This document shows, one piece after another, positions 1 through 60,695 of a DNA stretch of 60,695 bases. A program made the position numbers and the translations under genes. This DNA is from Acidobacteriota bacterium (GTDB taxonomy: Bacteria > Acidobacteriota > Terriglobia > Acidiferrales > UBA7541): NCBI GenBank assembly GCA_003223215.1, contig QHYH01000091.1, positions 1-60,695 of the forward strand, given 5' to 3'. How positions within the stretch are numbered: position 1 is the first letter of the stretch; the number at the start of each line of letters is the position of its first letter. The notes beneath the pieces were generated by a model. It was not told the origin of the DNA. It saw only the letters and a list, made by a program, of their open reading frames with translations, and did not search any database.

Positions 1-212
1 CAGCTTCTTACCTGGACTCTCGGCGCGCAGCAAAGCTCTCCGCTGCCGAATACCTGCTGATCAGCTGAGGAATCAAAAAGGATCGCACCGCATGGCAAAG
101 TGTGATCGGAACCAGCCAATCCTATAAATTTCTCCAGCGATCCGTCAGAACAAATTTACCGTGGCGCGCCGGGAGCCGTCGCCAAAAACAATAGTGAGCA
201 GCCCGGGACCAC

Positions 213-1054
213 GATCGTTTCCACGGCCTGGTGGAGCGGCGCGGCCGGGTGCGTCGTCGTGCGCAGGGCACTTCGTTGTCTCTGGGACAGTGGCCCAATG
301 AGCTCTGGTGCACCGACTACAAAGGCGAGTTCTTGCTGGGAAATCACAAATACGGCTATCCGCTCACCGTCACCGACCACGCCAGCCGTTTTCTTTTGAC
401 TTGTGAGGCGCTTTCTTCGACCCGGGAAGATTACGCTTTCACTGTATTTGAGCGGCTTTTTAAGAGCGCGGCCTGCCCGCCAACATCCGCAGTGACAACG
501 GCGTACCCTTCGCTTCCGCACACGCCTTATTCAATCTGAGCAAGCTCGCGGTCTGGTAGTTAAGGCTGGGAATCGGCACTGAACCCATCAAGCCTGGCCA
601 TCCGCAGCAAAACGGCCGTTATGAACGCATGCATCTCACTTTGAAGATAGAAGCCACCAAGCCTGCGGCCGCCAATTTCCTTCAGCAGCAGGCCCGCTTC
701 GACAGGTTTATCGATGTCTTCAACAACGAATGTCCGCCCGAAGCGCTGGCCATGAAATGTCCGGCGGAGGTCTACCAACCTTCCCCACGTCCCTACACCG
801 GATTGCCAGACATCGACTATCGACTCCACGATAAGACCATCGTGGTCACGCGTTGCGGTCGCATCTGTCTGGGCAAGAAAAAAATCAATTTCAGCCAGGT
901 CTTCGCCGGTCAAGCCGTCGGCATCAAAGAAGTGCACGACGACATCTGGCTGGTCAGCTTTATGTATTATGATTTGGGATACTTCGATCTGGAGACTCGA
1001 GTGTTCGAACCGCTCGAAAATCCGTTCGGCCCAAAAGTGTTACCTATGTCCTAG
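213..1054 (+). pseudogene. IS481-like transposase (integrase core), frame-broken
   Basis: Remains of a DDE transposase with an rve integrase core. The first piece reads through WCTDYKGEF, a typical core-domain opening with its first catalytic Asp. The reading frame then moves near 470, where the continuation IRSDNGVPFAS (second Asp) lies in another frame, and a TAG interrupts it near 557. The C-terminal piece from 629 contains FNNECPPEALAMKCPAEVY, the usual end of this transposase group. No N-terminal helix-turn-helix is visible upstream, so the gene is 5' truncated, frameshifted and stopped. It sits at the left window edge beside the outermost tRNA-Ile scar. Family assignment is by recognition of the core; IS3-like cannot be fully excluded. 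Confidence 0.75.
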
Positions 1055-1098
1055 GTACGTTTTGTAACCCATGTCTCCGGGCCGGACCCTGAAACTAA

Positions 1099-1143
1099 TG
1101 GTGGGCCTGGGTGGACTTGAAGCACCGACCTCGCCCTTATCAG
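1099..1143 (-). repeat. tRNA-Ile 3' fragment (att scar 1)
   Basis: 45 bp matching the 3' half of the tRNA-Ile gene at 30216-30292, from the CCA end to the anticodon loop, with one mismatch seen (GAAGCACC for GAACCACC). Identity stops exactly after the loop bases read as TATCAG. The sequence beyond (AATTGCGGTC) resembles that after the scars at 8100 and 24760. This is the leftmost scar of the array. Confidence 0.85.
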
Positions 1144-1213
1144 AATTGCGGTCGTTGGTCCCGCGCGAAGAATTTACGCATGGCGCCTTCTTTTGCAGGA
1201 GTCGCCATTTGCT

Positions 1214-1663
1214 TCAAGGAACCATCCTTGAAAGATCGAGAACCGAGAATCCAGTGGACTCTGCCGCCTTGGCCAACCGGTGGTCCCCGCAGACGAAGCT
1301 CCTCCTGGACGGACGCTGTCCGCACCATACCAAGGACGCGCCAAGTTGCAGGCCGTCTGCCGCCCGCAACGGATGCTGATCCAACAGCTGCGTCGCCAAA
1401 TCTCGAATCTGATCGCCTGGAAGAATTTCTCTCCATGCCTTGCCTAGCAAACGCAGACGTGCCACTGCACCTTGTTTATCGAGATTCGTTATCTCGTTTT
1501 CGCAATGGAGGCGGCAAATAGCACTATAAACTTCTACGAGGCTTCCCCACCAAACTACGGGTGCGAATCTTCTCAGATAGGACTGGGCGTGACGGCTCGC
1601 CGCTTCGTGAACACACAGCGGGACGAGCGCGCTTGCATCCCAGAAGGCGGTCGTTTTCTTCAA
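1214..1663 (-). CDS. PIN-domain toxin (VapC-like)
   Basis: A 149-residue PIN-domain protein, predicted to be an Mg-dependent RNase toxin. Visible acidic positions are Asp near residue 9 in AFWDASALV, Glu in SLVEVYSA, Asp in RAADGLQLG and Asp in VCGDHRLAKAA, the usual four-carboxylate arrangement. Its start overlaps the end of the upstream antitoxin gene by 4 bp (ATGA), so the two are translationally coupled. It is the only cargo, with its antitoxin, in the roughly 1-kb segment between the first two tRNA-Ile scars. Target RNA cannot be read from sequence. Confidence 0.85.
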   Translation of the reverse strand: MKKTTAFWDASALVPLCVHEAASRHAQSYLRRFAPVVWWGSLVEVYSAICRLHCENEITNLDKQGAVARLRLLGKAWREILPGDQIRDLATQLLDQHPLRAADGLQLGASLVWCGQRPSRRSFVCGDHRLAKAAESTGFSVLDLSRMVP

Positions 1664-1950
1664 CGCTTCTCTTCTCTGTCGGCCAGAATGGCTTGCATGG
1701 CCTTGTTTCCCTTGACACTTCCGGTTGGAATCTTCAGAAGCTCCTTCACATTGAGTCGCACCTTGGGCAAACGTAGTTTCCCCGCCGCAACCAGGACCAG
1801 TTCTTGATGGTCGGCGTCTTCCGCCGAAAACGGTACGAGTTTGGCCACCGGGAGGTTACGGTCTCTGATCACCACTTCTTCGCCTCCCTTGGCGAATGAA
1901 AGGTACTTGCTTAACTGATTCTTCAGTTCTGCCACATTCACACTGCGCAT
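1660..1950 (-). CDS. Phd/YefM-type antitoxin
   Basis: A 96-residue antitoxin. The N-terminus (MRSVNVAELKNQLSKYL) and the segment GEEVVIRDRNLPVAKLVP match the Phd/YefM fold that binds operator DNA. The C-terminal part is charged and probably wraps the PIN toxin encoded immediately downstream. A 13-nt palindrome containing a TATAAT -10 lies about 20 bp before the start codon, which fits the autoregulation typical of this class. Phd-type antitoxins are often paired with PIN toxins, so the assignment is consistent with its neighbour. Confidence 0.85.
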   Translation of the reverse strand: MRSVNVAELKNQLSKYLSFAKGGEEVVIRDRNLPVAKLVPFSAEDADHQELVLVAAGKLRLPKVRLNVKELLKIPTGSVKGNKAMQAILADREEKR

Positions 1951-1969
1951 TTGGCCACTCCGTGCTCAT

Positions 1970-1982
1970 GGCTATTATAGCC
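1970..1982 (-). promoter_or_regulatory. Antitoxin promoter -10 inside a palindrome
   Basis: GGCTATTATAGCC is a 13-nt palindrome. Read on the minus strand it contains a perfect TATAAT -10, about 20 bp upstream of the antitoxin start at 1950. No strong -35 is seen 17 bp further up (TTTCGT). The overlap of dyad and -10 suggests an autorepressor operator. Confidence 0.55.
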
Positions 1983-2102
1983 GTGATTGCCGGGCAACGA
2001 AAGAGCCGGTTGGGGTGCTTGCAGGGTGCCTTGGGTGGCTCCGTAGGCGTGGAAGTAAAATTGTCGGACCGTCTGAGCGACCCGACACATAGGTTTGATT
2101 TA

Positions 2103-2147
2103 TGGTGGGCCAGGGTGGACTTGAACCACCAACCTCGCCCTTATCAG
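2103..2147 (-). repeat. tRNA-Ile 3' fragment (att scar 2)
   Basis: Second copy of the tRNA-Ile 3' half, with at least two substitutions (GGGCCAGGG and CCAACC). It is preceded by GATTTA, as at the intact tRNA. The right flank (GGCGGACCTTC, then ATATGTTTG) closely resembles the right flank of the scar at 7734, so both mark the same end of related elements. Confidence 0.85.
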
Positions 2148-2290
2148 GAGGCGGACCTTCGCCATATGTTTGTCCGCATCATTGGATTCCCCACCGCCCG
2201 TACCATTGAGGGCTCTTTCTGCTGGATCGCCTGTGCAGCGTTGTGCACCTGAGGGACATTCAGCCGTCCTTGGTTGCAGGGCCCGAATCG

Positions 2291-2593
2291 TCAGCGGCGG
2301 CCTTGTTCGGCCACTTCCTCATCCAGACGCTCGGCAAGAAACATCTTGAGCAGGGATTGGTAAGGCATATCGCGTTTGTTGGCCAACTGTTTCAGGCGCG
2401 CAATGATCGTAACCGGTAAGCGCAACGAGATCGTCCGAACGGAGGGCGTCAGGTTCGGAAATACGACGCGTTTTGCCTTCGTCCAATCTATATAGTCGGC
2501 CGAATCCCTGCGCGCCCAGAAATTCCTTTCCTCCTCTTCAGACCTAAACGTCGGAAGGGTTTTCAGGTTTTTCTTGTTCATGATAGCCTTCAT
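2291..2593 (-). CDS. BrnA-like antitoxin
   Basis: Antitoxin partner of the BrnT-like toxin gene upstream, which it overlaps by about 40-50 bp. A central stretch (FWARRDSADYIDWTKAKRV) is characteristic of BrnA proteins, followed by a ribbon-helix-helix-like C-terminal half (TISLRLPVTIIARLKQLAN). Starts at 2593 or at Met5 (2581) are both possible; the second gives MNKKNLKTLP, which looks more usual. BrnA proteins bind BrnT and repress the shared promoter. The pair occupies nearly the whole 0.86-kb segment between scars 2 and 3. Confidence 0.8.
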   Translation of the reverse strand: MKAIMNKKNLKTLPTFRSEEEERNFWARRDSADYIDWTKAKRVVFPNLTPSVRTISLRLPVTIIARLKQLANKRDMPYQSLLKMFLAERLDEEVAEQGRR

Positions 2594-2873
2594 AAATTCT
2601 CCGTTCTCTGCGGGTCATCTCTCGAGCCGAGATAACCCGGATCAGCTTGCGCCGCACGGTGAAAGCCACAAATAACAGCCGGTTTGAGTCCGTGCGGCCG
2701 AGCGCGTAGAAGCGAGCCTCATGTCGCGAATGCTTCGGATCAGGTCGAACAATGAGCGGTTGATTGAAGAAAACCTCCTCGCACTCGAAATCTGCAACGC
2801 CATGCTTGTCCCAATTCTTATTGACATTACCTTCATTCCAGTTGAACCCGGTGCACTCCGTCCATAGGTCCAT
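2544..2873 (-). CDS. brnT: BrnT-like ribonuclease toxin
   Basis: A roughly 109-residue BrnT family RelE-fold toxin. Visible family marks are the opening FNWNEGNVNKNWDKHGV, then FECEEVFF, RYALGR-like FYALGRT, LLFVAFTVR and the C-terminal ISAREMTRRERRIYE. The start at 2873 is preferred over an upstream ATG at 2894 because the longer version would run through the promoter palindrome and because family members begin close to FxWDExK. With a -10 centred about 10 bp upstream, the message would be nearly leaderless. The downstream gene is its BrnA-like antitoxin. Confidence 0.85.
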   Translation of the reverse strand: MDLWTECTGFNWNEGNVNKNWDKHGVADFECEEVFFNQPLIVRPDPKHSRHEARFYALGRTDSNRLLFVAFTVRRKLIRVISAREMTRRERRIYEGYHEQEKPENPSDV

Positions 2874-2892
2874 GTATATCGCTATTATATAC
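2874..2892 (-). promoter_or_regulatory. brnT promoter/operator dyad
   Basis: GTATAT-N7-ATATAC dyad. On the minus strand it contains TATAAT (ATTATA at 2884-2889 on the plus strand) and abuts the ATG at 2873, so the transcript would start at or within a few bases of the start codon. It fits an operator for the BrnTA complex. Confidence 0.5.
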
Positions 2893-2953
2893 ACGTTTCG
2901 AGGTTAGGCCAATTGGGACCAAGGCTTGCTTCTCGCCTAATCAATTCGCCCGC

Positions 2954-2968
2954 GATTTATGGTGGGCC
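2954..2968 (-). repeat. Short tRNA-Ile 3'-end scar (att scar 3)
   Basis: GATTTATGGTGGGCC matches the last bases of tRNA-Ile plus the six-base flank found at scars 2 and 5 and at the intact gene. The rest of the tRNA half is missing. At 15 bp it could be chance, but it lies where the BrnTA segment ends. Confidence 0.4.
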
Positions 2969-3108
2969 GCCAGTTCGTCGCAGGGATTCCGCACATTGGA
3001 GAGCTCTCGCTGCTCCGATTCTAACGAAGAGCATCGAGGGCCGGTTGTCGACAGCGCCCAAGTGCCCTTCGGAAACGCCGCTGCCGGAAAGCGGGTCCCA
3101 GTGCCCTA

Positions 3109-4233
3109 CTAATCGGGAGTTGCCTGTTTGGCAAGCAGGTAGTCTAGGTTCGCCCATCCAATCGCACCTGCCGGGCTTTCTGAAGATTGGAAATTGGGGT
3201 CGAACTGAACCCAAACGTCTTGCGCTCTAGTAATCGGGGCACCCGCTAACAACTGATATTGCCTCCCGCCAATCTCAAAATCGATTCGGCTCTGACTCAC
3301 ATGACCCTTTACTGCACCTTGAAAGTTCTCCGCCGATAGAATCAACCGTCCAACACCAGGCGCGTAGATCCAAACCGCCCCATCTTTGCCTGTGCCCGTC
3401 GCGCTGCCGTGGTCCATGTCAATGATGGCTTCCCGACCTCTCAAGAGGAGCGGCGATATCATTCGCAGCTCGTCTTGAGCCGGATCAAGAGTCGCATGGG
3501 GCGCGAGGGGTAAGACTGGCATGTGGTCAAGCAGTTCGCCGGTCAGTTCGGCCTTTCCCAGCCCTTCAATGTCGATCTGGAGTTTTTGTCCCGGCTCCAG
3601 TTCGTACTGTTCAATCGGCAAGTTTTCCAAATCAGCTGTGGAGAAGGTGAAGCTGCCTCCATTCGGGGAGAGAGGCAAGAATTGACGGCGTATCCCCAGT
3701 GCGATTTTGTCTCCCTGCCTCGCAAGAAACTGGATGCCAAATTCCAGAAATCCGCGCTTTTTCACGTCCATCCCCCCCGAGCAAACTCCGTTCTGGTGCC
3801 CATTCATGGACAAGGCACATTGCCATGACAAATCGGAGTTCGGTAACGTCAAAGTGACCAGCAAGACCGGCCCCTGTGCGTTTGAACGTGCTCTGACGAC
3901 CACTAAACCAGAACTGAGCCCGACAATAAGCAAAAGCATCAGGACGAATGCAAACCGAGGAATTCTCATCGCCTCTGCTCCTTTCTTCCACCAAACCTCG
4001 AAGCTTCTCTTTTCTTTGGCCCGTTTTGTTGAGGTCAGTAGATGTTGAATTGCCGAAACATTTTTTGGGGAATCCAGGCTCGCAGTGCGCCGTAACTCCG
4101 CTCCGAGCATCGCGTAGTCCTGCAGCCACGTGCGACACTTCTCGCACTCTCCGATGTGTTCGGCTGCTTCTCTGGGAATGCGTTCGCCGTCGCACAACGC
4201 TGATACAAACTCCTCTGCATCCTCACATCTCAT
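3109..4233 (-). CDS. Membrane anti-sigma factor with zinc-finger N-terminus
   Basis: A roughly 374-residue protein. The cytoplasmic N-terminal domain contains HIGECEKCRTW, an HxxxCxxC zinc-anti-sigma motif. A single membrane helix follows near residue 95-115 (FAFVLMLLLIVGLSSGLVVV). The large C-terminal part would be periplasmic and is not assigned. The start at 4233 is chosen because it overlaps the stop of the sigma gene by ATGA and places the zinc motif near the N-terminus; a longer frame upstream is antisense noise inside the sigma gene. It should sequester the adjacent ECF sigma factor until an envelope signal releases it. Confidence 0.85.
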   Translation of the reverse strand: MRCEDAEEFVSALCDGERIPREAAEHIGECEKCRTWLQDYAMLGAELRRTASLDSPKNVSAIQHLLTSTKRAKEKRSFEVWWKKGAEAMRIPRFAFVLMLLLIVGLSSGLVVVRARSNAQGPVLLVTLTLPNSDLSWQCALSMNGHQNGVCSGGMDVKKRGFLEFGIQFLARQGDKIALGIRRQFLPLSPNGGSFTFSTADLENLPIEQYELEPGQKLQIDIEGLGKAELTGELLDHMPVLPLAPHATLDPAQDELRMISPLLLRGREAIIDMDHGSATGTGKDGAVWIYAPGVGRLILSAENFQGAVKGHVSQSRIDFEIGGRQYQLLAGAPITRAQDVWVQFDPNFQSSESPAGAIGWANLDYLLAKQATPD

Positions 4234-4754
4234 CTGCTCTCCTTCTTGATAACCTGGCCGTCGTGCCAAATCTGTCGCAACTTCCGGCGCGCCGCAGCTA
4301 ACCGCGACCGTACCGTTCCCACTGGAATTCCCAGGATTCCTGCCAGGTCCGCATAGGATTGACCTTCCACCTCGCGCAACCACAGCAGCGACCGCTGCTC
4401 CGCATCGAGTTTTGCAAACGCATCCCCTACCAGCGAGCAGGTCTCCGCTTTGGCTCGATCAGTTCCCTCACCATGGGCCTCCCCGGTCGGGTCCTGCTGC
4501 CGCCACCACTCCACCGCGCGCCTCTTCGCGATTCCAAACAAGTACGCTCGCAACGACGTATCAGGGCGAAATCCGTTCGGGCGCTTCAAGAGCTGCAGGA
4601 ATGTTTCTTGCACCACATCCTCCGCAGCTTGGGGAGTTGAGAGGAGCTGCCCTAGAAACGCCTGGAGACGCGGTGCATTTTCCCGGTAGAAGCCTTCAAA
4701 CGCATTAGTGTCTCCCCGGCAGATTCGCTCCCAAAGCTCGCGATCATCAGCCAT
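4230..4754 (-). CDS. ECF-type RNA polymerase sigma factor
   Basis: A 174-residue sigma-70 family member of the extracytoplasmic-function group. Region 2 is visible as FEGFYRENAPRLQAFL, AAEDVVQETFLQLL and SLRAYLFGIAKRRAVEWWR. Region 4 is visible as LDAEQRSLLWLREVEGQSY and IPVGTVRSRLAAARRKLR. It directs transcription of a stress regulon and is probably controlled by the anti-sigma protein encoded 4 bp overlapping downstream. The pair lies in the 4.8-kb segment that ends with the serine recombinase, so it is probably imported cargo. Confidence 0.9.
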   Translation of the reverse strand: MADDRELWERICRGDTNAFEGFYRENAPRLQAFLGQLLSTPQAAEDVVQETFLQLLKRPNGFRPDTSLRAYLFGIAKRRAVEWWRQQDPTGEAHGEGTDRAKAETCSLVGDAFAKLDAEQRSLLWLREVEGQSYADLAGILGIPVGTVRSRLAAARRKLRQIWHDGQVIKKESR

Positions 4755-5638
4755 TCAGCTTCCTTCATCTAGAACGTCGGGAAATCGCGAGAAAAAGTTC
4801 ACGCCCGAATGAATATTCCGCAGCTTTTTCCCCGGCTACCAAGCCCTGGGGAGAATGTCGTGGAAGCCGCATATTACACGCCACTTCGGGAAAGTATAGG
4901 ACAGTCCGGTGTGCGGTCTCCGCGTTTTATGGCCCCTTGCGCCTGGTAACGCGGTCCAGTGGGCTCTGGTACGCCATTTGATGTCCGGTCAGCTCGACTT
5001 GCAAGGGCTCGTCTATCTGCGCCTGGATCACTGAGCTATAACGAGCCATATTCCACTCTTGGATGCTACCCTTCCTCCCTCCCATGTGGTTCAGTGCGGC
5101 AGAACACTGAAACACACGCAGTGTTCTGGTCGAAAGACATGCTTCGCGTTCTGCGGCGCATCGAGATAAGGCTCCGCCCAAGAATCGCCTACACGAGAGT
5201 CTGTCTGCAAAATGACCGCGGACGAAAACCTCGATTTGGGCGGGAGCGACCCGGGTGTTTGTGCGGTTTTGCCGCCCAAAAGTGCTCACCGGGTCGCTCC
5301 CGCCCATCGCCTATCGGAACCCGGCAGGCCCCCTTCGGAGCCCCAAAAGCAGAAAAGTTCATTTTGCATGAAATGTTTCTCGGACTTCTTGCCCATTAGT
5401 ATAAGTAGAGGGGCACTCCGCTAAGCCACCCCCCGACATTCCTCGCAATTCTAGACGGCCATGCCCTCTGTGGTTGACACCATCAATTTGCCTCAATTCC
5501 AATCTTTACAAGGGACCACAGAGGGAAAACACCTCGCCCCTGATGATTTGCTCGCTTTGCGCTCGTTGTTTCTCTTACTCGATACGTGGGACAGAAATGC
5601 TGGGAGGACGCCGGATGCAGAATCACTTCAAGGGCGTA
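4755..5638. other. Gene-free stretch with a long hairpin
   Basis: No convincing coding region is seen over about 880 bp. Short open frames on both strands lack recognisable sequence. The notable feature is the inverted repeat at 5237-5306, listed separately. Confidence 0.5.
5237..5306. repeat. Inverted repeat, GGGCGGGAGCGACCC family
   Basis: Arms TGGGCGGGAGCGACCCGG and CCGGGTCGCTCCCGCCCA are complementary and separated by about 35 bp. The same core GGGCGGGAGCGACC recurs at 22525 inside another nested palindrome, so this looks like a dispersed repetitive extragenic palindrome rather than a simple terminator; no T-run follows. Confidence 0.65.
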
Positions 5639-6175
5639 TCACTTCAGCTTCACAGCCGGCGTGCCAGACTCCACGTCAAGGCAATGCCGCGCCTTCTCCG
5701 CGGCGTCAGGATCATCCGAATAAAACTCGATGAATTCATCGTGACTGACGAAAGCCATGTGATATGCCGGAGATGTCAGAAGGTAGAAGTCCCATCCGAA
5801 AATAAGAGCAAGTTGGATGAACGTGGCCAGGTCAGCGCCTTCATGCTTGGCGAACAGATGGCCAGGCGCAGCCGCCAGTTGCCGACGGTCCCCATAGCTT
5901 TCACGCATGCGGTAATACAAATGAAGATTCTCGCTGGAACCCCAAACACCCCAGAGCGTTACCCAGAGCAGGCACTCGTCAAATGGTTCGAGATACGAGG
6001 CGAGGAATTCGCTCAGCCAAGTCAGCCTTGACCAGTTGACTCCTGAAAGCGATGTCGTGACCGAATGCGCCCGGTCATTGATGATTGGGTGAACTGCCTC
6101 ATCCAGGCGCAACGCATGTCCTTGGCACCAAGCTTGCGACTCTTCTTTGGTTAGATACCACATGGCCGCCATCAT
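5639..6175 (-). CDS. Hypothetical protein, about 178 residues
   Basis: I do not recognise the family. The protein is soluble and acidic, rich in aromatic residues, with stretches such as YLTKEESQAWCQGHALRL, FLASYLEPFDECLLWVTLWGVWG and FVSHDEFIEFYSDDPDAAEKARHCL, which look like genuine coding rather than shadow. The longest frame starts at 6232; a start at 6175 or 6163 (MWYLTKEES) is more natural. Its size and composition, and its place next to a recombinase on a mobile segment, would fit an immunity-type or accessory protein, but that is speculation. Confidence 0.55.
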   Translation of the reverse strand: MMAAMWYLTKEESQAWCQGHALRLDEAVHPIINDRAHSVTTSLSGVNWSRLTWLSEFLASYLEPFDECLLWVTLWGVWGSSENLHLYYRMRESYGDRRQLAAAPGHLFAKHEGADLATFIQLALIFGWDFYLLTSPAYHMAFVSHDEFIEFYSDDPDAAEKARHCLDVESGTPAVKLK

Positions 6176-6311
6176 AACAGACCAGATTGCCGCAGAAGAA
6201 TTTAGGGGTTTTTGAAAAGGCACAATGCGCACTGGCCGTTGACAGCGACGAAGAATCGGCGCAACTTGACCGGCACACGTGTACCGTCAGTGCACGCCAA
6301 CAGAGGAACAG

Positions 6312-7763
6312 ATGCGACAAGCCGTTTTGTATGCAAGGGTGTCGAGCAAGGATCAGGAGCGCGAAGGTTTCTCGATCCCCGCGCAACTGAAATTTCTCCG
6401 CGAATACGCGCAAACCCACGAGCTGAACGTCCTCCACGAGTTTGTGGATGTCGAGACCGCCAAGACGACTGGCCGAAAGCAATTCGGCGAGATGGTGCGG
6501 TTTCTGCGCGATCACAAAGCATGTCGCATTGTGTTGGTGGAGAAGACCGACCGGCTATATCGGAACTTCCGCGATTGTGTGACCCTCGAAGACCTCGACG
6601 TTGAAATTCACCTGCCCAAAGAAGGGCAGATCATCAGCAAGGACTCGAAATCACAGGCCAAGCTCGTCCACGGCATTCAGCTTGTCATCGCTAGGAACTA
6701 CATCGAGAACTTGCGGGATGAAGTACGCAAGGGAATGCGGGAGAAAGCAGCGCAGGGCATTTACCCCAGCCGGCCGCCGCTCGGCTACCGGAATAACAAA
6801 TTGCTGCGCACTATTGAGGTTGACCATGACAACGCGCCGATCGCACAGAGAATGTTCGAGCTGTATGCAACAGGCACTCATTCGCTGGCGAGTTTGCGCG
6901 GTTTTCTCAAAGCGGAGTATGGCAAGGTCTTCTCGAAGTGGCATCTGGAAAAACTACTCAAGAACCCCTTTTACATCGGAACTTACGAATGGGAAGGTAA
7001 GAGCTACGCAGGCACGCATTCTCCCCTTGTGAGCTCTGAAATATTCGCCCGTGTGCGTGACGTGCTGAGCAGCAAAGCGCGACCTCGCAAACAGAAACAC
7101 GAGTTCGCATTTTCCGGTTTGCTCCACTGCGCTTATGACAATTGCGCGGTCACCGCCGAATTCAAGAAGCAGAAGTACACGTATTACCGCTGCACGGGTT
7201 ATCGCGGCAAGTGCGACCTGCCGTACTTCCGTGAGGAAGTGATGGCCGAACGCCTCGGCCAGGTCTTGCAGGCGATCCGAATCCCGGATGACGTTTTGGC
7301 GCAGCTTGAAGAGTCCGTGCTCTCTGATAAAACCAATGAGGAAACACTCAGGAAGCGCCAGGCCGAGCGAATGCACCAACGGCTGCCCCAACTCCGCAGA
7401 CGCCTTGAGCAGGCTTACGTTGACCACCTCGACGGAAAAATCACGGAGGAATTTTGGGAGGCGAAGTCCGCCGAGTGGCAGGAAGAGGAGCAAGCACTCT
7501 TAGCGTCCTTGCGCGAGCTCGAACAGGCGGAAAATCCCGAGCGTGCGCTCGACCGCGTTCGCATTTTAGAACTCGCGAATAAGGCGCATTCTCTGTACGT
7601 TACGCAGACTCCGCAGGAAAAAGCGAAATTGCTTAGAATGGTGCTATCGAACTGCGCGGTGGACGCGGTAAGTGTTCATCCCACCTACAGAAAGCCCTTC
7701 GACATGATCTTCGAACGGGCGAAAACAGGGGAATGGTGGGCCTGGGTGGACTTGAACCACTAA
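6312..7763 (+). CDS. Large serine recombinase
   Basis: A roughly 484-residue serine site-specific recombinase. The catalytic N-terminal domain opens MRQAVLYARVSSKDQ, with the nucleophile Ser in RVS; it continues with VEKTDRLYRN. A recombinase domain follows (YPSRPPLGYRN through NPFYIGTYEW), then a zinc ribbon (CAYDNC ... YRCTGYRGKC) and a coiled-coil-rich tail (RLPQLRRRLEQAYVDHLDGK). The start at 6312 is preceded by AGAGGA, a plausible ribosome site; an ATG 33 bp upstream is less fitting. The last ten or so codons (EWWAWVDLNH) lie inside a tRNA-Ile 3' fragment, so the gene ends in its own probable attachment site. It is the likely integrase of the 4.8-kb segment. Confidence 0.9.
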   Translation: MRQAVLYARVSSKDQEREGFSIPAQLKFLREYAQTHELNVLHEFVDVETAKTTGRKQFGEMVRFLRDHKACRIVLVEKTDRLYRNFRDCVTLEDLDVEIHLPKEGQIISKDSKSQAKLVHGIQLVIARNYIENLRDEVRKGMREKAAQGIYPSRPPLGYRNNKLLRTIEVDHDNAPIAQRMFELYATGTHSLASLRGFLKAEYGKVFSKWHLEKLLKNPFYIGTYEWEGKSYAGTHSPLVSSEIFARVRDVLSSKARPRKQKHEFAFSGLLHCAYDNCAVTAEFKKQKYTYYRCTGYRGKCDLPYFREEVMAERLGQVLQAIRIPDDVLAQLEESVLSDKTNEETLRKRQAERMHQRLPQLRRRLEQAYVDHLDGKITEEFWEAKSAEWQEEEQALLASLRELEQAENPERALDRVRILELANKAHSLYVTQTPQEKAKLLRMVLSNCAVDAVSVHPTYRKPFDMIFERAKTGEWWAWVDLNH

Positions 7764-7778
7764 CCTCGCCCCTATCAA
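7734..7778 (-). repeat. tRNA-Ile 3' fragment (att scar 4), overlapping a recombinase gene
   Basis: 45-bp tRNA-Ile 3' half with a few substitutions (CACTAACC, CCCCTATCAAG). It supplies the last codons and the TAA stop of the serine recombinase gene. The right flank (GCGGACCTTC, ATATGTTTG) is shared with the scar at 2103. Confidence 0.85.
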
Positions 7779-8099
7779 GAAGCGGACCTTCCCAATATGT
7801 TTGCCGCAATCGTCTGGTCCTGGGACGCCACGTCCCAACACGAGGATTTAGTTGTTGCGCTTGCACTTGCTGAAATGTCGAGACGGCAAAAAGGCGGCAA
7901 CTGGACCACCAAAACTCTTACCCTGAGGTCTGTTTCCCTCCTTTTCGCGATCGAGTTGGCAACGAGGGGCGCGGAACGTCACGATTGCGTTTATATCGGC
8001 TCGCCCGGAAACTTGGCAAGTAGTTGGGAAATGGCTTTTTACGCGAGAGTCCGCAAACCGGGAAAAGTGAGGATGACCGCATGAACACTGGCTGATTTA
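7779..8099. other. 321 bp without a recognisable gene
   Basis: The stretch between scars 4 and 5. Short open frames have no recognisable content. The last 60 bp (GGGAAAAGTGAGGATG ... GATTTA) resemble the sequence left of the intact tRNA-Ile 3' end and of the scar at 28832, so this is an element arm. Confidence 0.5.
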
Positions 8100-8144
8100 T
8101 GGTGGGCCTGGGTGGACTTGAACCACCGACCTCGCCCTTATCAG
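8100..8144 (-). repeat. tRNA-Ile 3' fragment (att scar 5)
   Basis: 45 bp identical to the 3' half of the intact tRNA-Ile, ending at the anticodon loop, then TATTGAGG. It is the left boundary of the 16.7-kb island whose integrase gene ends at 24753. Confidence 0.9.
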
Positions 8145-8393
8145 TATTGAGGCCCCGGGTCTCGAAGCGTCATTCTTCGCAATACCGGGCGGCTCGCCAA
8201 TCCAAAGCTGATTCTTTGGAGAGAGTTGCCGGAACAAAGGGACGAGGCACTTCAAAAGAGCAACAAGCGTTGGCTAGTCTTGGGGCTCAGGCCGAAAGAA
8301 CACGATTCCAGGATGGGATTTTGGAGGTATGCTTGGACATTCGTGTCAGAGGCGGTGAGCGACTGGGCCATTTTAGCGGTCCATTTAGGGCCA

Positions 8394-8525
8394 CCCCTTT
8401 CCCTCTTGTCGAGGATCTCAGAACGGTCCTCGCCGTGAAGGGTTCGCTTCGCCGCGCAACACCGGCGCGCCCTTGACCGCTGCGGGCCGTTCTGAGAGAA
8501 CACCCCCTTCCAAGAGGGAAAGGGG
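8394..8525. repeat. 132-bp nested inverted repeat
   Basis: The outer arms CCCCTTTCCCTCTTG (8394-8408) and CAAGAGGGAAAGGGG (8511-8525) are perfect complements. The inner arms CTCAGAACGG (8417-8426) and CCGTTCTGAG (8487-8496) are also perfect. The centre (8438-8477) carries a GC-rich core related in inverted orientation to 27668-27709. It may be a non-autonomous mobile palindrome or structured RNA. Confidence 0.65.
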
Positions 8526-8748
8526 CAGAGTGAAAAGTAACCAGACCACCGCTGTTTTGGCCCCTTTTTCCACCGCCATCGACAGACATTCGCGAAATTC
8601 CAAGTCCAACGTCATCAACACGCGATCTTCCGTGCGGCAACGCTAGGAGAGCACCGAATCGTTGGCACACGAGAGTTTCTTGCTTCGAAACCCGCCCCAC
8701 GAAGGATCGATGCGTATTCTGTTGGAAGATTCTCGTAGACTTTGAACT

Positions 8749-8991
8749 TCAAGCTTTGATTTCCAGGGGTAAATCTACGGTGCCCTCCCGCGTCAACTCA
8801 GCCGCACACGCCAATGCCGCATCGATATCCTGGTCCGTCAGTGCGGCGTAGTTCCGCAATATCTCTTCGCGGGGTACACCTGCCGCAACGTTGTCCACTA
8901 TGACGAATACCAAGACACGTGTTCCGCGGACACATGCCCGGCCGTGGCAGACGGTCCGGTTTATACTGATTCGCTCACGCCAGTTTTGCAT
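8749..8991 (-). CDS. DUF433 antitoxin-like protein
   Basis: An 80-residue protein with the DUF433 pattern: RISINRTVCHGRACVRGTRVLVFVIVDNVAAG, then EEILRNYAALTDQDIDAAL, a winged-helix-like fold that usually acts as the antitoxin for a DUF5615 PIN-like toxin. No such toxin gene follows it on the minus strand. On the opposite strand at 8710 there is a 12-codon start, MRILLEDSRR, that looks like a DUF5615 N-terminus, so the partner may have been lost by rearrangement. The protein is probably an orphan antitoxin. Confidence 0.8.
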   Translation of the reverse strand: MQNWRERISINRTVCHGRACVRGTRVLVFVIVDNVAAGVPREEILRNYAALTDQDIDAALACAAELTREGTVDLPLEIKA

Positions 8992-9082
8992 AGGTTCATC
9001 CTAACCAGATTCAGCCTACAGCGCTATCGTCGGCATCTTAGTTGAAATATCCCGGGCAATGTGACATCCTATGTGATGTTGC

Positions 9083-9508
9083 ATGAGAAGGATCGTTCTC
9101 GACACCTCGGTGGTGGTCGCCGGACTTCGCACCCAATTGGGTGCGGGAAACGCCGTTCTACGGTTGGCCGCCACGCGGCGGCTGGTAGCTTTGGCGACGC
9201 CGCCTCTTTTTTTGGAGTATGAGGACGTGTTGAAGCGTCCCGAGCATCGGCTAGCGCATGGCCTGGCGCCCGAGGCGATTGAAGAATTTCTGGCGGAGTT
9301 AGCCGCGTTGATCGAGCCGGTCGAAGTTCATTTTCAATGGCGGCCGCAGTCCCGGGACCCGAATGACGAGATGGTGCTCGAGGCCGCGATCAATGGCCGG
9401 GCGGATGCCCTCGTGACTTATAACGTCGCAGACTTTGCCGGGCCCGCGGAGCGATTTAGGATTTCTGTGCTGCGTCCGGGCGAGCTGTTAAAGAAGGTGA
9501 AACCATGA
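9083..9508 (+). CDS. PIN-domain toxin (COG1569-like)
   Basis: A 141-residue PIN-domain ribonuclease toxin of the group annotated as putative TA toxin component. Acidic positions are visible in RIVLDTSVVVAGLR, LFLEYEDVLKRPEH, RDPNDEMVLEAAINGRAD and VTYNVADF. Its stop overlaps the start of the following antitoxin by ATGA, giving toxin-first order. A dyad (ACATC-N6-GATGT) lies just upstream of the start and may be the operator. The pair lies close to scar 5. Confidence 0.88.
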   Translation: MRRIVLDTSVVVAGLRTQLGAGNAVLRLAATRRLVALATPPLFLEYEDVLKRPEHRLAHGLAPEAIEEFLAELAALIEPVEVHFQWRPQSRDPNDEMVLEAAINGRADALVTYNVADFAGPAERFRISVLRPGELLKKVKP

Positions 9509-9753
9509 GCAAAGCTACCTATCCATTGAAGCTTCCCATCTCCATCAAGAAGGCTGCCCAGCGGCTCGCGAAAGAGGATGGCGTGTCGTTGAACCAATGG
9601 ATCGCGGCAGCGGTCGCCGAAAAGGTTGGAGTGGTGGAAACCGCGGCCGACTTTTTCAAGAAGCGGGCAGGCAAGGCCACCGGGGAAGGACTCATGAAGT
9701 TTCTTCGTACCGCACCCAAACTCGCTCCCGAGCCGGAAGACACACACCGATAG
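9505..9753 (+). CDS. HicB/Arc-like antitoxin
   Basis: An 82-residue protein whose middle (LKLPISIKKAAQRLAKEDGVSLNQWIAAAVAEKVG) is the ribbon-helix-helix signature found in antitoxins annotated as HicB family, here without the HicB N-terminal domain. The C-terminal tail would contact the PIN toxin. It overlaps the toxin gene by 4 bp. It should bind the dyad upstream of the operon and the toxin. Confidence 0.82.
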   Translation: MSKATYPLKLPISIKKAAQRLAKEDGVSLNQWIAAAVAEKVGVVETAADFFKKRAGKATGEGLMKFLRTAPKLAPEPEDTHR

Positions 9754-9856
9754 CCACAATCAAATTCCCCGTCGAAGCAGGGCTTGGACGGCGCACCCTA
9801 TGGATCTGCCCACGATTCGAGTAGAGAAAATCCATTTGCAAAGAAACGAGGCCGCG

Positions 9857-10044
9857 ATGTCGGAGATTGCGTCGCTAATTGTCGGAAGCGAGAAGCTCAC
9901 ATCCATATTTGGCCGATGGCCATCATTTCATCATTTCATGACGCGGAGATTCATGATCTTCACCTTCAGCGAGGCTACATTAATCCGGAAGATCAGGTCT
10001 ACGGATTCCCACTTTTGACGGTAAGACTTCACCTCTGGCTGATG
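9857..10044 (+). pseudogene. Imm50-like immunity protein fragment
   Basis: The start reads MSEIASLIVGSEKLTSIFGRWPSFH, and the continuation DAEIHDLHLQRGYINPED lies in another frame. Together these resemble the Imm50 motif WPSFHDAE. The frame is broken by a perfect 8-bp tandem duplication (CATCATTT twice, 9921-9936). The reading is cut at 10045, where a 206-bp repeat begins. Family assignment rests on a short motif. Confidence 0.5.
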
Positions 10045-10250
10045 CTCCGTTGTCAAACCCTGGCTTTGAATGCATCGTTCGGCCGAGAGTACAGAATCGG
10101 AAAATTTCTCAACTGCGGGGTACGGGTAGTGAGGCACTTTGCACGCGACAGACTCTGGCGCTGTCATTCCGAGGCCCGCCGCGGCGGACTCCTCGGAATG
10201 ACTCGGTCAGATAGGTTTGCAACAAGTGCTAAGTGTTGTGATCGGTTGCC
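10045..10250. repeat. 206-bp direct repeat, copy 1
   Basis: Nearly identical to 11125-11330; one difference was seen near the left end. The first 75 bp is the terminal part of an IS-like end (GCATCGTTCGGCC, then GAGTACAGAATCGG). The remainder includes the palindrome CATTCCGAGG ... CCTCGGAATG. It truncates the Imm50-like gene. Confidence 0.9.
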
Positions 10251-10466
10251 AATTCAAAATCGCAGGAATTCCCGATGTTGTTCAAGAGCGGCGAACGGCT
10301 TCTGCGAGCCAAAATCCGCCGCACAGACGCTTTCGGCTGCTAAAGGCGAACGGTATCCGACAGTGGTTCCCAAGCGTCTCTGACAGGATTTGCACTCTCT
10401 CCCGCCGCAGGTAGCTGGCGATTCCTAGCGTGACCCGCGTGTTCAGCAAGAGTCAGTCCGGCCGCT

Positions 10467-10691
10467 GTGAGCAATGGCTTTCTCCTCATGTGCAGTTTGC
10501 GCGCGAGCAACCTGTTTGGTTTCGCGGTGGAGCGTCAGCTTGAAGCGGACCGCCTGAAAACAATGTCCCTCAGCTTCAGCATTGCCCTAAATCAGCTCCC
10601 GTTAGGGGAGTACGACTGTCAGGTGACGGTGCTGGACCCAACTGCACAAAAGGCGGCTTTCTGGCGTGCTCCCGTTAAGCTGGTGCCCTAA
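10467..10691 (+). pseudogene. C-terminal fragment, possibly of a VWA-domain protein
   Basis: The tail reads SFSIALNQLPLGEYDCQVTVLDP and ends FWRAPVKLVP. This resembles the C-terminus of acidobacterial VWA-domain secreted proteins, in which a strand-rich segment with PGEYxCQV is common. No upstream VWA domain remains. The fragment lies between the two 206-bp repeats and is therefore probably rearrangement debris. Confidence 0.4.
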
Positions 10692-11040
10692 TCGCCCTGA
10701 CGAATTCACATGAACTGTGCGTGGACTGGTCGTAGGCCTATGCCGAAAGTGTGAGTCGAAACCTTCCCGAAACTGGCCAGTCCCTCCACCGCGGCCTAAA
10801 CGCTCCGCCTACGGCGTCGCAGACCTTCGTTCCGAGACCTTCGTTCGGGGACTGGCCAAAGAACACGAATCATGCTTTAATCGCCGAACCGTCGGCGAGC
10901 AAACCACCCTCGAAGCTATTCCACTTAACATATAGATAAGACATGAATTTTTCTCCTTTTTCCTGCCCCATTTTCCTGGGGCACCCAAAAGCGAGAGGCC
11001 GCTGCTCCCAAGGCGAGCGGGTGCTTTATGGGAGGGACCT

Positions 11041-11198
11041 GTGATGTTTGTGACTTGAAGCATCGCTTGGCCGCATTTGAACCATCGTTTGGCCGCTCAT
11101 CGCCGTAAGCCCTTTAGATCCGCACTCCGTCGTCAAACCCTGGCTTTGAATGCATCGTTCGGCCGAGAGTACAGAATCGGAAAATTTCTCAACTGCGG
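11041..11198 (+). mobile_element. IS-like terminal segment with repeated CATCG-TTGGCC motif
   Basis: About 158 bp containing GCATCGCTTGGCC, CCATCGTTTGGCC, CTCATCGCC and GCATCGTTCGGCC, ending with GAGTACAGAATCGGAAAA. The reverse complement of 13607-13766 matches it along its length. Multiple short repeats at an element end are typical of transposase binding sites. No transposase gene is attached here. Confidence 0.6.
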
Positions 11199-11330
11199 GG
11201 TACGGGTAGTGAGGCACTTTGCACGCGACAGACTCTGGCGCTGTCATTCCGAGGCCCGCCGCGGCGGACTCCTCGGAATGACTCGGTCAGATAGGTTTGC
11301 AACAAGTGCTAAGTGTTGTGATCGGTTGCC
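11125..11330. repeat. 206-bp direct repeat, copy 2
   Basis: Second copy of 10045-10250, offset by 1080 bp. It ends at the same base (GATCGGTTGCC). The two copies flank about 870 bp of gene debris. Confidence 0.9.
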
Positions 11331-11410
11331 CGCATCGAACCGGGCCAGGGTTTTCCTCCGTCTTGGCGGAGCCATCTATTCGAATGACTATCTAATTCCG
11401 AAGAATTCTC

Positions 11411-11446
11411 TTGACACGAAAATGCGATCCTGCTAGTTTTCTAGCA
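11411..11446 (+). promoter_or_regulatory. blaI promoter with overlapping 16-nt dyad
   Basis: TTGACA (11411-11416), a 17-bp spacer and TAGTTT (11434-11439). The -10 lies inside TGCTAGTTTTCTAGCA (11431-11446), a perfect dyad with 6-nt arms and a 4-nt centre. This is the expected place for a BlaI-type operator, 22 bp before the blaI start. Confidence 0.7.
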
Positions 11447-11467
11447 TAGCTGCTGGGAAAATAGCAC

Positions 11468-11857
11468 ATGACGCGAAAACCCAAGCCAAACGCCCTCTCC
11501 CGCCGCGAACGCCAGATCATGGACATTCTCTACAAGCTCGAGCGCGCTTCTGTGGGCCACGTCCTCTCGAATCTCGCCGACAAACCCAGCTACTCCACAG
11601 TCCGCGCCCAGCTTCGCGTGCTCGAAGAAAAAGGACACGTCCGCCACGAAGAGCAGGGCCTCCGCTACGTCTACGTTCCCGCCGTGCCTCGCGACGTCGC
11701 CCGCCGCTCCGCGCTTCGCCATCTTGTCGAAACATTTTTCGACGGCTCCACAGAAAAAATCGTAGCCGCGCTTCTCGGCGGTGAAGTCGCGCGTATCTCC
11801 CCGGAAGAGTTCGATCGCCTCGCCCGCCTCATTGCGAAAGGCCGAAAGGAGAGCTGA
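11468..11857 (+). CDS. blaI: BlaI/MecI/CopY-type repressor
   Basis: A 129-residue winged-helix repressor: LSRRERQIMDILYKLERASVGHVLSNL, SYSTVRAQLRVLEEKGHVRH and GLRYVYVP are typical of the BlaI N-terminal domain, and the C-terminal helices (FDGSTEKIVAALL) form the dimer and cleavage region. It should repress its own operon through the dyad over the -10 and be inactivated by proteolysis triggered by the M56 protein encoded 2 bp downstream. In Acidobacteriota such pairs usually serve envelope sensing, not necessarily beta-lactam resistance; no beta-lactamase gene adjoins. Confidence 0.92.
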   Translation: MTRKPKPNALSRRERQIMDILYKLERASVGHVLSNLADKPSYSTVRAQLRVLEEKGHVRHEEQGLRYVYVPAVPRDVARRSALRHLVETFFDGSTEKIVAALLGGEVARISPEEFDRLARLIAKGRKES

Positions 11858-11859
11858 CC

Positions 11860-13575
11860 ATGAGCACGCTCGCCAACTCTGAACTCGCGCTCACGTTTTT
11901 AATCGCGTGTTGCGCCAAGGCCACCATTCTTCTCGCGTGTGCCTTGACAACCGTAATCGCACTGCGCCGGCGTTCCTCCGCCCTACGCCATCACGTTTGG
12001 GCAGCTGCTATTCTCGCTTTACTCGTGCTTCCTTTCCTCGCGCTGCTGCTTCCCGCGTGGCACTCCTCCGCGCTCGGCAGCGCCGCCGCTCTGTGGAGCC
12101 CCGCGCACGCGAATACAGCGAGTTCAAACTCTTACGCGATTCCTTCCATCATTATTGAGGCCGTAGCCGCCTCTCCAGCCTTCAACAAACTTGTCATCGC
12201 CGTTCTTTTCGTCTGGGCGCCCGGCTTTTCTTTCGTCTTCCTAAGGCTTGCAGCAGGTCTTGCGCGCCTCGCTTGGGTCTCAGCGCATGCGAAGCCCATC
12301 TTCGACGAGGATTGGATGCGCACTGTCTTCAAACTTTCCCAGTTCCACAGACTCGCTCGCTCCGTCCGCCTTCTCCAATGCGGCAGTTCTCTCGCCATGC
12401 CCCTCACGTGGGGAATTTTCCGTCCCGTCATCGTGCTGCCCTCAGACGCTACCGATTGGCCCGAAGACCGCCGCCGCATCGTCCTCTCCCACGAACTCGC
12501 GCACATCGCCCGCAACGACTGGCTCTTGCAAATTTCCGCCGAACTCACCCGCGCCATCTACTGGTTCCATCCCCTAGTCTGGCTGGCCGCCGCACAGCTC
12601 CGCCAGGAAAGCGAACGCGCGTGCGATGACGCCGTTCTGCTCTCCGGAATCGCGCCTTCCCACTACGCTAGTCAACTTCTCGATCTCGCGCGGACGCTTA
12701 AGAACTCACATCACGGTTGGTCCACCGCACTCGCCATTGCCCGCCCAACGAATCTGGAAAGGAGATTTATCGCCATGCTGAATCCAAATTTAGACCGCGG
12801 GGGAATCTCGCGAAGAACGGGGCTGCTCCTGAAAGTCGCTGCCTTGTGCTTGCTCCTTCCGCTCGCCGCCCTGCGCCTGCCGGGTCAGAATTTGTCCGGG
12901 AAATTTACGGGTACCATCCTTGATCCCAGCGGCGGCGCTGTTCCGAACGCAACCATCGTCATGACCAACCACAAAGCAAACACATGCGCGCCGAGTCTAG
13001 CACTCCCGCCATGTACCGTTGACATGACCACTTCGGACGCGGATGGCAATTTTGTTTTCAAAGCTTTGCCTGCCGGCGAGTACGAAATGAAAGTGCTCAA
13101 GCCGGGATTTGCCACCTACCTCGCGCCGCAAGTTGTCCTCGATCCGGGCCGCGACCTCGCGATGACCGCCAAGTTGAACATCGGTAGCACCAACGAGACC
13201 GTGGATGTACAGGCGGAGGGTTCCGCGAAATCCGCAGCAGCCGCACAGGCATTGGAAGCCGAGGCGAAATCAAAGGCCACGCGCATTCGCATTGGCGGTA
13301 ACGTGGAAGCGGCGAAGGTGATTACAAAGGTGCAGCCCATCTACCCGGAGAGCGCCAAAGACGCGGGCGTGCAAGGTACTGTGCTGCTTCATGCGGTTGT
13401 GGGTATGGACGGCAGGCCGCTCCAGCTGCAAGTGTTGAATAGCCAGATCAATCCGGACCTCGCCCGCGCCGCCGTCGAAGCGGTCAGCCAGTGGCGCTAT
13501 CAGCCCACGCTCCTGAATGGCGAGCCCGTCGAAATCGATACAACCATCCAGGTGAAATTCTCACTGGCCCGCTAG
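11860..13575 (+). CDS. M56 (BlaR1-like) membrane metalloprotease fused to TonB-like C-terminus
   Basis: A 571-residue protein. The N-terminal third has several membrane helices. The M56 zinc-protease motif is LSHELAHIARND (HExxH) at about residue 210, followed by RQESERACDDAVL with the third zinc-ligand region. After a further helix near residue 325 comes a carboxypeptidase-regulatory-like beta domain (FTGTILDPSGGAVPNATIVM; NFVFKALPAGEYEMKV). The end (PIYPESAKDAGVQGTVLLHAVV, AVSQWRYQP) is a TonB C-terminal-like domain. It presumably senses an envelope signal and triggers BlaI cleavage. This triple fusion replaces the penicillin-binding sensor of classical BlaR1. Confidence 0.9.
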   Translation: MSTLANSELALTFLIACCAKATILLACALTTVIALRRRSSALRHHVWAAAILALLVLPFLALLLPAWHSSALGSAAALWSPAHANTASSNSYAIPSIIIEAVAASPAFNKLVIAVLFVWAPGFSFVFLRLAAGLARLAWVSAHAKPIFDEDWMRTVFKLSQFHRLARSVRLLQCGSSLAMPLTWGIFRPVIVLPSDATDWPEDRRRIVLSHELAHIARNDWLLQISAELTRAIYWFHPLVWLAAAQLRQESERACDDAVLLSGIAPSHYASQLLDLARTLKNSHHGWSTALAIARPTNLERRFIAMLNPNLDRGGISRRTGLLLKVAALCLLLPLAALRLPGQNLSGKFTGTILDPSGGAVPNATIVMTNHKANTCAPSLALPPCTVDMTTSDADGNFVFKALPAGEYEMKVLKPGFATYLAPQVVLDPGRDLAMTAKLNIGSTNETVDVQAEGSAKSAAAAQALEAEAKSKATRIRIGGNVEAAKVITKVQPIYPESAKDAGVQGTVLLHAVVGMDGRPLQLQVLNSQINPDLARAAVEAVSQWRYQPTLLNGEPVEIDTTIQVKFSLAR

Positions 13576-13606
13576 AGACTCACTTCATCGCCTACGCGAA
13601 CCGTAC

Positions 13607-13766
13607 CGCCCGCGGTGGGACATTTTCCGATTCTGTACTCCTGGCCAACCGATGCTCCAAACGTCCGAACGGGCACTCTGACGGAGTTCGGATTTACAGG
13701 ACTTACAGGCCGATGAACGGCCAACCGATGCTTCCGAAATGGCCAAACGATGGTTCAAGTCACATG
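13607..13766 (-). mobile_element. IS-like terminal segment, inverted copy
   Basis: The reverse complement matches 11041-11198: GGCCAACCGATGC, GGCCAACCGATGC and GGCCAAACGATGG on the plus strand, with TTTTCCGATTCTGTACTC at the outer end. With the copy at 11041 it flanks blaI-blaR1 in inverted orientation. Confidence 0.6.
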
Positions 13767-13779
13767 TTCGGGAGGAGCC

Positions 13780-13905
13780 GTGAAAGCAGAACCCGCGAAG
13801 CTGCCGGGCGCGGGAATTTGGCCCGAAGCAGTGCCCAAGAAAATGCGCGGCAGAAAAAGGGTACTTACCGAAATCAGTGAGTATCGGCGTCAGAAGCAGA
13901 CTTGA
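13780..13905 (+). CDS. Short open frame after IS-like end (possible truncated transposase start)
   Basis: A GTG start with a good GGAGGAG site 7 bp upstream opens 41 codons (VKAEPAKLPGAG, RGRKRVLTEISEYRRQ), then TGA. It begins directly inside the IS-like end, as a transposase gene would, and is basic, but it is too short to identify. It may be the broken start of the element's own gene. Confidence 0.35.
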   Translation: MKAEPAKLPGAGIWPEAVPKKMRGRKRVLTEISEYRRQKQT

Positions 13906-13925
13906 GCTAAGCCGGACAGCGCGGA

Positions 13926-16604
13926 TTATTCGTACCGCAAGGCGACCATCGGATCGACTCGCGATGCCCGCCGCGCAGGGAGAAACGCAGCAAGCAACGC
14001 AATGGCAACCAAAGAGATGGTTGCTCCCATAAATAGCGAAATGTCTGTCGGCTTGATGCCGTAGAGCATTCCATTGATCGCCGAAGACAACAAGCGGACT
14101 ACAGCAAGTGAACCGCCGATGCCTATTCCAACGCCGCAGAGGACTACTGCGAGCGTTTGGCGCAGCACAAGCGTTCGGATATCGCCTCGCTGAGCACCCA
14201 GAGCCACGCGAATGCCAAACTCATTCGTTCGGCGCGAGACGCCATAGGCAACAACTCCATAGAGTCCAATCGCTGCAATTAGGCAAGCCAACAGCCCGAA
14301 GGCTGACGATAACAACGCGGTCAAACGCTCCTGGGAAATCATGTCGTTTACGACTGTCTCCAATGGCTGGAGTTCCTCGACTTGCAGAACTTTGTCACTT
14401 GCCGCTACATCTGCCCTTATGGCCCCGCTCAGCAACTGCGTATTGAGAGTCGAGCGAACGAAAAAACTGTCGCCTTTCCCAGTCGGTAAATACACCATGC
14501 GCCATACCCTCTCGCGCACGCCATAGTGCTTCGCATCACGCACCACACCGACAATTTCGCGAATGACTTGCGGCTCAAACGCGAGCTTGATGCGCTGGCC
14601 AATCGCGGAATTTGAACCAAAGTAGTGGCGAGCGAAGCTCTCGTTGACCACAGCCACGGGAGGCTTCTCGGCCTGATCTTGGGAGCGTAGATAGCGGCCC
14701 TGCAAAAGTCCCAAGCCGATAGCTTCGAAGAAGCCAGGTCCGGCCGAGATCAACCCCACGTCATTGTCTTTTCCGGATGATGGATTCCCGATGACATCAA
14801 CACCGCCCGACCAGCCGCCATCTCCGTACACGCTAGACCCATAACTTGCAACGATCACACCGGGATGCGATTCCAAACGCTGTTTTATCTCTGCATATGC
14901 TTGGTGAAGGCGGTCGTCGGCTGTCCCTTTGGGGTAAGACAGGTCAAATGTTACGACGTTCTCGGCATGGAACCCGAGGTCGCTGCTCTTCAGATTGTGC
15001 AGGGTGTCGACAAACAGCCCAGCACCGACTAGCAAAGGCAAGGAGAGCGCGAGCTGACCAGCGAGGAGAAGCCTTCCGCTCCAGGTCGACCCAATTATGC
15101 GCTGCCCGCCATGCAAGGTCATCTCGAGTTTTTCTCTAGAGGCCCGTAATGCGGGGCCCAGGCCGAAGAGTATCGCAGTCGCGACCGCAACCCCAGTTGT
15201 AAAGCCAACCACGACAAAATCCGGCTGGAGATTAAACGCCATTGGCAGCGGCGATGTAGGAAGCAGGGAGACTAGTACGCGTGTGCCCCAAACCGACAGG
15301 AGTACACCGACGAAGGCACCTAAGAGCGACAGGGTCAAATTCTCTGTGAACAGTTGCCATGCGATGCGCGTGCGGCTGGCGCCGAGAGCTAAACGGACCA
15401 CGATCTCATGGTGACGGGCGGCGTTGCGCGCCAACATTAGGTTGGCTATGTTCGCGCAGGAAATCAGAAGTACAACTCCGACCACGGCAAACAGAACAAG
15501 CAGTGGTTTCTCATACTTGCGTCCCGTAGTCGCGAGGCCGGAGGCGGCGGGACGAACGGTAATATGCTGGGCTTCGAGCATCTGTTTGAAGCGCGGCGAT
15601 GCACTTGGTAAGAGCACGTCAGCAACGTGCGTGCGGAAGGCAGCCTCGAACATGGCCTGAGCCCGCTTTGGGTCAACTCCATCATGTAGCCGGACAAGGA
15701 GGCGCAGCCAACTAATGTTCGGGTCCGGTCGCCATCCCCGGTCAAGCGCACCAGCGGTAATAGGAACCCATACGTCTACGGAGACCTCTGGCTCGATTCC
15801 GGTGAATCCGGGCCGCGCGATACCAACGACCGTGTAGGGCGTCTCGTCATAAAGAATTCTCCTACCGAGAACCAATGCGTCGGATTGGAAGCGGCGCTTC
15901 CAGAATGCATAACTCAAGACTGCGACGTGATTCCCTCCAAGCACGTTATCGTCTTGCGGTTCGAGGACTCGCCCCACAATTGGCCCCACGTTTAGAACAG
16001 AAAAGAAGTTACCGGAAACGGCCTCTCCCGCCTCGCGCTCATCAGAAACTCCATTGAGTCCAAATTTGGTTGACCCAACACGCTCCGTGGCGAAAACTTC
16101 GCCCCAAGGAGAGGCTATTCTGCTGAATTGTTGAAAGAGCGGATAGGAATAGCTAAATTCGCCGGCGAAGTCGCCTTGCGAAGAGGCGCGCATTAGATGA
16201 AAAATCTCTTTAGGATCGCGGACTGGCAGGGGTGTCCACAGAGACGCGTGGAGGAGCGTAAATATCGCAGTGTTGGCTCCGATGCCGAGCGCGAGAGTCA
16301 GGACGGCAACGGCGGTAAAGCCGGGAGACTTGCGAAGCATTCGGGCGGCGAAGCGAAGGTCCTGCCAACACGTCTCTACTAAGGATTCCCAGCCGCCAGA
16401 GCGAACGATTTCCTTGCTGACTTCGAGGCTTCCCCGCTCCAAGCGGACTGCGCGAAGGGCATCCTGGCGGCTCATGCCCTGCTTCATCTTTTCGTCGGTG
16501 GCCATTTCGAGGTATTCGCCCAGTTCTTCATCTAACTCCCGGTTCACCTGCTCCTTTCGGAACAGTGACCGAAGCCCAGTCACAATGTTTCGTAGAAATG
16601 CCAT
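13926..16604 (-). CDS. MacB/FtsX-type duplicated orphan permease
   Basis: An 892-residue permease of the acidobacterial ADOP type. It has an N-terminal cytoplasmic prefix (ELDEELGEYLEMATDEKMKQGMSRQDALRAV). A MacB-like periplasmic core follows, starting after [17 protein letters not shown]. There are two FtsX permease units (first near NIANLMLARNAARHHEIVVRLALGASR, second near RRTNEFGIRVALGAQRGDIRTLV), and the protein ends with DPMVALRYE. No ATP-binding gene is nearby, which is usual for the group. It is the third gene of a padR-permease-permease operon on the minus strand, 103 bp after its paralogue. The transported substrate is unknown; relatives of MacB export peptides or act as mechanotransmitters. 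Confidence 0.9.
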   Translation of the reverse strand: MAFLRNIVTGLRSLFRKEQVNRELDEELGEYLEMATDEKMKQGMSRQDALRAVRLERGSLEVSKEIVRSGGWESLVETCWQDLRFAARMLRKSPGFTAVAVLTLALGIGANTAIFTLLHASLWTPLPVRDPKEIFHLMRASSQGDFAGEFSYSYPLFQQFSRIASPWGEVFATERVGSTKFGLNGVSDEREAGEAVSGNFFSVLNVGPIVGRVLEPQDDNVLGGNHVAVLSYAFWKRRFQSDALVLGRRILYDETPYTVVGIARPGFTGIEPEVSVDVWVPITAGALDRGWRPDPNISWLRLLVRLHDGVDPKRAQAMFEAAFRTHVADVLLPSASPRFKQMLEAQHITVRPAASGLATTGRKYEKPLLVLFAVVGVVLLISCANIANLMLARNAARHHEIVVRLALGASRTRIAWQLFTENLTLSLLGAFVGVLLSVWGTRVLVSLLPTSPLPMAFNLQPDFVVVGFTTGVAVATAILFGLGPALRASREKLEMTLHGGQRIIGSTWSGRLLLAGQLALSLPLLVGAGLFVDTLHNLKSSDLGFHAENVVTFDLSYPKGTADDRLHQAYAEIKQRLESHPGVIVASYGSSVYGDGGWSGGVDVIGNPSSGKDNDVGLISAGPGFFEAIGLGLLQGRYLRSQDQAEKPPVAVVNESFARHYFGSNSAIGQRIKLAFEPQVIREIVGVVRDAKHYGVRERVWRMVYLPTGKGDSFFVRSTLNTQLLSGAIRADVAASDKVLQVEELQPLETVVNDMISQERLTALLSSAFGLLACLIAAIGLYGVVAYGVSRRTNEFGIRVALGAQRGDIRTLVLRQTLAVVLCGVGIGIGGSLAVVRLLSSAINGMLYGIKPTDISLFMGATISLVAIALLAAFLPARRASRVDPMVALRYE

Positions 16605-16707
16605 AAGTTTTCACTCCTATGAAAATAGCTGCCTATCGCGTTGAAAACAAAGCATAGGTGCCTGGGTCCATTTTCATCCTTCGTTGTGGCTCTCCGAGAG
16701 CCATGAG

Positions 16708-19398
16708 TTACTCGTAACGTAGCGCCACCATCGGATCCACTTTGGTTGCTCGCCGCGCCGGAATGTAACTGGCGAGCAGGGCCACTCCAATAAGAAGCAA
16801 CGCGACTGTGGCAAAAGTCAGTGGGTCGGTGGGCTTGATGCCATAAAGCAGGGTCGCGAGGTAGCGTGTTGACACGAGGGCGGCCGCGATACCAATTCCG
16901 ACACCGAATCCCGCAAGTTTGAATCCTCCTCGCACGACCATTTTCAGAACATCTTCCGGCTCAGCCCCGAGAGCCACGCGGATGCCAATCTCATGCGTGC
17001 GCGTCGACACTGAGTATGCGATTGCGCCGTAGAGGCCGACGACGCCGAGCAACAATGCCATCCCCCCGGCGACACCTAACATCGTGAGAGTGAACGAAGT
17101 CCGTGCCATTGATTTCGAGTAGTAATATTCGAGCGTGTGCGCGTCTGCTATGGGAAGGTCCGAGTCCACCGACCAGACGGCTTTCTGAACGTCTTCCATC
17201 AGGCTCGCCGAGCCGGCACGCGAAGCGCGCATACAGAAGGCCACCGAGCGGATCACATCAAGTTCATTGCCCTCGAACTCGGACGTTAGAATAGGCCAAT
17301 ACACCGAACTGGGTGCTTCCTTATCTACACCATCGTCGCGGACGTCCCCCACAACGCCGACGATTTCCCGCCAGTCGTCTTTGGGACTCACGCGAATTTG
17401 CTTGCCGAGCGCGCTCGCTGGATCGTGCCAATACTCGCGCGCCATTCTTTCGGAGACGATTGCGACCGGAACCTTGTTGTAGATATCACTCCAAGTGAGG
17501 TCGCGACCGGCGACGAGCGGCGTGCCGAGTGTTTTGAAAAAGCCCGGTGCAACGAACCTGAACCGGTGGAGCGGAAGCTCACCTTGTGAGTAGGTGCGGT
17601 CCTTTTCGAAGGCTGGACCGGTCGTCTGGTTCCCATCCAGGGGAACACTCATGGAGAGGCTGACTGAAGAAACGCCCGGAACGGCCTCGATCTTATGCAG
17701 AATCTCCTCTTCGATGCGCATCACACGCTCCGGCTCTTTCACTTGTGTGTAGGGAATATCAACGCGGAATGTCTGGATATCCGAAGGCATGACGAAACCC
17801 GGATCGACTTCGATCAGGGCGCGAAAAGTGCGAATCATAAGTCCGGCGCTGACCAGGAGGACGAGAGCCAGCGCAACTTGGGACACGACGAGCGCGCTTC
17901 GTGCCCGGTGTCGATGGCGGCTCTCGCTCATGGAACGTCCGCTTTCCCGCAGCGCGGTCAACTGAGGCACCGCCGCATATTTGAAAGCCGGCACGCAACC
18001 GAAGAGTAGGCTGACAAACAGCGATAAAACCAATGTGAACAAAACGGCAGGGCCATTGATTGCGATTTCGTTTATCCGTGGAAGTCCAGCGGGCGCCGTG
18101 GCGACAAGCACCCGTAAGGCGCCATAAGCGAGCGACAGACCGAGCGCGGACCCAAGAAGCGCCAAAAGGAAGCTTTCGAGAAGCAAACTCGCCGCAATGC
18201 GACCCTTGCTTGCGCCCAGAGCGGCACGGATGGCTAACTCACGCTGACGTCCCTCCGCGCGGACCAAAAGCAAGTTGCCAACATTTGCGCAGGCGATGAG
18301 CAGCACAAATCCGACGCCCCCCATCAGCACCCACAAAACCTTGTCCATGTCCCCAACAACCTCTTGTTTTAGCGTCCGGAGGTTTGGCCCGATTCGAGCA
18401 TCTTCCAGGGTTTTTGGGTTGAGGCCCACTGGCATCGGAAAACTCTTTTGGACGATTGGAAGCATCCGCGCCACGTCCGCGTTGGCTTGCGCCAGTGTGA
18501 CTCCCGGCTTAAGCCTGGCGACGGATTCATAGCTGAAATTCCCGAGGAAAGTGTAAGCGCGGTCGAGCTGCAAGGGTAGGAGCATCGCGATGTCCCGTCC
18601 GCCGAAGTGAAAATCCCGCGGCAGCACGCCAATAACTTGCCGCAATTCTCCGTCGACAGTGATCGTTTTTCCAATCACTGAGCGATCGCCGCCGAACTTC
18701 CGCTGCCAAAAACCGAAACTCAGCATCACGGACTTTGCGCTGCCCGGGGAATCATCCGCGCGCGTGAAGGTGCGCCCCAGAGTAGCTCTGAGACCCAGAA
18801 TCGGAAGGACGCCATCGGTTACGTCGAGCGCGCTTACCCGCTCCGGCTCCGCCATGCCTGTGATGTTCACGGAGTCGTTCCTATAGAGACCAATGTCCTG
18901 GAACGTGCGGCTCTGCTCACGATAAATGAAGTAGCATGAATCCGATGAACTCAGGTCCTTGATGTTGAGCCCGGGAGCCGTGTGCCACACGGCGACCAGT
19001 TCCTCTGGATGAGGATAGGGCAGGGGCTGCAGTAGAACTCTGTCTATAACACTGAATATCGCCGTGTTCGCCCCAATCCCAAGCGCCAGCGTCGCGGCCG
19101 CGATGATCGTGAAGCCGGGTTTTTTGCATAGCATCCGCACGCCGTATCGCAAGTCTCGCCAACACGTCTCCACGAAGAATTCCCAGCCGCCAGAGCGAAC
19201 GATTTCCTTGGTAACTTCGAGACTGCCGCGCTCTAGTCGCACTTCGCGAAGCGCATCCTTACGACTTACGCCTTGCCTTATCTTTTCCGCCGCTTCCATC
19301 TCCAAATAGGCGCCTAGTTCTTCATCCAACTCTCGGTCGACTTGGTTCTTTCGGAAAAGCGACCGAAGGCCGGTTGCAAAATTTCTGAACAAAGACAT
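16708..19398 (-). CDS. MacB/FtsX-type duplicated orphan permease
   Basis: An 896-residue paralogue of the downstream permease, with a nearly identical N-terminal 70 residues (SLFRKNQVDRELDEELGAYLEM). It then has the MacB core opening LALGIGANTAIFSVIDRVLL and two FtsX units (ANVGNLLLVRAEGRQRELAIR; STRTHEIGIRVALGAEPEDVLK), ending DPMVALRYE. The strong conservation of the prefix against divergent periplasmic parts suggests a recent duplication followed by diversification of the sensed or transported ligand. It lies 10 bp downstream of the padR gene, so it is cotranscribed. Confidence 0.9.
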   Translation of the reverse strand: MSLFRNFATGLRSLFRKNQVDRELDEELGAYLEMEAAEKIRQGVSRKDALREVRLERGSLEVTKEIVRSGGWEFFVETCWRDLRYGVRMLCKKPGFTIIAAATLALGIGANTAIFSVIDRVLLQPLPYPHPEELVAVWHTAPGLNIKDLSSSDSCYFIYREQSRTFQDIGLYRNDSVNITGMAEPERVSALDVTDGVLPILGLRATLGRTFTRADDSPGSAKSVMLSFGFWQRKFGGDRSVIGKTITVDGELRQVIGVLPRDFHFGGRDIAMLLPLQLDRAYTFLGNFSYESVARLKPGVTLAQANADVARMLPIVQKSFPMPVGLNPKTLEDARIGPNLRTLKQEVVGDMDKVLWVLMGGVGFVLLIACANVGNLLLVRAEGRQRELAIRAALGASKGRIAASLLLESFLLALLGSALGLSLAYGALRVLVATAPAGLPRINEIAINGPAVLFTLVLSLFVSLLFGCVPAFKYAAVPQLTALRESGRSMSESRHRHRARSALVVSQVALALVLLVSAGLMIRTFRALIEVDPGFVMPSDIQTFRVDIPYTQVKEPERVMRIEEEILHKIEAVPGVSSVSLSMSVPLDGNQTTGPAFEKDRTYSQGELPLHRFRFVAPGFFKTLGTPLVAGRDLTWSDIYNKVPVAIVSERMAREYWHDPASALGKQIRVSPKDDWREIVGVVGDVRDDGVDKEAPSSVYWPILTSEFEGNELDVIRSVAFCMRASRAGSASLMEDVQKAVWSVDSDLPIADAHTLEYYYSKSMARTSFTLTMLGVAGGMALLLGVVGLYGAIAYSVSTRTHEIGIRVALGAEPEDVLKMVVRGGFKLAGFGVGIGIAAALVSTRYLATLLYGIKPTDPLTFATVALLLIGVALLASYIPARRATKVDPMVALRYE

Positions 19399-19408
19399 GG
19401 CTCGCTCC

Positions 19409-19741
19409 CTACGAGGTCTCCAAAATTCTGCCGATTGCGGCCACTTGCCTGCCCCATTCTCGTGTTTCGCTGTCGAGCCTCTTTCGTCCCTTCGCCGTCA
19501 GGGTGTAGTACCTTGCCCGCCTGTTGTTTTCAGTGGGTTTCCATTCGCCATCGATTAGCCCGTCCCTCTCTAGTCGTTGAATGGCGAGAAATAACGAGCC
19601 CGCATTCAGGCGGAAAACGCCCTTGCTCATCTGCTCGATTCGCACGGAAATCCCGTATCCATGCGTAGGCTCCAGCGCCAACGTTTTTAGGATGAGCATA
19701 TCGAGCGTGCCCTGGACGAGATCACTCGGCTTGTCTGGCAT
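19409..19741 (-). CDS. PadR-family transcriptional regulator
   Basis: A 110-residue winged-helix PadR protein: LVQGTLDMLILKTLALEPTHGYGISVRIEQMSKG, GSLFLAIQRLERDGLIDGEW and RRARYYTLTAKGRKRL are all canonical. It is the first gene of the operon with two large permeases and probably represses it in response to a small molecule. A good sigma-70 promoter precedes it. Confidence 0.93.
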   Translation of the reverse strand: MPDKPSDLVQGTLDMLILKTLALEPTHGYGISVRIEQMSKGVFRLNAGSLFLAIQRLERDGLIDGEWKPTENNRRARYYTLTAKGRKRLDSETREWGRQVAAIGRILETS

Positions 19742-19767
19742 AAACCTTCCCCTTGGCTACCAGGAGG

Positions 19768-19795
19768 AACATACACCTCTTCTACTGGTTGTCAA
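19768..19795 (-). promoter_or_regulatory. padR-permease operon promoter
   Basis: On the minus strand TTGACA (19795-19790), a 16-bp spacer and TATGTT (19773-19768). The start codon at 19741 is 27 bp downstream of the -10. Confidence 0.65.
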
Positions 19796-20427
19796 GAGGA
19801 GAAGACCCCAAAATTCATGAGGAAAAGACCTGAGAATTCATGACGGCAGGCGAACAGTCAGGGGGTTTGTTGCCCGATGGTTTACCGACTGAGCTCTGCA
19901 TGCGCGCCCGCTTCGCGCAACCGCAACCGAGAGGTTCTGGCAGTGCCTGGTGCCTACAGCAAATCAGAATTCGGACCGTGTGCGCCGGTTGTTGCTACCT
20001 TACTGACGGATTGGGGTTGGAGAGAATTGGGCGGAAGGGTGGGAAGGAGATCGCCGAGCGTGGCCAGGAATACTTCAGGCGCAAGCTCGACGTAAGAACC
20101 GTAAGGACGGTCGGCCTCCCAAGTTCAACAATTCCTGCTAATAAGCTCATTCTATTGAGAATAGACAATTGAACGACAAAAACTGCCTGGTCACCGTCCG
20201 CGCCTTCCAAATATTTTCTTACATTTTCCTTTTTCAAGGCCTCTGAAGTATAGGGAGTCGAAGGCTTCAGAAAAAAGCCAGTTGAGGTTTCTCCCAAAAC
20301 AGGGCCTCTTAGATATTAGGGGGCTCATAAGTTGCTTTCCTCGGACGGAGGGGAAACTGCCCTTCAGTCTGGCGAGCCGGTTTGCCCTTCCTTTTCTCTC
20401 TTATGGTTGTAGAACCCCGAGCGCGAC
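19796..20427. other. About 630 bp without a recognisable gene
   Basis: No convincing coding region, RNA gene or repeat seen. Short frames on both strands have no recognisable content. It separates the permease operon from the mobilisation-type genes. Confidence 0.45.
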
Positions 20428-21363
20428 GTGAACCGGAGTCCCGACCCTGACACCCGCGCCGGCTGGGACACCGTCAGGAGGCTAGAGAGAATTCGCGGTG
20501 AGGAGGAACGTGCCGATCAGCGTGACCAGGAAGCCCGCGGAGCCGCTGGCAGCAACCGCTCGCCTCTACCTCGCGAGGAGAGGGTCCAGCTGGTCCTCGC
20601 TCGAACCAGCCGCACAAACTATGCGGATCGCAACGGGACCTACCAGCTGCGCGATTCCGAGCTGCACGCTTTGACCGAGGTCGGCAAGTTTCGCGTCGTG
20701 GACGTCCATGATCTCGCCCAATTCGCCTACAACGGCGACTCCTCTCGCATGCAAAACGACCTCGCGAACCTGAGCCGCCAGGGGCTTGTGAAACAGACTT
20801 CCATCATGGATTCCGACCTTTCCCCGGTTCGCGCTGTGACGCTCACCAAGGAAGGCCATCGGGCTCTCTCCTACAGCAGATTCCTTCGTCCTGATCAGGT
20901 TACCTACCACGGATTGAAGAAGCCCAAAGAAGCGTTCCATGATGCCGAACTCTATCGGCTCTATCACAAGGTCAGCGATGAAATCGAAGGCCGTGGCGGC
21001 AAAGTCGTTCGCGTCAAGCTGGACTACGAAATCAAACGCGATCTCTACGCCGATCTGGCCCGCACCTGGCAAGACAAGAGCAAGGGCCCGGAAACGGTGA
21101 AAGAGGCCGTCGCCCGGCGCCATGGACTCAAAGTCGTCAACAAGGAAATCCAGATCCCCGACATGCGTCTCGAATACGCGAACGACCCCGACATGGAGAT
21201 TCACACGAGGGACGTGGAACTCGCGACCGAGCATTACCGCCCCCGTGGACTGGCGGCCAAAGCTGGCGCTGGCTTCCAGATCTACGCCCGGCGTGGCGAG
21301 GCCGATCGTTTGCGGCGCATTCGCGATGAACGCGAATTGAACACTGTCATCTTTAGCCTATGA
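20428..21363 (+). CDS. Replication-relaxation-like winged-helix protein
   Basis: A 311-residue protein starting at GTG. After a charged coil-prone N-terminus comes a winged-helix segment: YQLRDSELHALTEVGKFRVVDVHDLAQF, then MQNDLANLSRQGLVKQ and AVTLTKEGHRAL. This resembles the replication-relaxation (Replic_Relax) family found on plasmids and integrative elements. A second domain follows (AFHDAELYRLYHKVSDEI; VVRVKLDYEIKRDLYADL). It overlaps the next gene by ATGA. It probably takes part in maintenance or mobilisation of the 16.7-kb island. No relaxase is seen upstream, so the protein could also be the C-terminal part of a lost relaxase gene. Confidence 0.65.
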   Translation: MNRSPDPDTRAGWDTVRRLERIRGEEERADQRDQEARGAAGSNRSPLPREERVQLVLARTSRTNYADRNGTYQLRDSELHALTEVGKFRVVDVHDLAQFAYNGDSSRMQNDLANLSRQGLVKQTSIMDSDLSPVRAVTLTKEGHRALSYSRFLRPDQVTYHGLKKPKEAFHDAELYRLYHKVSDEIEGRGGKVVRVKLDYEIKRDLYADLARTWQDKSKGPETVKEAVARRHGLKVVNKEIQIPDMRLEYANDPDMEIHTRDVELATEHYRPRGLAAKAGAGFQIYARRGEADRLRRIRDERELNTVIFSL

Positions 21364-22472
21364 ACTTTCCTGAGTCCAGTCTCGCCAACCTTAGCAGCCT
21401 CGGCTACACCGAAGACGAGGCTCGCTTTCTCTACGTCGTGGCCACACATTCCGGGTACTTCTCCATGCGCCAGTTTCTGCAGTTCACGGGAACCAAAAGC
21501 GGGGACAAGAGCATGACCTTCTCCCAAAAACTTTTTGCCAAGGGCCATGCCACAGCCCGCTCCTTTCTCCGCAACAGTCTCGTGTACCACCTATTCTCCC
21601 GCATCGTGTACCGGGCCATCGGCCGGGAAAACCTTCGCAACCGCCGTGCTCATTCCCTCGAACACATTCGCACACGGCTCGTTGCCCTGGACTTCGTCGT
21701 GACGCATTTGCAGTACGAATACCTTGAAACCGAGGACGACAAACTGAACTACTTCTGCCAGCAGCTGGACCTCCCGAAAGAACTCTTGCCCAGGAAGCGT
21801 TACTCCGGAGCCGTTCACAACACAACGACCGAGCGCTACTTCGTGGACAAGTTCCCCATGTTCCTCTGTTCCGGTTCCTTCACTCTCCCTGTGGTTACCT
21901 TCACGTTCGTCGATCCCGGACTTGGCATTCTGGACAGTTTCAAGACCCATCTGCTGGCTTATGGAAGTCTGTTTGAAGCGCTTCCCGAGGTGCGGCTCGT
22001 CTATATTTCGCCTCGTCCGACGCAGTTCGAGATTGCTCGGAAAACCTTTCTGGCCACCGCCGGCCGCCCTCCGAAGAAAGACCCAAGCGACGAAATCCTC
22101 CGCTATTTCCGGCTCCAGAAGCTGTGGGACGAGCGGAAATACGGGAAGCTCACAACCGACGACAGGGAGTTCCTCCATCTCTCGGACAAGCGCTACGCCC
22201 GTCATCGGTGCCAGAGACTCTATCCAAGTTGGCGAGACGGCATCGTATCGGACGACTACGTCCGCTCTGAAATTCAAGATCTGGCACGACCACGCAGAGT
22301 GATCTTCGAAAGCGAGCTGGTGGATGGACAGGTTGCCTTATTTGAAGCGACCCCAAAGCGGAAACCAACGCCAAGCACAGCAGGCGAAGTGAAGAACAGC
22401 CAGGAGGGAACGTTCGGGGGATCGTTCGGGTCAGCTTTCGCCGCAGCAGTGGATAAACCTATGGAGAAATGA
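21360..22472 (+). CDS. Hypothetical island protein coupled to the replication-relaxation-like gene
   Basis: A 370-residue soluble protein I cannot assign to a family. The N-terminal third looks like a winged-helix unit (LGYTEDEARFLYVVATHSGYFSMRQFLQFTG), the same theme as its upstream neighbour. The middle is a mixed alpha/beta region (YFVDKFPMFL, TFTFVDPGLGILDSFKTHL, VRLVYISPRP). The C-terminus is low-complexity. The 4-bp overlap with the preceding gene argues for a joint function, perhaps DNA processing for element transfer or replication. Confidence 0.6.
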   Translation: MNFPESSLANLSSLGYTEDEARFLYVVATHSGYFSMRQFLQFTGTKSGDKSMTFSQKLFAKGHATARSFLRNSLVYHLFSRIVYRAIGRENLRNRRAHSLEHIRTRLVALDFVVTHLQYEYLETEDDKLNYFCQQLDLPKELLPRKRYSGAVHNTTTERYFVDKFPMFLCSGSFTLPVVTFTFVDPGLGILDSFKTHLLAYGSLFEALPEVRLVYISPRPTQFEIARKTFLATAGRPPKKDPSDEILRYFRLQKLWDERKYGKLTTDDREFLHLSDKRYARHRCQRLYPSWRDGIVSDDYVRSEIQDLARPRRVIFESELVDGQVALFEATPKRKPTPSTAGEVKNSQEGTFGGSFGSAFAAAVDKPMEK

Positions 22473-22504
22473 GCAGATGCGTCAGGCCAAGGCAAGAATG
22501 GGGA

Positions 22505-22632
22505 CGCGGCCAAAACACTAGGATGGGCGGGAGCGACCCCATCGCGCCGCAAAATCGCGGCCCGATCCCTTCGGGCTTCGGGGGTCACTCCCGCCTCTTG
22601 CTGCTGGAAGTCGCAGCTCGTGTTTTGGCCGC
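22505..22632. repeat. 128-bp nested inverted repeat
   Basis: The outer arms GCGGCCAAAACAC (22505-22517) and GTGTTTTGGCCGC (22620-22632) are perfect complements. The inner arms GGGCGGGAGCGACCCC (22525-22540) and GGGGGTCACTCCCGCC (22580-22595) have one or two mismatches. The inner core belongs to the same family as 5237-5306, so one palindrome may have inserted into another. Confidence 0.7.
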
Positions 22633-22719
22633 GCAAAGGAAGAAGCAGAAGAAGGCCCCAGCCAAGAACTCTGTAAGACATGATGTCAGACAGAACGTAA
22701 GGAGGAACAAAACGAAAGC

Positions 22720-22968
22720 ATGGCAATCATCAAGGCACCACCCAAACAACCAAAGTCAGTGACAATCCAGGCGCGAGTCGAGGAGTCGGTAAAAACGCAA
22801 CTCGACCAATACGCGAAGTTCATCGACTCCACTCCGTCCTACGTCATTACCGAGGCTCTGAAACTTCTGTACCGCAAGGACAAAGACTTCCAGTCCTGGC
22901 TAGGCCAACACATAAACAACCGCAGCCAAGAACAAATTCAAGGAGACGCCCTTACTAGAACTGTGTAA
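22720..22968 (+). CDS. Ribbon-helix-helix DNA-binding protein
   Basis: An 82-residue protein with a CopG-like core: KSVTIQARVEESVKTQLDQYAKFIDSTPSYVITEALKLLY. A strong GTAAGGAGG site lies about 15 bp upstream. It lies between mobilisation-type genes and the excisionase-like gene, so it may regulate island excision or replication. Confidence 0.75.
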   Translation: MAIIKAPPKQPKSVTIQARVEESVKTQLDQYAKFIDSTPSYVITEALKLLYRKDKDFQSWLGQHINNRSQEQIQGDALTRTV

Positions 22969-23158
22969 CAAACATGAACCGCCGTCCAACCCAATTCGGT
23001 GTGCGTGAGAGTACAGCGTCTCCAAGACAGCATGCCTCGCGCCTACAGTGGATTCCTTGCCTTTGACGTCCGATGCAGCCCCGAGAGGTTTGCAACATCC
23101 ACAGCCGACTCGAGTGTTGGCATCCCGTACAAGCGGGCCCGACAACCCGATCATTACT

Positions 23159-23500
23159 ATGCCTCTGGAATCGGGTACCGGAGGACAAAGAGGAGATAGT
23201 GCCGAAACTATTTCGGCTCCTGCAACGGTTATCACTGCCAACGAGTTGGGGCGAGCGCCCCTGACGCCGGAGCCGTTTGTCTCGGCCGACGAGGCGGCGC
23301 GGTTTCTTTGCGTCAAACGTCGATATCTACTGGGGCTCGCCCGCAGAGGCATCACCGGAGCCTATGCGCTCGGCACAGGGAGCAAACGCAAAATCTGGGT
23401 GTTTCGGCTCTCGGAACTCGCCGCCTGCATCGTACGCAACGAAACCTCGATTCCAAAACCACCAAAACCGTGTACGATCGGATCTGGCAGTCCCCGCTGA
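23159..23500 (+). CDS. Excisionase-like helix-turn-helix protein
   Basis: About 113 residues. The core FVSADEAARFLCVKRRYLLGLARRGITGAY, then KRKIWVFRLSELAAC, is the MerR/excisionase winged-helix pattern (HTH_17-like). It sits 11 bp before the tyrosine integrase gene, the classic xis-int order. The frame is open further upstream to 23048, but that part has no family content; Met at 23159 is a reasonable start. It probably directs excision of the 16.7-kb island. Confidence 0.7.
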   Translation: MPLESGTGGQRGDSAETISAPATVITANELGRAPLTPEPFVSADEAARFLCVKRRYLLGLARRGITGAYALGTGSKRKIWVFRLSELAACIVRNETSIPKPPKPCTIGSGSPR

Positions 23501-23511
23501 AAAGAGGAGCT

Positions 23512-24753
23512 ATGTCCTATCAGCGAGGATCACTCAAGAAAGTAAAACGCAAGGAATGAGAAACCTGGGTGCTACGGTACCGGGTCACGCTTGCGGACGG
23601 TAGACGGGTCGAGCACAACGCGCCGGTCGGATTACTTGCAGTTCTTCCAAAAGAATCCGACGCCTGGCGCGAGGTGGACCGGCTTGGGCTTTCCGTACGC
23701 ATCAATGACTCACCAGCTCCTGGCCGCGTTTCATTTCACTCTCTTGCGGAGCATTACCTGAAGGCCGATTTCGGCGCGGACGCCGTCCGTCAGAAATCAG
23801 TCAATACCAGCGGCCATGTCGAGCATGTCGTGCGCGCTTATCTTGTCCCACGCTTCGGAGATGAGATCGCGGAAGAGATAAAGCCGCTCGATATTCAGAG
23901 ATGGCTAAAGTTGCTTCACGTGGATAAAGGCCTTGCATGGCCGACGATTGCGAAGATACGGGGCACCATGCACCGCATCTACGAAATTGGCGTCCTACAC
24001 GAACACGTCTCGAAGAATCCCGTGCTACACGTCGAGACGCGCTCGAAGAGCGACTACAAGGCCATCGTCATCACACCCGCGCAAACGCTTGCGATCCTTC
24101 ATTCACTGCCCTCACCTCTTCACTTTACGCTGGTGCTCGCGTGTGCTGCTACAGCGCTCCGCGCTTCGGAGATGCTGTCGCTGCGCTGGGCGGACGTGCT
24201 GTGGGAGGAAGAGCGGATACGGATCTCCAAGCGCTGGGCAAAAGGTGAGGACGGCGAGACAAAAACCGAAGCATCGGATGGCTACGTTCCACTGCATGCC
24301 GTGCTCGCGCATTTCCTGCGTGAGTGGCGGGCACAGACGCCGTATGCCGCCGATGAGGATTTTGTCTTTCCTTCTTTAAGGGCAAAGGGCCGCGTTCCCC
24401 TCTCCGCATCTATCTTCGTTTCTGATCATCTCCGACCGGCAGCAAAGAAAGCCGGGATATGCATAAAGGATGGCAAGCGGTTCGGGCTTCACAACTTGCG
24501 TCACAGCCTAAGCAACTGGCTGGTGAACAAGGCGAAGATCGAACCCAAGACCGTGCAGGGAATCTTGCGTCACAGCAAAATCCAGACGACGCTCGATCTC
24601 TACACACAGGAACACACAGGAAGACAGCGACGAAACACGCGCGGCGCAGGGGGAATATCTGACGGCGCTTGGAGTGAGTACCAATACGGTGCAGTAACGT
24701 GTGGGTTGGATTGTGGGTTGAGGTTTTTGGAGCAACACCCGGTAAGCCATTGA
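23512..24753 (+). pseudogene. Tyrosine integrase with nonsense codon and C-terminal frameshift
   Basis: Phage-type tyrosine recombinase. The natural start at 23512 (MSYQRGSLKKVKRKE) follows GAGGAG, but codon 16 is TGA (23557-23559), after which ETWVLRYRVTLADG continues in frame. The core-binding domain is SFHSLAEHYLKAD. The catalytic domain shows Arg in ALRASEMLSLRW, HNLRHS, and GILRHSKIQTTLDLY with the nucleophile Tyr. Just after that Tyr a perfect 10-bp tandem duplication (ACACACAGGA at 24602-24621) shifts the frame; without it the reading would be QEDSDETRAAQGEYLTALG, ending at TAA 24695-24697. A restart at GTG 23569 could give partial activity. The gene ends 6 bp before tRNA-Ile scar 6, its own attachment site. 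Confidence 0.85.
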
Positions 24754-24759
24754 AAATAA

Positions 24760-24804
24760 TGGTGGGCCTGGGTGGACTTGAACCACCGACCTCGCCCTTA
24801 TCAG
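24760..24804 (-). repeat. tRNA-Ile 3' fragment (att scar 6)
   Basis: 45 bp identical to the 3' half of the intact tRNA-Ile, followed by TATTGCGGTC as at scars 1 and 5. It adjoins the tyrosine integrase gene and forms the right end of the 16.7-kb island. Confidence 0.92.
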
Positions 24805-24867
24805 TATTGCGGTCATTATTAGTCTAGTAGCCCACCAAGAAATGTCAGTTCTTTGAAGAGCATGACG

Positions 24868-24908
24868 TTGACATGTGCCCGACATGAAAGTATGCTTGTA
24901 GCATGTCA
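24868..24908 (+). promoter_or_regulatory. Toxin-antitoxin promoter with operator repeats
   Basis: TTGACA (24868-24873), 17 bp, TATGCT (24891-24896). The predicted transcript starts at about the ATG at 24903, so it would be leaderless. GACATG occurs at 24870 and 24881 and inverted as CATGTC at 24903, a plausible operator for the antitoxin. Confidence 0.6.
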
Positions 24909-25133
24909 AAAATGATTCAACTTCGCAATGTACCCGATGCCCTGCACCGCGGCTTGAAAGCTCGCGCTGCCATGGCAGGCATGTCGCTCTCGGACTATCT
25001 GTTAGCTGAGATCAAGGAAATCGCGGAAAGGCCAACGCTAGCAGAATTGCGGGAGCGACTGCACACACGTAAGCCGGTTTCAGCGCAGATCGATACCGCT
25101 CAGCTGGTGCGAGAAGAGCGCGAGGCACGGTGA
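24903..25133 (+). CDS. FitA/VapB-type antitoxin
   Basis: A 76-residue antitoxin. The N-terminal MSKMIQLRNVPDALHRGLKARAAMAGMSLSDYLLAEIKEIA is the FitA-like ribbon-helix-helix domain. The tail (LREREEAR-like LVREEREAR) would bind the toxin. It overlaps the VapC gene by 4 bp (GTGA). It lies 99 bp from tRNA-Ile scar 6. Confidence 0.9.
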   Translation: MSKMIQLRNVPDALHRGLKARAAMAGMSLSDYLLAEIKEIAERPTLAELRERLHTRKPVSAQIDTAQLVREEREAR

Positions 25134-25522
25134 TCGTCCTGGATGCTTCTGCTGCCGTTGACTGGCTTCTTCAGACATCTGCGGGGCAGAGCATCGAGAG
25201 GCGCATTTATTCGCATAACGAAACCCTGCACGCGCCTCACCTCCTAGATCTTGAGGTCACGCAAGTATTGAGGCGTCTAGCGTTGCAAGGAGTGGTCTCT
25301 GCACCTCGTGCTGACGAGGCGGTCCGCGATCTGCTTGATCTCCGTGTTACTCGGTATCCTCATCTCGTGCTTCTGCCCCGCATTTGGCAACTCCGTCACA
25401 ATTTTTCAGCCTATGATGCCGCCTACATCGTGCTTGCCGAGAAGCTCGGAGCTCCGTTAGTTACAAGGGATGCTCGACTCGCTTCTGTTTCGGGCCATGC
25501 GGCACCCATCGAGCTCTTTTGA
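25130..25522 (+). CDS. vapC: VapC-type PIN-domain ribonuclease toxin
   Basis: A 130-residue PIN toxin starting at GTG. Four acidic positions are visible: IVLDASAAV, LLDLEVTQVL, YDAAYIVLAE and VTRDARLAS. The family cleaves tRNA or rRNA when released from its antitoxin. Coupled translation with the FitA-like gene supports a functional pair. Confidence 0.92.
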   Translation: MIVLDASAAVDWLLQTSAGQSIERRIYSHNETLHAPHLLDLEVTQVLRRLALQGVVSAPRADEAVRDLLDLRVTRYPHLVLLPRIWQLRHNFSAYDAAYIVLAEKLGAPLVTRDARLASVSGHAAPIELF

Positions 25523-25708
25523 TCCGCCGGCGTTGTGGTAGGCAAAATTCCGTCCGTGCCCCGAGCCGGCAGACGAATGCCCCGTCGATAGCGAATCTCG
25601 TCGATGAACTGGCTGCCATGTCGTCCCAATTGATCGAGATACCGGGCCTGGTTTGCTAGGTCTTCCGCCGGGCGTTTTGCCACTTCCGCTGTGCGCTGTT
25701 CTGTCGAT

Positions 25709-25785
25709 TGGCGGGAGCGACGGGACTCGAACCCGCGACCTCCTGCGTGACAGGCAGGCGTTCTAACCAGCTGAACTATCCCCTC
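25709..25785 (-). tRNA. tRNA-Asp(GUC), acceptor stem mismatched
   Basis: A 77-nt tRNA-like gene with encoded CCA. D-arm GTTC...GAAC, anticodon stem CCTGC/GCAGG with loop CTGTCAC (anticodon GTC), and T-arm GCGGG-TTCGAGT-CCCGT are all good. The acceptor halves GAGGGGA and CGCTCCC pair at only four of seven positions. The gene may be a tRNA whose one end was exchanged by integration, so whether it functions is uncertain. Confidence 0.65.
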
Positions 25786-25794
25786 GAAAACTGA

Positions 25795-26319
25795 CTAAAA
25801 ATGCCTTCCCGCTCCTTCCGCCAGCTTGCAGTGTCTTGCACTGCCTTGCACGTCCTTCGACCTGACAGGGCGGCATTCTCGACATAGCCAAATCGATGCG
25901 AGCTGTTCTGCCTTCACCCGAAGAGTCTTAACGCCCCTGACTGTATTGCCATCCGGCCAATCGTAAACAAGCGCGGCGGAAGACCCAACTACAAGCAAGT
26001 CTGATGGATAATAGGAAAGCCTGCCCTCTAGTACATGTTCCGTCGTCATGCGCGCAAGCTGAGTCTGCTCGCCGCGGATCAATTGAGCGATGTGCTCTCC
26101 GTGAGCGGACAGAAGTTCGTCCGCCGTCAGAGCCGCTCCTTTCTCCCCCCGGACTTCGTTAAGTTCGACCACCAGGTAGCTTTCCTGGAGCCAATCTTCC
26201 CGGGGCTTGATGACGGCCGGCGCTATTCTTTCAAGATGCCTGCCAACCACCGCGCGCCCTTGGGGTTCGGCATCAGTTGAGTCCATCCAGCGGGACGCCG
26301 CGCCAGGAGCGCACCCCAA
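25795..26319 (-). pseudogene. Fragment of an unassigned protein, cut by an insertion
   Basis: The middle reads IAPAVIKPREDWLQESYLVV, LTADELLSAHGEHIAQLIRGE and LEGRLSYYPSDLLVVGSSAAL, which looks like genuine coding. Upstream it runs into the end of the ISL3 transposase gene, and downstream into an element arm next to tRNA-Asp, so both ends are foreign. The family is not assigned; the YYPSDLLVVG motif would help a search. A shorter homologous end (arm only) lies at 28600-28740. Confidence 0.45.
25825..25850. repeat. Three CTTGCA repeats at 10-bp spacing
   Basis: CTTGCA occurs at 25825, 25835 and 25845. The same arrangement, with the middle unit CTTGCG, occurs at 28599, 28609 and 28619. In both places the repeats lie close to a tRNA or tRNA fragment. 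Helical phasing suggests integrase arm-type sites. Confidence 0.5.
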
Positions 26320-27491
26320 GCACTTTCAAACGTCGCTTCGAGTTGCACCTCAACGATCGCATGTTCGTAGTATTTAATTGAGCAGACGCCGGCGGAGATC
26401 TCGCCTTTGGCACGAAACCAGTTCAAGATCAAATGCTCATGGGCGCGCAGCATACCAGCCACTTTCTGCATCGGTTCCAGACGACTGCGCAGGGCGCGGA
26501 AGCACCAGTAGTCCAGAAAAGCCTGCGCCCAAAAGACCGCTTTGTATTTCCAGAAGTGGGAGAACGTTTCCTTCAACTCCCAAGCGCGGCCCGTGGCCAG
26601 CTTGCTCGTCCACAAAGCCAGAAGCTTTTGCCGCACTCGCCCGCGCACCCGGCTGCCTCGGCGCAACAGCGGCCAGCGCATGTGCTTGAGCTGCTCGGCC
26701 TTGGCCTTCCCCGCCGCTCGCAGGCGCGAACTTTCTGCCCGGCGCACTTCGTCCAACGCCTCATTCAAGTGTTGGGTGATATGAAAGCGGTCCAACACAT
26801 GCAGCGCCTGTTTCGCTTGCTTCGCCAAAACCTGCAAATACGGCTTCCACATGTCACTGCAGACAAACTTCAACCCTTGCACCACCTCCGGCCCTAGCGC
26901 TTGCAGCCCCCGCCGCAGCGTCGCCTGCGAACGCCGTTTCCCCACCCACAGCAGCCGCCGACAATGGGCATCGATCTGATAAATCACCGTTAGAAAATTG
27001 TCTGCCCGCAGCCCGTGACCGTGATGAATCTCATCCACCCCAATCGCTTCCACCCCTTCCAGTTCGCGGTGGGCTAAGCCCCACTCCACAAACCATTCCA
27101 CCGAGCGATACACGGCTTCCCAGCTGGTTTGGAAGACCTGCGCTGTTTCTCGCCAGCTCAGTCTTCGCGCCCAGCGTGCCAAGAATCCCATCATGGCGCA
27201 GGTCACCGGGCGCTTCCCGTGGCTCCAGGGGATGTGCTCGACCACGACCCCGTGCTCGGTGCACTCCACTCGCCGCGGTGGGTAGAGGAAAGAGGTGGGG
27301 ATGCCCCACAAAGGCACGAACCGCCAGCGCCTCTCGGGTAAGCGATCATAGCCGGGTGCCGATCGCTGGCACTGCGAACAGCGCCCTCGGATGCGGTCAT
27401 GAGATCTCACGGTGATCTCGATCAAGAGCGGCCGCGCCTTGTGAGAATGCATCCGCACTTCTTGGTAGACGAAGCCCACGAAATGTTGCAC
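26223..27491 (-). CDS. ISL3-family transposase
   Basis: A 422-residue transposase. The N-terminal zinc finger is CSQCQRSAPGY ... VECTEHG. A helix-turn-helix (LSWRETAQVFQTSWEAVYRSV) and the DDE domain follow, with IGVDEIHHGHG, FVCSDMWKPYL and FRAKGEISAG giving D, D and E. Length is normal and the frame is intact, so it may be active. Terminal inverted repeats were not firmly located; a hairpin lies 30 bp upstream of the start. Confidence 0.9.
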   Translation of the reverse strand: MQHFVGFVYQEVRMHSHKARPLLIEITVRSHDRIRGRCSQCQRSAPGYDRLPERRWRFVPLWGIPTSFLYPPRRVECTEHGVVVEHIPWSHGKRPVTCAMMGFLARWARRLSWRETAQVFQTSWEAVYRSVEWFVEWGLAHRELEGVEAIGVDEIHHGHGLRADNFLTVIYQIDAHCRRLLWVGKRRSQATLRRGLQALGPEVVQGLKFVCSDMWKPYLQVLAKQAKQALHVLDRFHITQHLNEALDEVRRAESSRLRAAGKAKAEQLKHMRWPLLRRGSRVRGRVRQKLLALWTSKLATGRAWELKETFSHFWKYKAVFWAQAFLDYWCFRALRSRLEPMQKVAGMLRAHEHLILNWFRAKGEISAGVCSIKYYEHAIVEVQLEATFESAWGALLARRPAGWTQLMPNPKGARWLAGILKE

Positions 27492-27520
27492 CTGGTTCAG
27501 GATGGTTTTAACCTTAAGTT

Positions 27521-27597
27521 GAATAGCTGATCTCCTCGGTCGATGAATCTCTTTTTCTCAACTGCAGATTAATCGATCCGATCGAGGTCAGCTATTC
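27521..27597. repeat. Imperfect inverted repeat upstream of ISL3 transposase
   Basis: GAATAGCTGATCTCCTCGG at 27521 and its partner GATCGAGGTCAGCTATTC ending at 27597 are imperfect complements. It may include the IS end or the transposase promoter-operator region. Confidence 0.5.
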
Positions 27598-27667
27598 CTG
27601 TTTTGGACTTTCGCAGTCCTTATCCTTCCCTCCATGGCGGAGCAAGGTTCCAGAGCAGCCCGGAGCA

Positions 27668-27709
27668 GTCAAGGGCGCGCCGGTTTTAGGCGCGGCGCAG
27701 CGAACCCTT
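27668..27709. repeat. GC-rich palindromic core related to 8438-8477
   Basis: GTCAAGGGCGCGCCGG followed by CGCGGCGCAGCGAACCC. Its reverse complement closely matches the centre of the nested repeat at 8394-8525. CGCGCC and GGCGCG can pair around a 7-nt loop. Confidence 0.55.
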
Positions 27710-27712
27710 GTT

Positions 27713-27869
27713 CCGTTAACCGGCCAATCGCGACCTCACCGCTAAGTCTAGAAAAGACAGGTCGATTGGCTGGTTAACGGCTTATTAACCGGTCCAATCT
27801 TTCCACGCGACTTAACCTACTCACGTCATAAGGGATAGAGCCGTCGCGGGGCAAAGATTGGCCGGTTAA
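27713..27869. repeat. Two consecutive inverted repeats sharing TTAACCGG-CCAAT
   Basis: First: CCGTTAACCGGCCAATCG (27713) with CGATTGGCTGGTTAACGG (to 27780). Second: TTAACCGGTCCAATCTTT (27785) with AAAGATTGGCCGGTTAA (to 27869). The two hairpins share the same arm motif, as if one palindrome had duplicated. Confidence 0.7.
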
Positions 27870-27935
27870 TGACAGCGAGGACCGCTCTGAAACCATCGTG
27901 GCGGAGGGAAAGGCCACTCGATTCACTCACGGACA

Positions 27936-28265
27936 ATGGCTGCTTTCACCCACAGATACTGCCACACAGCCGAGAATCCTTACATAACGTTCAGGTCGAC
28001 AAAAATCACGCAAACAGGTCCGCTTACCTTCGAACTGGACGGAGACTTCACCATCCGGGGAGTCACTAAGAAAGAGAAATTGAAACTGACAGATTCAGGC
28101 AACGGCAGCCCATCCGGAAACATCATTGGGACCATGGCCTTTGACCGCAAAGAATACGGCATGAATAGCGGCATTCCGTTCATCAAGATTGCGAACCGAG
28201 TTGAGGTCAGCGTCAACTTGAGGTGGAAGCGAATCAGTGGCCCTCCGCCCGTTTTTGAGCAGTGA
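27936..28265 (+). pseudogene. C-terminal fragment of a YceI-family protein
   Basis: Reads NPYITFRSTKITQTGPLTFELDGDFTIRGVTKK, then DRKEYGMNSGIPFIKIANRVEV, the second half of the YceI lipocalin-like fold that binds polyisoprenoids. The first half and the signal peptide are missing upstream, where the palindromic repeats end. It is therefore a remnant. Confidence 0.7.
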
Positions 28266-28273
28266 AAGTATTC

Positions 28274-28391
28274 ATGGGCGCCCGGAAGTTCATGCGACTA
28301 GTCGTAGAAAATCTCGGCAAAGAATATCGTGGCAACGGGCAGGCAGTACAAGCACTTACCAGAGTGCAGCTTGCGCTCGGGCCAGGCGTGC
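28274..28391 (+). pseudogene. N-terminal fragment of an ABC transporter ATPase
   Basis: From 28292 the frame reads MRLVVENLGKEYRGNGQAVQALT, then LALGPGVL, the usual beginning of an ABC-2 type ATPase just before the Walker A loop. The frame then leaves family sequence and stops. It follows the YceI fragment by a few bases and is another truncated cargo gene. Confidence 0.6.
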
Positions 28392-28831
28392 TATTACGTT
28401 TCCATGACTGAAAGCAATTCTTGGTACGGGTTACAAGACATCGAGATCGTGGAATTCCTTGAATCTCAACGACAAACTGAAACTAAGCCAGCGATTTGCC
28501 AGTCCGGCCGATCTGTCAAAGAAGCAGAAGGTCGGGTGGGATCGCATTTCTCGCTGAGCGCGCCCGGAGGGATTCGAACCCCCAACCCTCTGAACGGCCT
28601 TGCATTGTCTTGCGCTGCCTTGCACGTCCTTCGACATGACAGGCAGCATTCTCGAGGCAATGCCTAATCGATGCTAACCGTTCGGCCTTCACCTGAAGGG
28701 TCTTAACGCCCTGAGTGTAGTGCCATCCGGCCAATCGTGAAGTTGACAAACGGTTGACAAAACGGTTTTTTGAGGGAGAGCCCCGAAAAGGGGAAAAGTG
28801 AGAATCGATGCGTATTTACTGGTGATTTGAA
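28392..28831. other. Gene-free arm region before scar 7
   Basis: About 440 bp with no intact gene. It contains a tRNA 3' fragment (28560-28595), CTTGCA repeats (28599-28624), about 140 bp homologous to 25800-25960, and two GTTGACAAA units 11 bp apart (28742-28761). It is composed of element arms. Confidence 0.6.
28560..28595 (-). repeat. 3' fragment of a second tRNA (identity unresolved)
   Basis: On the minus strand: a T-arm GGGGG-TTCGAAT-CCCTC followed by CGGGCGC, as in the end of a tRNA with acceptor GCGCCCG. The anticodon half is absent and no CCA is encoded. It probably marks an integration at another tRNA gene. Confidence 0.55.
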
Positions 28832-28880
28832 TGGTGGGCCTGGGTGGACTTGAACCACCGACCTCGCCCTTATCAGGGGC
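28832..28880 (-). repeat. tRNA-Ile 3' fragment (att scar 7)
   Basis: 49 bp identical to the intact tRNA-Ile 3' half, extending four bases further into the anticodon stem (CAGGGGC) than most other scars. About 85 bp to its left lie two GTTGACAAA units, as at the intact tRNA. Confidence 0.92.
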
Positions 28881-29135
28881 CTTTATGGTGCTATATGCAT
28901 AGTGTTTTCTTCGTGAGGAGAGGCTCTCCACTGTAGCGCGGGCCTCGCTAGCGAACAATCCTACGCGGTCACTTTATGATAAAGCTATCATAGTAGTAGT
29001 AGTGCTCATCGCCGATTGCGTGCGTGCGCGAGCCTCCTCGATCAGACTCAAGCAGGCTCGCAAAGTGCTTGACCTTCGCGGCGCGTCGACATTCCCTTGG
29101 GCTGCACAGAGTTAGATAGGAAGAGTATTTTCCCT

Positions 29136-29543
29136 TTAAGAGGCACGAAGCCAGTTCTCTCGCTGTAGGCCTCGCACCTGAGCAAACTCCCTTGTGTTGT
29201 CGCTAACCAGGGTATAACCAAGCGTAAGAGCATGAGCAGCGATGAGCAGGTCGTTGCCGCCGATCGGTTTGCCGACCCGCTCAAGCTGTGCTCGAACCCG
29301 GCCGTACGTAACATCTGCGGGCGAATCGAAAGGAAGAACCTGCAGAGCCCCCAGCACCACTTCGAGTTGTGTCGTGAGCCGCTGCGACCCCTTCTTCTCT
29401 GCACCATAGCGGAGCTCTGAGGCCACAATGATGCTGGTGCAAACTTTTGTTTCACCCACCTTCCTGATGCGCTGCGCAACACTGCCCTGTGGATTGCGAA
29501 CCAGATCCGAGACCACGTTGGTATCAAGCAGATAGCCCGTCAT
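29136..29543 (-). CDS. vapC: VapC-type PIN-domain ribonuclease toxin
   Basis: A 135-residue classic VapC: GYLLDTNVVSDLVRNP (Asp), SIIVASELRYGAEKKGS (Glu), KPIGGNDLLIAAHALTLG (Asp) and LVSDNTREFAQV (Asp). The coding frame overlaps the antitoxin end by 4 bp. It is the only cargo, with its antitoxin, of the 1.4-kb segment next to the intact tRNA-Ile, i.e. the most recent integration. Confidence 0.95.
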   Translation of the reverse strand: MTGYLLDTNVVSDLVRNPQGSVAQRIRKVGETKVCTSIIVASELRYGAEKKGSQRLTTQLEVVLGALQVLPFDSPADVTYGRVRAQLERVGKPIGGNDLLIAAHALTLGYTLVSDNTREFAQVRGLQRENWLRAS

Positions 29544-29788
29544 AGATCGACCCGATCAGGAGGCTCATCCAGAATTGGTGCGAAATTCTCATCGAGCCGG
29601 CGCAGGGTGGCAAGAACGGACAACAGGGACTTGGGCGGTGCAGGTTCGATGATCAGCCGGTCTCCTTCCTTGCGCATGACGGCGTCCTCACCGGGGAATT
29701 CGAACTCCCGAGGAATCCGCACAGCCCGGTTTCGCCCATTCTTAAAGACCTTCACGTGTCTTTCGGCTGTGACTATTCGTCTTGGCAT
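29540..29788 (-). CDS. vapB: AbrB/MazE-type VapB antitoxin
   Basis: An 82-residue antitoxin with the swapped-hairpin domain: VKVFKNGRNRAVRIPREFEFPGEDAVMRKEGDRLIIEP. The C-terminal tail (LRRLDENFAPILDEPPDRVDL) would occupy the VapC active site. The start at 29788 lies 7 bp from the -10, so the message is probably leaderless. Confidence 0.93.
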   Translation of the reverse strand: MPRRIVTAERHVKVFKNGRNRAVRIPREFEFPGEDAVMRKEGDRLIIEPAPPKSLLSVLATLRRLDENFAPILDEPPDRVDL

Positions 29789-29795
29789 ATGTCAC

Positions 29796-29824
29796 AGCCT
29801 ATGCCAATTCTAGGTCTTTGTCAA
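29796..29824 (-). promoter_or_regulatory. vapBC promoter
   Basis: On the minus strand TTGACA (29824-29819), 17-bp spacer, TAGGCT (29801-29796). The ATG is at 29788. Confidence 0.65.
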
Positions 29825-30215
29825 TGGCGCACCATTCCCACTCGAAGACCAGCAGCGACGATTGCCCGCAGGCTACCCGTCCCTGATAAGGCGGACTATG
29901 GTCCAAATAACGCAAGTGTCGATGACGGTTGCCCCTCGAATCTGTGAACGCTGGTTTTGGAGGGAGGACTTCCACGATCCAATATGCCGGGAATGAACGT
30001 TTATGTTCTTTCCGTTCCTTGAGTGCCGTGGAGCAGTGGCCGTCAGCAAGATTCAAGCAGTCCGTGAATCCCCGCGCCAGGTCATGGTGTCTGCGGTGAC
30101 GTCGGGGGCGGCATATGGCGATTCCGGAAGTTGACAAATCGTTGACAAAAGGCTTTGCGGGAAAGTCCGGAGAAAGGCAAAAGCGAGAATGGCCGCATAA
30201 ACACTGGGGGATTTA
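29825..30215. other. About 390 bp without a gene; element arm
   Basis: No convincing gene. It contains two GTTGACAAA units at 30130 and 30141. The run up to the tRNA 3' end resembles the arms at 8040-8099 and 28740-28831. Confidence 0.5.
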
Positions 30216-30292
30216 TGGTGGGCCTGGGTGGACTTGAACCACCGACCTCGCCCTTATCAGGGGCGCGCTCTAGCCACCTGAGCTACAGGCCC
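30216..30292 (-). tRNA. tRNA-Ile(GAU), the intact integration target
   Basis: 77 nt with encoded CCA. Acceptor GGGCCTG/CAGGCCC, D-arm GCTC...GAGC, anticodon stem CGCCC/GGGCG with loop CTGATAA (anticodon GAT), T-arm GGTGG-TTCAAGT-CCACC; every stem pairs fully. The 3' end faces left, where partial copies of its 3' half mark successive integrations. Confidence 0.98.
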
Positions 30293-30736
30293 CAACATCG
30301 CAGGGGGAACGTTCACAACTATCTCATTGTACGGTGGTTTAGCGTATTTCGCAATTGTGCGGAATCTGCGCTTCGGTACAAGACAGCAACTTTTCCGATC
30401 CACTCACTGTGCACGATCTCCTGAATCAGAGTTCCGTCTATCGCGGAGGGTTCAGCCCACGCAGCGTCAAGATGTACTGGCTCAGCCAGGAAGTGCAGTG
30501 CTTTCGCGTAGATCCGATCAACAAACAGAACCACAATGCGGGTCGCTCGAAGATAAACTCCTAAAAAGGAACGAGCCCTACAGTTAGGGAATTGAGCTTA
30601 GAACGACGCCGAGATCACGGCCACCTGAGCTTATAACTCAAAACAATTCTCGGCGTGGTTCCTCATCGGCTCTAACACCATTGTATCCGATCGACCCCGA
30701 ACGAGAGTACCTGCGGTCCAACTTCCCGATTGCCGA
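30291..30736. repeat. 446-bp tRNA-Ile 5' flank, copy 1
   Basis: Repeats at 35500-35946 in the same orientation with scattered substitutions. It contains the tRNA-Ile promoter. Open frames within it differ between copies by several amino-acid changes, so coding is doubtful. Confidence 0.9.
30326..30354 (-). promoter_or_regulatory. tRNA-Ile promoter
   Basis: On the minus strand TTGCGA (30354-30349), 17 bp, TACAAT (30331-30326), about 34 bp before the tRNA 5' end. The same elements are conserved in the duplicated copy at 35535-35563. Confidence 0.65.
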
Positions 30737-30863
30737 CAACTCGCCAACTGGCCCCAGTCGTTCTGGACTTTTGAGCGCAATTGCGATGTTTTACTGATTG
30801 GCGAACCTGGAAAATTCCTTGTTGCCTCAGTTAGTTTCCGCAGCACACAATGGCTTTTTACCG

Positions 30864-31892
30864 ATGACCGTCCTCCGATACGTACTCGTTTCCGTTGCGA
30901 TGTGCTGTGGCCTTATTTCAACGCTTGGCCAATCTCAGCCGCTACAACTCTATCCAATTCCTGTTCACGGCAAGTGGGGCTACATCGACCGCAATGGCAG
31001 TGTCCGCATTCCCCGCCGCTTCGACTCGGCTTCGGCGTTTCGGGAGGGACTTGCCGTGGTCCAGGTGGATGCCAAATACGGCTTTATCGATTCCAATGGC
31101 ATTGCCGTCGTGCAACCGACTTTCGAAGATGCGTTTCCTTTTTCTGAGGGGCTCGCTGGTGCCTGTACTGGAGAACGCTGCGGGTTCATCGACCACTCGG
31201 GCAAATTCGTAATCTCGCCGCAGTACGGCACAAAAATGACCTGTCCCGGCGGACGAGCATTTTCTGAAGGACTGGCGGCTGTGTTCACGAACGGGAAGTG
31301 GGGTTACATCGACAAGGCTGGCAAATTGGTGATTCCACCGAAATACGACTTCGCTGAGGGTTTCTCTGATGGTTTGGCAGCGGTCGGTGTCGCGGGGCAC
31401 CCAGCTACGTTTGGTTTTATTGACCGTAATGGGCAAGTTGCGATTGCGCTTCATTACCACATGGCCGCACCGTTCCACGAAGGAGTTGTAATAGTGATAG
31501 AGCCTGAATTGATCGGCAAATGGTACGGAAGTAGCGTGATCGATCGAACTGGTCGCCGGGTTTATGGACCAGTTACACAGGCGATCAACGAATATCACCA
31601 AGGTGTTGCCAGCACCTACAGTCTCGATGGTAGCGCTCTTGGATTTATTGATAGGCAAGGAAAACACGTTCTGAAAACGAGATTTGCTGGAGTCAACACT
31701 TACTTTTCCGAGGGGCTCGCCGCAGTCAGTTCTCCTGATGCGAGCTTAGGCGCGCGATCAAAGGGGCGCGCTGTGTTGCTTGACTGGGTGACCCAGGAAC
31801 GCTCGTCGGGATTGAACCCAACAATGGCAGCGCCAATGGCAAGTTTGGTGAAATGGCGTCGAGAGACATGGTGTTTCATTGTGAACTCCTGA
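30864..31892 (+). CDS. Secreted WG-repeat protein with foreign C-terminus
   Basis: From the Met at 30864 (MTVLRYVLVSVAMCCGLISTLG) there is a signal peptide, then at least six WG beta-repeats such as GKWGYIDRNGSVRIP, AKYGFIDSNGIAVVQP and GKWGYIDKAGKLVIPP. The frame is open further upstream to 30798. WG repeats are short beta-hairpin units in secreted or surface proteins of unclear role. After EGLAAVSSPDA (about 31740) the sequence stops matching and instead runs antisense through the start of a Tat-signal gene, so the natural C-terminus has been lost and the last 50 residues are chimeric. Confidence 0.8.
   Translation: MTVLRYVLVSVAMCCGLISTLGQSQPLQLYPIPVHGKWGYIDRNGSVRIPRRFDSASAFREGLAVVQVDAKYGFIDSNGIAVVQPTFEDAFPFSEGLAGACTGERCGFIDHSGKFVISPQYGTKMTCPGGRAFSEGLAAVFTNGKWGYIDKAGKLVIPPKYDFAEGFSDGLAAVGVAGHPATFGFIDRNGQVAIALHYHMAAPFHEGVVIVIEPELIGKWYGSSVIDRTGRRVYGPVTQAINEYHQGVASTYSLDGSALGFIDRQGKHVLKTRFAGVNTYFSEGLAAVSSPDASLGARSKGRAVLLDWVTQERSSGLNPTMAAPMASLVKWRRETWCFIVNS
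31740..31879 (-). pseudogene. Tat-signal oxidoreductase start fragment
   Basis: Reads MKHHVSRRHFTKLAIGAAIVG, a twin-arginine signal peptide (SRRHF), then about 20 residues that resemble the beginnings of secreted FAD-linked oxidoreductases, and then joins the reverse strand of the WG gene. Only the first 45 codons or so remain. The enzyme type is an inference from the signal region alone. Confidence 0.5.
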
Positions 31893-32292
31893 CGAGAGCA
31901 AGCGAAAAACGTTGCGGGATTATAGGCTTCTGAGCCCTGCCGAAGCAATTGCACCGAAAACGAAGCTGCGTCGGCAACGACGATGGTTCTAGAGTCGTCT
32001 CCTAAGGGTGAGCCAGTCTTCCTCTAGTTTCGGTTCCTTGCGCGAAAGTTGATAACAACTCACTTTAGGTGCAGTTTGGGTGCATGCTTGAGGGCCTCTG
32101 ACGTCCATACACCCGGTTATGCCGACAACCCGCCAACAGGCTGAAAGCTCAGAAGGTTCTGAGTGTAATTGCGATTTAACGCCAATCTGGCCCAGAGCCG
32201 CTGCGCTACACTGTCATCCCCTCGGGAAAAACCGTGAAAAGAAGACGAGAAGAAACAGTTATCCGCGCAGAGTGTGGGGTTTCTGCGCTCGT
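31893..32292. other. 400 bp without a recognisable gene
   Basis: Apart from the upstream end of the Tat fragment, nothing is seen. Short minus-strand frames have no recognisable content. Confidence 0.4.
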
Positions 32293-32685
32293 TCACGCAA
32301 CTCCTGGCGCGACTGGCTCTCGTTTTGCTGGCAGAAGCGCTAACAGTACGCTTCCGATCACAATGAAAACGACCACATCGGTGAAGTCCCTGTGGACGCC
32401 GTGAATCCCGGCTTCTACGGTTTGAATAGCCATCACCACGCCATGGGAGATGTTCCACCAAGCTGCTAGTGCAATCATCGAGCGATGCCCAGATGGTCTC
32501 CTTGCGGCCATCAGTAGAAAGACCCCGACCGGAACAAAGAAGCTCAGAAACATCGGCTCGACCTCGTTCTTCCGCTCCAAAAGCCAGCTGGAATGCCGCA
32601 GATCCATATATAGAAAATAAATTAGGGCCAGATTGAACAGCCCCACGATCACCAGGACGATCTGTGTTAGGCGTTCTCTTTTCAC
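32293..32685 (-). CDS. Small membrane protein, DUF6632-like
   Basis: A 130-residue protein with four probable membrane helices: TQIVLVIVGLFNLALIYFLYM, EPMFLSFFVPVGVFLLMAA, SMIALAAWWNISHGVVMAIQ and DVVVFIVIGSVLLALLPA. The pattern resembles acidobacterial DUF6632 proteins of unknown role. It lies downstream of another small membrane protein on the same strand, with a 78-bp gap. Confidence 0.7.
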   Translation of the reverse strand: MKRERLTQIVLVIVGLFNLALIYFLYMDLRHSSWLLERKNEVEPMFLSFFVPVGVFLLMAARRPSGHRSMIALAAWWNISHGVVMAIQTVEAGIHGVHRDFTDVVVFIVIGSVLLALLPAKREPVAPGVA

Positions 32686-32762
32686 ATTGACCTCATTTGA
32701 GCGAATTTTGTTGCGAGCGCGCTAGGCAGCCTAATTTCGGATTGGCGATAACCCCCTCCGAA

Positions 32763-33170
32763 CTAACTGGTCGCTTCAACCCCTGACCAAGTCCACGCCC
32801 TCCAGATGATGACCGAGGTACATACAGTTTCGATCGTCGCGAAGAACACGTACGCTGGATAAACGGGATCCCGAAAGTCACCGTTAGTCAGAGGCAGAAC
32901 GAAGGTCAGGAAAGCGTTTACAAGGGTCATAATGCCACCCGCGATGATATTCGCCAGCCGGTTCGCTCTAAACGGAACCAGTCGACACGCCAGAATCATG
33001 GCGATGGGTATTTCCATCAAGACCGCTGAACCCAGCAGAGCCCATTGTGGGAGGTGTGGGGCTGAATTCGGCGAGCCAACGAAAGCGAACAGGGCAAGCA
33101 CGTCCGCGTACAGGTAGTTCAATAACGCGAAGATCCAAAACAGAGACAACCGCTCCTTTGTGTCATGCAT
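32763..33170 (-). CDS. Small membrane protein, DUF6326-like
   Basis: A 135-residue protein with four membrane helices (LFWIFALLNYLYADVLALF; WALLGSAVLMEIPIAMILAC; NIIAGGIMTLVNAFLTFVLP; YVFFATIETVCTSVIIWRAW). The opening KERLSLFWIFALLNYLYADV is characteristic of DUF6326-type proteins. GGAGGTTGACATGCATG before the start supplies a good ribosome site. Function unknown; probably cotranscribed with the DUF6632-like gene. Confidence 0.75.
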   Translation of the reverse strand: MHDTKERLSLFWIFALLNYLYADVLALFAFVGSPNSAPHLPQWALLGSAVLMEIPIAMILACRLVPFRANRLANIIAGGIMTLVNAFLTFVLPLTNGDFRDPVYPAYVFFATIETVCTSVIIWRAWTWSGVEATS

Positions 33171-33217
33171 GTCAACCTCCTACGGAAAGGCAATGCAGGA
33201 TCTGAGTGCGCTCTAGC

Positions 33218-33355
33218 TCAGGGACCAGGATTGCTTTTCCAGTATCGGTACAGACGATTTTGATACCGCATGAGCAGCGCAGAAAGCGCGTTGAGGTCGC
33301 CGCGTCGAAGCTGGGCAACTTCGCTCTCCACGCTCACGCTCGCCTCCCACGTCAT
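33218..33355 (-). pseudogene. ECF sigma factor N-terminal fragment
   Basis: Reads MTWEASVSVESEVAQLRRGDLNALSALLMRYQNRLYRY, the region-2 beginning of an ECF sigma factor, then diverges and stops after six more codons. The rest of the sigma gene is not found downstream. Confidence 0.55.
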
Positions 33356-33681
33356 GAACGAGTGGCCTATCATATCGGTACTACGAATGAGCCCTGAAGA
33401 AAGACCCATCCCTTGAACGGCGAAGAGATTGCAACTCAGGTGTCTGGGAAGAAGCGGATCGGGACATTCCCGGTCTAAAGCAAGCCAAGGGGAAGCATGG
33501 CCAAGTTGCTGCGACGAAACGACTTCGAGCGCTTCTGTCGAGCGGGGATTCCTAACTGTTGTTATCAGGCGTTTACACTCACAACCGCGTAGCGGGCCGA
33601 TTGTGGGCAAATGACGGGCATTCGCCAATTGCAGATGACAAGCGCGCTTTAGCGGAACCTAATCGAGCGCACTTCTAATGC
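33356..33681. other. About 330 bp without a recognisable gene
   Basis: No coding content recognised. It separates the sigma fragment from the serine hydrolase gene. Confidence 0.4.
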
Positions 33682-35076
33682 TCAGTCCGTCGAAGCACCC
33701 GTAATCGCCGCGTCCTCCAATCGTCCGTCCGGCAGCAGCAGCAAATGCAGCTTGAGTGAGTGGCCACCGACCGTTATGTTGTAGTCCCTGGTCTCAAGGC
33801 CGTCTGTCACGTGCGCGCTTGTCCCCGTAAAACTCTGTACGGGTCCAAGTGAACCCAGGCTGGATCTATACTCCGCAAGCATCGCATCATTCATGTACTT
33901 GTTGAGGTCTTCGCTGAAGACCGACCTATCCGGCTGTCCATTCTGAAGATCTGCAAATACTTTACGAGCGAATATCTCGTCTTTGTTGGGAGGTACAAGC
34001 AAATAGGTGAGTTGGTTGGCAATCTTGAGATACGTTGCTTTTGCATTTGTGTTTGTCAGCACGACAAATGCCATGTGGGCTTCGGGGTAGATGAGATTGA
34101 TCGCTTCGAATCCAAGCCCCTCCCCAGTGTGGTAGTAACGGATTGGGCTATTTTCCCGGGAAACAAATAAACCAAGCGCGGATGGGTAGGTCCCGCCATT
34201 CGCAAGCCGCGCCATCGTTACTTCTTCCGCTGCTTCCCGTTCGGGAAGTACGCGGTGTTGTAGGAAAGCCGCATCCCAACGTGCGACGTCCTCAGCCGTA
34301 GTCACGACCTGCCCTGAGCCAAAGGACCACCCCGGTCCCTCATAGGGCGCAGGCTGCAATGGAGCAAGCGCATTTTGGACATAGCCGGTTGCCAGTGCTG
34401 TACTACCGTCCGGAATCGTATCCAAGTCCATGGTCGAGGTCATTTGGAGCGGCCCGAAGATATGCTCCTGCATAAACTGGAACAGCGGCTCGCCAGAAAC
34501 TTTTTCAACGATCCGCCCCGCGATCTCATACTCCAGATTGGAGTAGTGGAATTGTGTTCCCGGTGAGAAGAGCAGTTGATGGTGTCCCCATTCGTTGATG
34601 ATGCGATCTGGCGATGCCGCAGCCCCTTTTGGGCCAGCAGGGTAGCTTTGAGGATAGTGGTCAGGGTAGCCGGAGGTATGGTTGAGCAACTCCCGGACAG
34701 TGATTTGAGAAGCGCCTGTCAGATCGGGAAACCAACGACGGACCGGATCATTGAGCGAAAGTTTGCCATCGGCCACCAGCAGCAAAACCGCCTGCGCGGT
34801 GAAAGTTTTGGAGATTGAGGCTAGCTGATATCGAGTCGCGGTTGAGGCCGGCAGATGCGTCGTCAGCACTGCCTCTCCAAACGCGTTGGCGTAGGCAAGA
34901 TGGTCGTCCACTACGATTGCTACAGATGCCGAGGGTGTGCCATCGGTTTGGAGACATCGTTGGGTGGCCTGATCGATTTGCCTGCGCATGGCGAGATCTA
35001 TGGTTTGTCCATACGCACTCGCGGTGCTCGTCAGTATTAGGGGCACCAGAAGCATGTGCTGTAGAGGCCGCTGCAT
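33682..35076 (-). CDS. Serine beta-lactamase-fold hydrolase (class C/PBP-like)
   Basis: A roughly 464-residue secreted protein. Start at 35076 (MQRPLQHMLLVPLILTSTASAYG) gives a clear signal peptide; an upstream ATG at 35130 is less fitting. The SxxK motif is in ASISKTFTAQ with catalytic Ser and Lys, the YxN motif is in HYSNLEYEIAG, and HTGEG stands in place of the KTG triad. This is a periplasmic peptidase or esterase of the beta-lactamase family, possibly acting on D-amino-acid peptides. A C-terminal beta-rich domain of about 100 residues follows. No regulator adjoins. Confidence 0.88.
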   Translation of the reverse strand: MQRPLQHMLLVPLILTSTASAYGQTIDLAMRRQIDQATQRCLQTDGTPSASVAIVVDDHLAYANAFGEAVLTTHLPASTATRYQLASISKTFTAQAVLLLVADGKLSLNDPVRRWFPDLTGASQITVRELLNHTSGYPDHYPQSYPAGPKGAAASPDRIINEWGHHQLLFSPGTQFHYSNLEYEIAGRIVEKVSGEPLFQFMQEHIFGPLQMTSTMDLDTIPDGSTALATGYVQNALAPLQPAPYEGPGWSFGSGQVVTTAEDVARWDAAFLQHRVLPEREAAEEVTMARLANGGTYPSALGLFVSRENSPIRYYHTGEGLGFEAINLIYPEAHMAFVVLTNTNAKATYLKIANQLTYLLVPPNKDEIFARKVFADLQNGQPDRSVFSEDLNKYMNDAMLAEYRSSLGSLGPVQSFTGTSAHVTDGLETRDYNITVGGHSLKLHLLLLPDGRLEDAAITGASTD

Positions 35077-35350
35077 GGGAAATAGGCTAGCATGAGAAGT
35101 GCTTTGGATACTGCATTGAAGAAACCCCACAGCACCTGATGGGCAAGGTCTTTAGATAAGAGTTTGATCAAAATGCGTCCTCCTAGTCGGCTTCGCGGAT
35201 GCGCTTGCGGCCACTCCCGAATTAACGGCCCAACCGGAAGTTATTCCGCTCCAGAATTCCCCTACGAAAAGCCGGTGGGATGATTCCCTTTGTGATCGAA
35301 ATGAGAGGTCAAGCTCAAGTTTCCAGCAAACAAACAGCGCAGACTCAGAA

Positions 35351-35501
35351 GCGGCTTGACGAGCTTTCTAAGCGCCGACCTGAAGTGCATCCCGCGGTCA
35401 ACGATTTGTGTACAAGTTGTGTACAAGAAGGCGGGTTTGAAGGGCCTGAAAATGGACCTAAGCAACGCAGAATCAACAACAGACTCTTAAGCTACAGGCC
35501 C
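35351..35501. repeat. Element arm with tRNA-Ile 5' remnant, copy 1
   Basis: About 151 bp matching 58055-58207 (GCGGCTTGACGAGC through CAACAACAGACTCTTAAG), ending in AGCTACAGGCCC, the first bases of tRNA-Ile in reverse. It contains two tandem TTGTGTACAAG units at 35406-35427. Confidence 0.85.
35442..35501 (-). ncRNA. Candidate tRNA-like RNA from a truncated tRNA-Ile
   Basis: On the minus strand the first 13 nt of tRNA-Ile (GGGCCTGTAGCTT) continue into the arm, which contains CAGGCCC, restoring a full 7-bp acceptor-like stem over 60 nt. An anticodon-like hairpin AGAGTC-TGTTGTT-GATTCT sits between, with one G-T pair. No T-arm or CCA exists. A duplicate of the tRNA-Ile promoter lies upstream (35535-35563), so transcription is plausible. 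Function is unknown. Confidence 0.35.
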
Positions 35502-35946
35502 CAACCTCGCGGGGGAACCGCTCACAAGTATCTGATTGTACGGTAGTTCAGCGCATTTCGCAATTGTGCGGAATCTGCGCTTCGGTACAAAACAGCAACT
35601 TCTCCGGTCCACTTACTGTGCACGATCTCCTGAATCAGAGTTCCGTCTATCGCGGAGGGTCCAGCCCACGCAGCGTCAAGATGTACTGGCTCAGCCAGGA
35701 AGTGCAGTGTTTTCGCGTAGATCCGATCAACAAACAGAACCACAATGCGGGTCGCTCGAAGATAAACACCTAAAAAGCAACGAGCCCTACAGTTAGGGAA
35801 TTGAGCTTAGAACGACGCCGAGATCACGGCCACCTGAGCCTATAACTCAAAACAATTCTCGGCGTGGTTCCTCATCGGCTCTAACACCATTGAATCCGAT
35901 CGACCCCGAACGAGAGTACCTGCGGTCCAACTTCCCGATTGCCGAC
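35500..35946. repeat. 446-bp tRNA-Ile 5' flank, copy 2
   Basis: Second copy of 30291-30736, offset 5209-5210 bp. The promoter elements TTGCGA (35563-35558) and TACAAT (35540-35535) are kept with the same 17-bp spacer. The tRNA itself is truncated. Confidence 0.9.
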
Positions 35947-36233
35947 CAACCGCCCGGAATCAGCGTGAGCCTACAGGTCGAAAACAAACAATTCATTGGA
36001 AATGGGCACCTCATCGGCTCATCGCTTAGGAGAACCGCATACTTCTTTGCCTTGATATGCAATCGGACGGGTCACGCATTTTCTAAGAGTGCCACAGGAA
36101 AGACCGATGTATCATTCAACGTCTAGCCCGCGTAACGTCACGTTTACCTTGCGAGGAATTATCGGAACCGAGGAGCGGACCTTCCGAGGTTGGGTCACCC
36201 ACAAGTACACGAAATCCCATGACAGATTGGCAA

Positions 36234-36764
36234 ATGCGAACAAAGCGGCCGCTCCGAGGACCGGTGCGCGAGGAAGCGGGGCCGACACTCAAGAACTACA
36301 TCACGCCCGCCGGGTTGCAGCGGCTGAAAGACGAGCATTTGTTCCTACTGAGTCGCGAGCGGCCCGCGGTGGTGGAGGTTGTAGCGTGGGCCGCTAGTAA
36401 CGGGGACCGCAGTGAAAACGCCGACTACCTCTACGGCAAGCGACGGTTAGGCCAGATCGATTCGCGGATTCGCTTTCTCACGAAACGCATTGACGCGGCC
36501 GTGGTCGTCGATCCCGCCGGCCTCGAACACATCGTCTCGATCGTCGGCATCGACGAGGTGGACCTCGACCGCGGCTACATCAGCTGGCGCTCGCCTCTCG
36601 CCAATGCGCTGATGAAGGCGAGCCCCGGCGACCGTGTGGACCTGCGCGCGCCAGCGAAGACGGAGCATCTCGAGATCATCGAGGTCGAGTACTCGCCGAT
36701 TCCGATGGATCCTTTCCGCGAACCGCTAGGAGCTCAGTCGAAGATGTCCGGCTCGCAGGTTTAG
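36234..36764 (+). CDS. greB: Transcription elongation factor GreB
   Basis: About 176 residues. After a basic N-terminal extension comes the coiled-coil domain (YITPAGLQRLKDEHLFLLSRERPAVVEVVAWAAS). Its tip, NGDRSENADYLYGKRRLGQID, carries the acidic residues (D, E) that coordinate Mg in the RNA polymerase secondary channel; this tip and the RFLTKRID sequence are GreB-type. The C-terminal FKBP-like domain follows (IVGIDEVDLDRGYISWRSPL, ALMKASPGDRVDL). The protein stimulates cleavage of backtracked RNA. An alternative ATG lies 15 bp upstream. No operon partners. Confidence 0.93.
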   Translation: MRTKRPLRGPVREEAGPTLKNYITPAGLQRLKDEHLFLLSRERPAVVEVVAWAASNGDRSENADYLYGKRRLGQIDSRIRFLTKRIDAAVVVDPAGLEHIVSIVGIDEVDLDRGYISWRSPLANALMKASPGDRVDLRAPAKTEHLEIIEVEYSPIPMDPFREPLGAQSKMSGSQV

Positions 36765-36951
36765 AGCAGCAAGACGAACGGTGCGGAAAGAACCGCCAGA
36801 GTGTCCTGAACTCGCCGTTACTGCTTTGTGGGAGGCGGGAACTCCGGGCTCACGTGCCATGTTGCCCCTCGCATTTCCTGGGCTGTGAGAAAGGCATGGC
36901 AGGAACCAACCCCTTGAGGCGGATTTTATTCTCGAAGTCCTATAAATATAG

Positions 36952-36983
36952 TTGACAAACCTCATTGGGACTCGCTAGAGTCC
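36952..36983 (+). promoter_or_regulatory. blaI promoter with overlapping 16-nt dyad (second system)
   Basis: TTGACA (36952-36957), 18 bp, TAGAGT (36976-36981). The -10 lies inside GGACTC-GCTA-GAGTCC (36968-36983), a perfect 6-4-6 dyad, 8 bp before the start codon at 36991. Confidence 0.65.
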
Positions 36984-36990
36984 GCGTTGT

Positions 36991-37386
36991 ATGGCTAACA
37001 AGGCAAAACCAGGACGCTTCACGGAAGCCGAGCTTGAGCTGATGGACATTCTGTGGGACTCCGGCGCATGCACGGTCCAAGGGGTAATCGATCGCCTTCC
37101 GCCCAGTCGGCCGCTGGCGTACACAACCGTTCAAACAGTTCTGAACGTTCTTCATCGCAAAGGTGGCGTGCGTCGTAAGCTGCGAGACAGGGCGTATCAT
37201 TACGAAGCTGCGATTTCGCGTTTTGATGCCGCATCCACTGCGCTAGGCGATCTTGTCCATAAACTTTTTGGTGGATCGGCGGAACAAGTGGTTCTGGCTA
37301 TGGTGAAATCACGGCAATTATCTCCCCAAAAGCTATCGGAGTTGCGAAAACTAGTCGAAGACGCTGACGGACGAAGTCGGAAGTAG
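36991..37386 (+). CDS. blaI: BlaI/MecI/CopY-type repressor
   Basis: A 131-residue winged-helix repressor: FTEAELELMDILWDSGACTVQGVIDRL, LAYTTVQTVLNVLHRKGGV and DRAYHYEAAISR are typical. The start is 8 bp from the operator dyad, so the mRNA leader is minimal. It should regulate the operon with the M56 protein (6 bp downstream), the TPR protein and the SBBP protein. Confidence 0.93.
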   Translation: MANKAKPGRFTEAELELMDILWDSGACTVQGVIDRLPPSRPLAYTTVQTVLNVLHRKGGVRRKLRDRAYHYEAAISRFDAASTALGDLVHKLFGGSAEQVVLAMVKSRQLSPQKLSELRKLVEDADGRSRK

Positions 37387-37391
37387 ACGCA

Positions 37392-38447
37392 ATGAGCGCA
37401 CTCGAACAAATCATCTTGTCGTGGTTCTTGAACGCGGCCTGGGCGTTGCCAGTCTGTTTCTTCTGTTGTTGGCTGTTCCTCCGCCTTGATCCAAACCTGG
37501 CAGCAGGCATACGCCACAGGCTGTGGCTGGCGGCGCTCAGCCTGGGGTTTCTTGCTCCGTTCGGAGCGTTTCTCGGCCTGTGGGGCGATTCTAAAACAAT
37601 GAGCAGTGGTCTGGCGATCGGTGTGCCGGCCCGCCTGAATGGCCCGGGCGGGATGCGTTTACTGGTTCTGGCGTTCTTAGCGCCTGCGTTGTATCGCGCG
37701 TTTCTCCTATTACACGGGGGAGTTGCTGCCAAGCGATTGAGGCGTCGAGCGATTCGAGTTGATCCGGGGATTCTTGAATCTGTCCTTCCGAAAAATTTGC
37801 TTCTGAGCATGAAGCGACATCGGGCGCAGGTATTCTCAACGGGACCATCAACGTCGGCGTGGGGTCCATTTACCTGTGGTGTGAGGCATCCCTTCATCCT
37901 TATTCCAGCAGCTTTTTTCCTCCCCCCAAGCCGCCAAGTGCTTGTATCCGTGGTCGCGCATGAACTCGCCCACGTCCAGCGCGGCGATATGTTGTTGCAT
38001 CTGTTGTCCGAATTCATGCTGGTCCCGCTCGCGTTCCATCCATTTTCGTACTGGCTCCGCAGCAAGCTCGCAGAAACCAGGGAGATGGCCTGTGACGCAC
38101 GTGTAAGCGGCCAGATACTTCCTGCAACAGACTACGCGCGCTGTCTTCTGGACGTAGCGGCGGCCCTAAGAGATTCGGCGTCTCCACTTCCTGCCTTGGG
38201 CATTTCTGAGAGTGCAACGCTCGAGAGTCGAATCCGTGCCCTGATCTCGTTCTCATCATTACGCGGCAGAGGTCTGGGCGCTTGGCACAAATGTTGCCTG
38301 ATCCTGGGCGCATCGACGTTATTTGCACTGTTGTTTTCATCGGGTCGTAGAACGTTTCTGTGGATGAGCGCGGTGCCGGAACCCCGTATACAAAAGCTGC
38401 GGGTTCCTCCTCCCCCGCCCCCGCCTCCTCCACCGAACCGGAGATAG
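37392..38447 (+). CDS. M56 (BlaR1-like) membrane metalloprotease with polyproline tail
   Basis: A 351-residue protein with N-terminal membrane helices (AWALPVCFFCCWLFLRL; LWLAALSLGFLAPFGAFLGLW) and the zinc motif VVAHELAHVQRGD near residue 197, followed by KLAETREMACDARVSG, the downstream ligand region. It lacks the penicillin-binding or TonB domain seen in larger relatives. The protein ends after a last helix with RVPPPPPPPPPPNRR, an unusual polyproline tail. It probably relays an envelope signal to BlaI encoded just upstream. Confidence 0.9.
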   Translation: MSALEQIILSWFLNAAWALPVCFFCCWLFLRLDPNLAAGIRHRLWLAALSLGFLAPFGAFLGLWGDSKTMSSGLAIGVPARLNGPGGMRLLVLAFLAPALYRAFLLLHGGVAAKRLRRRAIRVDPGILESVLPKNLLLSMKRHRAQVFSTGPSTSAWGPFTCGVRHPFILIPAAFFLPPSRQVLVSVVAHELAHVQRGDMLLHLLSEFMLVPLAFHPFSYWLRSKLAETREMACDARVSGQILPATDYARCLLDVAAALRDSASPLPALGISESATLESRIRALISFSSLRGRGLGAWHKCCLILGASTLFALLFSSGRRTFLWMSAVPEPRIQKLRVPPPPPPPPPPNRR

Positions 38448-38491
38448 CTCGGAACCAATCCAATACAACTTCAAAAAGAAGCGAGGTTCAC

Positions 38492-39403
38492 ATGAGAAAA
38501 ATGCAATTAAGTCCTAGATATATAGTTCTAGTTTGCGTGTTCCTTCTAAGTTCCTGCCTGCTTGCGGCGGGAAATGTAGCAGGCAAGTGCGCCCAATCTT
38601 CCAGCCAACCCTCGGTTCCTGCCCAGCTCGCAATTGAAGCGTACGAGCGAGAGGACTTCGGGCAGTCGGTCAAATACTTCAACGAAGCCGTCAGCCAATC
38701 GCCGGACTCGCTAATCCTTCAGTTGCACTTAGCCAATGCCCAGGCGCACTGGTTCATGCACGACCCGCACGATCCCGAGGCTCGAACACGAATTGATGCT
38801 GCCGAGACAACCCTGAAGGATATCCTCAGGAAGTCGCCGGAAAGTAGACTCGCTCTTTGGGATCTGGCAGCGATTTATGCGATGGACGGACGGGCTCAGG
38901 ACTCGCAGAAGACTCTCGCCATTCTTCTTCATAACGATCCGAACGACAGTGATGCCCTCACTGCATCCGGTACCATTGCGGCGATGCAAATCCACTTTGA
39001 CATTCAGGCCGAGAAGCGTAAACGGAACATTCGGCTAGAAAATGCTGCGCGAATCGGTGACGAGGGGATTCGGGAGTCCCTGCGAAGCGAATTTGAACCT
39101 CAAATCCAGACCGCAGTGCATTTACTCAACCGGGCAATCCAAAATAACACTCAGTCGAGCCAACCCCTAGTAATGCTGAATCTTCTCTATCGCATGGAAG
39201 CAGAACTGGCGAAGACCGATCAGGATTCGCAGGCTCTCCTTCACAAGGCAGATGCGCTCGTAGACCAAGTTATGGCAATGAATCAACAGCAGGAACAGCA
39301 CCGGACAACCGCGCAGAAGAAGCTCAGCCCTCTGGAGGCTCCGCCTCCCCTCCCCGGTCCGCCGCCCCCGCCGCCACCTCCTCCGAAGCCACCAGGCTCG
39401 TAA
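38492..39403 (+). CDS. Secreted TPR-like protein with polyproline tail
   Basis: A 303-residue protein starting at 38492 (MRKMQLSPRYIVLVCVFLLSS, signal peptide; GAGGTT upstream). The middle has helical TPR-like units (AIEAYEREDFGQSVKYFNEAVSQSPDSLILQLHLANAQ; LALWDLAAIYAMDGRAQDSQKTLAILLHNDPNDSDALTASG). It ends PPPPPPPPPKPPGS. Its stop overlaps the next start as TAATG. In related operons such proteins accompany BlaR1-like sensors; role unknown, perhaps a scaffold in the periplasm. Confidence 0.82.
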   Translation: MRKMQLSPRYIVLVCVFLLSSCLLAAGNVAGKCAQSSSQPSVPAQLAIEAYEREDFGQSVKYFNEAVSQSPDSLILQLHLANAQAHWFMHDPHDPEARTRIDAAETTLKDILRKSPESRLALWDLAAIYAMDGRAQDSQKTLAILLHNDPNDSDALTASGTIAAMQIHFDIQAEKRKRNIRLENAARIGDEGIRESLRSEFEPQIQTAVHLLNRAIQNNTQSSQPLVMLNLLYRMEAELAKTDQDSQALLHKADALVDQVMAMNQQQEQHRTTAQKKLSPLEAPPPLPGPPPPPPPPPKPPGS

Positions 39404-40836
39404 TGATCGCGAGACGTCTCCTTGTGTGCGGGCTCTTAACCGCAACTTTTAGTGTGCTTGTTTGCGCGGGGCACCACTCAATTGTCGTGTATGCGGTGCG
39501 CTTTGGTGGCGGCTCAAAGGATCTTCCAGCCGCTCTAGCCGTGGACGCAACGGGGCACGCCTTCGTAGTCGGCAGCACTTACTCGGAGGATTTTCCGGCC
39601 ACGACCAGTCACAGGAAAGCGCAGAATCTGTCTTGGGCTGCGTTCGTTACTAAGCTAGCGCCGGATGCGAGTTCGTTGGTCTACTCAACCATTATCAGTG
39701 GCCACGGCATGACCTTTTCCACCGCCGCTGCTCTCCGGCCCGACGGTCAGATATGGGTGGCTGGATCAACAACGGCTCTGGATTTTCCAGTGACGCGGAA
39801 CGCGCAACAGCGCCAATTTCAGGGAGGCACGCCTGGCGGGGCAGGGGATGCGTTCCTCGTCCTGGTTAGCGATGACGGTCGCGAAATTCCCTACGCAACT
39901 TTTCTGGGAGGCAAAGGAGATGAAACGGTCACTGGGATGGCTGGCACTTCGAGCGGATTCATATGGGTTGCCGGATGGACGACCTCCCACGACTTTCCTG
40001 TCACAAAAGATGCTTTGCAAACGGAGTTTACCGGCAGAGGCAGCGGTTTTCTCGCCTGCTTCGGAGCCAAGAGGAAGATGGTTTACGCGACCTACCTTGG
40101 GAGCGGAGGAAGCTTGGCAATCAACGCAATGGCCATCGACAGCAAAGGGAACCTGGTTGTTGCTGGCAACACCAGTTCTGCTGTTTGGCCTGACAATTCG
40201 CCACTGGGCGGCACCGATGGTTTCGTGGCGAAGCTGGATTCATCCGGCAAGAAGCTTCTGATGGCGAAGCGCCTGGGAGGCAAACAAACTGACCAGCTTC
40301 TGACAGTTGGAGTGACGCCCACGGACAAAACTATTGCAGCGGGCTGGACAGAATCGCCGGCCATAGCCGGCTTTACGGGGCATCGTAACGGATGGATTGT
40401 CGTTCTAGCGGCGAACGGTTCTGTTGAACGAGATTTTGCTATTGGAGGTTCAGGTTTTGATGAGGTTCGAGGCCTGGCTGTTAACAAAAGCGACATGCTC
40501 CTGCTCACTGGCCATTCCGATTCACCTGATTTCCCCACCACGGTCGACGCCTTCCGGCATCGCGGTGGTCAAGCTACGCAGGCTTTTCTCGCCATGCTTA
40601 ACCCCGAGAGCGGCCAATTGCTTTTCTCGACTTTCTTGGGAACCGATGCCATTGAGGGGTATGGTATCCAACGCGGCAACGGAGTGATTGCTGGGTTGCA
40701 AGACGAGGCTTATTTCTTTGGCGAAGCTAGCGGCGGATTTCCCGCAACTCTAGGCACTTTCCGAACGTCACAGTCTAACGACAGCACAGATCCGTATGTC
40801 GTCAAATTGCGACTATCGTTCCCAGAAGAAAGGTGA
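39403..40836 (+). CDS. Secreted SBBP-repeat beta-propeller protein
   Basis: A 477-residue protein. Signal peptide MIARRLLVCGLLTATFSVLVC, then repeated blades of the SBBP type: ALAVDATGHAFVVGSTYSEDFPAT, PDGQIWVAGSTTALDFPVTRNA, SGFIWVAGWTTSHDFPVTKDALQ, DSKGNLVVAGNTSS and TGHSDSPDFPTTVDAFR. These beta-propellers are abundant in Acidobacteriota and act as secreted binding proteins of unknown ligand. Coupled to the TPR gene by TAATG, so part of the blaI-regulated operon. Confidence 0.88.
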   Translation: MIARRLLVCGLLTATFSVLVCAGHHSIVVYAVRFGGGSKDLPAALAVDATGHAFVVGSTYSEDFPATTSHRKAQNLSWAAFVTKLAPDASSLVYSTIISGHGMTFSTAAALRPDGQIWVAGSTTALDFPVTRNAQQRQFQGGTPGGAGDAFLVLVSDDGREIPYATFLGGKGDETVTGMAGTSSGFIWVAGWTTSHDFPVTKDALQTEFTGRGSGFLACFGAKRKMVYATYLGSGGSLAINAMAIDSKGNLVVAGNTSSAVWPDNSPLGGTDGFVAKLDSSGKKLLMAKRLGGKQTDQLLTVGVTPTDKTIAAGWTESPAIAGFTGHRNGWIVVLAANGSVERDFAIGGSGFDEVRGLAVNKSDMLLLTGHSDSPDFPTTVDAFRHRGGQATQAFLAMLNPESGQLLFSTFLGTDAIEGYGIQRGNGVIAGLQDEAYFFGEASGGFPATLGTFRTSQSNDSTDPYVVKLRLSFPEER

Positions 40837-40980
40837 AAGGAATCGGCAGCATTTGGACATTGAGTTTGCGGATATTCCCCAGTCCGCTTCGAGGAAGTGC
40901 TGTGTTGCCATTACTTGTTCTCCTCGAACCCCGTTTGGGGCTTCGGTGTCTCCGCGGCGCGGTTCTCGGTCAAGGCTGCC

Positions 40981-41009
40981 TTGACATATCACTCGGAGGG
41001 CGATATAAC
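40981..41009 (+). promoter_or_regulatory. padR promoter
   Basis: TTGACA (40981-40986), 17 bp, TATAAC (41004-41009). The start codon at 41022 is 12 bp from the -10, so the message has at most a very short leader. Confidence 0.7.
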
Positions 41010-41021
41010 GGACTCCGACCA

Positions 41022-41375
41022 ATGAAAGAGGACCTGAACTCGTTTCTTCCATTGTCTTCTGCGACGCTGCACATTCTGCTCTCGCTTGCGGGTGATGATC
41101 TGCATGGCTACGGCATCATGCAGGAAGTATCGCGACAGTCACAAGGCCAGTACAAGTTGGGGCCAGGTACGCTCTATGACAATCTGCAGAAGTTGATCGA
41201 GGGACGGTTTATCCAGGAGCTTGGCCACCGTGCCCAGGATGACGATCCGCGACGACGCTACTACCGACTCACTTCGCGGGGCCGTGGTGTCCTTGCTGGC
41301 GAAGTGGCGCGCCTCGAACGCGTAGTCCGCGAAGGTAAGTTGCGCTTGCAGCCTGCCAAGCCAAGGAGGGCATAA
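41022..41375 (+). CDS. PadR-family transcriptional regulator
   Basis: A 117-residue winged-helix protein: LNSFLPLSSATLHILLSLAGDDLHGYGIMQEV, GPGTLYDNLQKLIEGRFIQEL and RRRYYRLTSRGRGVLAGEV. The start at 41022 is chosen because the frame is open far upstream without family content and because a consensus promoter ends 12 bp before it. It precedes a hypothetical gene (1-bp overlap) and a large permease, the same arrangement as at 13.9-19.7 kb. Confidence 0.92.
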   Translation: MKEDLNSFLPLSSATLHILLSLAGDDLHGYGIMQEVSRQSQGQYKLGPGTLYDNLQKLIEGRFIQELGHRAQDDDPRRRYYRLTSRGRGVLAGEVARLERVVREGKLRLQPAKPRRA

Positions 41376-42424
41376 TGCTTCGGCTCTTCTATCGTGGGCT
41401 ACTTCGTTTCCATCCCTCACGTTTCCGCGAACGCTTCGCAGAAGAGATGCTGTCAATCTTCGACCATGTCGAAGGAAGGGCGGCAAGCGCGGAACTCGTG
41501 GCGGACGCGTTCATCTCGCTCGTGCGACAGTGGACGATGCGCTCGGAATACTGGGAAGAAGAAGAAAGTGCGAGCGTACCAGCCAGTGTAGGCGGTTTTC
41601 CCGCCTTCTATACGTTGGAGAGTTTCAAGCCTCGAAAGAGCGCCTTGATTGGGGGAGCAGTTCTGACACTGATTGCGTGTTCCGCAGTGCTTCTCGCTCT
41701 TAGCCACAGTAGGATCCATTCCGTCCATTTACCTTCGGTCAGCTTTGAGCCCGCAGCCAGCTCCAATGCCCAACTTCCGGCGGGCGCTCCCAATGTGCCC
41801 CCAACACAACCGAGCGGGCACCCAAGGACACAATCCGACGCCATAGAACCCCGAGCAAATTCCTCGGAGGCAGACCGTCCATCGCTTGGAAAGCCCATGT
41901 CCTCCGAGCCTATCTCTTCAGCGAAGGATTCTGTATCTCAGGAACAAGCCAGATTGGATGCTCGAAGAAAATCCTCGGAGCAAGACCGCCCATGGCCCGG
42001 AAAGCCCATGCCCTCCGAACCTAACTCTTCGGCGAGAGTTCCTGTATCTCAGGAACAGGCCAGATTGGAGGCCACAGGTAAGCTAGGTCGAACCATAACT
42101 ACTCCTCCCCTCGTTCAACCCTTGAGTCAACCCTTTGCCCCCGCAAAGATACGGAAGGAAACCTTCCACCTTTACGTTGGGGTGTACTCAACGGACGTGC
42201 CGAACAAACTAGCGGTGGTGGTCACGGCTCAAGACGGACGGCTTGCGATCGAAGTTCCGGGAAAACAAAAGTCCATGTTGGTTCAGGTCCACGGGGCCAG
42301 GTTTGCCTTCTCAGAGGCGCAAAACAGCTGGATTGAGTTTATGAAGCATGGCAACGGCGCCGTGTACGGCTTACAAATTTCCCTAAACGGTTCTGAATCG
42401 AGGTCGCTCCGCAACGTAAATTGA
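41375..42424 (+). CDS. PadR-linked membrane protein with internal tandem repeat
   Basis: A 349-residue protein. The N-terminus (MLRLFYRGLLRFHPSRFRERFAEEMLSIFD) resembles the short proteins often encoded between padR and ADOP permease genes. A membrane helix follows (ALIGGAVLTLIACSAVLLAL, residues 90-109). A low-complexity linker then contains a 37-residue tandem repeat (residues 163-199 and 200-236, both with SE-DRP, GKPM-SEP-SSA and VSQEQARL). The C-terminal domain (ETFHLYVGVYSTDVPNKLAVVVTAQDGRLAIEVPG) looks like a small beta-barrel domain. Function unknown; probably works with the permease downstream. Confidence 0.7.
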   Translation: MLRLFYRGLLRFHPSRFRERFAEEMLSIFDHVEGRAASAELVADAFISLVRQWTMRSEYWEEEESASVPASVGGFPAFYTLESFKPRKSALIGGAVLTLIACSAVLLALSHSRIHSVHLPSVSFEPAASSNAQLPAGAPNVPPTQPSGHPRTQSDAIEPRANSSEADRPSLGKPMSSEPISSAKDSVSQEQARLDARRKSSEQDRPWPGKPMPSEPNSSARVPVSQEQARLEATGKLGRTITTPPLVQPLSQPFAPAKIRKETFHLYVGVYSTDVPNKLAVVVTAQDGRLAIEVPGKQKSMLVQVHGARFAFSEAQNSWIEFMKHGNGAVYGLQISLNGSESRSLRNVN

Positions 42425-42656
42425 CTTGCGAAGCTGACGTGCGGCTGTGTGGACTTCTCCAAGATCCGATTCGTGTCCATCACTGAAGAACGAGTCAACG
42501 ACGTGGAGACGACGTTCGTCTCCTCGCGGTAGTCGCGGCGTTGGCATGTGGCGGAGAGAGCTCCTATTCGTCGACGGGCTTGAGCCAGAGCGAAATTTTG
42601 GCTCCTGCCTCTGGAGTCGCTAGAGGCAGTCTTGGCCACTTGAAGGAAGTGAGTAC

Positions 42657-45103
42657 ATGTCCAACGTGATGGACGATATTCGCTACGCCCTCCGAATGTT
42701 CGTGAAATCGCCCACCTTCACCGTCGTGGCGGTCATCACTCTAGCACTCGGCATCGGTGCGAGTGCCGCGATCTTCAGTATTGTCTATGGCACTTTGCTG
42801 CAGCCGATGCCTTATCCACATCCAGACCAATTGGTGATGCTATGGTCCAAACTAAATGGCAAAAAAAAACATGGTGACTGTGGGCGAGTTTTACGATTGG
42901 AAGGATAACAGTTCAGTATTTCAGGACATCTATGCTTGGGCCGAGACGGAGTTCAATTTGGCGTCACCGGGCGCTGCTCCTGAAGTAGTGTATTCCTTGA
43001 GGGTCACGCCAGACGCTTATCGGATCTTATAATAGGTGAGCGTCCTCTCTTGGGCCGTGACTTCCTGCCTGAAGAGGGCGAAGTAGGCAAGGATCACGTC
43101 GTCATCTTGACCCACAAGCTGTGGGTGCGACGGTTTGCCGCCGACGGTAGCATTGTAGGGCGGCAGATTCGACTCGATGGTGAATTCTACACCGTCGTGG
43201 GGATGCTTCCTCCGGGGACTGCCGATCGCGGCGTTGACGATCTTACCGTGCCGCTCGCGTTCAAGAGCGATGAGATCGACTACGAACATCATTCTGTCTT
43301 CGTTACGGGGCGATTGCGGCCGGGTGTTTCGCTGGTACAAGCCCAGGCGGACATGAACGTCGTGGCACAAAGCATCGCGGCTATGCATCCTCGTTCGAAT
43401 GAGAATTGGAGTGTGAGTGTCGAGCCGATGCACAACGACTTCCTTCCGGCCACCACGCGCACCGAGCTATGGCTGTTCTTAGGCGCAGTCGGCTTCGTGT
43501 TGCTGATTGCTTGTACGAATGTGGCTAATCTCATGCTTGCCCGTGCCGCCACGAGAGAAAGAGAGATCGTCATCCGGTTGGTAGCAGGTGCGAGCCGTAC
43601 GCGAGTCCTTCGCCAATTTCTCACCGAGAGCTTAATGCTGGCGATTGTTGGTGGAGCGGCTGGGATCGGAATCGCGAAGTTAATCCTGAAGGGCATTTTG
43701 GTAATGATTCCCGTCGATACGCTCCCGTCTGAAGCCGATATCCGTCTGAACCTACCCGTGCTGCTCTTCATGCTGGTTGCAGCAATCTTATCGGAGTGTT
43801 GTTTGGCATCGGGCCAGCTTGGCAAGCCTCCTCTCTGAACGTTAATAACTCGCTCAAAGGTGGCGGCCGTTCGACTTTGGCCCCGGGGAGTCGCCGCCTT
43901 CGCCGCGTGTTGGTCGTTTTGGAATTCGCCCTTGCCTTTTGCCTACTAATTGGGACTGGACTTGCTGTTCGGAGCTTTTGGAATTTGACCAGCCCAGACC
44001 GAGGTGTGCGCACAGACCACGTTGTGACTTTTCGACTCCTGACCCTCCCACATAGTTTCGCGAACGATTCGCAGATCACTGCCTACTATCGTCGGATCCT
44101 CTCAAGTGTTGCGGCAGTTTCCGGAGTGATCCACACCGGGGTCTCGGTCAATTTGCCCATGCGTCGCGCCTTGCAAGTGCCCTTCAGCATTGCAGGTCGG
44201 CCTGCGAGCGAGCTTGGGTCGCGTCCTGTCGTGGGTTTAAACGTCGTCACCCCTGGATATTTCCAGACGTTTGGAATTCGTATCGACCGAGGGCGCGCCT
44301 TCAGCGACCAAGACGTTGCGGGAGGCGCTCCGGTGGCCGTCGTCAATGAGGCATTCGTGCGACGCTACCTGGCGAACGCTGATCCGATCGCGCAACAGGT
44401 TTCGGTCAGGCAACTGGATGCTGTGGCGATGAAGTGGGGTCCGCAAGTCGCACGCGAAATCGTAGGCGTGTTCCACGACGTGCGCAATCAAGGTCCACGG
44501 CAAACGGATGTCCCCGAAATCGATGTTCCTTTTTGGCAGGCCCCTGGACCCATTGTGTGGATGGCCGTCCGCACAAGCGGTAATCCAAGTATCTTGCTCA
44601 AGGAGATATCCGCAGCGGTGCAGTCGGTCGATTCCGATCTGCCCCTAAATCAGGTAAGGACAATGGATCAAATTGTCTCGCTTTCGCTGGCTGACGACCG
44701 CTGGGTAGTCGCCCTCTACGCGGGCTTCGGGGTCGCGGCTCTCCTGTTGGCGGTCATAGGTGTTTACGGCGTGATTTCGTACTCTGTGGAGCAGCAAACG
44801 CCTGAAATTGGTATTCGCATGGCGCTCGGCGCGGAACCGGAGGAAATGCTCCGAGTAATTGTTGGAGAGATTCTCAGGCTAGCAGGCATCGGGGTTGTGC
44901 TCGGCCTTGCGGCCGCATTCGCTCTGACGCGCTTGATGAGCAGTTCGCTTTTCGGCGTGAGCCCGAATGATCCCGCGACCTTCGCGGGCGTGGCCATCCT
45001 ACTCGTGGCCGCCGCAGTGGCGGGTTGCATCGTTCTGGCACAGCGTGCAATGCGCGTTGATCCAATCGTTGCATTGAGATCGAATAATCACTCGCATAAA
45101 TGA
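42657..45103 (+). pseudogene. MacB/FtsX-type orphan permease, three frame breaks
   Basis: Together the pieces make a complete ADOP permease lacking the cytoplasmic prefix: [34 protein letters not shown], then NLASPGAAPEVVYSLRVTPDAYRIL, LGRDFLPEEG, FxsX-like TNVANLMLARAATREREIVIRL, and the second unit SVEQQTPEIGIRMALGAEPEEML, ending DPIVALRSNN. The frame moves at the A9 run 42861-42869, again at about 43028-43035 (TAA at 43030), and again at about 43785-43795 (AILS... against ILIGVLFGIGPAW). Three breaks suggest decay, but indel errors in the assembly could give the same picture. Confidence 0.85.
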
Positions 45104-45640
45104 CCCTTAATATTGATTTAGAACAGCCTTCAAAAACATACCGGCGCTTGCGAACCTTCGGCCGCATCCACGTGATCGATGGTGCTCAATTCTCATTTGT
45201 TGCCGTTAAAGGCTATTGTTCCTGAGCGACGGCGTACTCGAAGACTACCGCGGTCCAGAAGTCTCGTTGTGGGAAATCTCAAATCGAGGCCACTTCAGTG
45301 ACAGTGAGCGATTCATAAGTACTTGCAGCGACTTACAAGAGCACGGACGGCATCCTAAGTCATTGCAAGACAGTCTTAGCCATCGTTATTGTGTACCACG
45401 AGCCCTAAATTCCAGCTATCACGTTCTGATCGAAACACGCGGTTCGGACGTGGGTTCGACTCCATTCCACGTATTTTTCAGTCCGCAAAAACTCCCTTAG
45501 GTCCAATTCGAGAGGCGCTCTCCCTCAACTCCGTTTGTGGACCGTGAAAGGCCACATGTTCGGTTTCGCGAACTTACCAGGGGTTTGGCAGCCGGTCCTA
45601 AGGCTGATCCCCGATGATCAGTGAATTTACAGATACTGGG
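45104..45640. other. About 540 bp without a recognisable gene
   Basis: A 94-codon plus-strand frame at 45216-45500 has no recognisable content. GGGTTCGACTCCA near 45457 looks like a T-loop but has no tRNA stems around it. Confidence 0.45.
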
Positions 45641-46648
45641 TCAGTGCGGCTTCAAGAATTCGAAAGTTCCATGAAGGGGCCCTGCGGCACGAATGAAATC
45701 GCCGTCCACGAGAAGCCCTTCCGCTTGAAGTGGTGGTCCTCCTTCCGGAAGCAAAAGCTCGAAACTCCGAATGGTCTTGCCTGAACTATCGAGCTGCAAG
45801 ACATGAGGTCCCGAAGCTACCCAAAGTGTTTTCGTCTCGATGTCAAACGCTCCAGCGGTCAATACCGGATTCCCTCCGGGGGCTCCATTTACTTTGTTCG
45901 CTTCGTATGTTTTTTTGGCCTGTTCAATGGCTTGGTCCAAATAGGCACTTTGCGGATGCCATTCGGCTAGCAGCTTTCCCTCTGGCGTATACTTCCGAAC
46001 CGTAGGCGCGAGCAAGAAGCGAAAGACGTAATAAATGTTGTCGTCGTCATCTACGACGATACTCCCGGCATTGAGCACCGCGTTAAAGCCGGGACCCGGG
46101 GCATCTTCAACCTTTACGAGTTCGCCGATATGCCCAAGCAGATTTCCTTTACGATCATAGACGAAGATCAAGCCGTCTTTCGGCAACCCGCTGACAAGGA
46201 TCCTGCCGTCGCTCAAAACGCCTACGGATTGCGGCCTATCTGACGGAAAGGAACTGAGCAGCTTTCCATCGAGGGAAAAAGTCTTTATCAAACCCGCGTC
46301 CACGACAATCGCGTTTCCATCTCGGTCAACGGCAAGATCCTTCGGGAAACGAAGGTCTGTGGGCTCCGATCCACCGCTGAGAAGCATACGCATGGACGAC
46401 CCGGAGTAATCCGATATCCATAGCGAGCTGGGCGGCTTCACTGATCGAGTCAGGACGTAAAGTTTGTTTCCAGGCCCCTTTTTTATGGTCTGCGTACCGT
46501 GTGTGGCTTCAAAAAAGATTTGCCTATCCGCCCGCAGCTCAACCTGAGCATCGGCCGTCACCGACAGAATAGACAACAGCAGAATACACGCGAGGCAGAT
46601 AATCCTACAGGGAGCACGGAGATCGGGTCTTGCGATTTGGTGTTTCAT
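45641..46648 (-). CDS. Secreted NHL/six-bladed-propeller-like protein
   Basis: A 335-residue protein with a signal peptide (IICLACILLLSILSVTADAQ). The rest shows repeated beta-propeller strands: FPKDLAVDRDGNAIVVDAGLIKTFSLDGKLL, PQSVGVLSDGRILVSGLPKDGLIFVYDRKGNLLGHIG, SIVVDDDDNIYYVFRF and VRKYTPEGKLLAEW. These resemble NHL-type repeats in secreted binding proteins. A GGACGAC sequence 5 bp before the start may serve as a ribosome site. No clear partners. Confidence 0.75.
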   Translation of the reverse strand: MKHQIARPDLRAPCRIICLACILLLSILSVTADAQVELRADRQIFFEATHGTQTIKKGPGNKLYVLTRSVKPPSSLWISDYSGSSMRMLLSGGSEPTDLRFPKDLAVDRDGNAIVVDAGLIKTFSLDGKLLSSFPSDRPQSVGVLSDGRILVSGLPKDGLIFVYDRKGNLLGHIGELVKVEDAPGPGFNAVLNAGSIVVDDDDNIYYVFRFLLAPTVRKYTPEGKLLAEWHPQSAYLDQAIEQAKKTYEANKVNGAPGGNPVLTAGAFDIETKTLWVASGPHVLQLDSSGKTIRSFELLLPEGGPPLQAEGLLVDGDFIRAAGPLHGTFEFLKPH

Positions 46649-46819
46649 GGTGTCGTCCTCTTTCGATTATTTGCAGACTAGCGCCGCGTGGCGACAGGGT
46701 CAAGGGCGCGGCAATTGCGCGGCAATTCCGGCCTTGGTGCGCTTACCGGGAGCTTCGCGCATATCGCGTCTACCCTAGCTCAACCGATACGACTAGGTGT
46801 AGCATTTCATAAGACAGTC

Positions 46820-47441
46820 ATGGCTATGAGACAGCGCCTTTCGTTTATTATCCTTCCCATGCTTGTGCAGTGGTCACCAGCTTTGCCGCAAACCGTAAAC
46901 TCAACGCAACAAGGTGCTTTGAAATCCAACTCTCAATCCCCAAAATGGACAGAGGTCGATGAAAGAGCACTCTTGTCAAAGGCGCAACAGGGTGATGCGA
47001 GTTCTCAAATGTGGCTGGGTTGTGCGTATGAACAGGGCTGGTTTGGGAAGACCAATTTTCCAGAAGCGTTGAAGTGGTTCAGAAAGTCGGCAGAACTGGG
47101 TGACCCCGACGCGCAAAACGCACTGGGACAAATGTACGAGGACGGTGAGGGTGTAACCCAGAACTACGCCTCAGCCGCCAAGTGGTACAGAAAAGCTGCT
47201 GAGCACGTTCCAGATTTCGGGGGCGCAGGGCAGGGGAGAAACCATTTGGGATTGCTCTATCTGGATGGTCATGGAGTCCCCCAAAGATTACGTTCAGGCT
47301 TACATGTGGTTCAGTTTGGCTGGCGAATCAAACCCAAACCTGCCCTTTGCCAAAGACCACATGACTGCCGACCAGATTCTTGAGGCTGAGAGATTAGTAG
47401 TGGAGTGGAAGAGTCGGCATACCATTTCTAAACCGTCGTAA
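46820..47441 (+). pseudogene. Sel1-repeat protein, frameshifted
   Basis: Starts MAMRQRLSFIILPMLVQWSPALPQ (signal peptide), then Sel1 repeats: SQMWLGCAYEQGWFGKTNFPEALKWFRKSAELGDPDAQNALGQMYEDGEGVTQNYASAAKWYRKAAE. At a C5 run (47278-47282) the frame moves. The continuation DYVQAYMWFSLAGESNP, then MTADQILEAERLVVEW, lies in another frame and ends at TAA 47439-47441. One base too many in the C-run explains it. Sel1 repeats mediate protein contacts. Confidence 0.8.
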
Positions 47442-47453
47442 ATAGGAAACTTT

Positions 47454-47487
47454 TGGTAGGGGCGGTAGAGACCGAACCCGGCCGCCC
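47454..47487 (-). repeat. Degenerate tRNA 3' fragment A
   Basis: TGGTAGGGGCGGT begins the fragment, then a degenerate T-arm (GAGACCGAACCCGG). It shares its first 13 bp with the fragment at 50407. On the minus strand it ends ACCGCCCCTACCA, as a tRNA would. Confidence 0.45.
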
Positions 47488-47765
47488 ATCGAATTTGCAA
47501 TGATTTGCAGCCGGCAAGGCACACTTGGGATGTTGCTGCCTTGCTCCTAGCAAATGATTTGGCGTTTTTGAAGTCCAATTGTCGCCTTCTGCCGCCCCGA
47601 GAATTCCGGAAGTACACGCGAGACAACTACATCCGCTGTCTAGGACGTGGGGTACAAGCCCAAAACCCTCACTTCAGCATGTGCGCTGGGAAGGGAATCT
47701 AGAATCGCTGTCGATGGTGAGACACGGGTGGCGATCCTCAGAGGCGCGGAACACTTGGATAACTC

Positions 47766-49975
47766 ATGATCAAAACAGTGGCAACGGGAGCAGTTCAGTT
47801 GATTAGAACGCTGCCCTTTAGTTTGTTAGAATCTCCCACTGTCACGGCGAAAGCCTCTCCATGTCCCATGCAAACGACGGGAGGAAATCGGCATCTAAAC
47901 CTGCAGTCGCTATTGCGAGCCGCTTATTTATTCGGCTTCGCTCGAGATGGGTGGTGCAAGTTGTGCCGCTTGCTTCTCACATTCGCACTCCTTTCTTTGT
48001 TATTCGGCTCCCGTGCGATGGCCTCGAATCCTCAGGACCTCGCATTCCAATTGCGTTTTGTCAAGGAGACTCCCGCTTACCATCATGGCGAATCGATTCT
48101 CTTAGAAATCTGGTATTCCAGTTCAGCCAAGGATAAGTATCAGCGGAGCTCCAATTCGGCATTGCAAGGAATCAAAATTCACATTGTGCCCACGGATGGA
48201 GTGCTCGATCTCAATGTGCTGAGATTCGAGCACGGGTGGGCGGGCTCGATTATCGGGGGCATGGGAGTGCTGAGTTCACAGTCGACAACCCAGCAGATCG
48301 ATCTGTGCAGCTTATACCGGCTTGAAAAAGCCGGTCATTACTCCGTCTATATCACCAGCAATGAAGTCTCGCGTATCAAGACCGCGGAAGAAGGCGGGGG
48401 ACTTGAGCATCTCACACTCGAATCCAACGAGATCGAGTTTGACATTTTGCCACCTGATCCCGCTTGGGCCGCCGCAGAACTCAACAGCATTCAGTCTGAA
48501 CTGAACAGTGCAGAGCCTGGCGCGGCAGATCGTGCTATTGGCCGCCTGGGCCGTTTGGACACCGTAGCTTCCATACGCAAGCTTCTGCACCTTTATCTCC
48601 TACGGACTGAAACAGCTGGACCCGAATGGTTGGTAGCCTCCACTCTGCGCGAGTCCTCCCAACTCGAAGTCATCATTCCTGCATTCCTGAGCTTGAAGCG
48701 GCGCTTTCGGATCCATCCACAAACGTCCCTTCTACCATTCCGCAACTCCTGGCCGACCTTCACACCAGGAAAGATCTCGGCGTTCTACCACCTTACCCGA
48801 CCGATGACGCGAGCAAGCCCGAGTGGAATGCGAAAGCAAAACGCCGGTCGGATCTTCACGAGAAATACTTCGAACAGGCCAACGCTCTCCTCGTAGCTAG
48901 CATCCCTAAACGGTCGGGACCCCAGCGCTCTACAGCCATTTATCAGGCGTGGTACGACGCAGAAGTGTCTTATCGCACCAAGCCTTTATCGCCCGATATC
49001 CTTTCTGAGCTTCGATTCAACGTTCTTGCTGCTGAAAATCAGTTGACCCACGCTCAGCGGCTTCAATTCGTTGTCATGGCGCGCCAAACGATGCCACATC
49101 AACTGCTTCTACCGATCATTCGCTCTCTGGCGAGCGACAGCGGGACGGCAGGGGCATCGTTTGACGGCATTGAGCCATACAAACTCTGGTGCGAAGATGC
49201 GCCCGAAGGATGTCGCTCGGCGATTCTCGCTGATATTCAGCGCTCGCAGTTTAGGACTAACAAAAACGTCATCCTGCTTATGGAAGAAGGGGAACATACT
49301 GAGCTTGATAGTCCTCTGAAGGAGCAGCTCAGTGATCCCAAGGTGCGTCAGGACTGGGCGCAGTCCCAGCGCGTTGCCGCGGTGATTCTGCGCGCAGCCA
49401 GCCGCAATCTGGCCGTGCCGGTCAAAGCTTGGCTGATAGAACTGACGGGGAAGCCGGGCTGCGCTGCCGATGTCGAGGCCGATTTACTGGGATATCTGTT
49501 TCGAATAGGCGACCCCACCGCCGGAAAGCTCCTTAGCTCGGAGCTGTGGGACAGGAAGGACGATTGTGGCGGCCAAGTGCTTCGGTCATTACACGCAGTG
49601 CGCTATTCAGATGAACTCCTTCCTGTTATAAGCAAGGCGCTGAACTCACCAAATCCAATCACGGTCACACAGGCGGCATTGTTTTTGGGCGAGCACGGCT
49701 GGCCTTCCTGCCAGGACCTCCCTTGGCAACGCCTCGAGTCTTTGTGGACTGCCTGGCACGATCGTGCATCTGAATTGCAAGTCGCTCCAATGAACTTCAG
49801 CGCGGGCACAAATCCAGTTCAGCAGGCAGCCCAATTGGAGCAGGCGGTTGCCTCCGCACTTGCACATGCAAAGAATTGGAAACTGAGCACTGCGGAGATC
49901 GATCGGCTACGTTCCGGCTGCCTCACGGATGCCTGCCGCGAAGTCGCTGATGGTCACAGAATCCTTAACCTCTAA
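47766..49975 (+). pseudogene. Large secreted protein, frameshifted near its middle
   Basis: The first frame has a signal-like helix (LLLTFALLSLLFGSRAMAS), so the real start may be 47868. A beta-rich domain follows (LAFQLRFVKETPAYHHGESILLEIWYSS). Then come helical stretches (ELNSIQSELNSAEPGAADRAIGRLGRLDTVASIRKLL) that suggest HEAT-like repeats. Near 48690 the frame moves, and the second frame continues ELEAALSDPSTNVPSTIPQLLADLH to LTDACREVADGHRILNL. The family is not recognised. It lies between two tRNA 3' fragments. Confidence 0.65.
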
Positions 49976-51199
49976 GAATTAGCCAGTGCTTCTGCGTTGG
50001 AATTGAATTGATTTCTTGTTCGCGAGACCCATAGGCGCCACCTTGTCATTGATCATCAGAATCCGTATTTTTCTGAACGCTCGCCGGAGTTGGAGGGAGA
50101 TAAGATCATCATCCAGGCCCCAGGACGCGCCGAACGATCACTTCTCCGGGCTCGCGTGACGGATCATGGTTGCCACCCGATCACGCCGCCGGTGCGAAGT
50201 TGCGCTGTTTGCGGCTACTGAGGGCGATTCGTTGCGCGATTTCCCCGGCAAACAGGTCGATGGGAAACGACAGATTCCCGGCGAATGTTCAAAAAACTAT
50301 GTTTTCGTGTGATCGCCAACACACCCTCGAGGCTCGTTTTTTTTTCTCGTTGCCGCCTTTTGTCGCCGCGCGAAAGCGCTAAGTCATTCTCAGCAAATGG
50401 GATGGTTGGTAGGGGCGGTGGGGATCGAACCCGCGACCCTCGGCTCGTCCGGTTCCATCCGAGTGAAAGAAAATTCGGTCCAATTGATTGGGCTTCAGGT
50501 CGCTCTATGCAATGCTAGTTTCGGAAAGTACTGCGATTCGCCTCCCCTTCGCAGGAGACTGTACAATAACTGTGACACAAAACCTGTCTTGGCTGCCCAA
50601 ATTGACTTCTTTGACGAGTTGCGCTTGTTGATTCTTATTGTAATACGAATCTCCCCGAAGATTTCGGCTTACAGGCTCGCTGATCGGTTTTAGTCCGTGT
50701 ATCCGCCGTGTACCTCGCTTCGACGTTTTTATAGTTTTTCTCCATTTTGCTTTTTCGTAGAATCAGTAAGTTACGTAGTATCAATCCCTTGAGGGGTTCG
50801 ACTCCAATCCTGTGTAGATGCTTTTGTCGGATCTCGACGATCCGACACGTACACGAAGGAATATGCAGGGTCACAGACCTCGGACGAGGCTGTATTTCAA
50901 CTGATTTTTAACGAGAGTTGCTGCAAGCTTGCAAGTGGATGCGTTGCCCCTCGTTGATTGCTTCTCCTCCGAATTGTGACAACTGGCCCTCTATTAGCTT
51001 CGGAGGGGCGATATAACCACATAACGTTTCTGCGTTTACTTTGCAAGTAGAGAGTCAAAGTCATAGCCTCAAATCCGTCACTCACCTTCTACGTGCTGGT
51101 TCCCGTCATGATTTCCGTACTGTGATTCGCGTTGTCGCGGAATCGACCACTGAACGATTTCGCGAAATTTCAAGCCCCAGAATCTGATATTCTCCAACC
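49976..51199. other. About 1.2 kb without a recognisable gene
   Basis: No convincing coding region. It contains the tRNA 3' fragment at 50407-50443 and, near 50696, GTGTATCCGCCGTGTACCTCG, similar to the repeat GTGTACCTGCGGTGTACCTC near 58001. Confidence 0.5.
50407..50443 (-). repeat. tRNA 3' fragment B
   Basis: On the minus strand: T-arm region GTCGCGGGTTCGATCCCC, then CGCCCCT-A-CCA, the end of a tRNA with encoded CCA. The anticodon half is missing. It shares TGGTAGGGGCGGT with the fragment at 47454, so the two may bracket another small island. Confidence 0.6.
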
Positions 51200-51601
51200 A
51201 TGGAAGCGCGTTCTTTGGGTGATGTGGGTGGTACGCCGGGAGGCTTGGGTCATTTCGTGATCGGTTTCGTCATGGCTTGCATGGGAGGATACTTCCTGGC
51301 GAATCAAGTCAGCGTAGTTGGTTCGTATTGGAGTTTCTACGGGGCAAATACGTTCGGCATCACGCTGGTGCCGATGTTGCTCGGTGTGGGAATTCTATTT
51401 TGGAACGGTCGGAGCCTTGTAGGTTGGATCCTTACGGCAGCTGGGGCTCTTTTCATTCTGGCCGGCGTGATTGCCAACATGCATATTTATTTTCGGCCCG
51501 CCAGCCTTTTTAATACTCTTGTGATGTTGATCCTGCTCGTTGGGGGACTTGGGCTGATCGCGCGCGCTTTACGGCCTCATCCTGCAACTAAGAGTGAATA
51601 A
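51200..51601 (+). CDS. Small membrane protein, unassigned
   Basis: A 133-residue protein with four predicted membrane helices (HFVIGFVMACMGGYFLAN; ITLVPMLLGVGILFW; GWILTAAGALFILAGVIANM; FNTLVMLILLVGGLGLIARAL). The N-terminal part is glycine-rich. I do not recognise the family with certainty. It is convergent with the ABC operon to its right, with an 80-bp gap, so it could be functionally linked. Confidence 0.7.
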   Translation: MEARSLGDVGGTPGGLGHFVIGFVMACMGGYFLANQVSVVGSYWSFYGANTFGITLVPMLLGVGILFWNGRSLVGWILTAAGALFILAGVIANMHIYFRPASLFNTLVMLILLVGGLGLIARALRPHPATKSE

Positions 51602-51680
51602 TTGCCGTTCGCTGTTTCGTGTTCGAATTTCTGCCATAGGGGGCGAACAGGAGTGCGCATCCCATTCAAGGGTACACTTG

Positions 51681-52505
51681 TTATAGCGTCTGGAATCTCT
51701 CTTTCACTTCCCGCACAAATTCGAGGAACCTAGGCGAGTTGGTGAGTTCCGGATGCCAGCACAGGTCACGGTCAATGAGATCGTAGGTCTCCTGAATGCG
51801 CGCGCCAGGGATGAAGTTTCCGCCAGGGTCGCGATCCCGTCCCATAAGCCACAGGTGATCTGCCACGGTTGCGGCCGCGGTCACGTCGTGGGTAACAACA
51901 ATAATGGTGTTGAGCTCGTCCAGGCAGGCAATCTCGTTGATTAATTCGCAGACCTTCGCCTCCATCACGACGTCGAGGCCGGAGAAAGGCTCATCCATCA
52001 GCAGAAAATGTTCGCTGCACAGAAGCTGTTGCGCGATGGCGATTCTCTGTCGCTGGCCGCCGGAGATTTGCGCGGGATAAAGCTGCGCCTGATCCACCAT
52101 ATCCAGACGCCGCAGGTACTTAAGCACCTTCTCATGCGCGGATTCATGACTGTTTTCCATTTGTTTTGCCGCCAGCAACAAGTTGCTGAAAATCGTGCGA
52201 TTTTCAAACAAAGGATAATTCTGTGCCACCACGCCCACCATTCCGGCCTTGACCGGGGTAAGTGTGGAATTGACGAGCACCTGTCCCGAAGTGGGGTGAT
52301 TCAGCCCTGCGACGATGCGAAAGAGCTGCGTCTTTCCGATGCCTGATGGCCCGAGAAAACCAACTACCTGGCCTTGGGTGCGGCCCTCTCGCACGATATC
52401 GCGAATTTCCGCATTTACGTCCCGGAGAATGACCTTGTCTTCGTACGAAAGGCTGACGTGGTCAATCTTCAGAAGTGTTTCGCCGTAGGTGCAACGCTCG
52501 GGCAC
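51681..52505 (-). CDS. ABC transporter ATP-binding protein
   Basis: A 274-residue ATPase of the nitrate/taurine importer type. Walker A GFLGPSGIGKTQL, Q-loop GVVAQNYPLF, signature ISGGQRQRIAIAQQL, Walker B HFLLMDEPFSGLD and H-loop VVTHDVTAAA are all intact. It is the last gene of a five-gene operon, 28 bp after the permease gene. It energises the permease; the substrate is unknown. Confidence 0.93.
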   Translation of the reverse strand: MPERCTYGETLLKIDHVSLSYEDKVILRDVNAEIRDIVREGRTQGQVVGFLGPSGIGKTQLFRIVAGLNHPTSGQVLVNSTLTPVKAGMVGVVAQNYPLFENRTIFSNLLLAAKQMENSHESAHEKVLKYLRRLDMVDQAQLYPAQISGGQRQRIAIAQQLLCSEHFLLMDEPFSGLDVVMEAKVCELINEIACLDELNTIIVVTHDVTAAATVADHLWLMGRDRDPGGNFIPGARIQETYDLIDRDLCWHPELTNSPRFLEFVREVKERFQTL

Positions 52506-52532
52506 GGGAGGTCCTCACGAATCCATGAGTTG

Positions 52533-53411
52533 CTATCTTTTTTCAAGCTGCAAATCCGCGTAGGGGAACAGGAATTTCTTGGCCAATCCCAGCGCGTAAT
52601 CCTGGAACAATCCAATAAGCAGAATGGCGATTTGAATCGCAAATACGGCTTCTAACCGGAAGTGCTTGTTCTGATTCAGCAACAATGCACCGATACCGCC
52701 CTCCGACCGAGATATGCCTTCGACCATCGTGAGCATCATCCAGCCCATGGCCGCGTTCTGGCGCATGGCATCGAAAGCAGAGTCCGCTTTGCCCAGGACG
52801 ATCACTTCCCAAACGACGCGCCACTCTCCCATGCGCAGCGTGCGCGCTAGATCAAATTTCTCCTTCGGGATTTGCGCTACTACGTCGATCATGCTTGTCA
52901 CGAAGAAGACCGCCACTCCGAAGACCAATAGACTTACCTTCAGTCGGTGTCCACTGGAAAAAATGATGGTAAAGAAAAATGTAAGCCCCACCATGCCGAG
53001 GAAACGGCCCTTGGAGACAGCCAGTGCGATAGGCTGGAACACGGGAACGACTGTGAGATAAGCAAGGCCCAGCGAAATGAGCGTCGCCCAGGCCATGGCC
53101 TGCACATTGAGCAAGAAGCTGACGATGAGTTCCTGCCCGAGTCCCTCATGGGTCCAGAGATCAACGAAGGCCCGCCACACATCCATCGGTTTCGGCAGAA
53201 AAACGTAGGTCGAAGTAGCCCAAACAATCAGCAGCACGGCGACTTGAAAGACGATGATGAACCGGAACGCCGCCTTCGAAATCACGCGGTTGGGCGAAAA
53301 CGCGCCGAGAATTTCACGCGAAAAGGTACTTCGGCCAGCAGCTGTCGCGTGGCTTGCGGCTGGTGCTGCGCTTGTTCCCACCGTTCCGGCCGCTGGCTTC
53401 ATGGGATTCAC
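52533..53411 (-). CDS. ABC importer permease (SsuC/NrtB-like)
   Basis: A 292-residue permease with an Ala-rich cytoplasmic N-terminus and about six helices, for example FIIVFQVAVLLIVWATSTYV, WATLISLGLAYLTVVPVF and VSLLVFGVAVFFVTSMIDVVA. The EAA-type cytoplasmic loop (EVIVLGKADSAFDAMRQNAAMGW) and the following EGGIGALL fit the binding-protein-dependent importers for sulfonate, nitrate or taurine. It is preceded by the OmpA-fused binding protein gene (10-bp gap) and followed by the ATPase gene. Confidence 0.9.
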   Translation of the reverse strand: MNPMKPAAGTVGTSAAPAASHATAAGRSTFSREILGAFSPNRVISKAAFRFIIVFQVAVLLIVWATSTYVFLPKPMDVWRAFVDLWTHEGLGQELIVSFLLNVQAMAWATLISLGLAYLTVVPVFQPIALAVSKGRFLGMVGLTFFFTIIFSSGHRLKVSLLVFGVAVFFVTSMIDVVAQIPKEKFDLARTLRMGEWRVVWEVIVLGKADSAFDAMRQNAAMGWMMLTMVEGISRSEGGIGALLLNQNKHFRLEAVFAIQIAILLIGLFQDYALGLAKKFLFPYADLQLEKR

Positions 53412-53420
53412 TCCTGCTTT

Positions 53421-55268
53421 CTATTCCTTGCCCGACAGAATGATTTCTACGCGGCGGTTCTTGGCCCGGCCCTCGGCGGTCGCGTTGGATGCGACGGGCT
53501 TGGAGTCGCCGTATGCTTGGATTCTGAAACGATTGTCCGGGAAGTTTGCAGGAGCCTTCCGCTGCAGCCAGTCCCGTACCGCCTGAGCGCGCCGCATCGC
53601 CAAATCCATGTTACCGTCGTGCGTGCCCATGTTGTCGGTGTGTCCATTCAAAGTGACAAACAGTGCGCCGGCAATGGCCAAGTCGTCCTTGATCTCATAC
53701 ATCTTGCGTTCGCCTTCTGGGGTGAATGAAGCTTGGCCGGTTGCGAATTCAATGCTCCAGTCGCGTTTCGAAACGACCGTACCCGTATCTCCGCTAGGAC
53801 TAAAGCTGGCAACGTCTGCTTCCGCGCCGCTTTGCGAAAGCATCGAAGAGGCGCCCAAAACGTATGAGGTATCGAGAATCTCCTTTACGTCAGGAATCTT
53901 GTTGGCATCCTTGAACAATTCGGGGTATTGCTGAGTCGCGATATTTCCGAACACGGTGTAAGTGGAACGAAAATTGTTGTTTGCACCGGGCTGCAACCCG
54001 AACAGCAGCAAATTGTCATTCAAATTGTTCACGGCGGAGCCGCCAAGCTCTACCAGGTTGCCAGTCTTATCTTGTTCGCGCGTTCCCTGGTAATATTTCA
54101 GCCAATAGTCACCGGTTTGCTCGTTGTAGACTTTGGCGCTGATCGCCGCGGCGCGCTTGAGCGCTTCCGGGAAGGCTTTAAGCTGGTCGGCCGCTTCGAA
54201 GCTGGCCGCCAGCATTCCTTGCACTTCATTCCGATGGTCCTGGTTGAATTTCTTGATCCCAATAATGACGTCTGGCATCTGCGAGCGATATTGCTTCGAA
54301 GACACGATGGAGACGAGCCCGCCGCGTCCGTGGGCCACGTTGACGTCCCCTGGTGTCCAGGTGACGACGCCGTTCACACAGACGTTCTTGGATTCTCCAG
54401 TCAGCCGGCCGTCATGCACGATTTTGCGGTCTTCGCAAGTATTTGCGTTATAGATTTCCGCGGCCTTGATGTAGTCAGGCGCGTTGACCCAATTCAAAGC
54501 ATCGGGGTCGTAAGTTTTTTCGTCAGGATTATTCTTGATTTGGTTGTCTGCTGCCCACTTCATGGCGATATTCCAGTCGCCGTCGCGAAGGACCCCAGCT
54601 ACTAGGCCACCCTTGGCTGCCTGTGGGTCAGCTTTCCATTGCGGCGGCCCCATCAGCTTGTCCTCTCCGCGGGAATACCCTGTTGAGCCAATGACTTGCG
54701 CGATGTATTCGCCGGCGCCATTGTCAAGCTTCTTGAGCTGTGGATTGACCGCGGCGAAAAACTGCCCTGAGCCGTCGCCCATGATGAGGACGTAATTCGC
54801 GCCCGCGGAACACTGGCTTGAGCCGTCGTGGAGCTCTTTCGCACAGGCAATCAAGTCATTCTGCATTTGGCTGGTGTCGTCCTGGCGGATCAGCTTCAGG
54901 TTGACGTTATGTTTTTCCATCAGGCTGTTGCGCGTGGTCTCCGGACCGCCATTAGCGTAGATATAGTTCATCTGTGCGTTCCAGGCCCATATTTCGGTGC
55001 GAATCAGCGGCGCTTTCACGGAAGCCGAAGCCCCTTCCGGGAAGGACGCAGGCTCGACGTTGGCGACGACGGCTTCTTTCAAGTCCGGCAAAGAGGCTTT
55101 CGATGGAATGAGGGCCTTGGCGATGCCCGGCGCGGGAATCCAACCGCGGCTAACGGCCGTGCGGAATCCGAAGAACAGAACTGCCCCAATGAATAGGAGC
55201 AGAACAATCTTCGCTCCCGGTTTCAGGCGGTGTCCGGTTGGTGGTGTCGAGATTTTATTGTCAAACAT
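53421..55268 (-). CDS. Membrane-anchored substrate-binding protein fused to an OmpA domain
   Basis: A 615-residue fusion. Residues 20-40 form a membrane anchor (IVLLLFIGAVLFFGFRTAV). Residues 80-480 look like a periplasmic binding-protein module (IRTEIWAWNAQMNYIYANGG; GANYVLIMGDGSGQFFAA; TYDPDALNWVNAPDYIKAAEIY). Residues from about 500 to the end are an OmpA-like peptidoglycan-binding domain (WSIEFATGQASFTPEGERKMYEI, NGHTDN, MDLAMRRAQAVRDWLQRK, AKNRRVEIILSG). The binding protein would thus be held at the inner membrane and to the wall. Its genes for permease and ATPase follow directly. The ligand is unknown. Confidence 0.88.
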   Translation of the reverse strand: MFDNKISTPPTGHRLKPGAKIVLLLFIGAVLFFGFRTAVSRGWIPAPGIAKALIPSKASLPDLKEAVVANVEPASFPEGASASVKAPLIRTEIWAWNAQMNYIYANGGPETTRNSLMEKHNVNLKLIRQDDTSQMQNDLIACAKELHDGSSQCSAGANYVLIMGDGSGQFFAAVNPQLKKLDNGAGEYIAQVIGSTGYSRGEDKLMGPPQWKADPQAAKGGLVAGVLRDGDWNIAMKWAADNQIKNNPDEKTYDPDALNWVNAPDYIKAAEIYNANTCEDRKIVHDGRLTGESKNVCVNGVVTWTPGDVNVAHGRGGLVSIVSSKQYRSQMPDVIIGIKKFNQDHRNEVQGMLAASFEAADQLKAFPEALKRAAAISAKVYNEQTGDYWLKYYQGTREQDKTGNLVELGGSAVNNLNDNLLLFGLQPGANNNFRSTYTVFGNIATQQYPELFKDANKIPDVKEILDTSYVLGASSMLSQSGAEADVASFSPSGDTGTVVSKRDWSIEFATGQASFTPEGERKMYEIKDDLAIAGALFVTLNGHTDNMGTHDGNMDLAMRRAQAVRDWLQRKAPANFPDNRFRIQAYGDSKPVASNATAEGRAKNRRVEIILSGKE

Positions 55269-55292
55269 ATTGATCTTCCCTCCACTCGTTCA

Positions 55293-56312
55293 TTACTTGA
55301 TCAAATCGCTGTAATCGTCCTTCTTGTTGGCCGGCGCAGCCGAAGTTTGGTCCGGCACGGCTGCCACCGAAGCCGGCAGGAGTTTCTGCTGAAATTCCGT
55401 CAATTGCTTGACGGCCTCGTCGTTGATCGCCCCAGTTTCTAGGTCCATGTTGGTCATCAACTTGTTAGCAAGACGATTGAAATCTTCCATCTCACCCAGC
55501 ATTTGCCCAGCATCATCTGCTAGGTATTCCAGCGTTTGGTCGTAAATCTGGTTTGCGACCGGATCGCCGCGGAAAATCTTTTTGGCCGCCTGGAACACGG
55601 AGTAAGCCTTTTTCAGCGCCTTCCTCCGCATCTCTTCTTCGCTAACGCGGTTTTCCTTGTCGGTGACCTGGAACTCTGCCGTGGCCCTCCAGCGGATTAG
55701 CTGGTCATATAAAATCTTCAGTTTGTCCCGCAAATCGGTGAGCGACTTGTTGATGTTGATCAGGCTCGCGGCGTGACGCTGATTTGTGACCTTGGCGGAC
55801 ATGTACTGCTGTTGATCCAGAGAGGTCAGACCGCCAGCGGACATCTTCTTGTCGGCCTGATTGGCCAGGGCCATGCTGTGCTCGGCCTCTTTTTGGTTCG
55901 TGTCGATCTGGTTCTGGAGTGTGCGGATGGAACCGTTCAGGTTGCCGAGCTGTTCATCCATGATTGCGAGATTCTTTTTCATCTCCGCGATGTAGTTCTT
56001 CAGGATGCCGATAGGATCGAGTTCGATGAACAGGCCGGTCAAATACCGCATGACGCTCTGAAAGATGAGCTTCCCGAGCGTCAAAACACGCTTATCTGTG
56101 ACGATGAAAATCAGCAACAGAATCGCCCCGATTAGAATCGCAAGATGCAGCGTATCCGTCGCGGCCGCGATCAAGAACGGAAGGACCTGCACAAATCCAT
56201 ACGCTGCTGCGATTCCGCCGAGGACCAGCACAACTTTCCCGACGGTCCCTTCCGGCCGCTGCCAGAAATTCTTCAAACCCTGAATTACGGGGGAACCTGG
56301 TGTGGTTGCCAT
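55293..56312 (-). CDS. Membrane coiled-coil protein (PspA-like architecture)
   Basis: A 339-residue protein. The N-terminal third has two membrane helices (VGKVVLVLGGIAAAYGFVQVLPFLI; LHLAILIGAILLLIFIV). A long helical region follows (DPIGILKNYIAEMKKNLAIMDEQLGNLNGSIRTLQNQI; QYMSAKVTNQRHAASLININKSLTDLRDKLKILYDQL) and a charged tail. The opening PIGILKNYIAEMKKNLA recalls PspA/ESCRT-III-type proteins, but that is a structural inference. It lies 24 bp before the OmpA-fusion gene, second in the operon. Confidence 0.75.
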   Translation of the reverse strand: MATTPGSPVIQGLKNFWQRPEGTVGKVVLVLGGIAAAYGFVQVLPFLIAAATDTLHLAILIGAILLLIFIVTDKRVLTLGKLIFQSVMRYLTGLFIELDPIGILKNYIAEMKKNLAIMDEQLGNLNGSIRTLQNQIDTNQKEAEHSMALANQADKKMSAGGLTSLDQQQYMSAKVTNQRHAASLININKSLTDLRDKLKILYDQLIRWRATAEFQVTDKENRVSEEEMRRKALKKAYSVFQAAKKIFRGDPVANQIYDQTLEYLADDAGQMLGEMEDFNRLANKLMTNMDLETGAINDEAVKQLTEFQQKLLPASVAAVPDQTSAAPANKKDDYSDLIK

Positions 56313-56321
56313 GGCGTCTCC

Positions 56322-56948
56322 CTAACCCAAAATCGTTTCAAATTCCTTACGTTGTTGCTGAATCTCCGCGCGCCGCCGGTCCAGCGCAGCCGCAAAATTG
56401 TTCTTGGCTTCTTGCAATTTTGCGCGCGAGACCTCGGTCTGCGATTGGATGGACTTCGCCTGCTGTTGCAGATCGGCGATTTCCTTCTGTTTCTGCTGGA
56501 CCGCCTCGTTGATATCGCTGACTTGCGCAATTTTCGCGTCAACTTCAGTTCGTGAAACATCCTCCGTTTGTTTATTGAAAGTGTTCGCCGAGGTATTCAG
56601 AACATTCAACAAAGCGTCAAAGCCGTTCAAGATCGCATCTTTCGTCAAGCCGCCCTGCGACTGCGCCGTGGCAAGGGCCGCCTTGTACCTCAACGCCTTG
56701 TCACTAATGACCGAAGAGAGTGGCGCCGCAAAAGCTTCGATCTTGGCGAGTTCCGGAACGGCGGAGAAGTCGGTCTGCTTGGCTAGCCGCGCGTAAAATT
56801 GGTTGTCGCGCGTGCCCACGGGGACGTATACGGGAGCCGGATCGCGGGGCCGCGTCGCCGCGGGGCCAGGCGATGGCTTGGCAGACTGCTGCGCCGCCTG
56901 CGGCTCCTCTTCAAAAATCGCCTTCTTGATAAGGTCCATGAAGGGCAT
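56322..56948 (-). CDS. Soluble coiled-coil protein, first gene of ABC/OmpA operon
   Basis: A 208-residue protein. N-terminus MPFMDLIKKAIFEEEPQ, then a Pro/Ala-rich linker (KPSPGPAATRPRDPAPVYVPVG), a globular helical segment (FYARLAKQTDFSAVPELAKIEAFAAPLSSVISDKALRYKAAL) and a long coiled coil to the end (VSDINEAVQQKQKEIADLQQQAKSIQSQTEVSRAKLQEAKNNF). The family is not recognised. GCAAGGAAG upstream provides a ribosome site, and the gene is 10 bp before the membrane coiled-coil gene. Confidence 0.78.
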   Translation of the reverse strand: MPFMDLIKKAIFEEEPQAAQQSAKPSPGPAATRPRDPAPVYVPVGTRDNQFYARLAKQTDFSAVPELAKIEAFAAPLSSVISDKALRYKAALATAQSQGGLTKDAILNGFDALLNVLNTSANTFNKQTEDVSRTEVDAKIAQVSDINEAVQQKQKEIADLQQQAKSIQSQTEVSRAKLQEAKNNFAAALDRRRAEIQQQRKEFETILG

Positions 56949-57315
56949 ATGTCACTTCCTTGCTACTCCAGCTCTGCTCCGGAGGCAGGGAACACACAGC
57001 TTCGCTCTTCCGAGGCCCGGCCGGACTGGAGGTTTCGTGCCAAATCGGTCCACGAATCCGCACGCATTGTATCCTATAGATTAAGAGAACCCTTGCGTTG
57101 TACCTGGGATACGCGGCCATCGTAGACTGGGCCTGCTCGCCTTTCAACAAGGAATTTGCCAATGTAGCGCATTCAATAAACCGGCAATTTCACTTGCCTC
57201 GATGACCTATTAAACCGCCTACGGGAAAAGCATGCAATTCAGCTACAATGCACACTTTCACTGTTCAAAATGATGCCGTTCCTGAACTGACAAACTTTCG
57301 AACAAGGACTAACCT
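56949..57315. other. Divergent intergenic region
   Basis: 367 bp between the operon and the HTH gene. No gene seen. Promoters for both directions are expected here but no consensus pair was firmly placed. Confidence 0.4.
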
Positions 57316-57780
57316 GTGGCTGCAAAGACGCTACCCGTAGTATTGAGCCAGATTGTCGAAGCCAAAGCCGAATACGATACGCGGCTCCTGGCCCAGCAGC
57401 TCGGAACGAACTACCGCTCTCTGATGTATTGGCTTAGAGGTGATCGACCCATCCCTGGGGAGCTGCTGCCGCGGATTTGCGTCCTGCTGAGGAATTTCGA
57501 ACCTCTGGATGTTCTCGAATCACAGGCGGGAAGAGTGGCATTCAAGATTCCAGATCCGCAACAGACCTCGGAGAAAGAGTTCCTGGTTATTTCCAACCTC
57601 ATGAAAGATGTGGGTTCGGCACTGGAGAGCATTGCAACCACTTTAGCGGACGGGGTTGTTGAAGAAAATGAATTGAACGCGACGATCCCGAAGCTGGAAG
57701 CCGTAATCCAGGAATGCGCGTCGGTCAAATACCTGCTTGAGACTCTCTACAAAAACAGAAAACTGAAGATGAAAAAGTAG
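57316..57780 (+). CDS. HTH protein resembling phage CII/CP76-type regulators
   Basis: A 154-residue protein starting at GTG or GCT-adjacent 57316. The N-terminal half has a helix-turn-helix-like unit (DTRLLAQQLGTNYRSLMYWLRGDRPIPGELLPRICVLLRNF), similar to CP76-type phage regulators. The C-terminal half is helical (SNLMKDVGSALESIATTLADG; LNATIPKLEAVIQECASVKYLLETL) and may dimerise. It is transcribed divergently from the ABC/OmpA operon and could be its regulator. Confidence 0.7.
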   Translation: MAAKTLPVVLSQIVEAKAEYDTRLLAQQLGTNYRSLMYWLRGDRPIPGELLPRICVLLRNFEPLDVLESQAGRVAFKIPDPQQTSEKEFLVISNLMKDVGSALESIATTLADGVVEENELNATIPKLEAVIQECASVKYLLETLYKNRKLKMKK

Positions 57781-57938
57781 GGTTTGGATTTGAGGGCCAA
57801 TTCGACATTGTGATGCTTGATGCGTGCGAGCACTAGCGCGATCACGCACGACGCGGCCACGCCGAGCCAGAGATAAAACACGAAGTGCAACAACCGATGG
57901 GAAGGCACGACGCGCTGAGGCCGCTTCATTTCGGGCAC
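57747..57938 (-). CDS. Possible small single-helix membrane protein
   Basis: A 63-residue frame with a good hydrophobic helix (RLLHFVFYLWLGVAASCVIALVLARI) and a basic N-terminus. Its last codons overlap the end of the convergent HTH gene, and no ribosome site stands out. It may be genuine or chance. Confidence 0.3.
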   Translation of the reverse strand: MPEMKRPQRVVPSHRLLHFVFYLWLGVAASCVIALVLARIKHHNVELALKSKPYFFIFSFLFL

Positions 57939-58054
57939 GAATTGAACGTAACGGAAGTGCGAGCCCTTCTGCAGGGGTTTGGATTTAATTCACAACGCCC
58001 GTGTACCTGCGGTGTACCTCAATCGGTGAAATCTGCCCATTCTGGCGTTTCTGC

Positions 58055-58207
58055 AGCGGCTTGACGAGCTTTCTAAGCGCCGACCTGACAGTGCATCCCG
58101 CGGTCACGATTTTGTGTACAAGTTGTGTACAAGAAGGCGGGTTTGAAGGGCCTGAAAATGGACCTAAGCAACGCAGAATCAACAACAGACTCTTAAGCTA
58201 CAGGCCC
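58055..58207. repeat. Element arm with tRNA 5' remnant, copy 2
   Basis: About 153 bp matching 35351-35501, including the two TTGTGTACAAG units (58112-58133) and the terminal AGCTACAGGCCC. The flank beyond differs from copy 1 (GTCAGAAAAACC), so the target locus was different or has been rearranged. The 60-nt tRNA-like hairpin spans 58148-58207 on the minus strand. Confidence 0.8.
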
Positions 58208-58274
58208 GTCAGAAAAACCTTCTGCTATCTTAGCATGCCCCCTGCGATTTCTTCTAACCTCCGGCTTACTGCAC

Positions 58275-58580
58275 TTACTGCACAAATCCCACATTCGGCG
58301 TTGGCCCGCCCTCCGGCGCCTCTTTGATCGGTCCGAACTGCGCTTCATAACGGTTCAGATTCTCCCCCAGCGCTCGCCAGATGCGTTTGGCGTGTCCCGG
58401 ACTGACGATCGCGCTGCTCAGAAGCTTCCCTTGCGTGCCGTTCGGAAAAATATAGATAAAATTCAGTGTGAATTCTTCCAGGTTGTGGTGAATCATCACC
58501 AGGTTGCTGTATTGCCCCTGCAATTCCTTCTCATCTGCCTTGATTTGCACTTGTCCCTGCGCCGGCTGTTGTTGATCCAT
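58275..58580 (-). CDS. DUF3467 protein
   Basis: A 101-residue protein with the DUF3467 pattern: DEKELQGQYSNLVMIHHNLEEFTLNFIYIFP, then LLSSAIVSPGHAKRIWRALGENLNRYEAQFGPI. The family is widespread, small, mainly beta, and of unknown role. A standard ATG start with no near upstream partner; it is divergent from mntH. Confidence 0.9.
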   Translation of the reverse strand: MDQQQPAQGQVQIKADEKELQGQYSNLVMIHHNLEEFTLNFIYIFPNGTQGKLLSSAIVSPGHAKRIWRALGENLNRYEAQFGPIKEAPEGGPTPNVGFVQ

Positions 58581-58698
58581 CTCATTCGCTCCAGGAATGC
58601 TGCATCGAACTTACCATAAGCCCCGCGACCTCGCTCGGCTGCTTTCGATCCCGGCCCTTCCCCGGTTCTGTGCCCCCCAAAGAACAAGCAAGGTCCCA

Positions 58699-58727
58699 TT
58701 GACATGCACGCGTATTAAGTGTAGTTT
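58699..58727 (+). promoter_or_regulatory. mntH promoter
   Basis: TTGACA (58699-58704), 17 bp, TAGTTT (58722-58727), 33 bp before the ATG. TTTAG occurs three times between 58725 and 58758, and AGTTAACT is a palindrome near 58745; either could be a metal-regulator site. Confidence 0.6.
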
Positions 58728-58759
58728 AGTACTGTTATTTAGCATAGTTAACTTTAGCG

Positions 58760-60151
58760 ATGGAACCCACTGCTCCGCCACAACTCGAATCGGACTCCTC
58801 CCTCACCGCTGAATCCACCGCTGACTCCTTCCCCACAGTAAACCGGTCCCGGTTCGCGGCCATCCCTTCCCTGCCCGAAGCCCATCGCACGATTCCCGTC
58901 GCTTCCAGCGCGCACTGGCTCCGCAAGATTTTGGCCTTCGCGGGGCCTGGCTATCTGGTAGCCGTGGGCTACATGGACCCGGGCAACTGGGCTACCGACT
59001 TGGGCGGCGGCTCGAAATTCGGCTACACGCTTCTCAGCGTCATACTGATCAGCAATCTGATGGCGATGTTCCTGCAAGCTCTCTCGGCGAAACTTGGCAT
59101 CGCCACCGGACGGGACCTCGCGCAAGCTTGCCGCGAGCACTATTCGCGACGCACCTCTCTGATTCTTTGGGTGATTTGCGAATTGGCCATTGCCGCCTGC
59201 GATCTCGCCGAAGTTCTGGGCTCTGCCGTCGCCTTGAAGCTGCTCTTCGGCCTGCCCCTCCTGGCGGGCGTGCTCCTCACCGGACTCGACGTTCTCCTCG
59301 TTCTTGCCCTGCAAGGCCGCGGGTTCCGCCTCGTAGAGGCTTTCGTCGTTACGCTGATTGGCACCATCGCCGCGTGCTTCGCGTATGAGATCTTCTTCGC
59401 TCATCCACTTTGGCACGAAGCTGCTGTCGGGTTTCTCCCTCGCGCGGAAATACTTCGCAACCGCGAAATGCTCTACATCGCCATCGGCATCCTTGGCGCC
59501 ACGGTCATGCCGCACAATCTTTACCTTCATTCAAGTATTGTGCAGACCCGCTCTTTTGGTGTCTCCGCGCGAGACCGGCGCGAAGCCATGCGCTACGCTA
59601 TTTTTGACTCCACGGTGGCGCTCGGCTTTGCCCTTTTCATTAACGCTGCGATTCTCGTCCTTGGCGCCGCTGCATTTCACACGCGCGGCCTGAACAATGT
59701 CGCCGAAATCGCCGACGCCTACAAGCTCCTGACTCCCGTCCTGGGAGCGAGTTTCGCCAGCACGCTTTTTGCTTGCGCTTTGCTCGCCTCCGGCCAGAAC
59801 TCCACGCTCACCGGCACGCTCGCGGGTCAAATTGTTATGGAAGGCTTCCTCGACATTCGCCTCAAGCCTTGGCTGCGCCGCCTCATTACTCGCTCTATCG
59901 CGATTATTCCGGCAGCAGTGGTGATTGGCATTGCTGGCAATGACAAAGTCACTTCGCTGCTTATTCTCAGCCAGGTGATTCTGAGCTTTCAGTTGCCCTT
60001 CGCGGTGATCCCTCTTATCCAGTTCACGGCCGACCGCTCGAAAATGGGCGAGTTCGCCAACTCGCGCTTGGTTTCTATCATCGCCTGGATCGTCGCGGCC
60101 GCCATTCTCCTGTTCAACGCCGAACTCCTCTGGCTTATCTCCCGCGGCTAA
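58760..60151 (+). CDS. mntH: NRAMP-family divalent metal transporter
   Basis: A 463-residue protein with 11 or so membrane helices after a 50-residue polar N-terminus. The metal-binding motif of helix 1 is intact ([11 protein letters not shown]), as is helix 6 ([16 protein letters not shown]). Other family parts are [34 protein letters not shown] and [18 protein letters not shown]. It imports Mn2+ (possibly Fe2+) with protons across the inner membrane. A sigma-70 type promoter precedes it. Confidence 0.95.
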
Positions 60152-60258
60152 CTCCTCTGGTGTGCCTGCCATTTCCTTTGTTGAAACCCGCTTTAGGTCG
60201 AAGCACAAAGCTGCCCTTCCGTCTCTAGCCTCGATATGCGAAGATTTTTTCTGTTCAC

Positions 60259-60695
60259 ATGTTCGCCAATCCGCCGCTCTCTCTCAAGCTGCGCAAAGTG
60301 TTCTTCGTCGCCCTCCTCGTTCTCATTTGCGCTATCCTCGTCTACTGGCTGACCCAGGAAAACAAACTCTGGGTCGTTCCCGAGGAATACAAAAGCCTAA
60401 AAAATCCCCTGCCTGCATCGCCATCTAACCTGAATGCTGCCCGGGAGATCTACTTCGACGAATGTGTGCAATGTCATGGGGAGCGGGGCCAAGGGGACGG
60501 CCCGCAGGCCAAATCGCACTACCCGCTTCCTGCCGATCTAACTGACCCTAAACTTCTTAGGAATGTGACCGACGGCGAAATCTTCTATCAAATCAGTCAG
60601 GGTCGCAGGCCGATGCCCTCGTTCAAGAATCGCCTGACGCAAGACCAGCGCTGGCAGCTCGTTCTCCTCGTGCGCTCCTTCTCGCAACCCGCCTC
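60259..60695 (+). CDS. c-type cytochrome, cut by window end
   Basis: Starts MFANPPLSLKLRKVFFVALLVL (membrane anchor) and continues to a heme c site CVQCHGERGQGDG near residue 70. Then RRPMPSFKN supplies the probable Met axial ligand. The open frame runs off the window after about 145 codons without a stop. A small periplasmic electron-transfer protein, possibly with further domains beyond the end. Confidence 0.85.
   Translation, partial: MFANPPLSLKLRKVFFVALLVLICAILVYWLTQENKLWVVPEEYKSLKNPLPASPSNLNAAREIYFDECVQCHGERGQGDGPQAKSHYPLPADLTDPKLLRNVTDGEIFYQISQGRRPMPSFKNRLTQDQRWQLVLLVRSFSQPA

Follow-up and report, generated by a model that had tools for sequence, protein, structure and literature searches.

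A putative wall-tethered ABC transporter operon of huge-phage type in an Acidobacteriota genome

What does an operon do, and where does it come from, when it joins an ABC permease and ATPase to a substrate-binding protein with a wall-binding domain and to two coiled-coil proteins? The question is raised by five minus-strand ORFs at 51681-56948 of the window (the whole stretch of 60,695 nucleotides of Acidobacteriota contig QHYH01000091.1 that was analysed), which form one operon encoding, 5' to 3' on the minus strand, proteins of 208, 339, 615, 292 and 274 amino acids. The intergenic gaps along it are 9, 24, 9 and 27 bp; the initial annotation, made from the sequence alone, had read 10 for the first and was right about the other three. 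The unit that it described (CC1, CC2, binding/OmpA fusion, permease, ATPase) is real, as borne out by the ORFs, by Pfam and by recurrence elsewhere. Because the same order is found in four further genomes of the genus, as well as in 63 of 78 loci from IMG/VR (of the remaining 15, 9 are truncated at contig ends), chance is excluded as the origin of the gene set.

The five proteins

The centre of the operon is the 615-aa fusion (53421..55268, minus strand), in which an inner-membrane helix is followed by a TauA/SsuA/NrtA-type substrate-binding domain (residues about 85-480) and an OmpA peptidoglycan-binding domain (499-613; PF00691, 67.2 bits against a cut-off of 27.2). The only hydrophobic segment lies at residues 21-39. 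The predicted model combines a binding-protein fold, closest to TauA (Z 27.8, 2.8 A over 290 residues) and also similar to CmpA (Z 25.0) and NrtA (Z 24.4), with an OmpA domain that matches TagL (Z 18.8). Neither NMT1 family of Pfam (PF09084 or PF13379) matches the window fusion above its cut-off, while the NMT1 cut-off is passed by the homologues in phage G (gp249 and gp250), in Lak phages and in the 735-kb phage. W96, D203, D231, W304 and D308 are identical in all 96 phage and bacterial proteins compared, a set that leaves out the phage G, Lak and 735-kb proteins, as are D545 and R560 of the wall domain, which we take to be the two OmpA residues that bind diaminopimelate. The apparent double anchorage of the fusion, at the inner membrane and at the wall, was first proposed from sequence and is backed by the predicted model, the hydrophobic helix and the invariant OmpA residues. 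The fusion resembles TagL/TssL, MotB, ZorB and other inner-membrane OmpA-domain proteins in its membrane helix and peptidoglycan-binding domain, but differs from them in carrying a binding-protein domain in between.

The permease (52533..53411, minus strand, 292 aa) appears to be a divergent member of the SsuC/TauC-like type, recognised by matches below the cut-offs (BPD_transp_1, 18.2 bits against 26.4; SaoP, 39.6 bits). Its counterpart in Bacillus phage G, gp243, is an ordinary BPD_transp_1 protein (83.4 bits). The ATPase (51681..52505, minus strand, 274 aa) matches ABC_tran (PF00005) at 88.7 bits against a cut-off of 25 and has intact motifs. Length filters kept 83 ATPases and 90 permeases, and among the former Walker A is present in 80, the signature in 82, Walker B in 81 and the H-loop in 75. 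Compared with the TauABC, SsuABC, NrtABCD and CmpABCD importers (taurine, sulfonate, nitrate and bicarbonate), the set shares the binding fold and, in its phage relatives, the SsuC/TauC-type permease, but here the binding domain carries a fused membrane helix plus a wall-binding domain, the operon includes two coils, and there are invariant Trp and Asp residues.

CC1 (56322..56948, minus strand, 208 aa) is a soluble coil identified from its ORF call, its N-terminal motif and its homology to the bacterial F6 family. It consists of an N-terminal 'DLIKKAIFEEEP' motif, a Pro-rich linker, a helical domain and a coil; visual inspection of the phage members displayed showed a similar N-terminal motif in many. 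Given the profile similarity (hhalign 97.2%, E 3.6e-11; 95.7% in the other comparison), we accept CC1 as an F6 family protein. In CC2 (55293..56312, minus strand, 339 aa) a long predicted hairpin of helices (100-248) comes after membrane segments, and the protein is Vipp1/PspA-like by fold only. Its model is helical but poor (pLDDT 61.5), with a Vipp1 match of Z 12.8 over 142 residues, and Foldseek placed Vipp1/PspA folds at the top, the best at E 6.2e-3 and none at or below 0.001. The match to PspA_IM30 (PF04012) reached 22.9 bits, under the cut-off of 33.9, and that family was matched at E <= 0.01 by 4 of 69 CC2 family members (best 1.8e-6). The PspA-like build proposed initially is seen in the leading folds but does not reach the Foldseek and Pfam thresholds, and the likeness is suggestive only. 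A PDB sequence search with CC2 returned unrelated coils and other helical proteins, including PomB. Identity of CC2 with the bacterial membrane coil F5 was also considered and is unsupported (profile comparison probabilities of 1.9% and 2.0%).

Distribution in huge phages and bacteria

By 'huge-phage five-gene module' we mean here the order CC1-CC2-fusion-permease-ATPase with a CC2 family member, and the window operon fits it in both respects. Besides the IMG/VR loci, the order is found in LR756500 and in the 735-kb phage LR756501; the phages that show it include one of 462 kb as well as the two Lak phages examined. No further neighbour family detectable by BLAST occurs in more than 10 of the 78 viral loci. 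Within the phage collection, matches over at least 80% of the fusion came from genomes of at least 462 kb and one 38-kb contig, large genomes without the fusion being uncounted; plasmid records gave 485 matches, none over 80% of the query. Among the 78 are four pairs whose fusions are identical, as well as L078, which is probably a bacterial contig (so taken because of its bacterial gene order and its lack of a phrog_9 match) but is still counted with them and placed in the tree's viral group. Phrog_9, read as a terminase because it overlaps a PF03237 match in LR756500 (given without description in the search output), is present in 5 of 8 and 14 of 25 viral records and absent from 3 of 8 and 11 of 25, the virus identity of those without it coming from IMG/VR. 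The family also matches 4 of 14 control bacterial genomes, and its match in G299 is short and weak. Ten proteins checked in G299 included phage helicases and a phage-type NAMPT, with neither capsid nor terminase found among them. Among nine viral records, TerL_nuclease (PF20441) was found in none, PF03237 in one and the tail sheath PF04984 in one, below cut-off.

The transporter is also carried by other Acidobacteriota, Armatimonadota and Myxococcota; in most of these loci a CC1 homologue accompanies it, together with a membrane coil of another kind. A CC1 homologue is present in 16 of these 22 other bacterial loci and CC2 in none; CC2 occurs in 5 of 151 relatives, all of one genus out of 52. 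Failure of the coil genes to accompany the ABC genes elsewhere had been named at the outset as grounds for abandoning the association; the two do co-occur, as CC1 plus CC2 in phages and as the CC1 homologue in those 16 bacterial loci.

In the tree, the window gene (Acidobacteria 'gp2', whose genomes are all draft metagenome assemblies) nests inside the phage radiation. The window clade joins viral rows in sets of 19 (SH-aLRT 95) and 21 (SH-aLRT 99) rows and, in a smaller tree, in a set of 9 (bootstrap 100, SH-aLRT 99). The larger tree was built without nine viral loci (the fragments or near-copies L105, L120, L124, L125, L129, L130, L135 and L136, and L127 for its length), the smaller one without L028 and the own-genome L001-L005. 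A group of the window clade with 15 other bacterial rows was rejected (p-AU 1.6e-7) in an approximately unbiased test on 58 of 96 rows, in which the 15 stood for a total of 21 (five distant rows and one near-copy being omitted), for a group picked after a tree had been viewed. The tree is rooted at its midpoint and so does not fix the deep direction of transfer; the bacterium most likely obtained the five-gene set from huge phages.

A tRNA-bounded segment and varied operon flanks

The operon lies in a 22.7-kb segment (35502..58207) bordered by two 12-bp copies of the 5' end of tRNA-Ile (35490-35501 and 58196-58207), which form part of terminal repeats that are 98% identical (35350-35501 and 58055-58207). 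The tRNA-Ile gene itself (30216..30292, minus strand) stands to the left of tandem segments. Divergent from the operon is an HTH gene (57316..57780, plus strand), noticed at first reading and now assigned to the Phage_CP76/CII-like regulators (PF06892, 32.4 bits against a cut-off of 26). It accompanies the operon in four of the five genomes of the genus compared, being absent from L024, and none of the 78 viral loci has a match to it. The DNA common to the five genomes stops close to where the operon and regulator end, and each of these genomes has its own operon flanks. The initial annotation is partly supported; it did not recognise that the gene set is of huge-phage type or that its segment looks mobile.

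No integrase was recognised within 35502-58207 among the ORFs scanned, and Rfam gave no match within 51000-58300 at E 0.1. An intact prophage in the window is not supported, though not fully excluded, since apart from the operon itself and the CII-like regulator no phage gene came to light in this neighbourhood in a PHROG scan of the five proteins and the regulator, with the remaining genes judged by ORF lists and ten Pfam scans.

Function and rival readings

With modest confidence, we read the operon as encoding an ABC import complex of phage type, tethered to the wall and accompanied by a coil that supports the membrane; bacteria would have taken it from huge phages, and islands would have spread it. 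The binding domain would be fixed to the inner membrane by the N-terminal helix and to peptidoglycan by the OmpA domain, would capture a conserved solute and would pass it to the permease for import driven by the ATPase. CC2 would sit in the membrane with its Vipp1/PspA-like hairpin and CC1 would be its soluble partner; the two would be in contact with the transporter and would probably act together to place or brace the surrounding membrane, and the whole may benefit phage and host alike. Our judgement is evenly divided on the wider proposal that one self-contained machine for wall-anchored import and membrane support is common to very large phages, as a standard element in their running of the infected cell in Gram-positive and Gram-negative hosts, and that soil Acidobacteria captured it and pass it on as an island cassette.

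The initial annotation had suggested that the set could be an envelope sensor or stress machine. On this reading the tethered domain would read a ligand or the state of the wall, the ABC pair would transduce the signal and the membrane would be the target of the coils, with no net transport. The predicted double tether and the CC2 hairpin would suit such a device, the bacterial association reported in PMC11237479 is interpreted there as membrane remodelling linked to transport, and in huge phages of the gut a pspA-like gene next to terD is transcribed (PMC12363816). We nevertheless consider it doubtful, because the binding-domain residues and ATPase motifs are strongly conserved; the ordinary phage G permease and the lack of any recognised signalling domain in the five operon proteins (Pfam) also speak against it. 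That the set is a native chromosomal nutrient importer of Acidobacteria, captured several times by phages, seems improbable: the midpoint root and the presence of the transporter in three bacterial phyla would allow it, but the window proteins nest among phages and apart from other bacteria, CC2 is in none of the 22 other bacterial loci and in one genus of 52, and the flanks differ between all the genomes of that genus compared.

Equally improbable, in our view, is a part in superinfection exclusion or lysis control, with the complex reinforcing the infected-cell envelope against other phages or early lysis and acting in the bacterium as a captured defence. The huge-phage distribution, the patchy occurrence and varied contexts in hosts, and the resemblance of the OmpA domain to the one in the Zorya defence protein ZorB (E 8.6e-10) are consistent with it, and huge-phage surface proteins are proposed in PMC7162821 to affect other phages. 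The conserved binding domain would be unnecessary for such a role, however, the complex is conserved in bacterial operons too, and the PADLOC matches reflect shared domains only (ZorB OmpA, the mad3 ABC ATPase at E 6.6e-22, and coils). Zorya or another PADLOC defence system was likewise rejected as an identity for the operon, the permease, CC2 and the regulator having no match.

A related bacterial gene association is already in print. PMC11237479 describes operons (for example OGG56892.1) of PspA or TM-Snf7, AAA+, ABC ATPase, permease and PBPB-OmpA genes, which share with ours the ABC pair and, next to a coil associated with the membrane, a fused solute-binding and OmpA protein. Our set differs in that its five genes include no AAA+ gene (nor did Pfam find one in the regulator or a 133-aa neighbour, the remaining window being scanned in part), in that CC2 is not homologous by profile to the bacterial F5 coil, and in being carried by huge phages and on a mobile-looking segment. 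No report of such an association in phages was found in the literature searched (supplements and most subscription journals lay outside its scope). Soil viruses carry ABC transporter genes, 11 of them under positive selection and five with drug-efflux domains, according to PMC10746233, in which a term search did not find the binding/OmpA fusion.

A transport and envelope module offers a concrete candidate function to set against the unsolved question of why giant phages retain genomes of half a megabase; the window would add the reverse flow, a bacterial lineage with the phage form of the set. The module is directly testable since phage G grows in the laboratory. Like the window, phage G has a permease (gp243), an ATPase (gp245), a CC1/F6 homologue (gp246), binding/OmpA fusions and a membrane coil candidate (gp247), but its gene order is different, it has two fusions (gp249 and gp250), and gp247 matches CC2 only at E 0.012.

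The operon in viruses

A five-gene ABC operon on the minus strand (51681-56948) had been read from the sequence in the initial annotation, and this reading was borne out: the tightly spaced genes encode two coiled coils, the soluble CC1 and the membrane coil CC2, along with a substrate-binding/OmpA fusion protein of 615 residues, a permease and an ATPase. The divergent HTH gene placed at 57316 is likewise present and encodes a CII/CP76-like regulator. We consider the finding to be real, and more interesting than the initial annotation held, because very large phages also carry the set, and one of them is in culture.

A single-sequence scan yielded eight viral contigs, while an alignment scan gave 78 viral loci from IMG/VR among the matches listed, including those eight contigs and four pairs with identical fusions. 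The five genes occur in one shared order in 63 of the 78 loci. Nine of the other 15 are positioned at contig ends (L010, L086, L096, L112, L120, L122, L124, L125 and L129); L135 and L136 are fragments only, CC1 was not detected in L079 and L085, both coils are missing from the stretch of L013 examined, and L078 is arranged as in bacteria. In L013 the fusion is preceded by an AAA/peptidase M41 (FtsH-like) gene (L013:5737-7695). Seven of the 78 loci have, near the operon, a further gene resembling one for a binding protein, TAXI-type by eye, whose product has a hydrophobic stretch at its N-terminus (e.g. L105:14156-15265). Contigs longer than 200 kb account for 24 of the 78 loci, L078 included. 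PHROG family phrog_9, which we take to be terminase, was matched in 5/8 viral records, and in 14/25. A 463-kb viral contig (G299; locus L009, L041-L060) has 68 predicted tRNA genes plus a tmRNA in the 400 kb scanned; three of these tRNA genes have a CTA anticodon. The 479-kb 'viral' contig of L078 (IMGVR 3300044957_000763), with a bacterial gene arrangement and no phrog_9 match, is probably bacterial DNA filed under viral.

Among named phages, the 462-kb LR756500 carries all five genes in order. A search started from a protein of a 735-kb phage gave 20 records with coverage of at least 80%; 15 of these belong to Lak phages (540-552 kb), two to 735-kb phages and two to Bacillus phage G (498 kb), and the other one is a 38-kb fecal contig. 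The order CC1-CC2-fusion-permease-ATPase was seen in the two Lak regions and one 735-kb region inspected. Bacillus phage G has a permease, an ATPase, a homologue of CC1 and of the bacterial coil family F6 (E 8.8e-17), and two fusions, and its membrane coil matches CC2 at just E 0.012; its record's own annotation gives gp243 as an ABC-like permease and gp249/gp250 as OmpA/MotB. The five-gene module may not occur in all giant phages. The fecal phage contig (MT835556.1) may be a fragment of a phage related to phage G: its stretch at 33-37 kb encodes a fusion with 44% identity to gp249 of that phage and also gives a permease match.

Bacterial relatives and likely direction of transfer

At E <= 1e-30 the fusion was found in seven of 297 Acidobacteriota genomes, the window's genome (an 8.8-Mb assembly, of which the window is one whole contig) counted. 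The nearest records to the window's fusion (93-97% identity) are metagenome genomes of the window's lineage, gp2, the same four genomes of its genus that were found by genome search. Among 22 bacterial loci outside gp2, some of which end at contig ends, the membrane coil F5 occurs in 17 and F6 in 16, and CC2 in none. CC1 and F6 are homologous by profile comparison (97.2%, E 3.6e-11); F5, considered as a counterpart of CC2, showed no relation to it in profile comparison. PMC11237479 describes operons where an ABC ATPase, a permease and a PBPB-OmpA protein accompany PspA or TM-bearing Snf7 homologues and an AAA+ ATPase. As these are the bacterial cousin of the present set, the association of such coils with this fusion is already in print and is not new.

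In a midpoint-rooted tree built from 96 fusions, the five rows from gp2 group together as a clade nested among viral rows, in sets of 19 rows (SH-aLRT 95) and 21 rows (99). Constraining gp2 with 15 other bacterial rows, a group chosen after inspection of the tree, cost 129.5 log units in a 58-row set (p-AU 1.6e-7). For gp2, the simplest direction of transfer is from phage to bacterium.

Protein features and proposed function

The predicted fusion model (pLDDT 85.5) has a helix at 17-40 followed by a binding-protein fold, with TauA (Z 27.8 over 290 residues, 2.8 A), CmpA (25.0) and NrtA (24.4) as best solved matches, and by an OmpA domain closest to TagL (Z 18.8). Residues W96, D203, D231, W304, D308 and M331 are invariant across the 96 proteins compared from phages and bacteria, as are D545 and R560 in the OmpA part, while E202 is identical in 95 of them and W232 in 81. 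The secondary structure of the model places W96, D231, W304 and D308 between a strand and the following helix or at that helix's start, frequent ligand-holding positions in such binding proteins. Our guess from the Trp and Asp residues of the predicted domain is a cationic or ring-shaped ligand. The ABC ATPase motifs, counted one by one, each occur in 75 to 82 of the 83 proteins; the window permease is divergent (18.2 bits against a BPD_transp_1 cut-off of 26.4), and gp243 of phage G clearly belongs to the family (83.4 bits).

CC2 has hydrophobic segments at 27-45 and 54-72 and a modelled hairpin at 100-248. The PspA-like build ascribed to it is at most suggested: its top folds are Vipp1/PspA (Foldseek E 6.2e-3; Z 12.8), but these come from a weak model (pLDDT 61.5), high scores are usual for helical pairs, and just four of 69 members match PF04012 at E <= 0.01. 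At its N-terminus CC1 has a short amphipathic-looking motif, followed by a Pro-rich linker; both were recognised by eye in many of the phage members inspected.

We infer import and coil contact: the set would be a wall-tethered importer whose coils would support the membrane, and envelope sensing instead of import is the main rival. PADLOC returned shared-domain matches only, e.g. the OmpA domain of ZorB. In the main text of the huge-phage survey (PMC7162821), a jumbo-phage overview and a 2026 review, 'transporter' and 'OmpA' are absent, as is 'OmpA' from that of two Lak phage papers. A soil virome study (PMC10746233) describes ABC transporter genes in viruses, of kinds different from this one, and a preprint on gut huge phages (PMC12363816) describes a pspA-like gene adjoining terD, with operon transcription.

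Limits of the shared DNA and the tRNA-Ile locus

CC2 was found in five of 151 relatives, all in one genus. When the window was compared with the four other genomes by blastn (E 1e-10; flanks of about 1.5 to 6 kb), alignable DNA began at 51121-51685 and stopped at 57204-57817, and pairwise comparisons among those four ended at the same limits. The shared stretch includes a 133-aa gene at 51200 in L021 and L024, and lacks the regulator in L024. The window's right flank (Nramp region) is matched in 35 of 36 genus genomes, some matches being short. In the four other CC2-bearing genomes this match (in G328 just a 0.37-kb piece) and CC2 lie on different contigs, a placement of limited weight because draft assemblies have contig breaks. 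In six of eight Nramp-flank regions (L142-L147) the flank has a tRNA-Ile-like sequence at a distance of about 0.1 to 2.9 kb; about 3.6 kb of other DNA separates the two in L148, and no such sequence was matched in L149.

In the window, tRNA-Ile lies at 30216-30292, and 12 bp of its 5' end are found without mismatch at 30281, 35490 and 58196. Longer repeats pair 30281-30745 with 35490-35954 (95%) and 35350-35501 with 58055-58207 (98%), and copies and repeats together are read as two tandem segments, with the operon on the second. Alongside the tRNA gene, copies of 46 bp of the tRNA-Ile 3' end, 91-100% identical, occur at 1097, 2102, 7732, 8099, 24758 and 28830; a serine recombinase (6279-7763) and a tyrosine integrase (23569-24753) accompany them, and together they probably represent stacked integrations. 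An ISL3-family transposase is found at 26223-27491 in this stacked region.
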